A DNA stretch of 64,000 nt, taken from NCBI RefSeq assembly GCF_040958095.1, contig NC_091227.1:18467776-18531775 (forward strand), in the 5' to 3' direction. Made by a program: the position numbers and the translations under genes. Under the pieces are notes generated by a model. It saw only the letters and a list, made by a program, of their open reading frames with translations, was not told where the DNA came from and did no database searches. Below, one piece after another: positions 1 through 64,000 of the stretch. Source of the DNA: Procambarus clarkii. Lineage: Eukaryota; Arthropoda; Malacostraca; Decapoda; Cambaridae. Numbering within the stretch: the first letter of the stretch is position 1; every line of letters begins with the position of its first letter.

Positions 1-2519
1 AGGAAATACACTCATTTGTCTCATTGATAACACTGCAAATGAGGAAAGTATCCACAAACAGGGAGCTGATGGCTCACAGTTGGTGAGTTCCAACTGAGGA
101 ACATTGAATGTGTCTCTGGCCATTGAGAAAGCTAGAAGATAAGCACTAACTGGAATTACTGAAAGGAAGGAGACACATTTAGTGAAAAACATTATTGAAA
201 AAATTTATGAAGTCTAGGTGCAGAGCTGGTCTTCACGCAAGAGACACTGTGGAAAGCAAACCAAATGACCACTGGTTCCTCAACATGGAATAGATTCCAC
301 AACAACAGTATTCCATGATATAGGCAAGAGATCAAGACTGAGCCCAAACTGGCGGTGTTGGGTTAATGCCCAAGGCAAGAAGACACACATATTTCTACAT
401 AAAACTACGGTACTGTACTGTATTTTCAATTTACACTCAATTCCATTATCCATTAATTTTCTGACATTAGCATTGTTTTGTTAATAAAATTTTGCACTGG
501 AATTTTCCAAAGTTAACAAATTTTCTTCACTTGAGAAAATATATAAAATGGAACAAAAGAGAGTTCCATTTTTATCCTTACTCTTTTCTAAGGGAAAAAG
601 TCACATATTACCTATAATTTGGATATGTATTGCCTTTTATATATTTTAATAATCCTCAAGTAATATTGTAAACAACTTATCTTGTATCTGTTTGTGATCC
701 TTGTTCACCAATTATATAATTTGTCTTTCCATTATTAATAGAGAAGGAGAACAGGCTCTTGCAAGATTATCTCGGATGATCCGTGGAATTGGTGATCCTC
801 TGATGGCTGCTTATGCACGAATGTATGTGTGCCGCATGGGCTTTGAGTTGCACCATCACTCACTCAATATATATCAGAGAGTATAGAAGATTTTCTGCAT
901 GCTCTGAAGCAGGTATGTTTTTGTGTACATGGCCTGTTTACTTGGGCTTATCTTAAAATAAGAGGCTGGCATTGGTCTCTTAATTCAGGTCTTTCAATGA
1001 TGCTTGTATGCATTCTTGTAATGCATACAAGCCAGTCCATGCCATCAAAGTAAAAATTAGGCGATTATGATCTACTTATTCTACAGGCATTTTAAAGTCG
1101 CATTCTTTCTTCAGTCTAGTATTAAAGCTTCTTAATTTTTAGACAAAATTAGTATAACTAATTTATTTTGTTAGTCAAAATGTTTACAATTCTAGGGACC
1201 TATGGCCAGAAGGAGAAGCAGACATGAATATGGGTGAGGATAAGGATTCTCTGGCCGTTCGTGTTTTTCTCTCCGCCGCTCAGGTGGATGATGCAGTGTC
1301 TGGCCAGCAGTGCCCCCCACCACGTCCTGCAGGTAAGCCATATTGTGAATGGCAACACTACTGGGAAGCACAGTGTAATGACGGCTTCTTTAGGAATTAC
1401 CAACTTCAAGGGGAGTCAAGCTGGTTTACTATATTTATGCAAAAGCATACCGTTTGTGGTAGAAAATCTCTGGTTAAATTTCATATTATAGCTGCAAATA
1501 GATTAAACTATTTTAAAGAGCAAATTAAGTAAAATGTCATTGATGAGAACATTTTAATGAATTCCTGGCTAATAATAATGATGAAACTGGATTTAACTGA
1601 ATTGTACCCAAAGCACAACTTTTGCTAAAAGGTTAGACTAAAAAGTGTCGGGTTGTAACGCATTAAGAAATTCCATGCACAACTTCCCTGTGGTCTACTA
1701 TCCCTCGAAGAAGGCTTAGGTAACAATGAGGATTTTCTTGGGCAGGTTTCACAATAATTTTAGCCCAGAAGTTACAGTATGAAATGAAAAAAGTGGGGCA
1801 TTAGGTACACTAGATTCAAGCATTGTTGCTTTTAGATTATGTTACTGGTCAACCTAATATATAACAATCTGAAATCTTCTGATGGAACTATAACATGCAA
1901 GGCTTTACAACCCAAAATGAAATGAGAAATTATATTTCTCTGATACAACCTTTGGAGCTAGGCATTATATATACTTTAAAAAGGTATTAATGTAATTATG
2001 TGTTGGTATTTGAAGTGGAGGATGATTAGTGTATAGAGATAGGTAAAGAGCAGCAAAACATTGAGAATATTATAAAGATAAACGGTTAAATTGACTACTA
2101 GGAAAAGCTTTGGAAATAGATCAAGGTAACAGCTCTAAAGTGGACCTTGGATAGGTTCCTAAAACTTCTGTCCCAGCTCAGGAGTCTGAATGTGAAGGCT
2201 TTGAGGTAGAAATCTTTTGAATGTTTGTTCACAGATGTTGGCGAGGAAATTACCTGACAATGCAAGAGAAAGGTTAGACTTATGCAAATGTCCCAGGTTT
2301 TGTATTTTGACACCAGTTCATTTTCTGGCAGTGTGCAGGAGAATGAACTGGTTCACAAGAAAAAGAAGCTAAAATACATACCTTAAATAATGAAAGGATT
2401 ATTGTAAGTTTATGGAACTGATGATCTGTAGAATGGTTTGTTTTTGGCATTTAAAGTACATGCGAGGGCTTTCTGTCAAGTTGATTAGATCAGGTAGGCA
2501 ACAAACTCTATAGCTAAAG

Positions 2520-2715
2520 CAGGACTAGGGGGCAGGACCTGGTGGGACCTTGTAGGTGGAATCAAAAAGGTCTTGAGGTAGTCTAGTAGGAACTCAGAGG
2601 TAGGGTCTAGTAAGGACTCAAGGGCACAATCTAGTAGGGATATGGGTAATATTTAGTAGGACTCAGGTAGGACCTAGTAGGAACCTGGGGCTAGGATCTA
2701 GAAGGGTTTTCTGAT
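2520..2715 (+). repeat. Imperfect tandem array, GGACCTAGTAGG-like
   Basis: About seven diverged units of roughly 25 bp contain variants of tctagtaggaactcaggg, lying in the intron-11 equivalent. The same array is at 46630-46830 in the main gene copy. Confidence 0.6.
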
Positions 2716-4494
2716 TACATGGTAATCAGCGCATACATGTAAACACACTTGGGTGTATGCAATCAGTGTCGGAAAAATTGTTCTCTGAGCACAACTTTGT
2801 GAATACTTCAGACTTACATTTTGGTAAGGAGAATTGTTTAACTATATATCTGTTATTTTTCAGAACCTTTATACTGGAATAAAGTAGTAAATGTAGCTAC
2901 AATGTAGGTGCTAAATGATGGATTATTTGTGGAATTATATACTTAATTGCATAGTAGAATGTTAAACTTCATGAGGTGGTAAATAATAAAGTGGTGTATT
3001 TATTATCAGAGTGTCCTTCGTCAGTGTGAGGGAGGAGAGGGCTTGGGTCAGAATTTACTTGTTTCTTGCCGTGCTCACCACGTTTCCTAACCACTTCGTA
3101 GCCTCGCAGGCACTTCCTCTCACCCACCTTATAGCTGGTTGTTCCTCTCCAGGTTAGTGTGCTTACCATATACTAACACCATTTCATGGTCTGTGTCAGT
3201 TTGATTGGAAGATCATCTTTACCAACAACTTTTATATTTGCACATTACAGCCTGTAGACACTGCCATTCCTGGAGGAGTTCCCCATGTAAAACCATCCAT
3301 AGACCTATTAATGTATCCTTAGGTGGTAAAAATGTTTTGATATACACTGTAAAATGTAGTAAAGTTTACTGACGAACTATGAACGCAGTAATGTAGAATA
3401 CAAGATTTTTCTTAACTTACAAAGTCGTAGATGAGCAGAATTCCAGAATAAGTGGCATGTACGAAGAACACAGGCAAACTTAAACCGAATTATTATAAGA
3501 TGTGCAATTATGACATGATTTTGTTCTATTAAGCGGCAAAAACACCTAGATATTGTGTTATTTACCCAATAGTACCAAATACCAAAAAAAACTCCTTTTC
3601 CAAAAATCTCAATTGATTAGGTGGAGGGTGATTGCATTGTACAGTATACAATATTATATAACAACAGAGTTGAGTAATATTAAAACTTGATATTTCAGGT
3701 AAAGTTGAGCATGAACTGTTATCAGCCCTCGGTGGGTGTGTGAACCAAGCTGCTCCTCCCCAGCACCAGCAGCTCCCACTTCTGAACGCTGTGTGGAAGC
3801 TCATCGCTCGTATACCTCGAACCAAGGATTACCTCTCTACTGCTGGCATATGGCTGGAGTATACTGCTAAGCACTTTACAGTAAAGCCCTTTAAAGTTTT
3901 GGGTCTGATAATCAATAGTATGAGGTAGAATATCTTGTTAATTTTTGCAATTTCATCCATAGGTTGTACAATACTTGTACTCTAATTGGTATTAGTTGGC
4001 TGCCAACTAACACCAAATTACATTCTGGCATCTTTGAGAACACTACAAAACATACAATATACTGCCCAAGCCATCATGGAAACATCAGAGTGGCAAACAG
4101 CTACAATGGGCCTACTGGCCCATAAGTGTGGTGTTTCACCTTCACCTTTGTCATGGGGTTGTGATACTTGTTGTGGTATACTCAATGTAAACCTACCACT
4201 AGACTGTGCTCCAGGGTTGCCTTATTCATTTCAAACATACATTCTAGCAAGCCCTCCAAGGGGGTTGGGTCAAGGCCCAGCCCATAGGGAAAGTATTCCC
4301 ACAAATTGACCTGCTTTTGGATGTGATAGACCCCACACTTGACAAAAGGAATAACTAGTATGTATACTTACGTTTTATTAATCCCAGAATCCTTTCCACG
4401 ACAAACTGGCACTGCCTGTTCACATTACGAGTTTAGTAGTTTTTATGTTTATTTAATGCAGGCTTGGTTACAACGGTTGGTTGCAATATAGTGA

Positions 4495-4840
4495 TGTGTC
4501 TGCGGTCTATCCCTGTGCCCACGACGTTCGTAAGTTCGTCGTAGGCATAAGGTGGTTGTTTTGGGATTCCTACCTTTCTGGGTGCGTGACCTAGTAGCTG
4601 GCAGACATAGACTACTTCCAACTACACCGGGGGGGGGGGGGGCTATAGGCCATTGCTCCTCGTGTCTCTCTTGAGGGCCCAGGTTCTGGCACTGGTCCCC
4701 GGTAGGCTTAGAACTCCATCGATTGACTGTTGCCATGGTCTAATATATACACATCAGCCTGGTATAGCTCCGGGAAGCCTCTGGGTCTCACCCAGAAAAT
4801 GGTGTTTCATTACATTCAACACTTTTGTTTTTGTTTGGTA
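4495..4840 (+). mobile_element. DIRS-type retroelement fossil, 3' end (duplicate block)
   Basis: The stretch at 4499-4535 translates to a tyrosine-recombinase-like segment containing H-D-V-R, the HxxR box of DIRS recombinases. It is followed by the family's right-hand terminal repeat, which ends in an AAAATGG-ttTCATTACATTCAA-like tail. Only the 3' end of the element is here, and it is a degenerate relic. A poly-G run near 4629 differs in length from the copy at 48750. Confidence 0.6.
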
Positions 4841-6035
4841 CCAACTCTCTCATTGTAACTTATACATTCTGGGTAAACCTCAGAACATAGTATGGTAATT
4901 TTTCAAATATTGAACTTAAGATTATACATGTAATAAATGAACATAAATTCCATGGATCTTTATTTCTGAACAGTATTACTTAGTTCTCCTACCACTTCCC
5001 AACCATGAATAGATTTGTATTCACTAATGGCAAAGATGAGAATAAACATTACCATTTATTTGTTCATGGGGGAAAAATTGTGGAGATGCAAGTCATGTGT
5101 ATCATTTGAACGTGTCATTATGTAAGAATGTAAACCAAACTGTGCATAAACATGCAGAAATCTGTGCCGGCTTAATGTTGGGAACCCAGTGCTTCCATGT
5201 AATAAAGTTTTAAAGTGACTACAGTGCCAACTATGCAGATAGTAAATGACTCGAATACAAACTTTGTTGGATAGTGAGAGTTGATTACACAATGTGTGTA
5301 AATTATTTATAGTTTTGCTCATCTGAAGCATTTTCTTTACAGTCAGTTGAAGTTACACCCTGCTTGGAGATGTTCTGAAACATGTTGGGGCAGATGGGAG
5401 CCGTGACCAGGCTCATTATCCTGCACTCCTGGCTCTGGTGTCTACTGCTCTTACCAACTCCACCGATCCTCACTCACTCTTCTCCATGGTGTGTCTCTTG
5501 GTATTATATAATTTAAATTATAGCTTGGCATAACACTGTCCTCAATATATTGTATATGTATTTTCAGAGATGTCTGATTCTAAAAATGGAAAGCTATATG
5601 GGATAAAACATTGAGGCCATCCCATGTATGGCCTTATCTAAAGTACTGTATTCAAAACTTTGTAATAATGTAGCTCTTTAAACTAAAATTGTTTTGCATT
5701 TCATTTTGTAGTAAAAATTATTTTTCTACAATTCTGGAAACATTAAACACTTTTGATAGGTTAAACAATCCAGCACCAGGGAGTTGAACAAGATTGTTTA
5801 ATTTAGCAGTTATTTAAGCTTGTGTTTTATTGTTTCAGAAACACTTTGTGGGTCTACTGAATGTGTTTTCAACGAGACAGTGTGAGTGCAGGTGATGGAG
5901 TGACACGCGGAGTGGTTGAAGCACTGCTCTCTCACCACCCGGGCAACTTCACAGACCCAACCTTAGTGCAACACCTTCTTACTCTTTGTGGTGCACTCCA
6001 CGACTCCATTAAGTAAGCAACTGATATTTCTGTGG

Positions 6036-6190
6036 AGAAGCCCTGCTGGCTCCCTGGAGATATTGGACTGATATTAGCTAATATTAGTACAGGGCTTCAG
6101 TCATATGGAGTTGTCATGCTACCGGGGACCAGTCACCGAACATTTTCCCCCTCAGAGAGGTGAAGGGAGGCTGACGGCTTCAACAGTGTC
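6036..6190 (+). mobile_element. DIRS terminal-repeat fragment (duplicate block)
   Basis: A solo piece resembles the left terminal repeat seen at 27748 and 56745 (CTCCCT-ggagatat, then ACCGGGGACCA, then CTCAGAGAGG). It starts about 25 bases after the exon-15 donor equivalent. No coding part is attached. Confidence 0.55.
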
Positions 6191-7754
6191 AGTTTGGACA
6201 GCTAGACAAGAGTAATGCTTCCAAGATCAGGGTGCATGTTATCGAGTGAAGGTCCTTCTATGCGGGGCATTCCTTACCAACAATTTCACCTTCTCCAGAA
6301 TCACTTTAGTTGTGGAAGTCACTTCTGTGCTAGAGCAGCACTCTAAAGGTTCTCCATCAATAATATATTTGAATAGGGGGCTTAATATAGTAGGAACTTG
6401 AAACTGTATCTATGCTGAGGGCACTTCAATAGTGTGGCAGTATTCAGAAGGGTTTTACGTGAACACTGTGGTAAAACAATCAACATTAATTTACAAACTT
6501 GCCTCTAATCTACAGGGAGCTTGCATTACTTTGAGTGGTGTCATTAAAGTTACTATCGCTTTATAGAGAGACTGGATGCCTCTCTGACCTGATCATATGG
6601 TTTCTTGTGGACAATCCTGTCTAATACTTTAGACAACCACTCATAGACACTGCTTTCCTATCCAGTTGTAAGGGAAAAATTGCGAGTTTTCTCTGGACAC
6701 TTGGGGTCGTAAATGACACGCACAATCAGCAAACAGTAATGACCTGCCAAGTTGACAGTCACTCTAGCATGAATACTAAATGCATTGTATGTGTAACATA
6801 CACATTCACTCTTGACAGGTTGAATAATTGTGATTCCACACAGATAATCACTTCTTTACCCTCATTCTGTCTGTACACTCAAATCTCCACCTGTTGCAGG
6901 TGTTTAACACGGTGAGTAAGCCTTCGCCTGATCAGCAATTGGCGTGAAGATAGACAATAAACCAGTGACACTTGGAGTTTGTACTTAAAATAATGCTTGC
7001 CTCAATCATTTATACACCCTCTTATACACAATGTTTGTTGCTGTGAGGGAAAGTCGATGAGAACCTTGCAGGTGGTACGAGTCTTGGTGCCCACAGGGGC
7101 TGTGGCTCAAGAAGCATTAAGAGTCCTTAGCTCAGAAAAAATGTAGAATTTATGTGCTTTGTTTACAGTGAAATATACTTTTTTTTGTTATTTCCAGTGC
7201 TTTAACAACAGATGATGAGAGGCGACAATTGTCCCAGCTGATTATATCTTTATTCGGCAAGTTAATTTTGGACGGGATTTTGAGCAGCAATTAGATTTTT
7301 ATGTAAATGCTCGCGCCGCCTTCTCCAACCTTGACCCAGTGCTGGTTTCTCTTGTACAGGTAAATTTAGAGAAGTAATATACAATGCTGTATAATCGAAG
7401 TGACCTTAATACTATGTTACAACTCATCTTCCAATATTAATAGCACCTACAGCTATTATAGGGTAGAATGTACAAAATATGTACTGCTGTACCCCCAAAA
7501 AGTTCATATTTTATACTATTAGAATTCTAAATGGCATAAAAATAAATCAAATAGTATCCATAATCCTCACCTAATCTGTCAAAGGCCTAAATAAGCAATT
7601 TTTTGCCTAACATATACAATCTTGTGTCAAATTTTGTACTGGACTAAGCCAAGAAAAGTTAGATTTGGTTGTTGTCTTCATTCTCTATCACTCTACAAAA
7701 TTTATAGAAGAAAACATGGACTTTTGTGCATGTGCTACAGTGCATATTTATACT

Positions 7755-7895
7755 TCTATCCATAGTAACACTGGGTACTTCCTTCCATAGTAGCACCAGG
7801 TATTTTCCATCCATAGTAACATTATGTACTTCCATAGTAATGCTAAGTACAGTACTTCCATTCATAGTAACACTAGGTACTGTACTTCCATCCTA
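7755..7895 (+). repeat. Minisatellite, CCATAGTAACACTAGGTACT units
   Basis: About five imperfect units of 25-30 bp lie in the intron-16 equivalent. The allelic array is at 51888-52015. Confidence 0.6.
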
Positions 7896-8689
7896 GTATA
7901 ATGGTATTTGTGGATAAGAAATACCAGTCATGAGTCAATATTTATTAAGGGCAACTTTAGGTGTAAGAGCTTTGACAACTCTTGTTATTAATGGTTATCT
8001 GTAAATAATCTCGCTTCCGGAATGTTTGCTCTACTGGTCTCACTCATTTAGTTAAGTGTGTTAGTCTTAGAATAAGGTATTTCTTAGTACTGAGTGGTAT
8101 TTTTAGGAGCTGTTTTATGGTAACATTTAATGAAAATTGGTGAATGTATTAGGAAATTTACATTGAATTGGCTAATTTTTATGATATAGCCAATTATATT
8201 TACCACAGGACAATATTATATATTCTCTGCTATAGTTGGACCTTGCAGTGAAAGATAAAATGGTAGAATTTAATAACAGATGATATTTTGCTTATAAAAT
8301 GTTCAGCAAATCTAATCTATATCTGATAAAATAGTTACAGGCAAAATAATACTTTTTATTAAAGTCTACCCTCCTGGTGTTTCTCCATCATTGTCAGTAA
8401 TTTGTGTTCCTCACTACCTGGTTATACTTCAGTTTTGATATGCTGTGTTTCAGTGTGTGTGTCAACTAGCAATGGCAACTTGGAAAGTGATGCACGGCCA
8501 ACACTCTGGCAAGACAGGCTCATTTGTTCGTGCGTGTGCTGCGTACTGCTTCATTACAGTGCCTTCATTAGCTTCCTCCGTGATGCGCCTCAAACTCTAC
8601 CTTCTCTCAGGGACTGTAGCATTATTAAATAACTGCTTAGGCCAAGGTAAATATTTCCTGATTATATCTGAACTTTCATTGCATTGATT

Positions 8690-9345
8690 GTAAACAAACA
8701 CCTTTTTCTGGTTGGGCCTCGTGACTCTATGGTCCCGTTTCCCCACCTTTCAAGGTTTGTCAGTGAGCTTTTTCTGTGCTCCAGACCGAGCTGTTGACAT
8801 GGGGAGTCGGGGCTCCTAGTGATGTTGCCACCTGGTGATGGCAACCTGTAATTAGTGCTTTTGACCTAATTGCTTGGATAGTCAGTGAAGTCATTTGTTG
8901 CTTTGTTTCTCTTCTATCTGTGAACCTTGTGGTTGTTTTACTACGCTTACTTTCTGGATGTTTCCTTGGTGAAGGTGATCATAACAATTCTCTCCTCCCT
9001 GAGCCTCTGTGAGAGGGGTGCAGGTTCTGGCTCTGGGGCCAGATTCACCAAAGCAGTTATGCAAGCACTTACGAACATGTACATCTTTCGCCAATCTCTG
9101 ACAGCTTTGGTTACATTTATTAAACAGTTTACAAGAATGAAAACTTGCAAAATCAACTGTTTAATGATTGAAGCAAAGCCGCCAAAGATTGAGAAAAGAT
9201 GTACAGGTTCATAAGTGCTTGCATAACTGCTTCGTGAATCTGGCCTCTGGTCTCCTGTAGGCCATTAAGGACTCGTGATGTGACTTGTGTGTGACTAGGA
9301 GCCACTGAGGTCCGACCAGAAAGAGGCGTTATTACATTCAACGCT
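8690..9345 (+). mobile_element. Divergent DIRS-like relic with a nested MITE (duplicate block)
   Basis: The right part (9250-9345) has the ACTAGGAGCCACTGAGG and TTACATTCAAC signature of the DIRS right terminus. The left part (about 8700-9030) is GC-richer than the intron and includes CTCCCTGAGCCTCTGTGAG. A palindromic DNA element at 9037-9245 is inserted into it. The left boundary is uncertain. Confidence 0.4.
9037..9245. mobile_element. MITE with long terminal inverted repeats (duplicate block)
   Basis: A palindromic element of about 209 bp starts GGCCAGATTCAC and ends in the reverse complement (GTGAATCTGGCC). The arms extend about 90 bp inward. It is flanked by TCTGG on both sides (9032-9036 and 9246-9250), a probable 5-bp target duplication. 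There is no coding capacity, and the superfamily is unknown. Confidence 0.75.
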
Positions 9346-10052
9346 GGTATTTTTTTTTTTACTTTCTATTGGCACCACTTATCCTGTTTAGCAGGAATTT
9401 CCATACCGAGTGCTTAGCTAATCCATTGCAACCAACATCAATTGAGATGGAATCCTTTTTAATTACATTCAATTTCCTAGATGACCAAACCCTGTTAGAA
9501 AAGGAATTCACTGTTGTTGATAAAATCATACTTAACATGACTGACAGTGTGACATGTACATTGTCAAAAATGCATATGATACTTATGTCCTTTCCAGTAC
9601 ATATGTAACACAAATCAGTAGCTAAAAATTCAGCTTAAGTTACTGTCCAAATTAGCTGGACATTTTCATGTATTGTATAATAATTCATATTTCCAGGAGA
9701 TGCCTGCATGAAAGCTGCTATCAGAGAGGTGTTGGAAGTTGAAGGCTCTGCAGAAACGGGCCCAACCCCTGATGTTCTGGCGGTTGTTGGTTGGCAACTT
9801 AGCTTCTACCCTAGTTGCTACACCAGATCCCCCTGATGCCTCTCCACCACTGTACTTGCTTCGTGGTCTTACTAATGCTTTACGATCCAACTCTTGGCAA
9901 AAAGATACAGACATTCAAGCTGTCTTGTCAATTTCATTACTCCATGCTCTCTCTGCTGCATCTCAGGACACTTTACCTTACCATATTCACTCGGGTAAAT
10001 TTTAATATTGTTTTATTGTCAGTATCAGTTTCTGCTTTTATATATATGTATA

Positions 10053-10159
10053 TGTCCCCTTCCATTGTTGTTGTTGTTGTTAAAGACTCGCTACCTGGAA
10101 CAAAAATTCCAAGCAACACGGGCTGTGGTGAGCTCGTAGATAGTTATTGTCCCCTTCCA
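10053..10159 (-). mobile_element. SINE-like insertion with 12-bp target duplication, absent from the other copy
   Basis: The 83-bp body at 10065-10147 is flanked by identical TGTCCCCTTCCA direct repeats (10053-10064 and 10148-10159). The other copy (54172-54182) has a single TGTCCCTTCCA and no insert. Read on the minus strand the element ends in an (AAC)n tail, and its core matches 15612-15705 and 35440-35560 (GCACGGGCTATAGTGAGC). It is a short retroposed sequence that separates the two copies. Confidence 0.85.
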
Positions 10160-10835
10160 GAAATGTGTGTAGGAAAGTTTGAAGTTAGAAAGTCTTCTCT
10201 TGAAATGGCAGTTTGTGTTCCAAATGATGAGTAACATGGATATTTATACTAAAATAATTTTTGTATTCAGTGATAATAATTATTAATTAACTGGTGTATG
10301 CCCTACCTTGCTAAGTATAGTTGAAAATTAATAATACACGCAGAAAAGGGGAAAAAATTCCTAACTTGACACTATTATATTAATATAAATACAATGTTTT
10401 TTTTATTTCAGTGGAGGGTAATGACTCACTGTACGGAGGAGATTCACAAGTACAGCAAGAAGCAGAGCAACTTTGTACAGCAATATTACATAATATTCTC
10501 TCTTATATGCAGGTATGGTAATAACAACACACTCTGATATTTATGGAAATAAATAATGTGATAAAAGGACTGAAATTGGTAAGATAAATATTGAATGATG
10601 AGCAAGGTGAGGACACTAGGACAAAGTGTGCATGTGAAACTGGCTTTACAAGAGTACAATCTGGGTTTAAATATAGGACATGGAGTTTGGAAGAGGGAGT
10701 GAAATTAAATATGAAGCATCAAAGGGTGGAGGTATAGTAAGCTGCAATTTAATTATGAGTAAGTGTATGTTAGCTTGAATGCCTTGTTCAAGGCAACTGT
10801 GGTTCCATCACAGAGGAATACACTTCTCTGTGTTA

Positions 10836-10985
10836 GTACTGTATTCCTCAGTGCTAGTGATGCACTCCAAGGAGCTAGTGCTATACTCATTGTGCTAGTG
10901 CTGCATTCGTCGGTGCTAGTGCTAAACTCTTCAGAGATAGCACTACACCCCTTGGTGCTAGTACAGTACTGCATTCTTCGGTTCT
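10836..10985 (+). repeat. 21-bp minisatellite (short allele)
   Basis: Units of GTGCTAGTGCTGCACTCCTC type repeat every 21 bp. This copy has one unit fewer than 54866-55030. Confidence 0.7.
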
Positions 10986-12699
10986 AGCATAAGTTAGAAA
11001 AAAGTGCATATATCTAATGAATTTTAGTCTTTATAAATGTTGATCTAGTGTACTAGTGTATTTCCTTGATACTCTCCCAACATTGCAGAATTAAAAGTTA
11101 ACCCAGAAATCCAATTTGTTATTTATTATTATTTATACTGTATCATCTGTATATAACACTGCATGGGCAAAAATTCTTGCACTGACAAAAATTTATGTCT
11201 GTAGTGAAAAGTTGCAATTATCCTCATTTTAGGGAAATAATTATAATTATATGACAGAGCCTAACTGGAATTCACGAGAAACGTTGTGGAACGCTGGCCC
11301 TGACGTTGTTGTGGTGTATAGTGACATGGTGCGACCTCACCCAACCCCAGATGATGAAAGTGGCCTCTCAGATGTGGTCATTGGTGCTTAAACATAGTCA
11401 TCCAGAAAGTGTGGTTAGTATTAACTATGTTCCTTACTATGTCATGATATTGTGTGAAGTATGTTATTGACCTGTGTTCCATACTCTATGATATGTAAAG
11501 TGTATTATCTATACATTAACATCAGATACTTACATGGATAGAAAAAACTAGATAAGAATAGGTGCAGCTAAGTTGCATGAAATGGTAGTTCCAACCCTAA
11601 TTTATGGTTGCAACACTTTGGTATTGTATGAATGAGAAAACATACAACTCTGAACAGTAGAAATAGATAATCTGAGAAGCATTATCTACATTTACTATTA
11701 TGAGAATAGATAAAAAATGAAAAGCTCATGGAGATGGAGAGTGCAACTATCAGTTAACTATAATATTGAGTAGAGTAATTGAAATCTGAGGATATGGGCA
11801 TACTGAACAAATGGTTAGACTGATGAAGCGAGTGTATTAGTGAACTTGAGATGAGGAGAGGAAAGCTTGGAAAAGTGGACAGGCCCAGTGATTATACAAG
11901 GCAGTGGTAAGTGAGTATTAACAACACACAAGGGACAATGCTGGGTGGAAGTGATCTGTAAGGAGGTGTACTGACAAATCATTTGAAGCCTTTTATACCT
12001 GGTCTTGTGAAGCAGTTGGGCACTGATATGGATGATTGTTGGAAAGCAATTGTGCTTGTGTGTGATGCTATATACAGTGAATGATACACTGAATGAAAAA
12101 ATAATGTTTTCTCTTTTCATATATGTAACCTACTTTCACAATATTGATCTCTTTTTCTCTTCAGGCCAGTGCCTTCCTGCCCCCATGAAAGTGGAGACTG
12201 GGTAACATGAACTTGAAGCAAAGTGCTATGATAACCACTTGAAATTATTTATTTTCATTGCTTATCAAGCTAACAATTAATTTTTTTATGTAGATGTGCA
12301 CTGCATACATTCCTACCCTTCAAGTTCTTGTCCAAGTATTAAATATAAGGCACATCTTGAGTTAATTACAACATTAAGATTTCAGTGCACTTCATGGTAA
12401 CAGCTGCAGTTACCCGGTCTCCTTGGTTATGAAGCATAGTTGCTGTTTTTGTTTGGAGAGATACATGTGCTTTCTTCACACTTGAATCCCTAACTGATTT
12501 GATGACATCTTTTCTAGGTTCAAGCGAGGGACTGGATATCAAGACGTTCTGTTCAGTATAAAGATGGAAGCCTGGCTCAGCTAGTTAGACAGTGCTAGGT
12601 ATAGAAACTAGTACAATGTCTATATAATTTATGAAGGTAATAATGCAGTTAGTGATACTTTAAGATCATTTGCAATGAAATTTGATCTTTTCTGGGAAG

Positions 12700-12934
12700 G
12701 GGGGCCTCTTCAGCTCCCCGGAGTTATCCGGGCTGATATAAATGTATTAGACCCTGGCATTAGTCAAGCGAATAGAGTTCTAGGCCTACCAGGGACCACG
12801 AGCCAGAACCTGGGCCCCCCTCAGAAAGGCACAAAGAGCAATGGTCTATAGAAACCGGTTTCCCTTCTTCCCTGTTCCAAGATGCAGATTTCCCAGGTCG
12901 TCTGCAGGGTTATTCGGTCCAGCCAGCCTGCGGT
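12700..12934 (+). mobile_element. DIRS relic cut by the assembly gap
   Basis: Left terminal repeat and the start of the recombinase-like part of the element seen whole at 56745-57840. The contig ends inside it at the gap. Confidence 0.65.
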
Positions 12935-13434
12935 NNNNNNNNNNNNNNNNNNNNNNNNNNNNNNNNNNNNNNNNNNNNNNNNNNNNNNNNNNNNNNNNNN
13001 NNNNNNNNNNNNNNNNNNNNNNNNNNNNNNNNNNNNNNNNNNNNNNNNNNNNNNNNNNNNNNNNNNNNNNNNNNNNNNNNNNNNNNNNNNNNNNNNNNNN
13101 NNNNNNNNNNNNNNNNNNNNNNNNNNNNNNNNNNNNNNNNNNNNNNNNNNNNNNNNNNNNNNNNNNNNNNNNNNNNNNNNNNNNNNNNNNNNNNNNNNNN
13201 NNNNNNNNNNNNNNNNNNNNNNNNNNNNNNNNNNNNNNNNNNNNNNNNNNNNNNNNNNNNNNNNNNNNNNNNNNNNNNNNNNNNNNNNNNNNNNNNNNNN
13301 NNNNNNNNNNNNNNNNNNNNNNNNNNNNNNNNNNNNNNNNNNNNNNNNNNNNNNNNNNNNNNNNNNNNNNNNNNNNNNNNNNNNNNNNNNNNNNNNNNNN
13401 NNNNNNNNNNNNNNNNNNNNNNNNNNNNNNNNNN
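12935..13434. other. Assembly gap, exactly 500 N
   Basis: A run of 500 Ns. The round number is typical of a fixed-size scaffolding placeholder, so the two flanks need not be neighbours in the genome. Confidence 0.98.
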
Positions 13435-13764
13435 CATATCATGATTGGGAGAGCTGCCGTCCTCCGCGCCCCGAGGATGATGATTCGAGGCTCCTAAGGC
13501 TCAAATGAATGAAATGTAATTGCCGAAGTTAACTGTGGTTGCATTTCAGTAATTACCTTCCCTGGCAAAAGATGTGTGAAAATATAAAGAATTTTCCATC
13601 ATTAAAATCTATGATACAACACACATTAATGATAACATTGGCCAGTGGGAAGAAACAGGAGAGAGCCAGCACAAGGGGACACAGGTGGAAACTTAGTACC
13701 CAGATGAGCCACAGAGACGTTAGAAAGAATTTTTTTCAGTGTCAGAGTAGTTAATAAATCGAAT
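13435..13764. other. Unannotated AT-rich stretch after the gap
   Basis: No gene, structured RNA or clear repeat is recognised. The first 60 bases are GC-rich and the rest is AT-rich. Confidence 0.5.
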
Positions 13765-13925
13765 GTTTTAGGCAGTGATGTGGTGGAGGCTGACTCCATA
13801 CACAGTTTCAAACGTAGATATGATAGAGCCCAGTAGGCTCAGGAATCTGTACACCAGTTGATTGACAGTTGAGAGGTGGGACCAAAGAGCCAAAGCTCAA
13901 TCCCCGCAAGCACAATAAGTACCAC
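13765..13925 (+). mobile_element. LINE 3'-end fragment
   Basis: A coding remnant with VVEADSIHSFK and YDRAQ, followed by TTGATTGACAGTTGAGAGG and AAGAGCCAAAGCTCAA. The tail recurs in reverse orientation at 62932-62997. This fits the 3' end of a non-LTR retrotransposon whose body is missing. Confidence 0.55.
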
Positions 13926-14283
13926 CTCAAGGATGACAACATCAAAGAACTGGCGACAAGTCAGTAAACGACCTATGAATCCAGCTGATAATTCTCGCAC
14001 ACACAACGACAACACGAGCCACTTTGTTGGCAATATAAAACATACCAAACCTACATCCTACAGGTAAGGGAATGGGAAGGGTGGTAGAGCTGTTTACTGG
14101 AGATAAGGGTTACATTACACAGCAAATCTTCGATATAGGCCAAGTACATTGTCAAGTGTTCTAGAACTAAGATAGTAGGTTATTAATACATCCCGGCATG
14201 CCTTACTCTAGGGCTGAAAAATCACACAATATGAGGCATTCTTCAATGCAGTGTTTAAGGCTCAGTGTTGCATTCAGCAGCGC

Positions 14284-14553
14284 TAGTTTACTGTGCAGCC
14301 CATACTCATCCTGTGAGTGGTAGTTTACTGTGCAGCCCATACTCATCCTGTGAGTGGTAGTTTACTGTGCAGCCCATACTCATCCTGTGAGTGGTAGTTT
14401 ACTGTGCAGCCCATACTCATCCTGTGAGTGCTAGTTTACTGTGCAGCCCATACTCATCATCCTGTGAGTGCTAGTTTACTGTGCAGCCCATACTCATCCT
14501 GTGAGTGCTAGTTTACTGTGCAGCCCATACTCATCCTGTGAGTGGTAGTTCAC
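14284..14553 (+). repeat. 37-bp tandem array, about 7 units
   Basis: Units begin TAGTTTACTGTGCAGCCCAT and end CTGTGAGTGG/C, starting at 14284, 14321, 14358, 14395, 14432, 14472 and 14509. One unit has an extra CAT. The units are nearly identical, so the array is young or homogenised. The 400 bp after it hold nothing recognisable. Confidence 0.9.
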
Positions 14554-14970
14554 TGAAGCACCTCATTACCCATCTTTACAGAGGGCACAAGAGGTTTAAT
14601 TAGCCCTCAGTGGGTGTTGGTTTGATGTATTTCTGTTCATATGTACACAATTAATTTCATAATAATGAGATTGGTGTGATAACAGAACAGCAACTGCTAT
14701 GTGCAACAACGCTACATTACGAAATGCAAATCAAGTCATTTAGGCAACAATTAACATAATTATCAACACTGGATATTGTTGATATTATAAGTGAACAGGA
14801 GTATTGCATGTTACATAGACCCGAATTCCCCTCTGATGTTAGGCTACAAAGGTTAATTCTTCACGTAAATTTTCATATATTTCTTACAAACGAAACGTTG
14901 GGATATACATTGCGTATTTCAGGTATTGTATCATTAACAATCTAATCACACTAAAGTGATGCATCAAACC

Positions 14971-15195
14971 ATGTTATGGCCTGGTGGTCTGGGGGTGCGC
15001 GTGTGGGAATACCCAGGTGCACAAGTTCGAATCCTTATCACGGCTCCTATGGATTTTCTCATTAACAATGAAGTTATGTGCCATTTTTAGCTCTCTAGTG
15101 CTGACCTGCCAACACGCGAGACGGATGGAGTTTGGCCAACTTACTAAAGCCAAAATGTTGTATTCAGATTTTTCTCTCATACATATATAAGTCAA
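14971..15195 (+). mobile_element. tRNA-derived SINE
   Basis: The tRNA-like head ATGGCCTGGTGGTCTGGGGG (box A-like) is followed by AAGTTCGAATCC (box B). The tail is of unclear length. It is not a functional tRNA, because no cloverleaf closes. Confidence 0.6.
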
Positions 15196-15340
15196 ACATA
15201 AAGGGCTCTGTTTTAACTCTGCTCTCATCATACTAGACATTCTCAAGGGCTCTGCGCCACCCAAGATAACCTATATAGCTTAACTCGACAGGTTTTTCAA
15301 GAGACTTCACCTCTAATAATCAGTCGTAGAACTGTTTTTT

Positions 15341-15611
15341 TCTTTTTTACACAGGTGGGTACAGGAGCAGACGTCTGGTGACGTGTTAGCAGGCTAAGGG
15401 TTTCCTCCTCCCATAGCTCATGGTAAGGCCTTACACAACAAGTTTTCCCTGGAATAAACCCGCCAATCGTTTAACAACCAGGTATACCCAATTACTGCAG
15501 GATGAACTGGGGGGCGAACAATTAAGGGTAGCACCCAGTCAATCCTCCCTGGCCAGGACTCGAACCCAGATCAAATCGGTGGCGAGGCGCGGAAATAGCG
15601 TGTTAATAATG
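15341..15611 (-). mobile_element. tRNA-derived SINE, minus strand
   Basis: At 15540-15600 the minus strand carries the tRNA-like CGCCTCGCCACCGATTTG and the box-B-like GGGTTCGAGTCC. The body runs leftwards to about 15341. Confidence 0.6.
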
Positions 15612-15705
15612 TTGTTTTAGATTCTAGCAACTCAGAACAAAAGTTCCAAGTAGCACGGGCTATAGTGAGCCCGTAGTGTTAATAATGGTTCTTGTTGTTG
15701 TAAAA
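15612..15705 (-). mobile_element. AAC-tailed SINE-like element
   Basis: Same family as the polymorphic insert at 10065-10147: AGTAGCACGGGCTATAGTGA core, with AAC repeats when read on the minus strand. Confidence 0.65.
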
Positions 15706-16039
15706 TATACGACGAGAGGTCAGCGTGGCTCAATGCCATCAAGACGCACCTGTTTCAGCATGCAGGTGAGTACGGATGCCAGCGTGCAGGTGAAAGTGAA
15801 AGTGGGTGGTGGTTAAGCTCTCCAAGGTCACACTCCCACGCTTCCAAAATTACTCACTACCACAACACCAAAAACAAAAGAATGATTATAGCACTTTAAA
15901 TACCATGATTATCCCTACAAATGTACACTTACCATCTTACAAACAAACTAACCAACGTATCGGCCATGAACGAGAAAAACCAATCCACGTGCATCACAGA
16001 GTAAATAGAAGAAGAAAAACAATCACTGGTAACTCACGC
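15706..16039. other. Unassigned stretch with one strong donor-like site
   Basis: No gene is recognised. ATGCAG|GTGAGT at 15760-15771 is a perfect donor-like sequence preceded by a short open frame from an ATG at 15733, so an untranslated or alternative first exon is conceivable. There is no supporting acceptor partner. Confidence 0.3.
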
Positions 16040-16120
16040 CCATGACGTCATGCGGCCAGTGACGTCACGGTCTGTTGTGGCGGTGAGGGTCCAGCCTCTC
16101 GAACGTTCCCGACGTCATTA
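16040..16120. promoter_or_regulatory. CRE cluster in a CpG-bearing stretch
   Basis: Two perfect palindromic CREs (TGACGTCA at 16043-16050 and 16060-16067) and a near-match (CGACGTCA at 16110-16117) lie within 75 bp. The local sequence is richer in CpG than its surroundings. This is promoter-like and could serve an upstream first exon of VPS35L or a divergent gene, but no transcript is demonstrated. Confidence 0.4.
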
Positions 16121-16509
16121 AACTGATGAACTAAATAAATTACCCGAACCTAACCTAACCGAGAGTCCACAGATAGAAAACGGTACATCACATCAATTTT
16201 GCGAGCCGTTGTGGTTTTTAGTCCGTCAGTTTTTGCCCTTAGCGGATTTATGTCAAAATGAGAGGCATTTTGGTAAAAAAATGAACCTCCTATTTTGCCC
16301 GTATGCCCCCCTCATTTTGTCAAAATGAGGGGCAATAAGTCAAAATGATGGGCAGATCTTGTACGACGCGAGAGAGGACGGGTTGACAGCCATCGTAACT
16401 GATAAGCGATGTGTAGAAGTGATGTACGATGATAATGGTGGCTGCTAAACGTGGTATTATTGCTGCGATGGATGGCCTTCGTGTCAGTTTTAGGTCAGTT
16501 CATTTATTA

Positions 16510-16660
16510 TACAACCCAGTCATGCCCCTCTTGTGAGTGGTAAGGGACCCCCATGCCTCTCTTGAGGTCCACTGAGTGGAGAGAGTGGTATTTGAACCCA
16601 TGTCCCTCTTGCGAGTGGCAGTGGACCCCATGCCCTTCTTGTGAGTGGCATTGGAAGCAA
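16510..16660 (+). repeat. Irregular tandem repeat, CCCTCTTGTGAGTGG units
   Basis: Four or five diverged units of about 35 bp centre on ATGCCCTCTTGTGAGTGG-like sequence. They are distantly similar to the unit ends of the 14284 array. Confidence 0.5.
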
Positions 16661-16669
16661 CAATTGGAC

Positions 16670-16795
16670 AGGTTCCGGAAAAGAAGGGAACAATCAAGAG
16701 AAAGCGCCAAGCCATTATGACTAGATAGCACTTGGAAGGGGTCAGGATAAAAGATTTGGGATGGGACGGGGAAGAAGGTTCCGTAGACAAGCCAG
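16670..16795 (-). mobile_element. SINE 3' part, minus strand
   Basis: Reverse complement of the 3' part of the SINE at 19699-19890. It shares the AAAGCGCCAAGCC, GCACTTGGAAGGGGTCAGGA and GGGATGGGACGGGG blocks. Confidence 0.7.
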
Positions 16796-17309
16796 AAGTA
16801 ACAGGTGGCGGAGTGGAGCAAGAAGCAACAGGTGCGCTGGTAGGATAAGGAGCAACTCAAGTGTGAAAAACAAGAAACTTGCAAGTTACCTTGTATAGGA
16901 GTTATGGGCCAGTGTGTTTTCCACGTGTTTATAAATACATATCTTTTAATTATCTATGTGTTTTACCTATCTAACCGATTTTATTTAAAAATAACACAAT
17001 TAAGCTGATAATAATATGCCAAGCATAGCAATTTTGTAACATTGAATTACGTATTACAAACCAGCCAGTTACAGAGCCGCCTGTGTTGTTAAGACCAGAT
17101 TGACCTGTAGCCTACTGTGGGGCTGAGCCACTACTCTGTCATCAACAGACTACACCACTACGTTATCACCTGCTACACTACCCTCAACCTCTAATTAAAC
17201 GAAAGTAGTTTAATACAACCAATTTTTTGACACCAACATCATTAAATTACACAAAACTGATATCTTATCACAGATGTTCAACATATGTTACACAAAATCA
17301 GATGCGTAC

Positions 17310-17400
17310 TAGTAGCTTTACAAGATTGTAAATACTATGCTATGTATTCTAACAAACCCAATGTACCTTCTTGTATATAAATAAATAAATGTGTTCACGA
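17310..17400 (+). mobile_element. LINE 3' tail
   Basis: CTAGTAGCTTTACAAGATTG, then CCTTCTTGTATATAAATAAA ending in ATAA repeats. It resembles the tails at 21505 and 26760 in layout. Confidence 0.45.
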
Positions 17401-17772
17401 TACTAAATGTTCATTGATACGTTCACAGTACTGAGTATCCACTGACACAGCAATATGCTGCTACCCTATTCTATCTGAAAGATTACACTGTAGATCAAAA
17501 ACTAGCTCTAAGTTCTTCTAATATTCCCCTCTCACACGATGGCTAGCCATAAGGTTAGTCTATGGTTAAAGTTAAAGTTATGGTAAGTCATTTACAGGGG
17601 AGAAAATACCAGCCTCAACACAAAAACAAATCATGTTTACAACACAGAAAGTTGTAAACAAAACTCTCAGGCAAACTCCTCAATGGAAGGGCGTATGCTA
17701 CTCCCTCTCTCTCCCTCTCCGCCTGTCAATAGCGCGTACTAGGCGGGTGTTGTATAGGAATCTAATGTACTA

Positions 17773-18000
17773 TTATTGTACTAGCAGCAATGTACTATCA
17801 GAGTGGTGTATACGCACCAGTAGAGGGACCAGGGCCCGGTGATAAGGGAGTGGGTGAGAGATACACCAGTGTTCTTCCACTTCCAGGTCTGCACCCCCGT
17901 GGTACGCGCACTCCGGGGTACCAATAAGCGCAACACTTGGTTCCACACGCAGGTCCACACAAAGCCTCCCAGTACCCATTTGGGCCCTGATACGACATCT
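17773..18000 (-). other. Open minus-strand frame of unknown nature
   Basis: About 69 codons open on the minus strand, with overlapping open frames in both other minus frames. The stretch is GC-richer than its surroundings. Residue composition is not simple (C, H, W and E are spread through it), but no family is recognised and no flanking splice signals stand out. It may be chance. Confidence 0.15.
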
Positions 18001-18333
18001 TCCGTCATGTTACAATTGTTATCTTTTAGTTTCCAGTGAGGCTCAGGGATACGATGTAGGGTTTCGCGATATTAACTGACGTGGAGCGAGAGCGCGCGAG
18101 TAGCGTCCTCCCGCGCTGACTCCACATTCACAACTAATTTTGGCTACATAATAGGGTTGCCAGATCTCAATTGCTCAAAGTAGCGAGCTGACGCTCTAAA
18201 AGTAGCGAATTTGTCATAAGAGTAGCCCAATTTTTTGTAGTGAATGATATGGGTTTCAAAGTAATATATTTTGATATATAGAGTACACTACACGATGTTA
18301 ATTGTTTTACTAATATTATTTCTACACACACAC

Positions 18334-18440
<107 letters not shown>

Positions 18441-18588
18441 GTCGTACCTAGTAGCCAGAACGTACTTCTCAGCCTACTATGCAAGGCCCGATTTGCCTAA
18501 TAAGCCAAGTTTTCCTGAATTAATGTATTTTCTCTAATTTTTTTCTTATGAAATGATAAAGCTACCCATTTCATTATGTATGAGGTAT

Positions 18589-18594
<6 letters not shown>

Positions 18595-18642
<48 letters not shown>
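18595..18642. repeat. TA microsatellite
   Basis: A short TA run abutting the left arm of the foldback. Confidence 0.9.
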
Positions 18643-18645
<3 letters not shown>

Positions 18646-18742
18646 ATCTCAGTTAAATGCATTAATTAAAAAATTGCAACAGTTGCCAAAATCACATAAT
18701 ACGAAATGTAAACCCAGGTAAGAGGGGGTTGCTAGGGGGTTG

Positions 18743-18952
<210 letters not shown>

Positions 18953-18984
18953 TTCAACCAGTGAGTGGTAGTTTGTCGTGCACC

Positions 18985-19080
18985 CCGAACCCCGACCAGT
19001 TGTATAAGCGGACCCCGCGACCAGTTGTGTAAGCAGACCCCGACCAGTTGTGTAAGCGGACCCCGACCAGTTGTGTAACT
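18985..19080 (+). repeat. 24-bp tandem repeat
   Basis: Four imperfect units of CGACCAGTTGTGTAAGCGGA followed by CCCC. Confidence 0.85.
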
Positions 19081-19698
19081 GCAAGCCTTAGCATGAACGA
19101 ACCTAGCAACCCCCTCTTACCTGGGTTTACATTTCGTATTATGTGATTTTGGCAACTGTTGCAATTTTTTAATTAATGCATTTAACTGAGATCAAGACAA
19201 ATATATATTTCCAAATTAAATGTAAATTTCTTTAGTTTAAAAGAATGTAAATCTATATAAAATTTAAAAGAATATATATATACGAACCCTTTCCTATATA
19301 CATATGCGCTGGCTTGTGTTCGCTGCTGGTTCAAGTTCAGTTTAAGTTCTTGAACTTGAACTTGGCAGCACCCAGTCTTTAATTTGGCACCTTTGTGGGA
19401 CCTTGGTATAAGCCTAACATCTATATATACACTGGCTGCCTGTCCCCATACACAATGATTTATTATTACCTAATATTTTATCATTTAATTTAAATATTAA
19501 ATAAAATAATTTATTTAATTATTATAGTAAGTAATTAATAATTTAATAATAAGTAGTAAGTACATAAAAATGATTAAAAAGTACAGTTTAGTCATAGGAG
19601 ATTCCTAGATTGGAATTCACTACCAAATTTCGATATATCCAAGTATTTTTAGTGTGAAATGCTGTTATTATATGCATAAATTGTTGTTTTAATAATAT

Positions 19699-19890
19699 TA
19701 CGCTTAACCACTTGGGCTGGACGGTAGAGCGACGGTCTCGTTTCCTACAGGTCCGCGTTCAATCCCCGGCCGCCCATGAGGTTGGGCACCATTCCTTTCC
19801 CCCGTTCCATCCCAAATCCGTATCCTGATCCCTTCCGAGTGCTATATAGGCTTGGCGCTTTCACTTGATAGTTCCCCCACCCCCCTAAAT
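19699..19890 (+). mobile_element. tRNA-derived SINE
   Basis: A tRNA-like head (GGGCTGGACGGTAGAGCGAC, then GTTCAATCCCCGG as box B), then CCATCCCAAATCC, CCTGATCCCTTCCGAGTGCT and GGCGCTTTCA. The 3' part recurs in reverse at 16670-16795. Confidence 0.75.
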
Positions 19891-20402
19891 AATATTACGA
19901 GAGCAATATTTACGGGCTATTCATGCCCGTGCCACCTCTTGGGTGGCTTAATCTTCATCAATCGAGAGCAGTACGTCCTAACCAGACGTTATATGATGAT
20001 ATCCTGAACAGTTGATAAATAAAAGTAATTACGGAACTCCAGTTATCTAATACTTATCATAAATGGTATAAAACCTTATCAAAAGCCAAAGGATTTGTAG
20101 ATCAGTGTTTAAAGGGAATTCGGAAGTAATAATAATACAGCTGATGCCATCTGTCGGCAGAAGAGAACACTATTAACTGGCTGGTCAATAGTGGCCATAA
20201 GGTACAGCTTACGCCATCTGTTGACATCAAATTACACTTATAACAAATTACCCTACAAAAAACAACTAGCGCCATCTCTTTTTTTTCCAACGCACTATAA
20301 ATAGCCAAACAGCAACCCATAAGGCGGGTTGTTGTGTTCGGGTAGGAGGTTCCAAGCTCCGCCCACAGATGGTATAGGGTGCATAATGTTGACATTCACA
20401 CA

Positions 20403-21280
20403 ACAGCCAATCACAGGAAGGGATCAGCTAAAGGCTCCATCCACTTAATAAATCATCTTTATTCAGCACACCATCCTTGCTTATGACATTTTGCTTCAAC
20501 TTTAATCTACCTAAAAGTGAAATGTTAATTATTTAAAAGTATTAATATAGTGATAATTAAAAATACTGCAGGATGTAACGAGTGTTACAGAAACATGGGC
20601 TGGCTACCTGACTTGTGACGTCATCAGTGGGAGTTGCCTCACACAAATAATATCGGCGATACAATGCCTGATCCGCCCTCATATTGGTCTACATTATTCA
20701 GTTAGATGGAAATTTCTGTCTTGTATAAAACAGAAATTGTTGTTCTTTTGTACAACAACACCAAGGTTGTTGAGCAAAAGGGCGTATTTCTTATTTTGCA
20801 TTTTATTCATATAAGCGTTGGCATTCCCCGCGACAGCCAATCACAGGAAGGGATCAGCTAAAGGCTCCATCCACTTAATAAATCATATTTATTCAGCACA
20901 CCATCCTTGCTTATGACATTCTGCTTCAACTTTAATCTACCTAAAAAGTCAAATGTTAAGTGTTTAAAAGTATTAATATAGTGATAATTAAATAATGCAG
21001 GATGTAACGGGTGTTACAGAAACATGGGCTGGCTACCTAACTTGTGACGTTATTATTGGGGGTTGCCTTGACACAAATAATGATACACGGCTCTGCCCTC
21101 TTATTCGAGTAAATTATTCAGTTAGATGGAGATTTTTGTCAGGTGTAAAACAAAAATTGTTGTTCTTTTTCACAAGAACCTTGTTGTTGTGCACAAGGAC
21201 CTATTCCTTAGTTTAAATTTTATTCATAAAAGAGTGTTGGTATTCCCCGCAACAGCCAATCACAGGAAGGTATTTCTGGA
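20403..21280 (+). repeat. Two tandem units of about 425 bp plus a partial third
   Basis: The sequence beginning ACAGCCAATCACAGGAAGG recurs at about 20403, 20831 and 21252. The first two units are closely similar end to end, and each carries TTAATAAATCAT, a GGCTGGCTACCT block and a CRE-like TGACGT. A diverged relative lies at about 22155-22330. The function is unknown. Confidence 0.85.
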
Positions 21281-21504
21281 AGCTCCGCCTCCTTATGGAC
21301 TCAGCACATCGCTCTAGCTCATGACTCGCTGCTTCATCTCTTGTATATACAAACTATGACTTTTTTTCGATTACTGTTATAAATAATAGTATGAGATATA
21401 AAAGTTTTTACACAAAATGGCTAAATTCTGCCATTAAATAGATTTTGTCTGGTGTACATACAAACATACACCAATTTATTACCATTCATCCATTATTAAT
21501 TTCA

Positions 21505-21645
21505 TATATAATGTATGCCCGAAACGCTTTGCGTAATAGTGGCTTTAGGCATTGTATGTACTAGCTATACCTATAAGTTAAACAATCCTTGTAAATATTT
21601 ATTGTATGTATGTACCTTACCTAAATAAAATTGTATTGTAATTGT
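21505..21645 (+). mobile_element. LINE 3' tail
   Basis: GCCCGAAACGCTTTGCGTAA, TGGCTTTAGGCATTGTATGT and TATGTACCTTACCTAAATAA. The same blocks are at 26773-26900, so this is a repeated 3' end. Confidence 0.6.
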
Positions 21646-21649
21646 TGTA

Positions 21650-23075
21650 CTGTCTAGTTTTTTCCTTTCGCCATTACTTGGTGCAATACTTGAAAGTTGT
21701 CTATTTATTTATCGATCTATTATCTTGTATTTATATTTACAGGTTTCTGTGCTTGGAAGAAAACTCTGCATTGAATTGGGACTACTTTATTAAATAATAT
21801 TATTTAGTATTAATTAATATATACAATTATTATTAATTACAATTATTTATAGCTTAGTTACTTTCATGTAACTCGCAATCGTACAGTCTTAACATTAATA
21901 GCCCAAATTAACACATCTTGCTTTTAATTAGCCCAAAAAGTAGCAAATAGCGAAATTAAAAATATGGGAGCGCGGGGGCTCTCAAAAGTAGCCCAATTCG
22001 CTACTTGTAGCCCAATCTGGCAACACTGTGCATAATAGGAGCTTGAGGCGCGAGCTTCCTCAGGCGGGAAAAAGTCGGTCATGTCATGTTTTAGTGGATT
22101 TTAACATCAATGAATGAGATTGTTTTGCGAATATTAAAATTACGTTCTGTAACCTCAAACAGAGGCATCGGGTTGCCTCAAACAAATAATATCGATGATA
22201 AAAAGCTTCGCCCTCTTAGTGGACTAAATTATTGAGTTAGTTTGCATTTAATTCAGAGACATTTTGATATTACCTGCAACAGCTAATCACGGTACAAAAT
22301 GGCTAAATTCTGCCATTAAATAGATTCTCTTGTCTGGTATACACAGAAAAGGTACATTTTATTAGTATGCACCCATTATTAATTATAATTATTTAATATA
22401 TTTATTTATGTACTTATTTATTGATACAAGAAGGTACAATAGGTTTGTGAGAGTACATAACATTGGTGCTCTTACACTCTACACTGTATACACTGTAGCA
22501 ATTTTAGGTTTAATATAATAACTACATATAAATTGATGAAAATTATTACACTGGTGAAGTTGCATGTCTTAATTACTAATATTGGGGAAATGGGTAGTAC
22601 AAGATAAAGTGTGAGTTTGAAGCACAAGGTAGGAAACTATGAGGATGATATTAGGTACTTTTTGGTTTTACTTTGAATAAGGTATAAGTTGGAATTTTTT
22701 TAATTAATTAGGGAGTGAGTTCCATAGACTGGGTCCTTTTGTTTGCATAGAGTGTTTGCACAGATTTAGTTTGAGTCAGGGGATATCAAGGCGATATTTA
22801 TATCTGGGGACACTGTTTCAACTTTAATATGGGTACTATTATACCTATTAATGAAACGTTTGAGTTCAATATTAGAAATTAAGAACAGTTTCCACAGTTT
22901 TGTACAGATAAATAGCACAATAGAATGGCTGGAGTGAGTGTATGTTTAGCATGTTAAGAGATTTAAACAGAGAATTACATCAATAAAGCCAACAGAATAA
23001 ACAGAGAATTACAGAAAGAAATAAACAGAAAGAATAAACAGAGAATTACATCTATAAAGCCAACAAACTTTGTAA
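21650..23075. other. AT-rich intergenic stretch
   Basis: No gene is seen. It includes a diverged partner of the 425-bp unit (about 22155-22330) and a repeated ACAGAGAATTACA motif near 22970-23050. Confidence 0.5.
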
Positions 23076-23077
23076 AA

Positions 23078-23130
23078 TCTCTTTATGTATGTACCTTACC
23101 TAAATAAAAATTATTATTATTTTTATTATT
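23078..23130 (+). mobile_element. Short LINE 3' tail
   Basis: TATGTACCTTACCTAAATAA followed by ATT repeats, matching the ends of 21505 and 26773. Confidence 0.5.
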
Positions 23131-23359
23131 ATAGAAGCTGTGTGTTGTCTAAAGACAGAATTCCATCTCATTTCCCGGGGTCGGGAAAGGATATGGAATA
23201 TCCCTATCCTCTTGATATTCAGGTAAATTCTGGTAAATATGAAATGAATATTTAAATAACGCGCGGCAGTTAATGACATAAACATTTATAGCAAAGCTCC
23301 TTTGCCAGAGTTTTGTTAACTGGTTTGTGATAGGTTGATGAGGGATGATACGCCCCTCT

Positions 23360-23421
23360 CTACTGGCCACACTCGTCTCTGCCTGATGGCCTCTGTATAA
23401 GACCTTTAAAGTGGGCGGAAC
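23360..23421 (+). promoter_or_regulatory. Candidate core promoter / 5' UTR of VPS35L
   Basis: A TATA-like GTATAAG (23394-23400) and GTGGGCGG (23411-23418) lie just before the proposed start codon. The start site is unproved, and transcription could begin further upstream with non-coding exons. Confidence 0.3.
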
Positions 23422-23435
23422 ATGTCGGTGGTTTG
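23422..23435 (+). CDS. VPS35L: VPS35L exon 1 (candidate)
   Basis: Fourteen coding bases, ATG TCG GTG GTT TG, then donor GTGAGA. Phase 2 matches exon 2, and the joined start MSVVW resembles the human start MAVFPW. The ATG has an A at -3. A rival first exon ending at 16493 (TTTTAG|GTCAGT, same phase) was considered less likely. Confidence 0.5.
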
Positions 23436-26400
23436 GTGAGAATTATACATTGTACTGATATTCTCTAGTCGTACCTAATATGCCTGTCATAGTCATTTAT
23501 AAAACGCTGTAAGGTGCAAATGATTGACTGCTTAGGAATGAGACAGTAATGATCAGTTGTACAGTGTGCAATTAAATCCCAATCCCTGTTTGGGATGAAA
23601 AATTGCAATCCATGTTGGGTTATTTGTTGACCTACGTAAGGCTTTTGACACTGTCAACCACCAAAACCTTCTTCTTAAATTACATCATTATGGAGTCAGA
23701 GGTCACTCCCTGCAATATCTTCAGTCTTGCCTTACTGACAGGCTCCAGTATGTTTCTGTGAATAATTCAATTTCTCCCACCCTACCCATGAACATTGGTG
23801 TTCCTCAGGGCAGCATACTTGGCCCTCTCCTCTTTCTCATCTACATTAATAATGACCTTCCAAATGCAACACCTCAAACCAATTATATTTGCTAACGACA
23901 CAGTTTTAGTTTAGTTTCATTTTCTCCAGTCCTGACCCTCTTGTTCTAAATGTCACAGTGAACACTGAACTAAATAAAGGCCATCTTTGGCTAACTGCCA
24001 ATAAACTCACCTTTAACATTGACAAAACTTTCTATATCATGCTTGGCAATAAATCCTCAAATCAAATTAATCTAAGAATAAACAATATCCAAATTAGTAA
24101 CAAAGTACATTAGATGGAAAATTCCTTGGTATCCTCATCGATAACAAGCTGAATTTCCAGGGACACATTCAAAATATATCAAGAAAAGTTTCTAAAACTG
24201 TTGGCGTTCTTTCTAAGATCAGATATTATGTACCTCGCCCTGCCCTGCAGACGCTCTATTATTCTCATCTATCCTTATCTAAATTATGGTATTTGTGCTT
24301 GGGGTTCTACACAAAATCATTTACATCCTCTAATTATTCAACACAAAGCTGCTATTAGAACAATATCTAACTCTGGCCCCAGACATCACTCAGTACCCTT
24401 ACTCAAGTCTTTGAATATACAGTATTAGATATTAAGTCACTGAACATCCTCTCATGCATACTCTATATATTTAAAACTGAACTGCAATGTCATTCCTGAC
24501 CTTAGAAGCTTCCTAGAAGGTTGTAATAGAACTCCTGGGCATCACACCAGAAACAAATACCTATTTCATATGCCAAGAGTGCAACTTAACCAAACTAGAA
24601 ATGCTCTACAAATCAAGGGACCCAGAATGTGGAATGGTCTCCCCCATCATGTCAAAGGCTGTACCTCTCTCAACCAGTTTAAGAATAAAACCAAGTGCTA
24701 CTTAATTAACTCCATGTAACTTCCCTTACCCCCTAAATGCCAACCCCATGGCTTGCTTTCGTTAAACAATGCTGTTTGTTCTCCAACTTGTAATTTGGCA
24801 TCCACTTTACCAGGAATTATCAGATCTTGACCAGCTTCATTTTAATTCGGTGAATTGAAAGACAGGGCTCAACACAGTCCTTATTTCTTGTCACCTTTAA
24901 ATCCCATAAATACAAATTAACCATTAGTAACCTTACCTATTGTTCAATAGTTTGGTATATTTACTTCAGAAGTTCACGTAATTGTCCTATTCTCTTGGTA
25001 TCTTTTAGTAAGACTTTGGGCTAAAGGTAAAGCTTTCGAGTCAGGCTTAAAAATTAGGACTTCATTCCCAGTTGAGCTATACTTTTTTAGTATTATTAAT
25101 GCAGTGTTTTATATTTTACAGGAAAATAGCTGTTCGACAATGGGGCTTGGAAAAGAATCCATTGGTACCAAAGCCAACCTCAAGTCATCCGCTGCAAGGG
25201 GCAAGTTTAAGACAAAAATTTTAATGCAGAACCCATCTCAGTTATATTGAGACTTGAGTCATAATTTTACAGTTCTATGTCATTTTTTTACAGCACAACA
25301 CATTTACTGGGTTTGTTTTAAAAATGTTATTAGGTGCAGTTTAATACAGGTTTTATGTTACTTTATCACTCTACAAATTAAATTAGTCACTTAATAGGTG
25401 ACAACTTTCTATACTATTGTAAAAGGATGGTTTATTTTTCTAAATAATTAGTTGAAAGTCTGTTCAAGAAGCAGACAGTAAGTCACAATAATTTGGCCAA
25501 AAAATAAACACCCAACCATAGAGCTGAAAATAAAAGAATTGATAATGTTTTGGTCTGTCCTGGACCATTATCAAGTCGTATAATGAAAAATAGTATGTAC
25601 AGACAAAATGACTAACTGAACCTTATATTTACAGGTGAAGGACCGAACTCTGAAACATGCAGGGCAAGTATATGACAAGAAAAGCAGGCCTGCTGTGCAA
25701 CCGGTAAGTTCAATTGTCTTTATTTGCTCTGTATAATCAGTCCTGATTTTCTGGACTAATTAGTATCTCTGGGTGTCTGGAATACATATTAGTAAAAAAA
25801 AGTATTATCTTTTATAATATTTTCACGAAGTTTCACTAAGAATCTACAAAAATACATTTAGTTCTCAGATTATTTCTTGTACTATTTATACAGTATGTAA
25901 AATACAACAGATTATGGTTGACCCACTGTCATCAGTTCTGGATGGTCCCGATCCCCTGAGTGATCTTCTTAGTGCTTCAGATCCGTTATCTGGCAAGGCC
26001 TTTCCAACTGCTTCATTTCAGGTAAATGACGAATTGGATCTCTCTTGTATTAGAGTTTACTCGACTGTTTCTTTATTACACAGGCTAAATGTAAGTGGGT
26101 ATAAAAGTTTTGTTCATAAATTAAGTATTTCTGTTTGTATTTGGAAAGAAATAAACTATACCAACTGAAAATTAATAAAAAAGTACAGTATTTTTTATTT
26201 AGAGACATGAATTTATTGTTTTATTTTGTTGCTGCATCTCTTCAGCAGTTTATTGTAATATATAACGATCTTAAGAGAAACTTATCCAGCTTACATGAAA
26301 TAAAATCCTAAAACACCGTTGAGGACCATTGGGGAAATATTCCTGTTCAGTATACCAAGATGTGCATGTGAATGAACAACTGCAGTTGTTACCATTATCA

Positions 26401-29400
26401 TTCATGGGGTGGGGAGAGAGAAGCCTACAACAGAGCCGGGGAACTGTTGTGGGTTGCATCCCCGGGAAGGTCAGCAGTTATCATAGAAGGACCTTGATTT
26501 ACCTACCCCGCCTTCTTGTTATGTAGACCATATAGTGAACCATACCTAAAGCAAAAGGTGAATCATCAGATTACTAATCTAATTACTTTACCCCTCTATT
26601 GTCAACCCATGTCTGTTATTTTTTTTAATGAACACTGTTTGTCAACCTATTGTATTTGTGCTGCTTTTCAGTCATGTTCCCCCTTTTTTTTTTATCTTTA
26701 TTTGTATTTGTTCTCAACACATTTTATTCTTTATGCTCAATTAGTATTAAGTTCTAGATATTAATGTTCTTCCTGCCCGAAACGCATTGCGTAATAGTGG
26801 CTTTAGGCATTGTATGTACTAGCTCTATCTATATATTGATCCATTAATGTAACATCACTTGTATGTATGTACCTTACCTGAATAAACATATTTATATTTA
26901 TTTTATTTATTAATAATGTTGATCAAAGAAATAAAACAAATATATGCAACAATACTGGATAGGCAATCCATTGCTATAGTACCTCAGTACAGTATAGCTA
27001 AGACTCACTCCACCTTCATCTCCCTTGTAACCTCCATTCATATATATTTATTTATTAAAGAACTAGTGGTCATTATACACCCTGCCATACACTTTACATT
27101 AATATCACACAACCCAGGAAGTTAGTCAGTGTTGTGGGGTTGTATCCTGTGGATGGTCAGTAGCTCAACCTTAAGGAGACCTTAATATAAGCCTAATGTA
27201 TATATATATATACACACAGGTTTCCTGTCCCTGACAAAAGAAATTAAATTAATTGCTCCAATAATAATATTTATTCCATTCATTATTCTTTCTTCCTTTC
27301 TGTTTTATCTCACATAAAGCCAGCACCTTAAAGATTTGCCACTTCCAGCTTCTGTTGTTCCTCATTTCTTCTTCTAACATTCCACACAGCCATATGGTCC
27401 GAGGCCTATGCAGGTCCTCACTCCAAATCTGAGGCCAATTTTGAACCATTTATAGAGGTACAACTGCAGCAAGTAATTAATTTGTTTTTAGATATTGGAG
27501 GAGAATAGAGAGACAGAGATGACCATCGTGGACAGTCGACATAGTACCTGGGAACAACACCGGGCATTCATACTTACAAATTTTACCACAACTGGGACCC
27601 TCACCTTCACTTCAAGTTTCCTGCAGCCGTCAGACTCGGGTGAGGTTTTAACTCGGCTGTACAGTGAGAATGCCATAAGTGAATGTGATCTGTTTAATTG
27701 TTAGTCATTAGAAAGGAAAAATATATTATTAGCATACAAAACAATTTTTCTGTGAGGCGCCCCATCGGCTCCCTGAAGTTATCCGAACTGATATGTGCTA
27801 TATTAGTTTGAGGCCATCAGTCACAGGAGTCATTATGTCTACCGGGAACCACAAGCCAGAACCTGGCTCCCTCAGAGAGGCGCAGGGAGCAATGGCCTAT
27901 GCACACTTTACATTTAAACTATGTCGTGTTGTAATTGCCATCTACTGGGGAAATCTGAAAAATTGATGAAAATTGCAACTTATGTCCGAACATGGCAAAA
28001 GAACTCCCCCCTAGAAAAAAAACAAGCAACGCTTCATCCAACTAGCACCCCCACTCGTTAGTCCTACCCCCCCCCCCCCCACACACAAAGGTGGGGTTAG
28101 AAGATGGAGCCAGCTCACCATTCTAGTTCTTGAACTAATGTGCTGGAGTCAGCTCGGTCACCTCTGGCCTCAATTTCTTGTTCTGGATTTTGCCCCATGT
28201 GGCTGTACCAGCAGTGTGTGTGGTGTGGTGTCCAGGTGTCTTATTGTATGCAGAGCAGCATGCACCTAGGGTAATCTTCCATAGGTGCTCTGCAAGTTTT
28301 ACCCTTGCATTTCAGGGTTATCTTCCCTGGGGCATTCAGGACTCACTCCTGTTTGAGGACTTCATCACTTGACGTTGTCGTCACCCTTGGGGTACGTTGG
28401 GGTCTTGGGCTTTCCGTCTTGCCCCAGGTGGGGAGTATTATTGGCTATGCAGGGCGTACTGAGGCCAGCATAGCTTACACATGCAACAGCCTACGATTCT
28501 CCCCGGCTGCCAGTTTCTTGTGTGTCTTCGGGAGTTTTGTTTTTCTTTCCTAGCATTTTTGCTTTTTGTTAACGGAGGAGGTCTGCCTAGCTTCTTATTA
28601 GGAAAGCCTAGGTTGTGATGGGGGTCCTCCTCTGTTGCCCTCAAGGTTACATGGCTGCTATTGGTGGGGGTTTTCCTGCTGACTGAAAAAGTTCTACTGG
28701 CTTGGCAAGCCCCAGTGCCTGGGCTTCCCATAGGACTTCCTCACTTTACGGGCCCTGGAAAACCCAAGTGGGCTCGGGGGCATCATGGATGTGTCTTACG
28801 AGTCTTCTCTTGCCTTGTGCGAAGTTAAAGGTTGTTCGTCGTCCCTGTCTCAGGGAGATGATCCTGAGGCAGGATCCTGCCTCCGTCATGCTGCCTGTTG
28901 GGTCAGTGACACCTATGACCTGGAGTCTTACCGGACTTGTTCCCCGCTTGTGTTTCAATTTACCCATTCCTTGTCTTATCATCTCAGGGATCAGATGGTG
29001 GCTGCATTGCATGCTCGATCCTCCTTATTGCAACGGGCCGGGTTGATTGCCCGGTTGGAGGCCCTGGAGCTGCCCCACTTGGGTTTTTGGGACCAGGATT
29101 TGGGGGAGTTGGTTCCTTTGGCCTTGATTCCTGTTCACGCCCTGCTTCCTTCCCAAGTGGGTGTGGTTTTTCCCTGCCCCTCCCTCCCTAACTTCTGGCT
29201 CCTGGCTCCCAAACGTCTAAGGGTTTGGGGGTCAGGAGAGAGGGTTTAATTTGGGATGAGGCTCGGGTGGCTTTAACTTCGGGGGTTGATTCGGCCACGG
29301 TTGTGGTTGGCCCGATTTTCCCACCAGGGCATCTGAGTCAACCCAGCAGACTCACCTCATGGAATCTTTACCCTTTACTCGACCTTTTCTTCAGGGGTGG

Positions 29401-32400
29401 TAGGCGTGGATGAGGGCTCTGCCTTGGGGGCTCATCAGGCTCATAGCACAGTGTGGGAGTTTGCTCTCCTCCGACGAAGGTGAGCATGAAAACGACCACC
29501 TGTTCGTTTGGTCGAGGTGGTCATTTTGTTTGCTTGCAGCTTTCTCCTTTTTTTCTGGCAAAGAATGAGACAGTGGGCTTCCGGAGGGGTCCGTTGTTTG
29601 TGGATGCTTCGTTGGTTAGGCCAGGGATTTATCACATTTTGTGTCTGGTGGTGACTTTACGCTGGTACCTGCGGGCCACTGGTTCTATGACGGTGGACGC
29701 TCTTTGGGTGGATCCGGTTTCTCTGGTTCCCTGTTCCAGGGCTCGTGTCTCTCAGGTCGTCTGCAGTGTCATCAAGTCCAGCCAGGCTATCTTCATGCCC
29801 ATGACATTCGGTAGTATGCTGCTGATGACCCCAAACTATTATAGCACATATCAGTTCAGATAGCTTCAGGAAGCCTCCTTGGCTCGCCCAGAAAATGGCG
29901 TTTTATTACATTCAATGCTTTTTTTTTTTGCATATGTGAAAACAAAATGTTAAATGTAGTTCAAGCAGTTACAGACATAAATTGCATATATTGAAATTTT
30001 TATACTCTGTGAGTAATCTTTTTAGAATAAAGAAATTATAGATCTTATATTAAAACACTTTTGTACTGAACCTTGTTCTGAGTTAAAAATATACTGTATT
30101 ATTAAACCTGGGCAACAAAATTCACATTGCTCCTGTTTTCCTTCCCTCCACTTTCCTCCCTCCCTCCCTCTCTGTCCCTCTCTCTTTTCCTCCCTCTCTC
30201 TCTCTTCCTCCCTCCCTCTCTTTTCCTCCCTCTCTCTCTCTCTTCCTCCCTCCCTCCACCTCTCTCTCCCTCCCCCTCTCTTTTTTTTTCATGAGGAAAA
30301 CACAGCTATAGGAATCAGAATTAGAGAAACCCTTGAGTCTGACTGCAACTTCAACGCTAACACCAAGGGGAACACACGAACAGGGTAACATTAGCATTAT
30401 ATGGGAAGCTGGCAAACATAAAAATGGCATTTATAAATCAGAGCGAGGACTCTAAAAGACAACATATGCATGATGCATGAGAACCGATACAGCACTAAAA
30501 GATGCAGCATCAAATCTGCATCTCATAAAAGCACAATGATAAACCTGAAAAAGTTAAAATTTTTACAACAAGGTACAAGTACCTGAATTAGGATAACAGT
30601 GCTTTGAAGACAGTTTAAAGGAACTCGGTTTCACAACCGTAGAGGAAAGAAGGAACACGGTAGAGTTGATCACCAATGTACATGTAAAATACTGAGGGAA
30701 TAGGTAAAGTGGATTAACACAGTCTCTTTAAATTGAGAGAAATTAGACAAGTTATCATCAGTGGAGGCTGAAAATGCATATTAATAACAAAAATCAGAAA
30801 TACTTGTACAGTGTATAGATGCTTAACAAGTGAATGCACTGAGAGAAGTTGTGGAAGCCACCTCTATCCATCATCATTATTATTATTATTATTGAAGAAT
30901 GTGTCACATTAATCAAAAGCACAAACATCACCAAGCCAACAAAGAGGTAGATATGTTTTTCTTTTGGGTATTTTCTGATCTTTTCATACGTATCTACAAT
31001 TTTATAAGAATAACAATTCAATTTGATTCTGTTTTGATATAGGGTTGTCCAGGTGGGGACATACTCAATAATTATGGTTAATGCTGAAGTCTTTATGATT
31101 GTCACATTGCATTTTAACATTTATGTACATGTTTCATCCTTTACTACTTTGCACTGAATTAAAATGTCAGCATTTAACCCATTGCCTGCATTTAAAGATT
31201 CATGAAATGATTCAGTTGAGCTCTTGAACAAAATTTAATAGTTCATAAAGCTTTTCATAGAGATAGCTAATACTGTAATAGTAATGAATAATCCCATAGG
31301 TTATCCAAAGATTTTAATAGAGTGATTAGCCAAAAAATTAGATTGAGAAAGACCACAGATATTCAAGAAATTAAAGACTCATAAGAAATCATATTTTTAA
31401 TTAGAAATTGAAATTAAGTTTAATTACATGAAAATATGAAAGTTGTGCAAATAAAATAGAGTTGCTCAAGTTAAGTACAAATGTTTGCCCTTAATACAGG
31501 ATACAAGGTATAAGATAACTTGGCCCCCCAAAATATATATGTACTGTATCTGATTTTGAGTAGGTCGAGCACTCTCCTAGACAATACACAGTAATGCTTC
31601 CCAAGGTAAGGTCCTGTTGACCTCTGTTTAAGATCTGATGAAGTCACAGTAAGTAGACATTCGGCACACATGCAGTGAGGAACTTCTCAAGCTGTCCCTG
31701 GCAGGTTATAAAGGTGAATAAATCCACAGGAGCCTTGAAGAGGGTTCGAACCAATGTGCTGGGTGTTCCCAGGCATGCTCTAGTCGACTGCACCACGACA
31801 TGGTCAAGGCTCATGATGTGTGTGTAAACAAATCCACAAGGGCCGTGACGAGGATTCGAACCTATGTCCGAGAGCATCCCAGATGCTGCCTTAAATGACT
31901 GAGCTACGACATGGATAAGAATTGCAACCAGAAATTCTACTGAATTTAGTTCATTTGATGCATCACGCTACTGTGATTTCTGTGTGTGTGATGTGTGTGT
32001 GTTGGAGAGAAATATATGTAGTAGACATAATAGAGGAAAAATAGATTGGTTACAAAGGCAGGGTCCATGGGCTAATAGTATAATAATAGTGAGAGTTGTG
32101 TGAACACACACATCCCTCATCATGGTTCCTGTGGCTTTGTTCATTGATATATCACGTTAATATGATATATACTCTGTGTATAGGTTATACTAGTGTTTGG
32201 GTGACTGGAGAATATTTAATTCAGCATAAAATGCAGCCAGAAAGTGTGTTTACATAAAATTCCCTACTTTTCCACGTGCTGTTACAGAAAACAGGGGCCA
32301 CTATGCAACACCCTAGCTTACTGCTGAATAAGAAAAGATTAGGAATGGGAGCAGCAAAATATTCTTATAAGGAAAGTGTTATCCTACTCAGTTGCTCCCA

Positions 32401-35400
32401 TACCTAACCTTATTCTCACAAAAGGCAAGAACAGGCAAAGAAAATTCATGGACTAAAAGTAAATAAGAAAGTCATAAAAAAAATGCCAAGGCATGGCTTG
32501 GGAATAAACTTGGCAGACCGCACTCTTACCCACAGAGGCAGAATCTTCTTTGTGTATTTTGTGTTCAACAAAAACATCAACCACTCATTAAATGTTAATA
32601 GTATGTGCATAGCACAAATATATGTCCATGAACATAAGTACAAGAAACAGGAAATGTTTTTCTTGTTTCACAGAAACAGGGAGAATCACCACTTCTGAAA
32701 GTACAAACTGACCAAGGACAGAGAATGCATCTTTTAGCAATATATGCAAGAGGAGGCCTAGCCTAAGGAGCTAGGCAGGTATTTTGGGATATATCCTAAC
32801 TTAACTATCTGAACAAAAGACAAGGATGGATGAAGGAATTCTATGTCTGAGACATAAAAAGCATACAAAGACAAATACTGTTAGCCATGAAAACTATGGC
32901 AAGGCATAACCTTGAGGCAAACAAAATAAACCTCACCTCCGCTTCCCCCACACTCACAGAAGGAATTGAATGTGCCCTGTACACAACACAAACACATAAT
33001 ACTGTACAAGGCATAGAGCCAATTACTGTACATTATTGATACTATAGTCTTAAAAGGCTAAAACTCCTGCTGGTGGACTACCAAATTTAAATTTAAAAAA
33101 GTAATTGGATGGATAATTAATATTAATAATACACGAACAGTACATACCCTTATGTCCTGGTACAAGGTTCCCAGTCCCATGAATGTAGCAGGAAACTCAA
33201 GAGGAGAATCTCCATTGCTGAAAGTACAAATTGATCATGCACAGAAAAGATAACTGGTCAACCGTCAGTTGACCAGTAGTGAAAGTACAGACAAAGGTTT
33301 TGTCTTCACATCCGAGAATCAGTCAAGCCCGGGCCGGGCTTGGGAAGTAGAAGAGCTCCCAGAACCCCATCAAGCAGGTATCCATCCAGCAGGTATTGGA
33401 CTAATGCAATATAAGACTACTGCACAATTGAAACACTTAAGTTCCTAAGGTTCCACTAGCCAGTTAACAGAATAGTTGTAGTGCCCTGCTCATATAACCT
33501 TGTGCTGGGGCCTGTCGGTTAAGTGTGTGATAAGGTGGGGTTGGGGTACTTTGTTGTGGTATTGGATCTAGCTACCACTTGGTTGTGGTTGGGGGTAGTA
33601 ACCTAATGGATCAATTAGTAGTTAGGGTGCTGCTTAGCTGTCCTTGTGACGCCAAGTAGTGCCTTGAATGACTTTGAGTTTTATGCCAGCATTCTGGGCT
33701 GGAGTGGGTATTATCCAGTGTCTCCCTAGCATTAGTATGATCCAGTAGGGACAGTTTGAAGACTGTAACTGCATCTCTGCTGCAGTGACAGTCCAGAATG
33801 TCAACTTGCATTGAGTTTGCTAAACCATAAGCAATGGTCAGTAGTACAATATTGTGTCTTAGGGAGCAACTGAGTGGAATAGCTCAGATAGATGTAAACC
33901 AACAGATTTGGACTGGCTCTAAATGGCTCTAAATTTTCATGCTGATCCAAGTTTTAATTTTTTTCTCACAATTAATGAGTTCAAATTTCAGTTCAAATTT
34001 TAAAATTGTTTGTATTACTGTATCCCTAGTCTGCATCAAAAATTAAATCTATAACTAAAAACATGAAGAAATAATTACTTACTGACGATATTTTTGGGAG
34101 TGGAGGAAGTGGTAGGGATTTATTTAAGTGTACAGGAAGCTTTTGTTTTCCTTTTTTTTATAAATAATATGATTGCATCCCTAAAAGTTCATACCATGTC
34201 CATAATGATATAAACTTCTGTTATCTATACATATGCCTTCTGTTACTGTTTGATTATTGAAATACAATTGTTCCCAATAAATGTTAAATCTGACTTAACT
34301 AAAAACTATTGTGTGTTATCAGGCAACTAGGATTATCAGTTGAGTGCTTTATTATGTTCTGTCCCAATTTCACCACTGCTTAGCTGAGAGCAGAGCTGTT
34401 CCCCTCCACAGACGTAAGTAACATTGTGCCACTAGAGCTTATGTTCCCCTAGGCTACACGCCTTCATATTTTGATCCAAGTATTCTTATTATTACAGAAT
34501 TGTATGTTGCCTGAATAAGTTAAATAGTGATTGAAATATTGATGAATTAGTTGTTGCATTATTTAGTACCGTAAAATAATTCTAGCTTACCATTTTAGGA
34601 TTTAAATACAGTACTTTGGATTTATTATAAAAATTAAATTTTATGTAAAAAAAATTGTTTTGCAGTTGCTACAGATGAATGTTGATAACAATTAGATAGT
34701 AAAATTTGGTACTATTCACTTTACTATTCATAGAGTACTATACTATTTGGTGATATACTATTCATAGAGTCCAGAAACAATAAAGCTAAAAAAAACTTAA
34801 ATATTCCAAGGCCTAGTATATCATATATGTACTATTAGGCCTCATATTACACACCTATTATGTATTAGGCCTAGGATGGTTATTTTAGCTTTGGTTTGGT
34901 TTTATTAGCAACACAAAACCTTTTCTGGTTTGTCCAAATTCAGTATTACAGTACAAATACTATTTTCTACATGTCCATTACATCACTATATGTATGATGG
35001 TCCACATGGTTACTGTAAGTACTATCTAAACAGGAGGATGGGCTGTGATTGTTGACATAATGTGTTAGTGTCAGATGAATAATATATATAACATTGTGAA
35101 TGTGAACCCACAATAAATATCAGAGGCTCAAACTCTCAAACTTATTACTCAAACAATTCTGTTGTGAGAGTAATTAGATCTGCTGCTCATAACTGCAAAT
35201 AAAGCTGCTCCTTAAAAAATAAATAAATGTATTTTTTATTCTGTGCATGATCATTTTGTTGTAATGTTAATGGTTTATAAGCTAGTATTGAATTAGGTAG
35301 CCTAAGTACAGTATTTAAGTGTGTGAACTTGTATCTGGGTTTTATTATGTTGCTAATCTCAAAGGGGTAATAATTACTTGAGCTCTGTCAGGATAACCGT

Positions 35401-38400
35401 ACCATTGGATAGGAACACATACGGTAAATTGGGATTTGCAGCTGTTGTTGTTTTAGATTCAGCTGCTCGGAACAAAACGTTCTAGGTAGCACGGGCTATA
35501 GTGAGCCTGTAGTGGACTTACCTGGCACAGGAGCGGGGCTGTAACTTGCAGCCTCAAGCTCAAGAAGCTACAAATGTAGGACAGAAAACATTAGATGCTT
35601 TATCACCCATAGGTTATATACCCATGGAACTGCCTACCTGCTATAAATACCAAGACATTAATTCAGTTCAGAATTCAATTGGAAAAATACCTCGGTAATA
35701 ATGAGGAGACCTTCTTCAAGCCACCGGCTTACTGTCCCTGTTAATGCTGCTAGAGAGATAGTGGCCTTCAGGTAAAAAGGTGAACTATCTTGAAAGTCTC
35801 GGTGCAAACTGGTGGAGGCAGACTCATTTGTATCCAGTAACAAAACTTCATTGTTTCCTACATACACATTGTATACATTGGTCTTTTCCCATATATGCAC
35901 CATTATATGGTAGTTATTTTTAGCATGTGTGTATGTGTTAACCTCCAAAATGGAGTACTATTTGTTAATCCTCTGGGCCACTGTAGTTAACTTCATTTGT
36001 GGGGTATCATTATTTTTATAAGGTTTTTATATCAGTGATGAAAATATGGTTATAATACATCTCTACAGATAAAATCTATATGGATGGAAAATTCTGCTAC
36101 TGTTTTGCACTGTGAGTTAGAAGCATTGCAGGAATGTATCATTTAATCACCAAAATTTGTACCTTCACAACCAATTGTACCTATTTGTTCATATATAAAT
36201 CAATAAAATAGTGGCCTGTGGCTCTCTTAAAATAACAATTTGCCCTTTCCCATCAGGATTTATATTTATTCCTTGACGACATTCCTAGACAGAATAGCAG
36301 TAAAAGATTGGGTTGAGAGACTTCTTTTGAGCTGTGCCAGGTACAGGTACACATGCAGTATAGGCGGTGGTGCCAAGGAGTGCCGGACCAACCAGGCTGT
36401 GGTGGGTATGTGGGCCTGCGGGCCGCTCCATGCAACAGCCTAGTGGACCAAACTCTCACAAGTCAAGCCTGGCCTCGGGCCGGGCTTGGGGGAGTAGAAG
36501 AACTCCCAGAACCCCATCAACCAGGTATCAACCAGGTATCAACCAGGCACACACTTTTCTCATTAAGACTACTCATAGCCCAGCCGATAGAGCTTCGACG
36601 TCACACGTGTGGAGTCCACGGTTCGAGACTCCTACAGCCCAGATGAATGGAACATTACATTATTGGCCCCATATACAGTACCCAATCACTTGTTCCTGGG
36701 AAAACCCTGCTTTGGCTCCTTGAACCTATCTTCTAAAACATAGGTTTAAGGAGCATGACATAACATATTGTGTGCACATAACATGCACATAACAAATTGT
36801 GTGCAAGATATATGTGCTGTATATTGTATATTTAAGCATATTGATGTTGAGTTACAAGCTTGGAAAGAGTTTTCTCTTGTATAAAGATATATTTCCTGTC
36901 TTGTTAAAAAAGATTCATGATTATCTATCTTATAATGATTAATGATAAATATGAAAGGGACATTCATTTTCCTTACTAGAAAAAAATGCGTATATCAACA
37001 AGAAAGCCACACACATCAGTGTTGAAATAAAGGAGCTGAATTAGTAATTGCCTGTAACTTGTGACCAAAATATGCAAAATTCCTTGGTTAGTTTGCTTAT
37101 TTGTCGTGTTTGTGATATTCTATACAGGAGGAACATGTATAGCCTGATGTTGAGTTACTGTAGAGCAAAACTATAAGGATGGTCCTAAACATTGTAAGCA
37201 TATGCTGGTCAGCTTGATCTTGGCTTTGGTACAGCTATAGACAAAATACATTTGTAAAAGATGCATAATGCCATTGTGACTGACGTCTGCAGTTGACCAT
37301 TTAAGACAAACTTATTGACTTTTGAAATGGTTCATGTTCCAGATGATCCAGTGCCTGTAAACACTAGTATCAAGCTTGCATTGTATAGTGTAAGTTGCAC
37401 AATGAAATCACAATAACTTAAGTTTATAGAATATAACAAATTTAGAAAGGACCATAACTTGGGAACTGCATATCAAACAATTAAAAAAATCAATCTAAAC
37501 CAAAGATCGTTTAAATTGACTAAAACATTATTGACGTGTATGTGAAAAACGTTTTAAGAATATTATCGTCCCATGTTTTATGTTCTTTCATCATTCTTTT
37601 GTCACCTTTCTTGTCTTATTTTTAGCTATTTGGATGTTTACCTTGTTTTGTTCTTCATTTCCACTAATGTGAAGGGAATAAGGAAAAAGCCTTTATGTAG
37701 GAGTTTCAAGAAAAATATAAAACCTTATATTTTATTTTTGTGATCTGTTAATGTAAGTACCATTTAAAGTTCATAATTTTAAAGAAGACAATGTAATCTT
37801 GCAAATCCTTGGTTGATGGCGTGATTTTGTTATTGTTTTGTTCTGCATTAGTTTATGATTTATCATTTTGTTAACAGGCGTTGTGAAGACCCAAACAGCA
37901 GTAACAGAGAGGCACCGGACAACAGGTGAGAGGACATCGGATAAACTGGGGGATTAATGTTATTGTGCCATGTTCAGTATTTTAGAAACAAAATTGTCAT
38001 ATACATTATATGTGATTGGGAATGGAGTACTGTACATATCTCCACTATGTGTAATATCTAGATTATAGTAGTCATGTATTTAATTTTGTGTCCCTAACTT
38101 ACTTCTGTTCTAGTTGACTGTGCAATTACCTAAGTGTAAATACTTAGTGTTGTAGCAGGTGGAGAGCTATGCTCATGGTGTCCCATCCTACCAGTAATTT
38201 TTGTCGTGCGTGCGTGTGTGCATATTTCTTTGTGTACTTTTTGTCATTCTGTCTTGACCGCTTTCTCTTACCTATTGTGTCTTTCATTGCTTCTTTGTCC
38301 TGGCCGTCATTCTTCCATAATATTAAGGTTAAAGGATTCAAGGCTGTATGAAGTGGTGTTACAAACTTAATTTTATTTAGTATACAATGAATACTATTAA

Positions 38401-41400
38401 AAGGACAGTAAGACAATATAAATCACTTTGTTAAATCAAATTTCATTTTCATATGATTAACGTTTTCAGTTGCCAATGGCACCTAACAAAGAAAGGTGCC
38501 ACCTGTTATACTATGCACATAACTAGCTCTAGCTATCTCACTGCATTTATTATCAGACTCTTGGTTACCAAATCCTAAATATGTTAATTTTTCACATGTA
38601 CATTTTCTAAAGGAACATGAGGTCCCATTGCATGATGTGTAGACGCACCAGATAATAGCTGTGTGCTGTGGCTGTCTGTCTCGTGCCGTGAACGTCGTCA
38701 CCTGCATCAGGTTCACCAATATCTGAACCCTGTACAGTCATTATCACCGTTGGTTATTTTATCATCATTAAGTGATGGTGTGGATACAAACTGCATGGTG
38801 GTGTTGTGAGTTGTTGCTCCATGCACTAATAATGGTTGCTGTCTGAGTACTGAGGCCCTCACACCCAGGAGGAATGCTCACGATTTTTTTCCAAGATGGT
38901 ATTAGTGTACTGCATCCTTGAGGAAGTGGATGAGAGCCCTGTGTACCCATGGGAGTTTTAAATCTTATGCAATATTTTAATAAAGTCCTGATTGTTACCC
39001 TATTGGAATACTGTATATTATTTTTGTTAGTGGAGGATGTGTTTCTTTGCTCATATCTCATTTCTCGCCCTAAAAGGGACCAGTAGTGGCTGTACTCTCT
39101 TGAGGTTAGGTTTGTATGATTTTAGATCTACTGTACATCATTCCTTTTGTTCAAGTGTGCTGTTACTGGTTTGCTGAAGTATTTGGTATCCTCTTAAGAT
39201 TTCTAATTTGGAGCCACCATTATTCTGTATAATAAGGTTTGCCCCTCCCAGCTGATCTGCGGGAGATCAGAAAGTCAACTACAGGCATATCCTAGAGTTC
39301 CTGACCTGTGAAAGATTTCCAGCTTACACTGCTAATGTATGGCTTTGGGCTAGCTTTTGTTCAGGTAGCAGTATATTTTTCTAGAGGGTTCATGGTAGCC
39401 GCACCTCTCAGGACTGTGTTCAACCTTTCGTTTTTTGTCCCTTCAGTACTATTTCACTCTCTTCATCTTGCAATCTTAGTTGTACTTTAGGAAACAACTG
39501 AGTGTTCTAATTAAAAAGTGAGGCTTTGAGTGTATATTTGTACCTAATGTGCATAAATTTTATGTTTTGTTTGTTGTATATGTTTGTCATATTTGCTCTT
39601 GAAGCTGTGTGAAAATTTTTTTGGCAAGACGTGTGTAGTGGTGGTGATGGTGGTTTCATGTGGTGACAGTTGGGGGGAGGTAACTTAGCGTAGTAACAGG
39701 TGGTTAACTCCTGCATTGCGCACCTGTTTTTTGGCAAAAACTTCATAGTGCAATTGTTAAGGACATATTTTTGTTGTTTTTTGTAAATGTACAGGTAAAG
39801 TTAATGTCAAAATATTTCCAAACTCAACTATTTTCATTTCAAAACACAAAGAGTGATGACAACAATAAAAAAAACTTAAAATATAGCCTAATTAAAAAAA
39901 AAATAGTACAACTCTCAGAACGAGATTTCTCGGTTAGCACAGCACAATGGTTAATGAGAGTGTACCAGGGTGGTTACTGTTGATGCTGAGGAAGGCTTGC
40001 AAGGGCCTAGGGTTTTTGTTAATTCAGCCTCTAGCAGTCATTCCAGGCTGGACTAAATGTTGTCCAGTCCTTCTCTAGTACCATCATGACACAGCAGAGA
40101 TGTTAGAATGGCTCCCGATGGCAAAAGTGTGGAACGTTGACCTGCCCTGACTGTCACAATACTGACCTTGGAGCCCAAAAGGGTTCTCATTAGCGATCAA
40201 CTAAGGTGATCAGATAGTGGTTTTCATATGCCTGCAAATCATTACTTTTTGAAGACCCAAGAGAAGCTGCCACAATGCAGTATTCTTATGCCATATCATT
40301 TTTTTGAAGAAAAACAGCAAATTGAGAGTAGACTATTGAAGATGATGTTTGATCTGCAAGAACTTTATATACAAAAAAGTCCCCTGCAAAAGTCAACTCT
40401 AATGTATGACGGTCTACTCTGAACTCAGTATTTCTGTAGATCATATTTTCTGTTTGCATTATTGTCATTGTGTCCTTAGGCCTTATGTATTTTCATCATG
40501 CTGTCGTTTTTGAGCTATGGTTTATGTAGAAAAATATGAAAATGAGAGTAGACCTTGTATACGTGTGCCATAATCTACAAATAAAGTTCACTCTTATCTT
40601 TGTATTTCTCTATAGTTTGGTCAGCACATTGTGCTCTCTTCAATCAGCTGTACTTTATGCCACCATTTGTAATTACAATATTAAGCTGAGACACTAATAT
40701 ATAAACAAATATGTAAGTGTTCTTTTACTTCCATACATCACCAGTGCCATGCATCTTGTATGATTGAAAATTATTACTCGTGTATGATGTGATGTATGTA
40801 ACTTTTTTCTTAGTTTAATGGATATATATAGCATTGATTTTGTTTTAAATGTACAGTACAGTACTTCTAATAGCATTTGCTTGGAATGTCTGCAGTTTAA
40901 AAGTAAAAGTGCATTTTCTGTGTAAGCACTTACTTTATAATATTCATAAGAATATTTACTTGCAAATTATGTTTTACTTTATCAGGTATGAGTGGCAGTG
41001 AAAGAATAAGAGCAAGGCTGGAACAGTTGGATACGTTAGATGAAATTGGCGGTGGAGCAGTGCGTGAGGTTGGAGGACTTACCCAGGATGAGTTTACTTA
41101 TCGTCTGAATGGCCTCAAGCAAGAACTCATCGAGTCATGGAACTCTGACCAGCGTGTTAAAGCTCTCAAGATAGCTATTCAGGCTAGTAATTTAATGTTA
41201 AAATAATTATGTAACAAGAGATAGTTTGTTTAGCATTGGATGTGATACCAAAATTCTAGTACAGTATGTGAATTATTGGTGAACCCTCAAAATAACCCAT
41301 TAACAAGCAGCGATATACATTTAGAATATAATTCTTGAAATTGATTTGCCATATTTTGTTGTTAACCCCCTAACATGCAGCTGAGAACTTGCACTCATAA

Positions 41401-44400
41401 TTACCTACGCCTGACAGCTGGGTGGACAGCGCTTCGGATTCGTAATCCTGAGGTACCGGATTCGATCCCCGGTGGAGGCGGACACAAATGGGCAAATTGT
41501 TTCTTTCACTCTGATGCCCCTGTTACCTAGCAGTAAATAGGTACCTGGGAGTTAGACAGCTGCTACGGGCTGCTTCCTGGAGGAGGAGGCCTGGTCGAGG
41601 ACCGGGCCGCGGGGACACTAAACCCCGAAATCATCTCAAGATAGCCTCAAGATAACCTTTGCACAAAACAAACAAAAATTATCATGAGCATAGCTCTTGT
41701 CCTGTAACAACACCTAGGTAATTACACTTAGGTAATTACACAATTGTCTTTGTATGAAATGGGTGATGAAAGAAAACTAGTGTACATATCTTCAATCATA
41801 TTTTTTGTTTTAATTTTACAGTGTGTGAAGTTATTAAGCCTGTCTGCACCAGAGCATTTCTACCCTAGCAAGTTTGTCCTTGTGATAGATATCTTGGACA
41901 CACTAGCTACACTTGTCTACCAACGACTCAAGCTCAAGTCTGAGACTGGGAAGTAGGTGTATTATAATTATTAATGAATAGATGCTTTTATTAACAAAAA
42001 CCTATAATTTTTAAGTAGTGACTTAAAGTATGTGGTTCGTCTAAACTTGAGCAGCTTACTTTAACACGTTTACATTCCTGATATGTTCTCTTACCTGTAT
42101 CCTTTAGAGGTGTTCTGGGTATGAGCGATTAGGTAGAGCTTTCAAAGGGAAAATTTATAATTACTATATTTCATATTTGCACAGCAGTTTATTATGTTAT
42201 TTTTGTTTACGTGTAAATGTTTAGAAATGATTGCTCTGTTTTATGGTATAAAGAAAAATAGGATGGTATTTGTTATTACATAAACTGTGATAAAACATAC
42301 TTTTCCTGCTGTGCAGCAAGTCAGCCAGTTTTGTCATATTTATACAAACAAATTTGTACAGCTGTTTATCATAAAAACAGCTTCACTTTCTAGTGTGTGG
42401 TTTGGTCAACATATTTCAGCTAGGTTATTGTGACTCCTCGTCTACTCATGCATTATCTACATTGTTTTTATTAGCTCTTCAGTTACATTCTAGTTCATAA
42501 CTTCACACTGCTCTCCTTAGTTTTGCAGCTGGTGGGAGTAGTGCTGGCAAACTGGAGGCCCAGGAGACAGCTCGGAACTGGTTCTACAAAGTGGCTTCCA
42601 TCAGAGAACTCCTCCCAAGACTTTATCTTGAAGCTGCTCTTTTGCCTTGTTATTCCATCTTCAATGCTCAGTAAGTCTACATGCTAGTAAAGGTGTAATT
42701 TATTATTTTTTTTCATGTGCTAAACATTTATTTTAGTAAGTAAAATGAGACATTCAATCTTTCTGTTGCTCCTTATCATTTGTCATAAGACATTATTATT
42801 CATTTATCATTTTTGTGTCCCTAACTCCACTTTGTACATCCCTTCACACCTATGATTATAAAGTAATTGAATCCTCTTTATATTCTATAAGTTTTCAGAA
42901 TTGCATACATTTTCAAATTATTGATGTTCAATCTTCAAGATTTCCTATTTATAATAACAAATCATCTTCATAAAAAAAATCAATCTTTCAATGCATATGT
43001 AAATCACTTTCCTAAGTAAGTTCTAAGTACGACTCTGTACTTCTACAGAGTACTTCTCTGTAGAAGAAGTACTGTACTTCTCTGTGCTTTCAGAGTTCTA
43101 AGTTCACTGCTGAAGCATAATGTTACTGACCTTCAATTAGGCTCTGGCGTGGTCAGGGTAGGTTAACATTCTGCAACAGTTCAACAAGGAACTTGTCAAA
43201 CTGCCTTCACCAGAACATACTGGCCATAGGTAGATATTGGAAAATACTCAATCCAGTCCAGAATGTAAACTTAAATGGTTGTGTCCTGGCAAGTTACCGA
43301 ACTCCTAATAAAGATTTCTAACCCATCTTCTCCTCGGATCCTAGGCTAAGGAAAACTCACCCTTGGGCAAGTACCAGATGAGCATAAAGTTTATGCTCAT
43401 CTGGGGGTGCAAAATGGTGTAAATAGGTGTGGGGAGAAGAGGTAACAGGAACATCATCGGCATCCCTTGACACTTTACCCGACCCAGGAAGAAGTGGGTC
43501 ATCATGAAGAAAGCTTGCCCAAGACAATATACTGGTAGTGCAGGCACGAAACCATGGAGAGACTAAGGAGGCAAGATTATGTTAGAATATTCAGTAACTC
43601 CCGAAGTACAGATGTCGCCACAGGGTATAACCCATGAAGAACATTTTCTGTGAGGTGAACAACTGGATGATTTTGGGTCCCTGGAGGAGCCTATGGCTGA
43701 ACCTGCCAGACCATGCTTAGCAACTGGGAATGAACAGTGCAAGATACCCTTGTATGAGGATTGCAAAGAGTGGCTTCAAACACAAGGCAAGATGCTAAAT
43801 GAGGATTGACACCACAGAAACTACATGCAAGGTTTGCCAGAGAATCCAGAGGTGATTACCTAATTACCTAAGGTAATTTCCTCTGGATTCTCTCAAAAAC
43901 TTTGCATGTTGTTTCTGTGGTGTGAATCCTCAATTTAGCATCTTGTCCTGTGTTTGAAACTACATGAGGAGTAGGGTCGAAAGATAAACCAGAAAAAACA
44001 CTTTTGGGGGCAGGATTAAGAGCCAATGCTGAACTGGCGAAAGTGGAACTAGGAAAAGTATACAGGCTGCAACACACTCCAGCTTTTGGAGGATCATAAG
44101 AGAAACTGGACTGGAGGAAATACACTCATTTGTCTCATTGATAAACACTGCAAATGAGGAAAGTAGCCACAAACAGGGAGCTGATGGCTCACAGTTGGTG
44201 AGTTCCAACTGAGGAACATTGAATGTGTCTCTGGCCATTGAGAAAGCTAGAAGATAAGCACTAACTGGAATTACTGGGAAGGAAGGAGACACATTTAGTG
44301 AAAACATTATTGAAAAATTTATGAAGTCTAGGTGCAGAGCTGGTCTTCACGCAAGAGACACTGTGGAAAGCAAACCAAATGACCACTGGTTCCTCAACAT

Positions 44401-47400
44401 GGAATAGATTCCACAACAACAGTATTCCATGATATAGGCAAGAGATCAAGACTGAGCCCAAACTGGCGGTGTTGGGTTAATGCCCAAGGCAAGAAGACAC
44501 ACATTTCTACATAAAACTACGGTACTGTACTGTATTTTCAATTTACACTCAATTCCATTATCCATTAATTTTCTGACATTAGCATTGTTTTGTTAATAAA
44601 ATTTTGCACTGGAATTTCCAAAGTTAACAAATTTTCTTCACTTGAGAAAATATATAAAATGGAACAAAAGAGAGTTCCATTTTTATCCTTACTCTTTTTC
44701 TAAGGGAAAAAGTCACATATTACCTATAATTTGGATATGTATTGCCTTTTTATATATTTTAATAATCCTCAAGTAATATTGTAAACAACTTATCTTGTAT
44801 CTGTTTGTGATCCTTGTTCACCAATTATATAATTTGTCTTTCCATTATTAATAGAGAAGGAGAACAGGCTCTTTCAAGATTATCTCGGATGATCCGTGGA
44901 ATTGGTGATCCTCTGATGGCTGCTTATGCACGAATGTATGTGTGCCGCATGGGCTTTGAGGTTGCACCATCACTCACTCAATATATATCAGAGAGTATAG
45001 AAGATTTTCTGCATGCTCTGAAGCAGGTATGTTTTTGTGTACATGGCCTGTTTACTTGGGCTTATCTTAAAATAGGAGGCTGGCATTGGTCTCTTAATTC
45101 AGGTCTTTCAATGATGCTTGTATGCATTCTTGTAATGCATACAAGCCAGTCCATGCCATCAAAGTAAAAAATTAGGCGATTATGATCTACTTATTCTACA
45201 GGCATTTTAAAGTCGCATTCTTTCTTCAGTCTAGTATTAAAGCTTCTTAATTTTTAGACAAAATTAGTATAACTAATTTATTTTGTTAGTCAAAATGTTT
45301 ACAATTCTAGGGACTATGGCCAGAAGGAGAAGCAGACATGAATATGGGTGAGGATAAGGATTCTCTGGCCGTTCGTGTTTTCTCTCCGCCGCTCAGGTGG
45401 ATGATGCAGTGTCTGGCCAGCAGTGCCCCCCACCACGTCCTGCAGGTAAGCCATATTGTGAATGGCAACACTACTGGGAAGCACAGTGTAATGACGGCTT
45501 CTTTAGGAATTACCAACTTCAAGGGGAGTCAAGCTGGTTTACTATATTTATGCAAAAGCATACCGTTTGTGGTAGAAAATCTCTGGTTAAATTTCATATT
45601 ATAGCTGCAAATAGATTAAACTATTTTAAAGAGCAAATTAAGTAAAATGTCATTGATGAGAACATTTTTAATGAATTCCTGGCTAATAATAATGATGAAA
45701 CTGGATTTAACTGAATTGTACCCAAAGCACAACTTTTGCTAAAAGGTTAGACTAAAAAGTGTCGGGTTGTAACGCATTAAGAAATTCCATGCACAACTTC
45801 CCTGTGGTCTACTATCCCTCGAAGAAGGCTTAGGTAACAATGAGGATTTTCTTGGGCAGGTTTCACAATAATTTTAGCCCAGAAGTTACAGTATGAAATG
45901 AAAAAGTGGGGCATTAGGTACACTAGATTCAAGCATTGTTGCTTTTAGATTATGTTACTGGTCAACCTAATATTAACAATCTGAAATCTTCTGATGGAAC
46001 TATAACATGCAAGGCTTTACAACCCAAAATGAAATGAGAAATTATATTTCTCTGATACAACCTTTGGAGCTAGGCATTATATATACTTTAAAAAGGTATT
46101 AATGTAATTATGTGTTGGTATTTGAAGTGGAGGATGATTAGTGTATAGAGATAGGTAAAGAGCAGCAAAACATTGAGAATATTATAAAGATAAACGGTTA
46201 AATTGACTACTAGGAAAAGCTTTGGAAATAGATCAAGGTAACAGCTCTAAAGTGGACCTTGGATAGGTTCCTAAAACTTCTGTCCCAGCTCAGGAGTCTG
46301 AATGTGAAGGCTTTGAGGTAGAAATCTTTTGAATGTTTGTTCACAGATGTTGGCGAGGAAATTACCTTGACAATGCAAGAGAAAGGTTAGACTTATGCAA
46401 ATGTCCCAGGTTTTGGTATTTTGACACCAAGTTCATTTTCTGGCAGTGTGCAGGAGAATGAACTGGTTCACAAGAAAAAGAAGCTAAAATACATACCTTA
46501 AAATAATGAAAGGATTATTGTAAGTTTATGGAACTGATGATCTGTAGAATGGTTTGTTTTTGGTATTTAAAGTACATGCGAGGGCTTTCTGTCAAGTTGA
46601 TTAGATCAGGTAGGCAACAAACTCTTATAGCTAAAGCAGGACTAGGGGGCAGGACCTAGTGGGACCTTGTAGGTGGAATCAAAAAAGGTCTTGAGGTAGT
46701 CTAGTAGGAACTCAGAGGTAGGGTCTAGTAAGGACTCAAGGGCACAATCTAGTAGGGATATGGGTAATATTTAGTAGGGACTCAGGTAGGACCTAGTAGG
46801 AACCTGGGGCTAGGATCTAGTAGGGTTTTCTGATTACATGGTAATCAGCGCATACATGTAAACACACTTGGGTGTATGCAATCAGTGTCGGAAAAATTGT
46901 TCTCTGAGCACAACTTTGTGAATACTTCAGACTTACATTTTGGTAAGGAGAATTGTTTAACTATATATCTGTTATTTTTCAGAACCTTTATACTGGAATA
47001 AAGTAGTAAATGTAGCTACAATGTAGGTGCTAAATGATGGATTATTTGTGGAATTATATACTTAATTGCATAGGTAGAATGTTAAACTTCATAAGGTGTA
47101 AATAATAAAGTGGTGTATTTATTATCAGAGTGTCCTTCGTCAGTGTGAGGGAGGAGAGGGCTTGGGTCAGAATTTACTTGTTTCTGCCGTGCTCACCACG
47201 TTTCCTAACCACTTCGTAGCCTCGCAGGCACTTCCTCTCACCCACCTTATAGCTGGTTGTTCCTCTCCAGGTTAGTGTGCTTACCATATACTAACACCAT
47301 TTCATGGTCTGTGTCAGTTTGATTGGAAGATCATCTTTACCACAACTTTTATATTTGCACATTACAGCCTGTACACACTGCCATTCCTGGAGGAGTTCCC

Positions 47401-50400
47401 CATGTAAAACCATCCCTAGACCTATTAATGTATCCTTAGGTGGTAAAAATGTTTTGATATACACTGTAAAATGTAGTAAAGTTTACTGACGAACTATGAA
47501 CGCAGTAATGTAGAATACAAGATTTTTCTTAACTTACAAAGTCGTAGATGAGCAGAATTCCAGAATAAGTGGCATGTACGAAGAACACAGGCAAACTTAA
47601 ACCGAATTATTATAAGATGTGCAATTATGACATGATTTTGTTCTATTAAGCGGCAAAAACACCTAGATATTGTGTTATTTACCCAATAGTACCAAATACC
47701 AAAAAACCTCCTTTTCCAAAAAATCTCAATTGATTAGGTGGAGGGTGATTGCATTGTACAGTATACAATATTATATAACAACAGAGAGTTGAGTAATATT
47801 AAAACTTGATATTTCAGGTAAAGTTGAGCATGAACTGTTATCAGCCCTCGGTGGGTGTGTGAACCAAGCTGCTCCTCCCCAGCACCAGCAGCTCCCACTT
47901 CTGAACGCTGTGTGGAAGCTCATCGCTCGTATACCTCGAACCAAGGATTACCTCTCTACTGCTGGCATATGGCTGGAGTATACTGCTAAGCACTTTACAG
48001 TAAAGCCCTTTAAAGTTTTGGGTCTGATAATCAATAGTATGAGGTAGAATATCTGTTAATTTTTGCAATTTCATCCATAGGTTGTACAATACTTGTACTC
48101 TAATTGGTATTAGTTGGCTGCCAACTAACACCAAATTACATTCTGGCATCTTTGAGAACACTACAAAACATACAATATACTGCCCAAGCCATCATGGAAA
48201 CATCAGAGTGGCAAACAGCTACAATGGGCCTACTGGCCCATAAGTGTGGTGTTTCACCTTCACCTTTGTCATGGGGTTGTGATACTTGTTGTGGTATACT
48301 CAATGTAAACCTACCACTAGACTGTGCTCCAGGGTTGCCTTATTCATTTCAAACATACATTCTAGCAAGCCCTCCAGGGGGGTTGGGTCAAGGCCCAGCC
48401 CATAGGGAAAGTATTCCCACAAATTAACCTGCTTTTGGATGTGATAGACCCCACACTTGACAAAAGGAATAACTAGTATGTATACTTACGTTTTATTAAT
48501 CCCAGAATCCTTTCCCACGACAAACTGGCACTGCCTGTTCACATTTACGAGTTTAGTAGTTTTTATGTTTATTTAATGCAGGCTTGGTTACAACGGTTGG
48601 TTGCAATATAGTGATGTGTCTGCGGTCTATCCCTGTGCCCACGACGTTCGTAAGTTCGTCGTAGGCATAAGGTGGTTGTTTTGGGATTCCTACCTTTCTG
48701 GGTGCGTGACCTAGTAGCTGGCAGACATAGACTACTTCCAACTACACCGGGGGGGGGGGGGGGGCTATAGGCCATTGCTCCTCGTGTCTCTCTTGAGGGC
48801 CCAGGTTCTGGCACTGGTCCCCGGTAGGCTTAGAACTCCATCGATTGACTGTTGCCATGGTCTAATATATACACATCAGCCTGGTATAGCTCCGGGAAGC
48901 CTCTGGGTCTCACCCAGAAAATGGTGTTTCATTACATTCAACACTTTTTTTTTTTGTTTGGTACCAACTCTCTCATTGTAACTTATACATTCTGGGTAAA
49001 CCTCAGAACATAGTATGGTAATTTTCAAATATTGAACTTAAGATTATACATGTAATAAATGAACATAAATTCCATGGATCTTTATTTCTGAACAGTATTA
49101 CTTAGTTCTCCTACCACTTCCCAACCATGGAATAGATTTGTATTCACTAATGGCAAAGATGAGAATAAACATTACCATTTATTTGTTCATGGGGGAAAAA
49201 TTGTGGAGATGCAAGTCATGTGTATCATTTGAACGTGTCATTATGTAAGAATGTAAACCAAACTGTGCATAAAACATGCAGAAATCTGTGCCGGCTTAAT
49301 GTTGGGAACCCAGTGCTTCCATGTAATAAAGTTTTAAAGTGACTACAGTGCCAACTATGCAGATAGTAAATGACTCGAATACAAACTTTGTTGGATAGTG
49401 AGAGTTGATTACACAATGTGTGTAAATTATTTATAGTTTTGCTCATCTGAAGCATTTTCTTTACAGTCAGTTGAAGTTAACACCCTGCTTGGAGATGTTC
49501 TGAAACATGTTGGGGCAGATGGGAGCCGTGACCAGGCTCATTATCCTGCACTCCTGGCTCTGGTGTCTACTGCTCTTACCAACTCCACCGATCCTCACTC
49601 ACTCTTCTCCATGGTGTGTCTCTTGGTATTATATAATTTAAATTATAGCTTGGCATAACACTGTCTCAATATATTGTATATGTATTTTCAGAGATGTCTG
49701 ATTCTAAAAATGGAAAGCTATATGGGATAAAACATTGAGGCCATCCCATGTATGGCCTCATCTAAAGTACTGTATTCAAAACTTTGTAATAATGTAGCTC
49801 TTTAAACTAAAAATTGTTTTGCATTTCATTTTGTAGTAAAAATTATTTTCTACAATTCTGGAAACATTAAACACTTTTCATAGGTTAAACAATCCAGCAC
49901 CAGGGAGTTGAACAAGATTGTTTAATTTAGCAGTTATTTAAGTTTGTGTTTTATTGTTTCAGAAACACTTTGTGGGTCTACTGAATGTGTTTCAACGAGA
50001 CAGTGTGAGTGCAGGTGATGGAGTGACACGCGGAGTGGTTGAAGCACTGCTCTCTCACCACCCGGGCAACTTCACAGACCCAACCTTAGTGCAACACCTC
50101 CTTACTCTTTGTGGTGCACTCCACGACTCCATTAAGTAAGCAACTGATATTTCTGTGGAGAAGCCCTGTTGGCTTCCTGGAGATATTGGACTGATATTAG
50201 CTAATATTAGTACGGGGCTTCAGTCATATGGAGTTGTCATGCCTACCAGGGACCAGTCACCAGAACATTTTCCCCCTCAGAGAGGTGAAGGGAGGCTGAT
50301 GGCTTCAACAATGTCAGTTTGGACAGCTAGACAAGAGTAATGCTTCCAAGATCAGGGTGCATGTTATCGAGTGAAGGTCCTTCTATGCGGGGCATTCCTT

Positions 50401-53400
50401 ACCAACAATTTTCACCTTCTCCAGAATCACTTTAGTTGTGGAAGTCACTTCTGTGCTAGAGCAGCACTCTAAAGGTTCTCCATCAATAATATATTTGAAT
50501 AGGGGGCTTAATATAGTAGGAACTTGAAACTGTATCTATGCTGAGGGCACTTCAATAGTGTGGCAGTATTCAGAAGGGTTTTACGTGAACACTGTGGTAA
50601 AACAATCAACATTAATTTACAAACTTGCCTCTAATCTACAGGGAGCTTGCATTACTTTGAGTGGTGTCATTAAAGTTACTATCGCTTTATAGAGAGACTG
50701 GGATGCCTCTCTGACTGATCATATGGTTTCTTGTGGACAATCCTGTCTAATACTTTAGACAACCACTCATAGACACTGCTTTCCTATCCAGTTGTAAGGG
50801 AAAATTGCGAGTTTTCTCTGGACACTTGGGGTCGTAAATGACACGCACAATCAGCAACAGTAATGACCTGCCAAGTTGACAGTCACTCTAGCATGAATAC
50901 TAAATGCATTGTATGTGTAACATACACATTCACTCTTGACAGGTTGAATAATTGTGATTCCACACAGATAATCACTTCTTTACCCTCATTCTGTCTGTAC
51001 ACTCAAATCTCCACCTGTTGCAGGTGTTTAACACGGTGAGTAAGCCTTCGCCTGATCAGCAATTGGCGTGAAGATAGACAATAAACCAGTGACACTTGGA
51101 GTTTGTACTTAAAATAATGTTTGCCTCAATCATTTATACACCCTCTTATACACAATGTTTGTTGCTGTGAGGGAAAGTCGATGAGAACCTTGCAGGTGGT
51201 ACGAGTCTTGGTGCCCACAGGGGCTGTGGCTCAAGAAGCATTTAAGAGTCCTTAGCTCAGAAAAAAATGTAGAATTTATGTGCTTTGTTTACAGTGAAAT
51301 ATACTTTTTTTTGTTATTTCCAGTGCTTTAACAACAGATGATGAGAGGCGACAATTGTCCCAGCTGATTATATCTTTTATTCGGCAAGTTAATTTTGGAC
51401 GGGATTTTGAGCAGCAATTAGATTTTTATGTAAATGCTCGCGCCGCCTTCTCCAACCTTGACCCAGTGCTGGTTTCTCTTGTACAGGTAAATTTAGAGAA
51501 GTAATATACAATGCTGTATAATCGAAGTGACCTTTAATACTATGTTACAACTCACCTTCCAATATTAATAGCACCTACAGCTATTATGGGGTAGAATGTA
51601 CAAAATATGTACTGCTGTACCCCCAAAAAAGTTCATATTTTGTACTATTAGAATTCTAAATGGCATAAAAATAAATAAAATAGTATCCATAATCCTCACC
51701 TAATCTGTCAAAGGCCTAAATAAGCAATTCTTTGCCTAACATATGCAATCTTGTGTCAAATTTTGTACTGGACTAAGCCAAGAAAAGTTAGATTTGGTTG
51801 TTGCCTTCATTCTCTATCACTCTACAAAATTTATAGAAGAAAACATGGACTTTTGTGCATGTGCTACAGTGCATATTTTATACTTCTATCCATAGTAACA
51901 CTGGGTACTTCCTTCCATAGTAGCACCAGGTATTTCCATCCATAGTAACATTATGTATTTCCATAGAAATGCTAAGTACTTCCATTCATAGTAACACTAG
52001 GTACTGTACTTCCATCCTAGTATAATGGTATTTGTGGATAAGAAATACCAGTCATGAGTCAATATTTATTAAGGGCAACTTTAGCTGTAAGAGCTTTGAC
52101 AACTCTTGTAATTAATGGCTACAGTATCTGTAAATAATCTCACTTCCCAGAATGTTTTGCTTTACTGGTCTCACTCATTTAGTTAAGTGTGTTAGTCTTA
52201 GAATAAGGTATTTCTTAGTGCTGAGTGGTATTTTTAGGAGCTGTTTTATGGTAACATTTAATGAAAATTGGTGAATGTATTAGAAAATTTGCATTGAATT
52301 GGCTAATTTTCATGATACGGTATAGCCAATTATCTTTACCACAGGACAATATTTTATATTCTCTGCTATAGTTGGACCTTGCAGTGAAAGATAAAATGGT
52401 AGAATTTAATATCAGATGATATTTTGCTTATAAAATGTTCAGCAAATCTAATCTATATCTGATAAAATAGTTACAGGCAAAATAATACTTTTTATTAAAG
52501 TCTACCCTCCTGGTGTTTCTCCATCATTGTCAGTAATTTGTGTTCCTCACTACCTGGTTATACTTCAGTTTTGATATGCTGTGTTTCAGTGTGTGTGTCA
52601 ACTAGCAATGGCGACTTGGAAAGTGATGCACGGCCAACACTCTGGCAAGACAGGCTCATTTGTTCGTGCGTGTGCTGCGTACTGCTTCATTACAGTGCCT
52701 TCATTAGCTTCCTCCGTGATGCGCCTCAAACTCTACCTTCTCTCAGGGACTGTAGCATTATTAAATAACTGCTTAGGCCAAGGTAAATATTTCCTGATTA
52801 TATCTGTACTTTCATTGCATTGATTGTAAGCAAACACCTTTTTCTGGTTGGGCCTTGGTGGCCCTCTGGTCCCCTTTCCCCACCTTTCAAGGTTTGTCAG
52901 CTTTTTTTGTGCTCCAGACTGAGCTGTTGACATGGGGAGTCGGGGCTCCTAGTGATGATGCCACCTGGTGATGGCAACCTGTAATTAGTGCTTTTGACCT
53001 AATTGCTTAGATAGTCAGTGAAGTCATTTGTTGCCTTGTTTCTCTTCTATCTGTGAACCTTGTGGTTGTTTTACTATGCTTACTTTCTGGATGTTTCCAT
53101 GGTGAAGGTGATCATAACAATTCTCTCCTCCCTGAGCCTCTGTGAGAGGGGTGCAGGTTCTGGCTCTGGGGCCAGATTCACGAAGCAGTTATGCAAGTAC
53201 TTACGAACATGTACATCTTTCGTCAATCTCTGACAGCTTTGGTTACATTTATTAAACAGTTTACAAGAATGAAAACTTGCCAATCAACTGTTTAATAATT
53301 GAAGCAAAGCCGCCAAAGATTGAGAAAAGATGTACAGGTTCATAAGTGCTTGCATAACTGCTTCGTGAATCTGGCCTCTGGTCTCCTGTAGGCCATTAAG

Positions 53401-56400
53401 GACTCGTGATGTGACTTGTGTGTGACTAGGAGCCACTGAGGTCCGACCAGAAAGAGGCGTTATTACATTCAACACTGGTATTTTTTTTTTTACTTCTATC
53501 GGCACCACTTATCCTGTTTAGCAGGAATTTCCATACCGAGTGCTTAGCTAATCCATTGCAACCAACATCAATTGAGATGGAATCCTTTTATTACATTCAA
53601 TTTCCTAGATGACCAAACCCTGTTAGAAAAGGAATTCACTGTTGTTGATAAAATCATACTTAACATGACTGACAGTGTGACATGTACATTGTCAAAAATG
53701 CATATGATACTTATGTCCTTTCCAGTACATATGTAACACAAATCAGTAGCTAAAATTCAGTTTAAGTTACTGTCCAAATTAGCCGAACATTTTCATGTAT
53801 TGTATAATAATTCATATTTCCAGGAGATGCCTGCATGAAAGCTGCTATCAGAGAGGTGTTGGAAGTTGAAGGCTCTGCAGAAACGGGCCCAACCCCTGAT
53901 GTTCTGCGGTTGTTGGTTGGCAACTTAGCTTCTACCCTAGTTGCTACACCAGATCCCCCTGATGCCTCTCCACCACTGTACTTGCTTCGTGGTCTTACTA
54001 ATGCTTTACGATCCAACTCTTGGCAAAAAGATACAGACATTCAAGCTGTCTTGTCAATTTCATTACTCCATGCTCTCTCTGCTGCATCTCAGGACACTTT
54101 ACCTTACCATATTCACTCAGGTAAATTTTAATATTGTTTTATCGCCAGTATCAGTTCTGCTTTTACATATATGTCCCTTCCAGGAATGTGTGTAGGAAAG
54201 TTTGAAGTCAGGAAGTCTTCTCTTGAAATGGCAGTTTGTGTTCCAAATGTTGAGTAACATGGATATTTTATACTAAAATAATTTTTGTATTCAGTGATAA
54301 ATAATTATTAATTAACTGGTGTATACCCTACCTTGCTAAGTATAGTTGAAAATTAATAATACACGCAGAAAAGGGGAAAAAATTCCTAACTTGACACTAT
54401 TATATTAATATAAATACAATGTTTTTTTTTATTTTCAGTGGAGGGTAATGACTCACTGTACGGAGGAGATTCACAAGTACAGCAAGAAGCAGAGCAACTT
54501 TGTACAGCAATATTACATAATATTCTCTCTTATATGCAGGTATGGTAATAACAACACACTCCGATATTTATGGAAATAAATAATGTGATAAAAGGACTGA
54601 AATTGGTAAGATAAATATTGAATGATGAGCAAGGTGAGGACACTAGGACAAAGTGTGCATGTGAAACTTGGCTTTACAAGAGTACAATCTGGGTTTAAAT
54701 ATAGGACATGGAGTTTGGAAGAGGGAGTGAAATTAAATATGAAGCATCAAAGGGTGGAGGTATAGTAAGCTGCAATTTAATTATGAGTAAGTGGTATGTT
54801 AGCTTGAATGCCTTGTTCAAGGCAACTGTGGTTCCATCACAGAGGAATACACTTCTGTGTTAGTACTGTATTCCTCAGTGCTAGTGATGCACTCCAAGGA
54901 GCTAGTGCTATACTCATCGGTGCTAGTGCTGCATTCGTCGGTGCTAGCGCTGCACTCCTCGGTGCTAGTGCTAAACTCTTCAGAGATAGCACTACACCCC
55001 TTGGTGCTAGTACAGTACTGCATTCTTCGTTTCTAGCATAAGTTAGAAAAAAGTGCATATATCTAATGAATTTTAGTCTTTATAAATGTTGATCTAGTGT
55101 ACTAGTGTATTTCCTTGATACTCTCCCAACATTGCAGAATTAAAAGTTAACTCAGAAATCCAATTTGTTATTTATTATTATTTATACTGTATCATCTGTA
55201 TATAACACTGCATGGGCAAAAATTCTTGCACTGACAAAAATTTATGTCTGTAGTGAAAAGTTGCAATTATCCTCATTTTAGGGAAATAATTATAATTATA
55301 TGACAGAGCCTAACTGGAATTCACGAGAAACGTTGTGGAACGCTGGCCCTGACGTTGTTGTGGTGTATAGTGACGTGGTGCGACCTCACCCAACCCCAGA
55401 TGATGAAAGTGGCCTCTCAGATGTGGTCATTGGTGCTTAAACATAGTCATCCAGAAAGTGTGGTTAGTATTAACTATGTTCCTTACTATGTCATGATATT
55501 GTGTGAAGTATGTTATTGACCTGTGTTCCATACTCTATGATATGTAAAGTGTATTATCTATACATTAACATCAGATACTTACATGGATAGAAAAAACTAG
55601 ATAAGAATAGGTGCAGCTAAGTTGCATGAAATGGTAGTTCCAACCCTAATTTATGGTTGCAACACTTTGGTATTGTATGAATGAGAAAACATACAACTCT
55701 GAACAGTAGAAATAGATAATCTGAGAAGCATTATCTACATTTACTATTAGGAGAATAGATAAAAAATGAAAAGCTCATGGAGAGATGGAGAGTGCAACTA
55801 TCAGTTAACTATAATATTGAGTAGAGTGATTGAAATCTGAGGATATGGGCATACTGAACAAATGGTTAGACTGATGAAGCGAGTGTATTAGTGAACTTGA
55901 GAGGAGGAGAGGAAAGCTTGGAAAAGTGGACAGGCCCAGTGATTATACAAGGCAGTGGTAAGTGAGTATTAACAACACACAAGGGACAATGCTGGGTGGA
56001 AGTGATCTGTAAGGAGGTGTACTGACAAATCATTTGAAGCATTTTATACCGGGTCTTGTGAAGCAGTTGGGCACTGATATGGATGATTGTTGGAAAGCAA
56101 TTGTGCTTGTGTGTGATGCTATATACAGTGAATGATACACTGAATGAAAAAATAATGTTTTCTCTTTTCATGTATGTAACCTACTTTCACAATATTGATC
56201 TCTTTTTCTCTTCAGGCCAGTGCCTTCCTGCCCCCATGAAAGTGGAGACTGGGTAACATGAACTTGAAGCAAAGTGCTATGATAACCACTTGAAATTATT
56301 TATTTTCATTGCTTATCAAGCTAACAATTAATTTTTTTATGTAGATGTGCACTGCATACATTCCTACCCTTCAAGTTCTTGTCCAAGTATTAAATATAAG

Positions 56401-56650
56401 GCACATCTTGAGTTAATTACAACATTAAGATTTCAGTGCACTTCATGGTAACAGCTGCAGTTACCCCGGTCTCCTTGGTTATGAAGCATAGTTGCTGTTT
56501 TTGTTTGGAGAGATACATGTGCTTTCTTCACACTTGAATCCCTAACTGATTTGATGACATCTTTTCTAGGTTCAAGCGAGGGACTGGATATCAAGACGTT
56601 CTGTTCAGTATAAAGATGGAAGCCTGGCTCAGCTAGTTAGACAGTGCTAG
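23422..56650 (+). CDS. VPS35L: VPS35L, Retriever subunit (21 coding exons)
   Basis: This is the large alpha-solenoid (HEAT-like) subunit of Retriever. With VPS26C and VPS29, inside Commander, it returns SNX17-bound membrane proteins from endosomes to the cell surface. Exons: 23422-23435, 25122-25200, 25635-25703, 25911-26021, 27492-27639, 37878-37925, 40986-41182, 41822-41952, 42521-42670, 44855-45026, 45311-45445, 47129-47270, 47818-47999, 49467-49613, 49963-50135, 51324-51486, 52590-52782, 53824-54120, 54439-54539, 55307-55462 and 56570-56650. All phases join into 963 codons, and the human protein has 963 aa. Recognised blocks, compared from memory with human VPS35L, are [14 protein letters not shown] (about residue 58), [56 protein letters not shown] and NDSLYGGDS. 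The N-terminal 150 residues are predicted unstructured and hold Pro-Leu motifs. Exon 1 is the least certain part. No AATAAA follows closely, because a DIRS relic starts about 95 bp after the stop. Confidence 0.93.
23436..25121 (+). other. VPS35L intron 1
   Basis: 1.7 kb, mostly filled by a LINE fragment (23590-24790). The acceptor is TATTTTACAG. The rest shows nothing recognisable. Confidence 0.5.
23590..24790 (+). mobile_element. 5'-truncated LINE (Jockey/CR1-like reverse transcriptase)
   Basis: The translation from about 23605 shows reverse-transcriptase blocks [20 protein letters not shown] and [18 protein letters not shown], then the broken active-site region FANDT in another frame (the usual motif is ADD). 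A post-RT stretch [13 protein letters not shown] (about 24262-24310) and PRMWNGLP (about 24625) follow. No endonuclease domain is present. Several stops and frameshifts make it dead: an in-frame TAA follows NYIC near 23894, and the frame changes near 23900 and again before 24200. Same strand as the host gene, in intron 1. Confidence 0.85.
25122..25200 (+). CDS. VPS35L: VPS35L exon 2
   Basis: Encodes [11 protein letters not shown] then [13 protein letters not shown] (residues 5-31). The HPL block matches human HPLKP. The donor is GGG|GCAAGT, a GC donor with an otherwise ideal context. The only nearby GT donor would break the downstream frame. Confidence 0.75.
25635..25703 (+). CDS. VPS35L: VPS35L exon 3
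   Basis: Encodes 23 residues, [19 protein letters not shown] and onwards, phase 0 to 0. Acceptor ATTTACAG, donor GTAAGT. Basic linker in the disordered N-terminus. Confidence 0.85.
25911..26021 (+). CDS. VPS35L: VPS35L exon 4
   Basis: Encodes 37 residues with the family signature [14 protein letters not shown] and two further DPL motifs. Pro-Leu motifs in this tail contact VPS29 in the known complex. Phase 0 to 0; acceptor TACAACAG, donor GTAAAT. Confidence 0.93.
26405..26520 (+). mobile_element. SINE-like fragment
   Basis: CTGTTGTGGGTTGCATCCCC and GGACCTTGATTTACCTACCC blocks, similar to TGTTGTGGGGTTGTATCCTG at 27130. The tRNA-like head is degenerate. Confidence 0.4.
26570..26905 (+). mobile_element. 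LINE 3' UTR and tail
   Basis: CCCGAAACGCATTGCGTAAT, TGGCTTTAGGCATTGTATGT and TATGTACCTTACCTGAATAA blocks, shared with 21505-21645. There is no coding part. Confidence 0.6.
27110..27240 (+). mobile_element. SINE-like fragment
   Basis: TGTTGTGGGGTTGTATCCTG, AGCCTAATGTATATATATAT and GTTTCCTGTCCCTGAC. The end resembles 19390-19450, where CTTGGTATAAGCCTAACATC precedes a TA-rich spacer and a CTGTCCCC block. Confidence 0.4.
27492..27639 (+). CDS. VPS35L: VPS35L exon 5
   Basis: Encodes residues 92-141, including [18 protein letters not shown] and TTTGTLTF, matching the human block EPWTNKRGEILARYTTT. Donor G|GTGAGG, phase 1. Confidence 0.88.
27748..29930 (+). mobile_element. DIRS-type retroelement fossil in intron 5
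   Basis: The left terminal repeat is at 27748-27905 (GGCTCCCTGAAGTTATCCG, then CCAGAACCTGGCTCCCTCAG). A gag-like open region around 28785-29249 includes HAACW and RTC. A tyrosine-recombinase C-terminal segment is at about 29640-29830 ([23 protein letters not shown]), and a right terminus ends near 29930 (TTTTATTACATTCAATGC). No reverse-transcriptase region is recognised between the parts, so it looks internally deleted and broken. DIRS elements use a recombinase and inverted termini instead of an integrase and direct LTRs. Confidence 0.7.
30131..30290 (+). repeat. Pyrimidine-rich CT/CCCT tract
   Basis: About 160 bp of nearly pure C and T in irregular TCCC and CTCT units. Candidate for triplex or H-DNA structure. 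Confidence 0.9.
31690..31925 (-). mobile_element. Two tandem tRNA-derived SINE heads, minus strand
   Basis: Two related blocks carry GGGTTCGAACC and GGATTCGAACC (box B complement), each next to a CACGACATGG / CTACGACATGG end. They are diverged from each other. Confidence 0.55.
33300..33410 (+). mobile_element. SINE 3' part
   Basis: CGGGCCGGGCTTGGGAAGTA, GAACCCCATCAAGCAGGTAT. Same family as 36455-36545. Confidence 0.55.
35440..35560 (-). mobile_element. AAC-tailed SINE-like element
   Basis: GTAGCACGGGCTATAGTGAG core with (AAC)n when read on the minus strand. Same family as 10065-10147 and 15612-15705. Confidence 0.65.
36355..36545 (+). mobile_element. SINE with a tandem ATCAACCAGGT tail
   Basis: GCCTCGGGCCGGGCTTGGGG, AACTCCCAGAACCCCATCAA, then ATCAACCAGGT repeated in tandem. 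Confidence 0.55.
36555..36655 (+). mobile_element. tRNA-derived SINE head
   Basis: TAGCCCAGCCGATAGAGCTT (box A-like) and CACGGTTCGAGACTCC (box B-like). Confidence 0.5.
37878..37925 (+). CDS. VPS35L: VPS35L exon 6 (48 nt)
   Basis: A small phase-1-to-1 exon, acceptor TGTTAACAG, donor ACAG|GTGAGA. Encodes [15 protein letters not shown] (residues about 142-156). Inclusion and skipping both keep the frame, so alternative splicing is possible. Support is splice context plus frame, since this linker is poorly conserved. Confidence 0.6.
37926..40985 (+). other. VPS35L intron 6
   Basis: 3.06 kb, AT-rich. No repeat family is clearly recognised and no exon is seen. Open frames here are short and unsupported. 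Confidence 0.5.
40986..41182 (+). CDS. VPS35L: VPS35L exon 7
   Basis: Encodes residues 157-222: [43 protein letters not shown], matching human KVRTRLEELDD and SDQKVKALKIVIQ. The donor is CAG|GCTAGT, a GC donor. Frame and homology fix this boundary, because human continues directly with CSKLLS, encoded here by exon 8. Confidence 0.92.
41400..41660 (+). mobile_element. tRNA-derived SINE in intron 7
   Basis: The tRNA-like head GCTGGGTGGACAGCGCTTCG with CGGATTCGATCCCCGG (box B) is followed by a body with GTACCTGGGAGTTAGACAGC, GACCGGGCCGCGGGGACACT and a repeated CTCAAGATA end. It looks full length. It inserts between the two parts of a GC-AG intron. Confidence 0.8.
41822..41952 (+). CDS. VPS35L: VPS35L exon 8
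   Basis: Encodes residues 223-266: [33 protein letters not shown], like human [17 protein letters not shown]. Donor AA|GTAGGT, phase 2. Confidence 0.93.
42521..42670 (+). CDS. VPS35L: VPS35L exon 9
   Basis: Encodes residues 266-316: [29 protein letters not shown]. It keeps a canonical PRLYL motif, the VPS26-contact motif of VPS35. The acceptor is CTCCTTAG|TTTTGC; the next AG, 8 bp later, would hit a stop. Donor CA|GTAAGT. Confidence 0.93.
43374..43404. repeat. Perfect 31-bp palindrome
   Basis: Arms CCAGATGAGCATAAA and its complement around one central G. Confidence 0.9.
43775..43958. repeat. Foldback, about 87-bp arms, 11-bp loop
   Basis: Left arm 43775-43860 and right arm 43872-43958 are reverse complements at roughly 85-90 percent by eye, with the loop TAATTACCTAA. 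A transcript of the intron would form a long hairpin. Confidence 0.85.
44855..45026 (+). CDS. VPS35L: VPS35L exon 10
   Basis: Encodes residues 316-373: [33 protein letters not shown], like human [19 protein letters not shown] and YLCRVGMEVAP. Acceptor TTAATAG, donor CAG|GTATGT. Confidence 0.95.
45311..45445 (+). CDS. VPS35L: VPS35L exon 11
   Basis: Encodes residues 374-418: [20 protein letters not shown], like human [20 protein letters not shown]. Phase 0 to 0. Confidence 0.93.
45446..47128 (+). other. VPS35L intron 11
   Basis: Holds a ~25-bp tandem array at 46630-46830. Nothing else is recognised. Confidence 0.5.
46630..46830 (+). repeat. Imperfect tandem array
   Basis: Allelic partner of 2520-2715: units with GACCTAGTAGGAACCTGGGG-like sequence. 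Confidence 0.6.
47129..47270 (+). CDS. VPS35L: VPS35L exon 12
   Basis: Encodes residues 419-466: [20 protein letters not shown], matching human [21 protein letters not shown]. Ends at CCAG|GTTAGT, phase 1. Confidence 0.88.
47818..47999 (+). CDS. VPS35L: VPS35L exon 13
   Basis: Encodes residues 466-526: [20 protein letters not shown] and [12 protein letters not shown], like human LNEAWKVITKLKNPQDY and VWVEYTCKHFT. The donor is ACA|GTAAAG. Confidence 0.94.
48000..49466 (+). other. VPS35L intron 13
   Basis: Contains a DIRS 3'-end relic at 48615-48958. The remainder is unremarkable apart from a small palindrome (TAGTTGGC/GCCAACTA) at 48111-48127. Confidence 0.5.
48615..48958 (+). mobile_element. 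DIRS-type retroelement fossil, 3' end
   Basis: Counterpart of 4495-4840: a recombinase-like [12 protein letters not shown] segment with the HxxR box, then the right terminal repeat. Only the end of the element remains. Confidence 0.6.
49467..49613 (+). CDS. VPS35L: VPS35L exon 14
   Basis: Encodes residues 527-575: [15 protein letters not shown], matching human REVNTVLADVIKHM. Phase 0 to 0; donor ATG|GTGTGT. Confidence 0.94.
49963..50135 (+). CDS. VPS35L: VPS35L exon 15
   Basis: Encodes residues 576-633: [15 protein letters not shown] and [16 protein letters not shown], like human FLPFLDMFQKESV and ALLHVCKTMHDSV. Donor AA|GTAAGC. Confidence 0.95.
50136..51323 (+). other. VPS35L intron 15
   Basis: A DIRS terminal-repeat fragment lies at 50152-50305. 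The rest is unique AT-rich sequence. Confidence 0.5.
50152..50305 (+). mobile_element. DIRS terminal-repeat fragment
   Basis: Counterpart of 6036-6190, starting 17 bp after the exon-15 donor. TACCAGGGACCAGTCACCAG and CCCTCAGAGAGG blocks. Confidence 0.55.
51324..51486 (+). CDS. VPS35L: VPS35L exon 16
   Basis: Encodes residues 633-687: [20 protein letters not shown] and [11 protein letters not shown], near-identical to human [20 protein letters not shown] and NLEPVLVQLIH. One of the most conserved parts. Confidence 0.96.
51487..52589 (+). other. VPS35L intron 16
   Basis: Minisatellite at 51888-52015 (CCATAGTAACACTAGGTACT units). Otherwise nothing recognised. Confidence 0.5.
51888..52015 (+). 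repeat. Minisatellite, CCATAGTAACA units
   Basis: Allelic partner of 7755-7895 and slightly shorter. Confidence 0.6.
52590..52782 (+). CDS. VPS35L: VPS35L exon 17
   Basis: Encodes residues 688-752: [20 protein letters not shown] and [20 protein letters not shown], like human [20 protein letters not shown] and CFITIPSLA. Donor G|GTAAAT. Confidence 0.96.
52830..53490 (+). mobile_element. Divergent DIRS-like relic with a nested MITE
   Basis: Counterpart of 8690-9345. The right side carries the family's end signature (GGAGCCACTGAGG, TTACATTCAACA). The left boundary is uncertain. Confidence 0.4.
53170..53376. mobile_element. MITE with long terminal inverted repeats
   Basis: 207 bp from GGCCAGATTCACGAAGCAGT to its reverse complement, flanked by TCTGG at 53165-53169 and 53377-53381. 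Arms include ATGTACATCTTT / AAAAGATGTACA and GCTTTGGTTACA / TTGAAGCAAAGC. Confidence 0.8.
53824..54120 (+). CDS. VPS35L: VPS35L exon 18
   Basis: The largest exon (residues 752-851): [49 protein letters not shown], like human LFLVRELLNVI and HLLSAMSQETYLYHI. Confidence 0.95.
54172..54182. other. Empty SINE insertion site
   Basis: A single TGTCCCTTCCA where the other copy has a SINE flanked by two such repeats (10053-10159). Confidence 0.85.
54439..54539 (+). CDS. VPS35L: VPS35L exon 19
   Basis: Encodes residues 851-884: [16 protein letters not shown], like human [17 protein letters not shown]. Donor CAG|GTATGG. Confidence 0.95.
54866..55030 (+). repeat. 21-bp minisatellite (long allele)
   Basis: About seven units of GGTGCTAGTGCTGCACTCCTC type, one more than at 10836-10985. 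The 21-bp period keeps a 7-residue repeating open frame that I regard as incidental. Confidence 0.75.
55307..55462 (+). CDS. VPS35L: VPS35L exon 20
   Basis: Encodes residues 885-936: [20 protein letters not shown] and [16 protein letters not shown], aligning without gaps to human [20 protein letters not shown] and LSVNLWHLAQRHG. The acceptor is ATATGACAG with little pyrimidine tract. A better-looking TTTTAG lies 25 nt upstream, but its use would shift the frame. Donor GTG|GTTAGT. Confidence 0.88.
55463..56569 (+). other. VPS35L intron 20
   Basis: No repeat family is recognised. A strong acceptor-like TTTTTCTCTTCAG at 56203-56215 is followed by a stop in the used phase, so it is probably not a coding exon. 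Confidence 0.5.
56570..56650 (+). CDS. VPS35L: VPS35L exon 21 and stop
   Basis: Encodes the last 26 residues, [20 protein letters not shown] then QLVRQC and TAG, matching the human C-terminal region KTLEYIKKQSK. Acceptor TCTTTTCTAG. Confidence 0.9.
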   Translation, partial: VQARDWISRRSVQYKDGSLAQLVRQC

Positions 56651-56744
56651 GTATAGAAACTAGTACAATGTCTATATAATTTATGAAGGTAATAATGCAG
56701 TTAGTGATACTTTAAGATCATTTGCAATGAAATTTGATCTTTTC

Positions 56745-57840
56745 TGGGAAGGGGGGCCTCTTCAGCTCCCCGGAGTTATCCGGGCTGATATAAATGTATT
56801 AGACCCTGGCATTAGTCAAGCGAATAGAGTTCTAGGCCTACCAGGGACCACGAGCCAGAACCTGGGCCCCCCTCAGAAAGGCACAAAGAGCAATGGTCTA
56901 TAGAAACCGGTTTCCCTTCTTCCCTGTTCCAAGATGCAGATTTCCCAGGTCGTCTGCAGGGTTATTCGGTCCAGCCAGCCTGCGGTCTATCTCCATGTCC
57001 ACAACGTTCGTAAGTTCACGGCTTTGGCTGCTGTTTTTTGGTAACATGTCCTGGGCTGACATTTAGGAGCGGGGTTTTTGGTGGTTGAACAGGGTCCTGG
57101 CCGCATGGTACCTTGTTATGTTCCTGGCCCTATTTAGGCGAGTGTAACTTTAGATCGCAGGGTGCAGTCAGTTGTCTCAACTTTGAGTTGAGGAGCGAGT
57201 GTCAACCACCTCCAGGGTAAGTCCCTCATTTTCTTATCTTTGGTTAGGTAGCTCCATGGCACCAAAGGGGTTCTCCACAGAAAACCAGCGTTGAACATAA
57301 TGAAACGCCATTTTCTGGGCGAGTCCTGGAGGCTCCTCGGCAATCCTCCCTCCTTCCAGTCAGTGGTTTTCGTGTTTTAACATTCAGCCTCTGAATTGGG
57401 GTTGAATAGCCGGAGCGGGGGTCTGGGGCTCCCCCTTTCCCCTTCCCAGGAGGGAAGAGCTGTGCAGACAACAGCACGTCACCAATGGTGATGTCATGCT
57501 TGTTTGTTTTTGGTTTGGGGAGTTCTACTTGATAGTTCGGCTTTCGGCGCAATTTTTAACAAGCTGTAGTTTGTTTTAGGATGCCTACCTTTCTGGGTGC
57601 TTAACCCCATAGATGGCAGACATAGAATGCTTCCAACTGCATGGGGGGTTTCTATAGGCCATTGCTCCTCGTGCCTCTCTGAGGGGGCCAGGTTCTGGCT
57701 CGTGGTCCCCAGTAGGCTAGAACTCCATCGAATTGACTGATGCCATGGTCTAATACATGCATATAAGCCCGGTAAGCTCCAGGGAGCCTCCAGGACTCAC
57801 CCAGAAAATGGTGTTTCATTACATTCAATGCTTTTTTTTT
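56745..57840 (+). mobile_element. DIRS-type retroelement fossil after the VPS35L stop
   Basis: Left terminal repeat at 56745-56895 (CAGCTCCCCGGAGTTATCCG). A recombinase-like segment at about 56930-57130 includes QISQVVCRVIRSSQPAVYL and V-H-N-V-R. A second end-like block is near 57290, and the right terminus at 57600-57835 is roughly the reverse complement of the left one. The coding part is short and broken. It sits where the 3' UTR should be and may have altered the polyadenylation site. Confidence 0.7.
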
Positions 57841-58680
57841 CTGTTTTTTTTTTAAGAATTTATTTGAAAAAAAAAAAAATTAAGCTTAAAATGTAGTTAA
57901 TCTAAACTTTCTACATGGCAATAACCAAATATAGTACTGAAAAAACAAGAAATGGTTTGGCACCCTTATGACATTCATTTATTTAAATCATATAGATGTT
58001 ACAAGTCTAAGTTTTACAATTTTGTGACAAAAAATATTTCTGTTGAAAAAGATGGTACATAAAACGTGTGAAATATTTCACAAACTGGTATGACTACTTC
58101 CCTCTCCCTCACTGGTACACCGAGCAGCTGTTGTAAATGGAGAGTTTGCAGGGCTATGTTTTCTACTACTGTAATATATGCTAACCATTGTGATATTATA
58201 TGGTAAATACATTAAATAGACTTACCAAACATGAGTTTCAGTAGGCAATACAAAGTGGTGTGAGAGGTATGACAAGTGGTGCACAACAAGTGTTAGGCCA
58301 CTTGTTTATCTCTCGGTGGTAAAGGTTCACATTTTATATTCAGCAGGCAAGTTGACCCCCTGGTTTTGGAAAGAGATTTTTAGGCTTCAAATGTTGACTT
58401 GTATGCCAGCATATACAGTAATTATTTTTTGGTCTGTAAATATATGCTTCTATTGCTAATACTTTTTTTTTCCCCTTTGAGTGAAGTAGCTAAACATTTA
58501 TGATACATTACATTACTAATATTAATTACTGTAGTATGAAAATTACAAAATGCACTTTAAAAGTATTACTGAAGGAAAACCTAATCCTTATTTTTCTATG
58601 TTATCTGTATCAGTCTTTCATGTACAAAGTGAAAATGGAAACGGCCCCTTTAACTATTCACAACTTAGCGAGACTAACTC
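57841..58680. other. AT-rich stretch
   Basis: Poly-A and poly-T runs near 57840-57880; nothing else recognised. ATTAAA near 58208 is the first common variant polyadenylation hexamer I noticed after VPS35L. Confidence 0.4.
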
Positions 58681-58754
58681 GGTGGGTACCATTGGTTTTA
58701 AGCGACCGACTTTTGATTTGTGAAGTCAGTCGCTTTCAACTAACAATGCCCACC
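58681..58754 (+). ncRNA. MicroRNA-like hairpin (candidate)
   Basis: Arms 58681-58712 and 58723-58754 (32 nt each) pair over about 27 positions, with a 10-nt loop TTGATTTGTG. The distal stem GGTGGG/CCCACC and the proximal stem AAGCGAC/GTCGCTT are the strongest parts. Size and internal mismatches fit a pre-miRNA. It could also be a small palindromic repeat. Confidence 0.3.
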
Positions 58755-59115
58755 TGGAAGACTTATTTTTCTCCAGTAGGTCAGTTTATATTTATCCACT
58801 GTGCACTGAAAACTATTTAAATAGCAAAATCTGCAATTCAGCTAAAATACAGTACAGTATTTCAACCACACATCTAGGGGGCCAGAGTTCAAAATGAGTC
58901 AAGGAAGATAACAGTACCTTTATAGAACTTGTAAATGGATTCTAATATGAATCCCTTATAGCAATCTAATTTTAAAATAATCTAGAATTATATCCCGTGC
59001 ATTGACTCTTGTTGCACCAATTTCTTTATCACCAGCTCATTCTTAGCACACTTTACTCTTGTATGTAGTGTGCCGGTACACTATAATCTTTACCACCATC
59101 GTGCCGCCCACTCAC

Positions 59116-59130
59116 CTGTGTGGCAGGCGC
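59116..59130 (-). other. Possible 15-nt microexon, minus strand
   Basis: On the minus strand, GCGCCTGCCACACAG is flanked by a pyrimidine-rich acceptor (CCTATTCTTTCCTGGCAG) and a perfect donor (CAG|GTGAGT). It lies beyond the terminal-exon candidate at 60512-60589, so it would serve an alternative 3' end. There is no transcript support. Confidence 0.25.
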
Positions 59131-59189
59131 CTGCCAGGAAAGAATAGGAAAGTTAAACACACAGTAGCACATGAACTTTCATACCATCA

Positions 59190-59195
59190 TTTATT
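59190..59195 (-). terminator. Candidate polyadenylation signal, minus strand
   Basis: AATAAA on the minus strand, about 1.3 kb after the stop at 60512. Consistent with the 3' UTR end of a convergent gene. Confidence 0.3.
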
Positions 59196-60511
59196 TGGAA
59201 GCATATTTGAAAACTAGTTCTAAAACACAGGAAATTTCTACAGTAGTATTTCAGCTATTTCATAGTGGTCCATGTAGATTGACACCATACAACAAAATAA
59301 TCATGCCTTTGTGACATACTGCTTCTACCCATCCCTGTCCATTGCTAGTTTTCAAGTAGTTTATACAAAAACATTTTTACACTTGCCAATCACATCTCAC
59401 ATTTGTCCTCCATCACAAGTAAATTCTATAAAAACATGCTATTGAATAATCTTAAAAACTCAGACTTTTACATTACACACCTTTCCAAAATAATTTGATT
59501 TCTTATGCTTTTTTCTATGCTGCTCTAATATTTCAATATATTTCATTGACCATACAATACCTAGGGTTTCACACCAATAGCTCCAGACTGCTCTCTAGCT
59601 GCATTCGTTTTTAAACTATTTTGTACAAGCCACTTCCTTGACCAATATTGACTTTAGTGACAAATTCATGTCTTAAGCTACAGGAAAACAAACTCATTAA
59701 ACTACACATACATCGCTTCTACAATGCCATGTACATAAACCCCTACAGTTGTACTTAAATTTTAATCTCTCGACTCCATATGAAACGACTGTTGTGACAA
59801 CACTGTAGCTTGGCACATGTCTACATATACAGTAATGTATATTTAAACACAATTAGAAAAAGCAGGAATATTTGACAATACTTCTCACTGCATACATCCT
59901 TAAAAAATTCCAAGCTTGTGTAACACCTAAGCCTTGATCACATGTGAAGCAGTACAGAAAATAGCTAAAAACCTGGCAAGTGAAGAGCATGGTATAGTTT
60001 ATAGTGGCAACCGAGTATTGTGGTTTCTGATAACATGATGATGATGATGGTGGTGGTAATAAGGAAGTTACAGTATTATATTTAATGGCATCATCCCAGA
60101 CCTGTATTTTTGGCATTTGTAGTTTTATATATATATATATATAACGTTTGTACATTTATACAGGATACAATGCACACATTGTCTGAATATTTATATGCAT
60201 ACTCTCCTTACATCATCAATGGTTAAACACCAATTCAGTTCCTTAAATATATTCAGATAAATTTGCATATCCATTTCACAAAATTATACTTTGCACTGAA
60301 CAAATTTTAATCAAGTCTTGAGCATTTATTAAAAAATAAAAGTAGATTATTAGAATTGAGATTCCACACTATAGACAAACTAAAGAAAGTAATTTCAATA
60401 AAAGACCATTAATGGGCTAACCTTGTGTGGGGAGACCAATGCGCAATGAGAATATACTGCAACTAAAAATAAAATTTGTTTCGAAACACAACTTGAAAAT
60501 AAATGCTAAGT
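59196..60511 (-). other. Possible 3' UTR of a convergent gene
   Basis: Unique AT-rich DNA with no repeat family recognised, lying between the terminal-exon candidate and its AATAAA. A short TA run is at 60127-60142. Confidence 0.3.
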
Positions 60512-60589
60512 TCACATTCTTCTTCTGTTTTCTACAAACCAACTTGGTTCCAGTCTGTGCTTGAGATATCCCATGATCTTCTTTAGAAA
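60512..60589 (-). CDS. Candidate terminal exon of an unidentified minus-strand gene
   Basis: After a strong acceptor (TTTTATTTTTGACAG on the minus strand) there are 25 codons, FLKKIMGYLKHRLEPSWFVE then NRRRM, and TGA. Composition is protein-like (charged, W, conserved-looking). I do not recognise the family. Upstream exons are not identified and may lie beyond the window. Confidence 0.4.
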   Translation of the reverse strand, partial: FLKKIMGYLKHRLEPSWFVENRRRM

Positions 60590-60689
60590 CTGTCAAAAAT
60601 AAAATGTTAATTAGCATAGGTAATAGTTTTCACCTCCAATACAATGACTGAATTATTGCAAATTGTTTAATTAGCTAAAGTAAATCCAA

Positions 60690-61590
60690 CATTGAATGTA
60701 ATGAAATGCCTCTTTCTGGACGAGCCCTGGTGGCTCCCTGAAGCTAACTTGCTTAGAGTGCTCCTGCATGGTAAAAGCTCACATTAATTGTGGAAATTGT
60801 GTTAGGCCAGAACTTGGCCTCCCTCACAGAGGCACAGTGAGTGGGTGATATTTTGCCACCTCACTAAAAAAAACTCCAGAAAGTTAGCACACTTTACAGA
60901 CAACTGGAGGGCTCACAGATAGCAAAGACTTGAAACCACATACAACCCTGCAAACGCTTCACATTGAATGGAGGTTTCACTCAAACGACCTCGACACTCG
61001 TTGGTACCAGTCACCACCACCAAGCCATCTGGCCCTGGCACCCAGCTGGTTACTCAGGTCAGTTCTGGAGCTGATCAACAACCCCAAACAAAGCTGGAGG
61101 AAGGGTGTGTGCCAGCGAGCCACAGCAGCCTCCAGAGGTGTGCTTCATTACATTCAACACCAGGTTTCTGGAGTGAGCCCCCCTCTGGTGGCTCCCTGAA
61201 GGTAACCGCAGAGAATAAAAATGGGATTTTCTAGGGAGGAGGAGAGGTGGCAAGTATTAAGATGAAGAAGAGAACCCAGGCCAAAAGATGCAGTCCAAAG
61301 CCACAAATAACTGACTAAGAATCTTGACCAATTACCAGGCTGCCAGAACTGTTAGAATGCCAAACCACCGAGCCCAAATATCAGCCCAGGATATATTATA
61401 GAAGACTGCGGCTAAACCTACTTATCTGCAAATATCATGGGTCCAAAGGTAGACCACAGGCTGGCTAGATTTAATGAGACTGCAGATGTCCTGAGAGATG
61501 CAAGCCTTGGAACAGAGAACCAAGGAAACAGGATCAACCAACAAGGCTTCTACCATGACAGAACCAGTGCCACACAGCAATTCATGCACT
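60690..61590 (-). mobile_element. DIRS-type retroelement fossil, minus strand
   Basis: On the minus strand, a recombinase-like segment at about 61430-61580 (ALLVDPVSLVLCSKA, SLIKSSQPVVYL, HDICR with the HxxR box) is followed by non-coding sequence and a terminal repeat ending at 60690 (TTGAATGTAATGAAATGCC on the plus strand). A second end-like block lies at 61140-61200, so two copies may be joined. It is degenerate. Confidence 0.65.
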
Positions 61591-62108
61591 CTCAGTCGAA
61601 GCAACCAAGTATTAATCGCTATCCATTCCACTGCACAAGTCATAAAAGTATGATTTACAGTATTGCATAAGATTTAAAAGTCCTGTAGGTATATAGGGCT
61701 CTCATCAGCATTCTCAGGCCTCTAGTAAATAGATATCATTTTGAAAAAAATCATGGACACCATTCCTGAGTGTGATGGCATCAGTACTGAGTAAGCAACC
61801 AAGGCTGGCACATGCAGCATGAGCTAACAGCACTGCTCTTCAGCTGGCATCAACAGCATCACTTAAAGAATGACAAAATGTATAAGAACAATAAATGCTA
61901 TGATTTTGCAATGATAGTACCATAGAAGATCCTAACTGTAATAAAGACTGTACAATGTTCATATATCAGTGAATACAATACAGTTTATAATGTTCATAGT
62001 GTGATGCAGACAGCCACTGCACTCAACCATAATTTGTTGTATCTACACATCATGAAATGACCTCATGCTCCCTTAGAAATTAAACTTGTGCAAAATTATT
62101 CAAATTTA
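61591..62108. other. Unassigned AT-rich stretch
   Basis: No gene or repeat recognised. Confidence 0.4.
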
Positions 62109-62109
62109 G

Positions 62110-62210
62110 GATTTAATGACCACGATGCCAATAATAATAGCCGGCAAGGACTCCTGACACAACAGGCCCAACCCCAGATACAGAGGAGGAACCAACCAGC
62201 TCCACCGAAG
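62110..62210 (+). other. Exon-like stretch, plus strand
   Basis: Between AATTTAG and AAG|GTAAAT lies an open frame with NNNSRQGLLTQQAQPQ and RRNQPAPPK. A minus-strand frame of 127 codons (62106-62489) overlaps it. No family is recognised for either. Confidence 0.2.
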
Positions 62211-62509
62211 GTAAATGTTACTGCAGCTGCTCTGTGATTGGCCAGTTATGCTAACTGTTGCCTGAATGAGATAGGCATCTCTGTTTAGATAGACACATGA
62301 GCCCAGCACACTCACGCTAGTAGTGCTGCATGCGTTATTCTGATTTCGGAGGTCACGGAGTGTCAAAGTCTGTAGTGCTGTTTCCTGACTTGGCCAAGGA
62401 AGGAGAAGCACAACTTCTTGTCTGACACCCATGCAAAGTTTTCTGTCACTTATCTCATGTATCCAGTTTGAGCTAAGAAGGCTCCCCAAATCATTTAACT
62501 TGCTTCAGG

Positions 62510-62612
62510 GATTGTATAGAGGAACTTATAGAGGTTGAAGTGAACAGTGGACATGGCCTACAGACTCCATGTGATTCAAAGTGTTGCAGAATTAACAGAC
62601 TGCTTAAATCAT
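62510..62612 (+). other. Exon-like stretch ending in a stop, plus strand
   Basis: After a good acceptor (AACTTGCTTCAG), an open frame DCIEELIEVEVNSGHGLQ runs 34 codons to TAA. Its phase does not match 62110-62210, so the two do not belong to one simple transcript. Confidence 0.15.
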
Positions 62613-62931
62613 AAATTATCAGCGACATCATCATTGGTAGAGCCAGTCTCCTGTGCACCTAGCTTAACTCCATACTTATCTTTGATACTTGTGCTGCAAG
62701 TTTCCGAGTTAATTTATCATTACCTGGGAATGAAATATATGAGAGAGAAGGACTGGTACCATATAGTGATTGTGTAGAGGTTGCCACATGACTGTGTACA
62801 ATGCTGCACTGTGTGAGTGCCCAGCTGACCACTGTGATTGTGCCACCATCTCATTAGCCTGCACATTATATGCCATATACAGCCATGGCAGCCATTGTGA
62901 GGTGAAAGTCATCACCTTGAACTGTGTACTC

Positions 62932-62997
62932 ACCTAGTTGTGCTTCTGGGGGTTGAGCTTTGGCTCTTTGGTCCCTTCTCTCAACTGTCAATCAACA
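62932..62997 (-). mobile_element. LINE 3'-tail fragment, minus strand
   Basis: Reverse complement of the tail at 13860-13925 (TTGATTGACAGTTGAGAG, GACCAAAGAGCCAAAGCTCA). Confidence 0.65.
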
Positions 62998-63154
62998 ATA
63001 ATGTATCGACACCATCAGTGAATGATTCGTATCCTAGTTAAAGCGTAGATGTCTAGAGTGGGAGGTCCAGCCAATTACTGTAAGTGTTAATTTGTCATTT
63101 CTAGTTTGTTACCTTGGGATTGATTCCCAGGAATTGACCCCCCCCCCCCACAGA

Positions 63155-63188
63155 TAAAGCTGGACTCTCTTTATGGAGTCCAGCTTTA
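63155..63188. repeat. Perfect 13-bp stem-loop
   Basis: TAAAGCTGGACTC, 8-nt loop, then its exact complement. It follows a poly-C run (63139-63149). Confidence 0.85.
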
Positions 63189-63197
63189 CCAGGGGTC

Positions 63198-63231
63198 CAC
63201 AATAACATATGGAATGTGTTATGTTATTGTG
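63198..63231. repeat. Perfect 12-bp stem-loop
   Basis: CACAATAACATA, 10-nt loop, then its exact complement, starting 9 bp after the previous hairpin. Confidence 0.85.
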
Positions 63232-63614
63232 CTATCTTTTACAGGTATTGTGATATATACATCATTGTTGTGTACAATTTATATAATTCTGTGATAAGAT
63301 GTAACTGTGCAATGCTTGTGCTTTTGTCTGACAAGTGTGTTATAGTATACTACTGTATGTCAGTCAATTTCCCTGGCTTTTTGCCAGTGGCTGAAAGTTA
63401 TCACAAGTGTTAAGTTAGCTCACTTTGTTGCCTTGCAAGTGGCTAATAAGCATTTTGGCTCTGTGGGATACAATCCTGCTGGATGATGCTGATTGCTTAG
63501 CTTTTGTTGGCAGTGAGACTTTCATTAACATAAAGAAACCATGTGTAATTAAGTTATTTTAATAAACTTGTATTAGATTACATGGAGCTTTCAATCAAAT
63601 CCTTTCTCCCTGTA

Positions 63615-63800
63615 CTACTCTATGACCTGCTTGCTCTTTTTATAGTTCTTGACACCATCTGAAGCATAGCGCTGCTTCACAGCACTCCTTGCACCATTTA
63701 TAAATGTGGTGTATGACACCATAACATTCTTCGCCTCTAACGATAGCAATTTGTGCAGAACAATGACTCCTAACGAAAGATTACGATATAGTGGAAAAGA
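63615..63800 (-). CDS. Unidentified minus-strand ORF, possible terminal exon
   Basis: 61 open codons end in TAG at 63615-63617. Protein-like sequence includes VLHKLLSLEAKNVMVSYTTF, INGARSAVKQRYASDGVKNY and KKSKQVIE. A possible acceptor (CTTTCGTTAG on the minus strand) lies inside the open stretch. No family is recognised; it could be a terminal exon or part of a transposon. Confidence 0.3.
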   Translation of the reverse strand, partial: SFPLYRNLSLGVIVLHKLLSLEAKNVMVSYTTFINGARSAVKQRYASDGVKNYKKSKQVIE

Positions 63801-64000
63801 TCATAACATCGTGTCCTCTTGACCACTGGCATATCTGTAACTTGTCACGGGCTTTTTGGGTAATTCAATGTGGAGCTATTGCAAGTGCAAGGTTCAATTG
63901 CAGGTCTATGACAAAACCCCAGTCATTAAAGGTATGAATGTGCCCTGTGGTGTACTGCAATAAGGTCCCCCCTGACAGCATATGCACGGATGAACCTGCC

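Follow-up and report, generated by a model that had tools for sequence, protein, structure and literature searches.

A very probable false duplication of VPS35L at a contig boundary in the genome assembly of Procambarus clarkii

Results and Discussion

Two copies of a VPS35L locus on either side of a run of N

We analysed 64,000 bases of the Procambarus clarkii assembly (the window, C78:18467776-18531775), which lie on a scaffold of 26.7 Mb; the genome searched comprised 4.03 Gb in 2,308 contigs. Positions are given relative to the window, where 0 is the base just before window base 1, and negative values lie upstream. The window contains the last 12.9 kb of one contig (1-12934), a run of 500 N (12935-13434) that is probably an assembly gap rather than withheld letters, and the beginning of a second contig (from 13435). 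Self-comparison of the window showed that 1-12934 is colinear with 44115-56986 on the same strand, as an earlier note on this DNA had claimed, and the identity is about 98%. In a global alignment of this 12.9-kb part alone, 12,687 positions match and 105 do not, with 77 gap events.

When 200 kb of upstream scaffold were added, the match extended 30.6 kb to the left of the window, up to -30647. The left copy (-30647 to 12934, 43,582 bases, C78:18437128-18480709) pairs with the right copy (13435 to 56986, plus strand, 43,552 bases, C78:18481210-18524761) in alignment rows of at least 300 bases. The duplicated unit is therefore about 43.6 kb long. The earlier note gave 12.9 kb, and the 3' half of the gene, because the edge of the window cuts the duplicate. 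Aligned over the whole overlap, the copies agree at 43,287 positions and mismatch at 135; of the 139 gap events, 122 involve a single base. The limits of the match coincide to the base with the start of the right contig and the end of the left one. Hence, the 500-N run sits exactly between the copies, at the break of colinearity, and the last matching base directly precedes 12935, just as had been noted.

Outside the overlap, we compared 169,352 bases to its left with 37,014 bases to its right, and found 68 hits, the longest of 569 bases at 78% identity. These short matches look like dispersed repeats, and they are the only ones that the right contig past the overlap (56987-64000 in the window) has with the left side. 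The left contig continues for about 93 kb past the overlap, up to a run of 5,000 N, which may be a gap or withheld letters. In the genome, a 2-kb probe taken from the right copy matched at full length twice, both times inside the window, and gave three short matches at 71-78% identity. Probes of 1.8 kb from the flanks had one full-length genome match each, among the best 40 of 11,742 candidates for the left flank and among the best 40 of 203 candidates for the right flank (58200-60000), the other listed matches being partial.

The identity of the gene proposed in the earlier note was confirmed. Translated exons of the right copy matched the human VPS35L chain (8p0v_O) with an E-value of 2.2e-84, in three stretches covering residues 314-841. 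Three 5' exons, also on the plus strand, matched human residues at about 65-106 (25911-26046, weak when taken alone, i-Evalue 0.065), 153-220 (41017-41186) and 272-302 (42542-42648). Nine further exons were mapped on the plus strand between 44856 and 54539 (44856-45026, ~45303-45445, 47793-47999, 49473-49613, 49966-50136, 51325-51486, 52677-52781, 53823-54122 and 54447-54539), of which the second and the last were placed by eye. Judging from these matches, the overlap holds exons from most of VPS35L, from human residue 65 to residue 841 with interruptions, and not from its 3' half only. We placed no exon in the overlap for the residues before 65 and for several internal stretches (e.g., 107-152 and 221-271), and a search of the right copy past 54539 found no further exon. 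The 64-kb window had no match in Rfam at gathering thresholds. A short tandem minisatellite and long AT repeats are found near the start of the right contig, at 14284-14555 and 18745-18953.

Differences between the copies

The left copy carries eight frame-breaking one-base indels in seven of the 12 mapped exons, and only three substitutions in the same 1,906 exon bases. The exons at 25911 and 41017 do not differ between the copies, the exon at 42542 has one such indel, and six of the nine downstream exons have the remaining seven. The earlier note had reported eight indels in seven of 12 exons, which are the counts that our exon map gives for the whole overlap; in the 12.9-kb block that it considered, there are seven in six of nine mapped exons. 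The same exons can be read through in the right copy, but the exon map was built on the open frames of this copy and frame breaks in it could therefore have been missed.

The frameshifts could be taken for the marks of an old, decayed paralogue or pseudogene. Yet, the copies do not differ by a single letter along 14,352 bases (18593-32944 in the right copy), a third of the overlap. Such a core does not fit the age needed to break seven exons, unless gene conversion had reset the core. We rejected the decayed paralogue on this letter-identical core, and consider that it almost certainly does not account for the locus. The claim of the earlier note that the duplicate is an artefact and not a decayed paralogue is well supported by the identical core, the indel-rich remainder, and the position of the 500-N run exactly between the copies.

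The differences are very unevenly distributed. Near the start of the right contig (13435-17000) there are nine mismatches and 16 one-base indels, and either copy may be in error there. Between 17000 and 32000 the copies differ only in AT repeats, by a single mismatch and two gaps. In the interval 32000-51500, 88 one-base indels stand against 54 mismatches, of which 17 are isolated. Of these indels, 84 touch a homopolymer of at least two bases (48% of the bases lie in such runs), and 57 are losses in the left copy, so the errors would not be all one-sided. An excess of indels over substitutions is expected from read error and is unusual in evolution. The frameshifts of the left copy look like sequencing errors. 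An identical middle flanked on either side by sequence rich in indels agrees with an uneven consensus quality of the two contigs.

The pattern changes between 51500 and 55000, where 62 of the 135 substitutions are accompanied by 17 one-base indels and by longer ones, including one of 102 bases and one of 22 bases. This patch is clearly allelic-looking, and suggests that the left contig carries the other haplotype near its end. From 55000 onward, there are nine mismatches and one one-base indel. The left contig is therefore cleaner in its last 2 kb than in the preceding stretch, whereas a simple model of quality worsening towards the contig end predicts otherwise. The 105 substitutions of the 12.9-kb part consist of 71 transitions and 34 transversions, and some of the differences must therefore be real variants.

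Origin of the duplicate

We consider it very probable, from the arrangement and the letters of the two copies, that the second VPS35L is a false duplication: two contig ends that share 43.6 kb would have been laid end to end without being merged, so that the gene appears twice. The ends of two contigs delivered by the assembler would represent the same 43.6 kb of a locus that is presumably single in the animal. The merge would then have failed, probably because of uncorrected one-base errors at the contig ends and of the presence of the other haplotype in part of the left end. The scaffolder would finally have set the contigs next to each other with a spacer of 500 N, creating a false tandem of VPS35L.

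Alternatively, some 43.6 kb could really have been duplicated in tandem, and very recently; the N run would then mark the junction, and the one-base differences would be polishing noise. This accounts for the tandem arrangement on the same strand, and a young duplicate is also expected to be nearly identical. It would however require both contigs to end precisely at that junction, even though each of them spans the full 43.6-kb repeat. It also leaves frame-breaking one-base indels outnumbering substitutions in the exons, and the same geometry is seen again on another scaffold (C47, see below). We regard a real tandem as very unlikely.

A purely allelic origin, in which the end of the left contig would represent the other haplotype throughout (a heterotype duplication), agrees with the substitutions and longer indels of the patch at 51500-55000. 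The stretch between 17000 and 32000 would then require two haplotypes that are identical but for one mismatch and two gaps, and the 88 one-base indels against 17 isolated substitutions between 32000 and 51500 also speak against it. Variants that could be specific to a haplotype are many in the patch and absent from the 14,352 identical bases. Since the contigs overlap end to end and share this core, much of the overlap probably derives from the same haplotype, and we give an entirely allelic duplicate an extremely low probability.

The earlier note had described the left copy as an allelic contig, or haplotig. This is not the best description, because the overlap is end to end: a haplotig is a smaller sequence lying wholly inside a larger contig, whereas here the left contig runs about 93 kb past the overlap, and the sequence on that side shares nothing but short matches with the 37 kb compared on the right. 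The probable false duplication of VPS35L at a contig boundary can be compared with two published classes. Homotype false duplications, as presented in Extended Data Fig. 5b (type 1) of Rhie et al. 2021 (PMC8081667), arise where sequences overlap at contig boundaries and scaffolding sets them in tandem, with a gap between them. At the VPS35L locus, too, the copies dovetail at the ends of neighbouring contigs, and they stand in tandem in the scaffold with 500 N between them (12935-13434, which we take to be a gap). The uneven consensus quality of such copies may have a parallel here, for which we used as a proxy the eight exon frame breaks of the left copy (on exons mapped in the right copy), the identical core and the indel-rich rest. 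The locus differs in size, as the overlap of about 43.6 kb is perhaps longer than the value of about a read length given for this class in that paper (PMC8081667). It also probably includes a haplotype patch, for which the combined example of Extended Data Fig. 6c in the same source offers a parallel.

Heterotype false duplications, as described by Ko et al. 2022 (PMC9516828), have in common with our case the location on a single scaffold, the gap between the copies and the false gain of a gene. In our case, 14,352 bases (a third of the overlap) are identical and the allelic-looking substitutions crowd into one patch. The second VPS35L is thus very likely a false duplication of an already published kind. 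The warning of the earlier note about automatic annotation is upheld: at this locus it would call a second, or a pseudogenised, VPS35L.

Similar pairs elsewhere in the assembly

Repeat hits with equal scores on one scaffold pointed to further near copies, and pairs were chosen in this way on three scaffolds (C47, C57 and C51); this choice favours near-identical copies and the pairs therefore provide no false-duplication rate. The two copies on C47 (32688001 and 32730283) are on the same strand, 42.3 kb apart, and differ by eight one-base gaps and no mismatch in 3,004 columns. Those on C57 (23841001 and 23918864) are also on the same strand, about 77.9 kb apart, with five one-base gaps and no mismatch in 3,003 columns. 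We placed 10 probes along the C47 region. Five matched 42.3 kb rightward (all five readable ones up to 32713300), two read N, and three farther ones were unmatched there. The one of these three that was tested (32721001) matched 32678722, 42.3 kb leftward, with 98% identity. The direction of the partner thus appears to switch, as at a dovetail, with a switch point that would lie in or beside N, where no gap was seen.

On C51, two pairs of stretches with 98-99% identity link 15.15-15.31 Mb to 18.57-18.75 Mb, 3.4 Mb apart. The first pair differs in 3,999 columns by six mismatches and by three gaps that amount to 73 gap bases; the second has three mismatches in 1,549 columns and eight in 878 columns. 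They are perhaps parts of one large duplicate, real or false. The geometry on C47, together with the near-identical pairs on C57 and C51, suggests that duplicates were incompletely purged from this assembly. Any gene-family expansion or pseudogene count based on it should therefore be checked.

As a control family we used the second subunit of RNA polymerase (PF00562), which had 110 matches in the genome. About 20 of these are partial copies on C11, and the control is therefore not clean enough to give a false-duplication rate. The partial copies are clustered at 5.4-12 Mb of that scaffold, and most have in-frame stops.

The Pfam family Hemocyanin_M had 31 matches in the genome. The best match of one hemocyanin frame was 1hc1 ("arthropodan hemocyanin"), followed by the hemocyanin 6l8s; we take both to be hemocyanins of decapod crustaceans. 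Clusters of hemocyanin genes were found on C89 (2.76-2.89 Mb), on the scaffold of the window itself (C78, 13.72-13.78 Mb), on C16 (28.75-28.78 Mb) and on C52 (23.22-23.25 Mb). At two of the hemocyanin places on C89 the reading is spread over more than one frame, for which similar base errors may be responsible.
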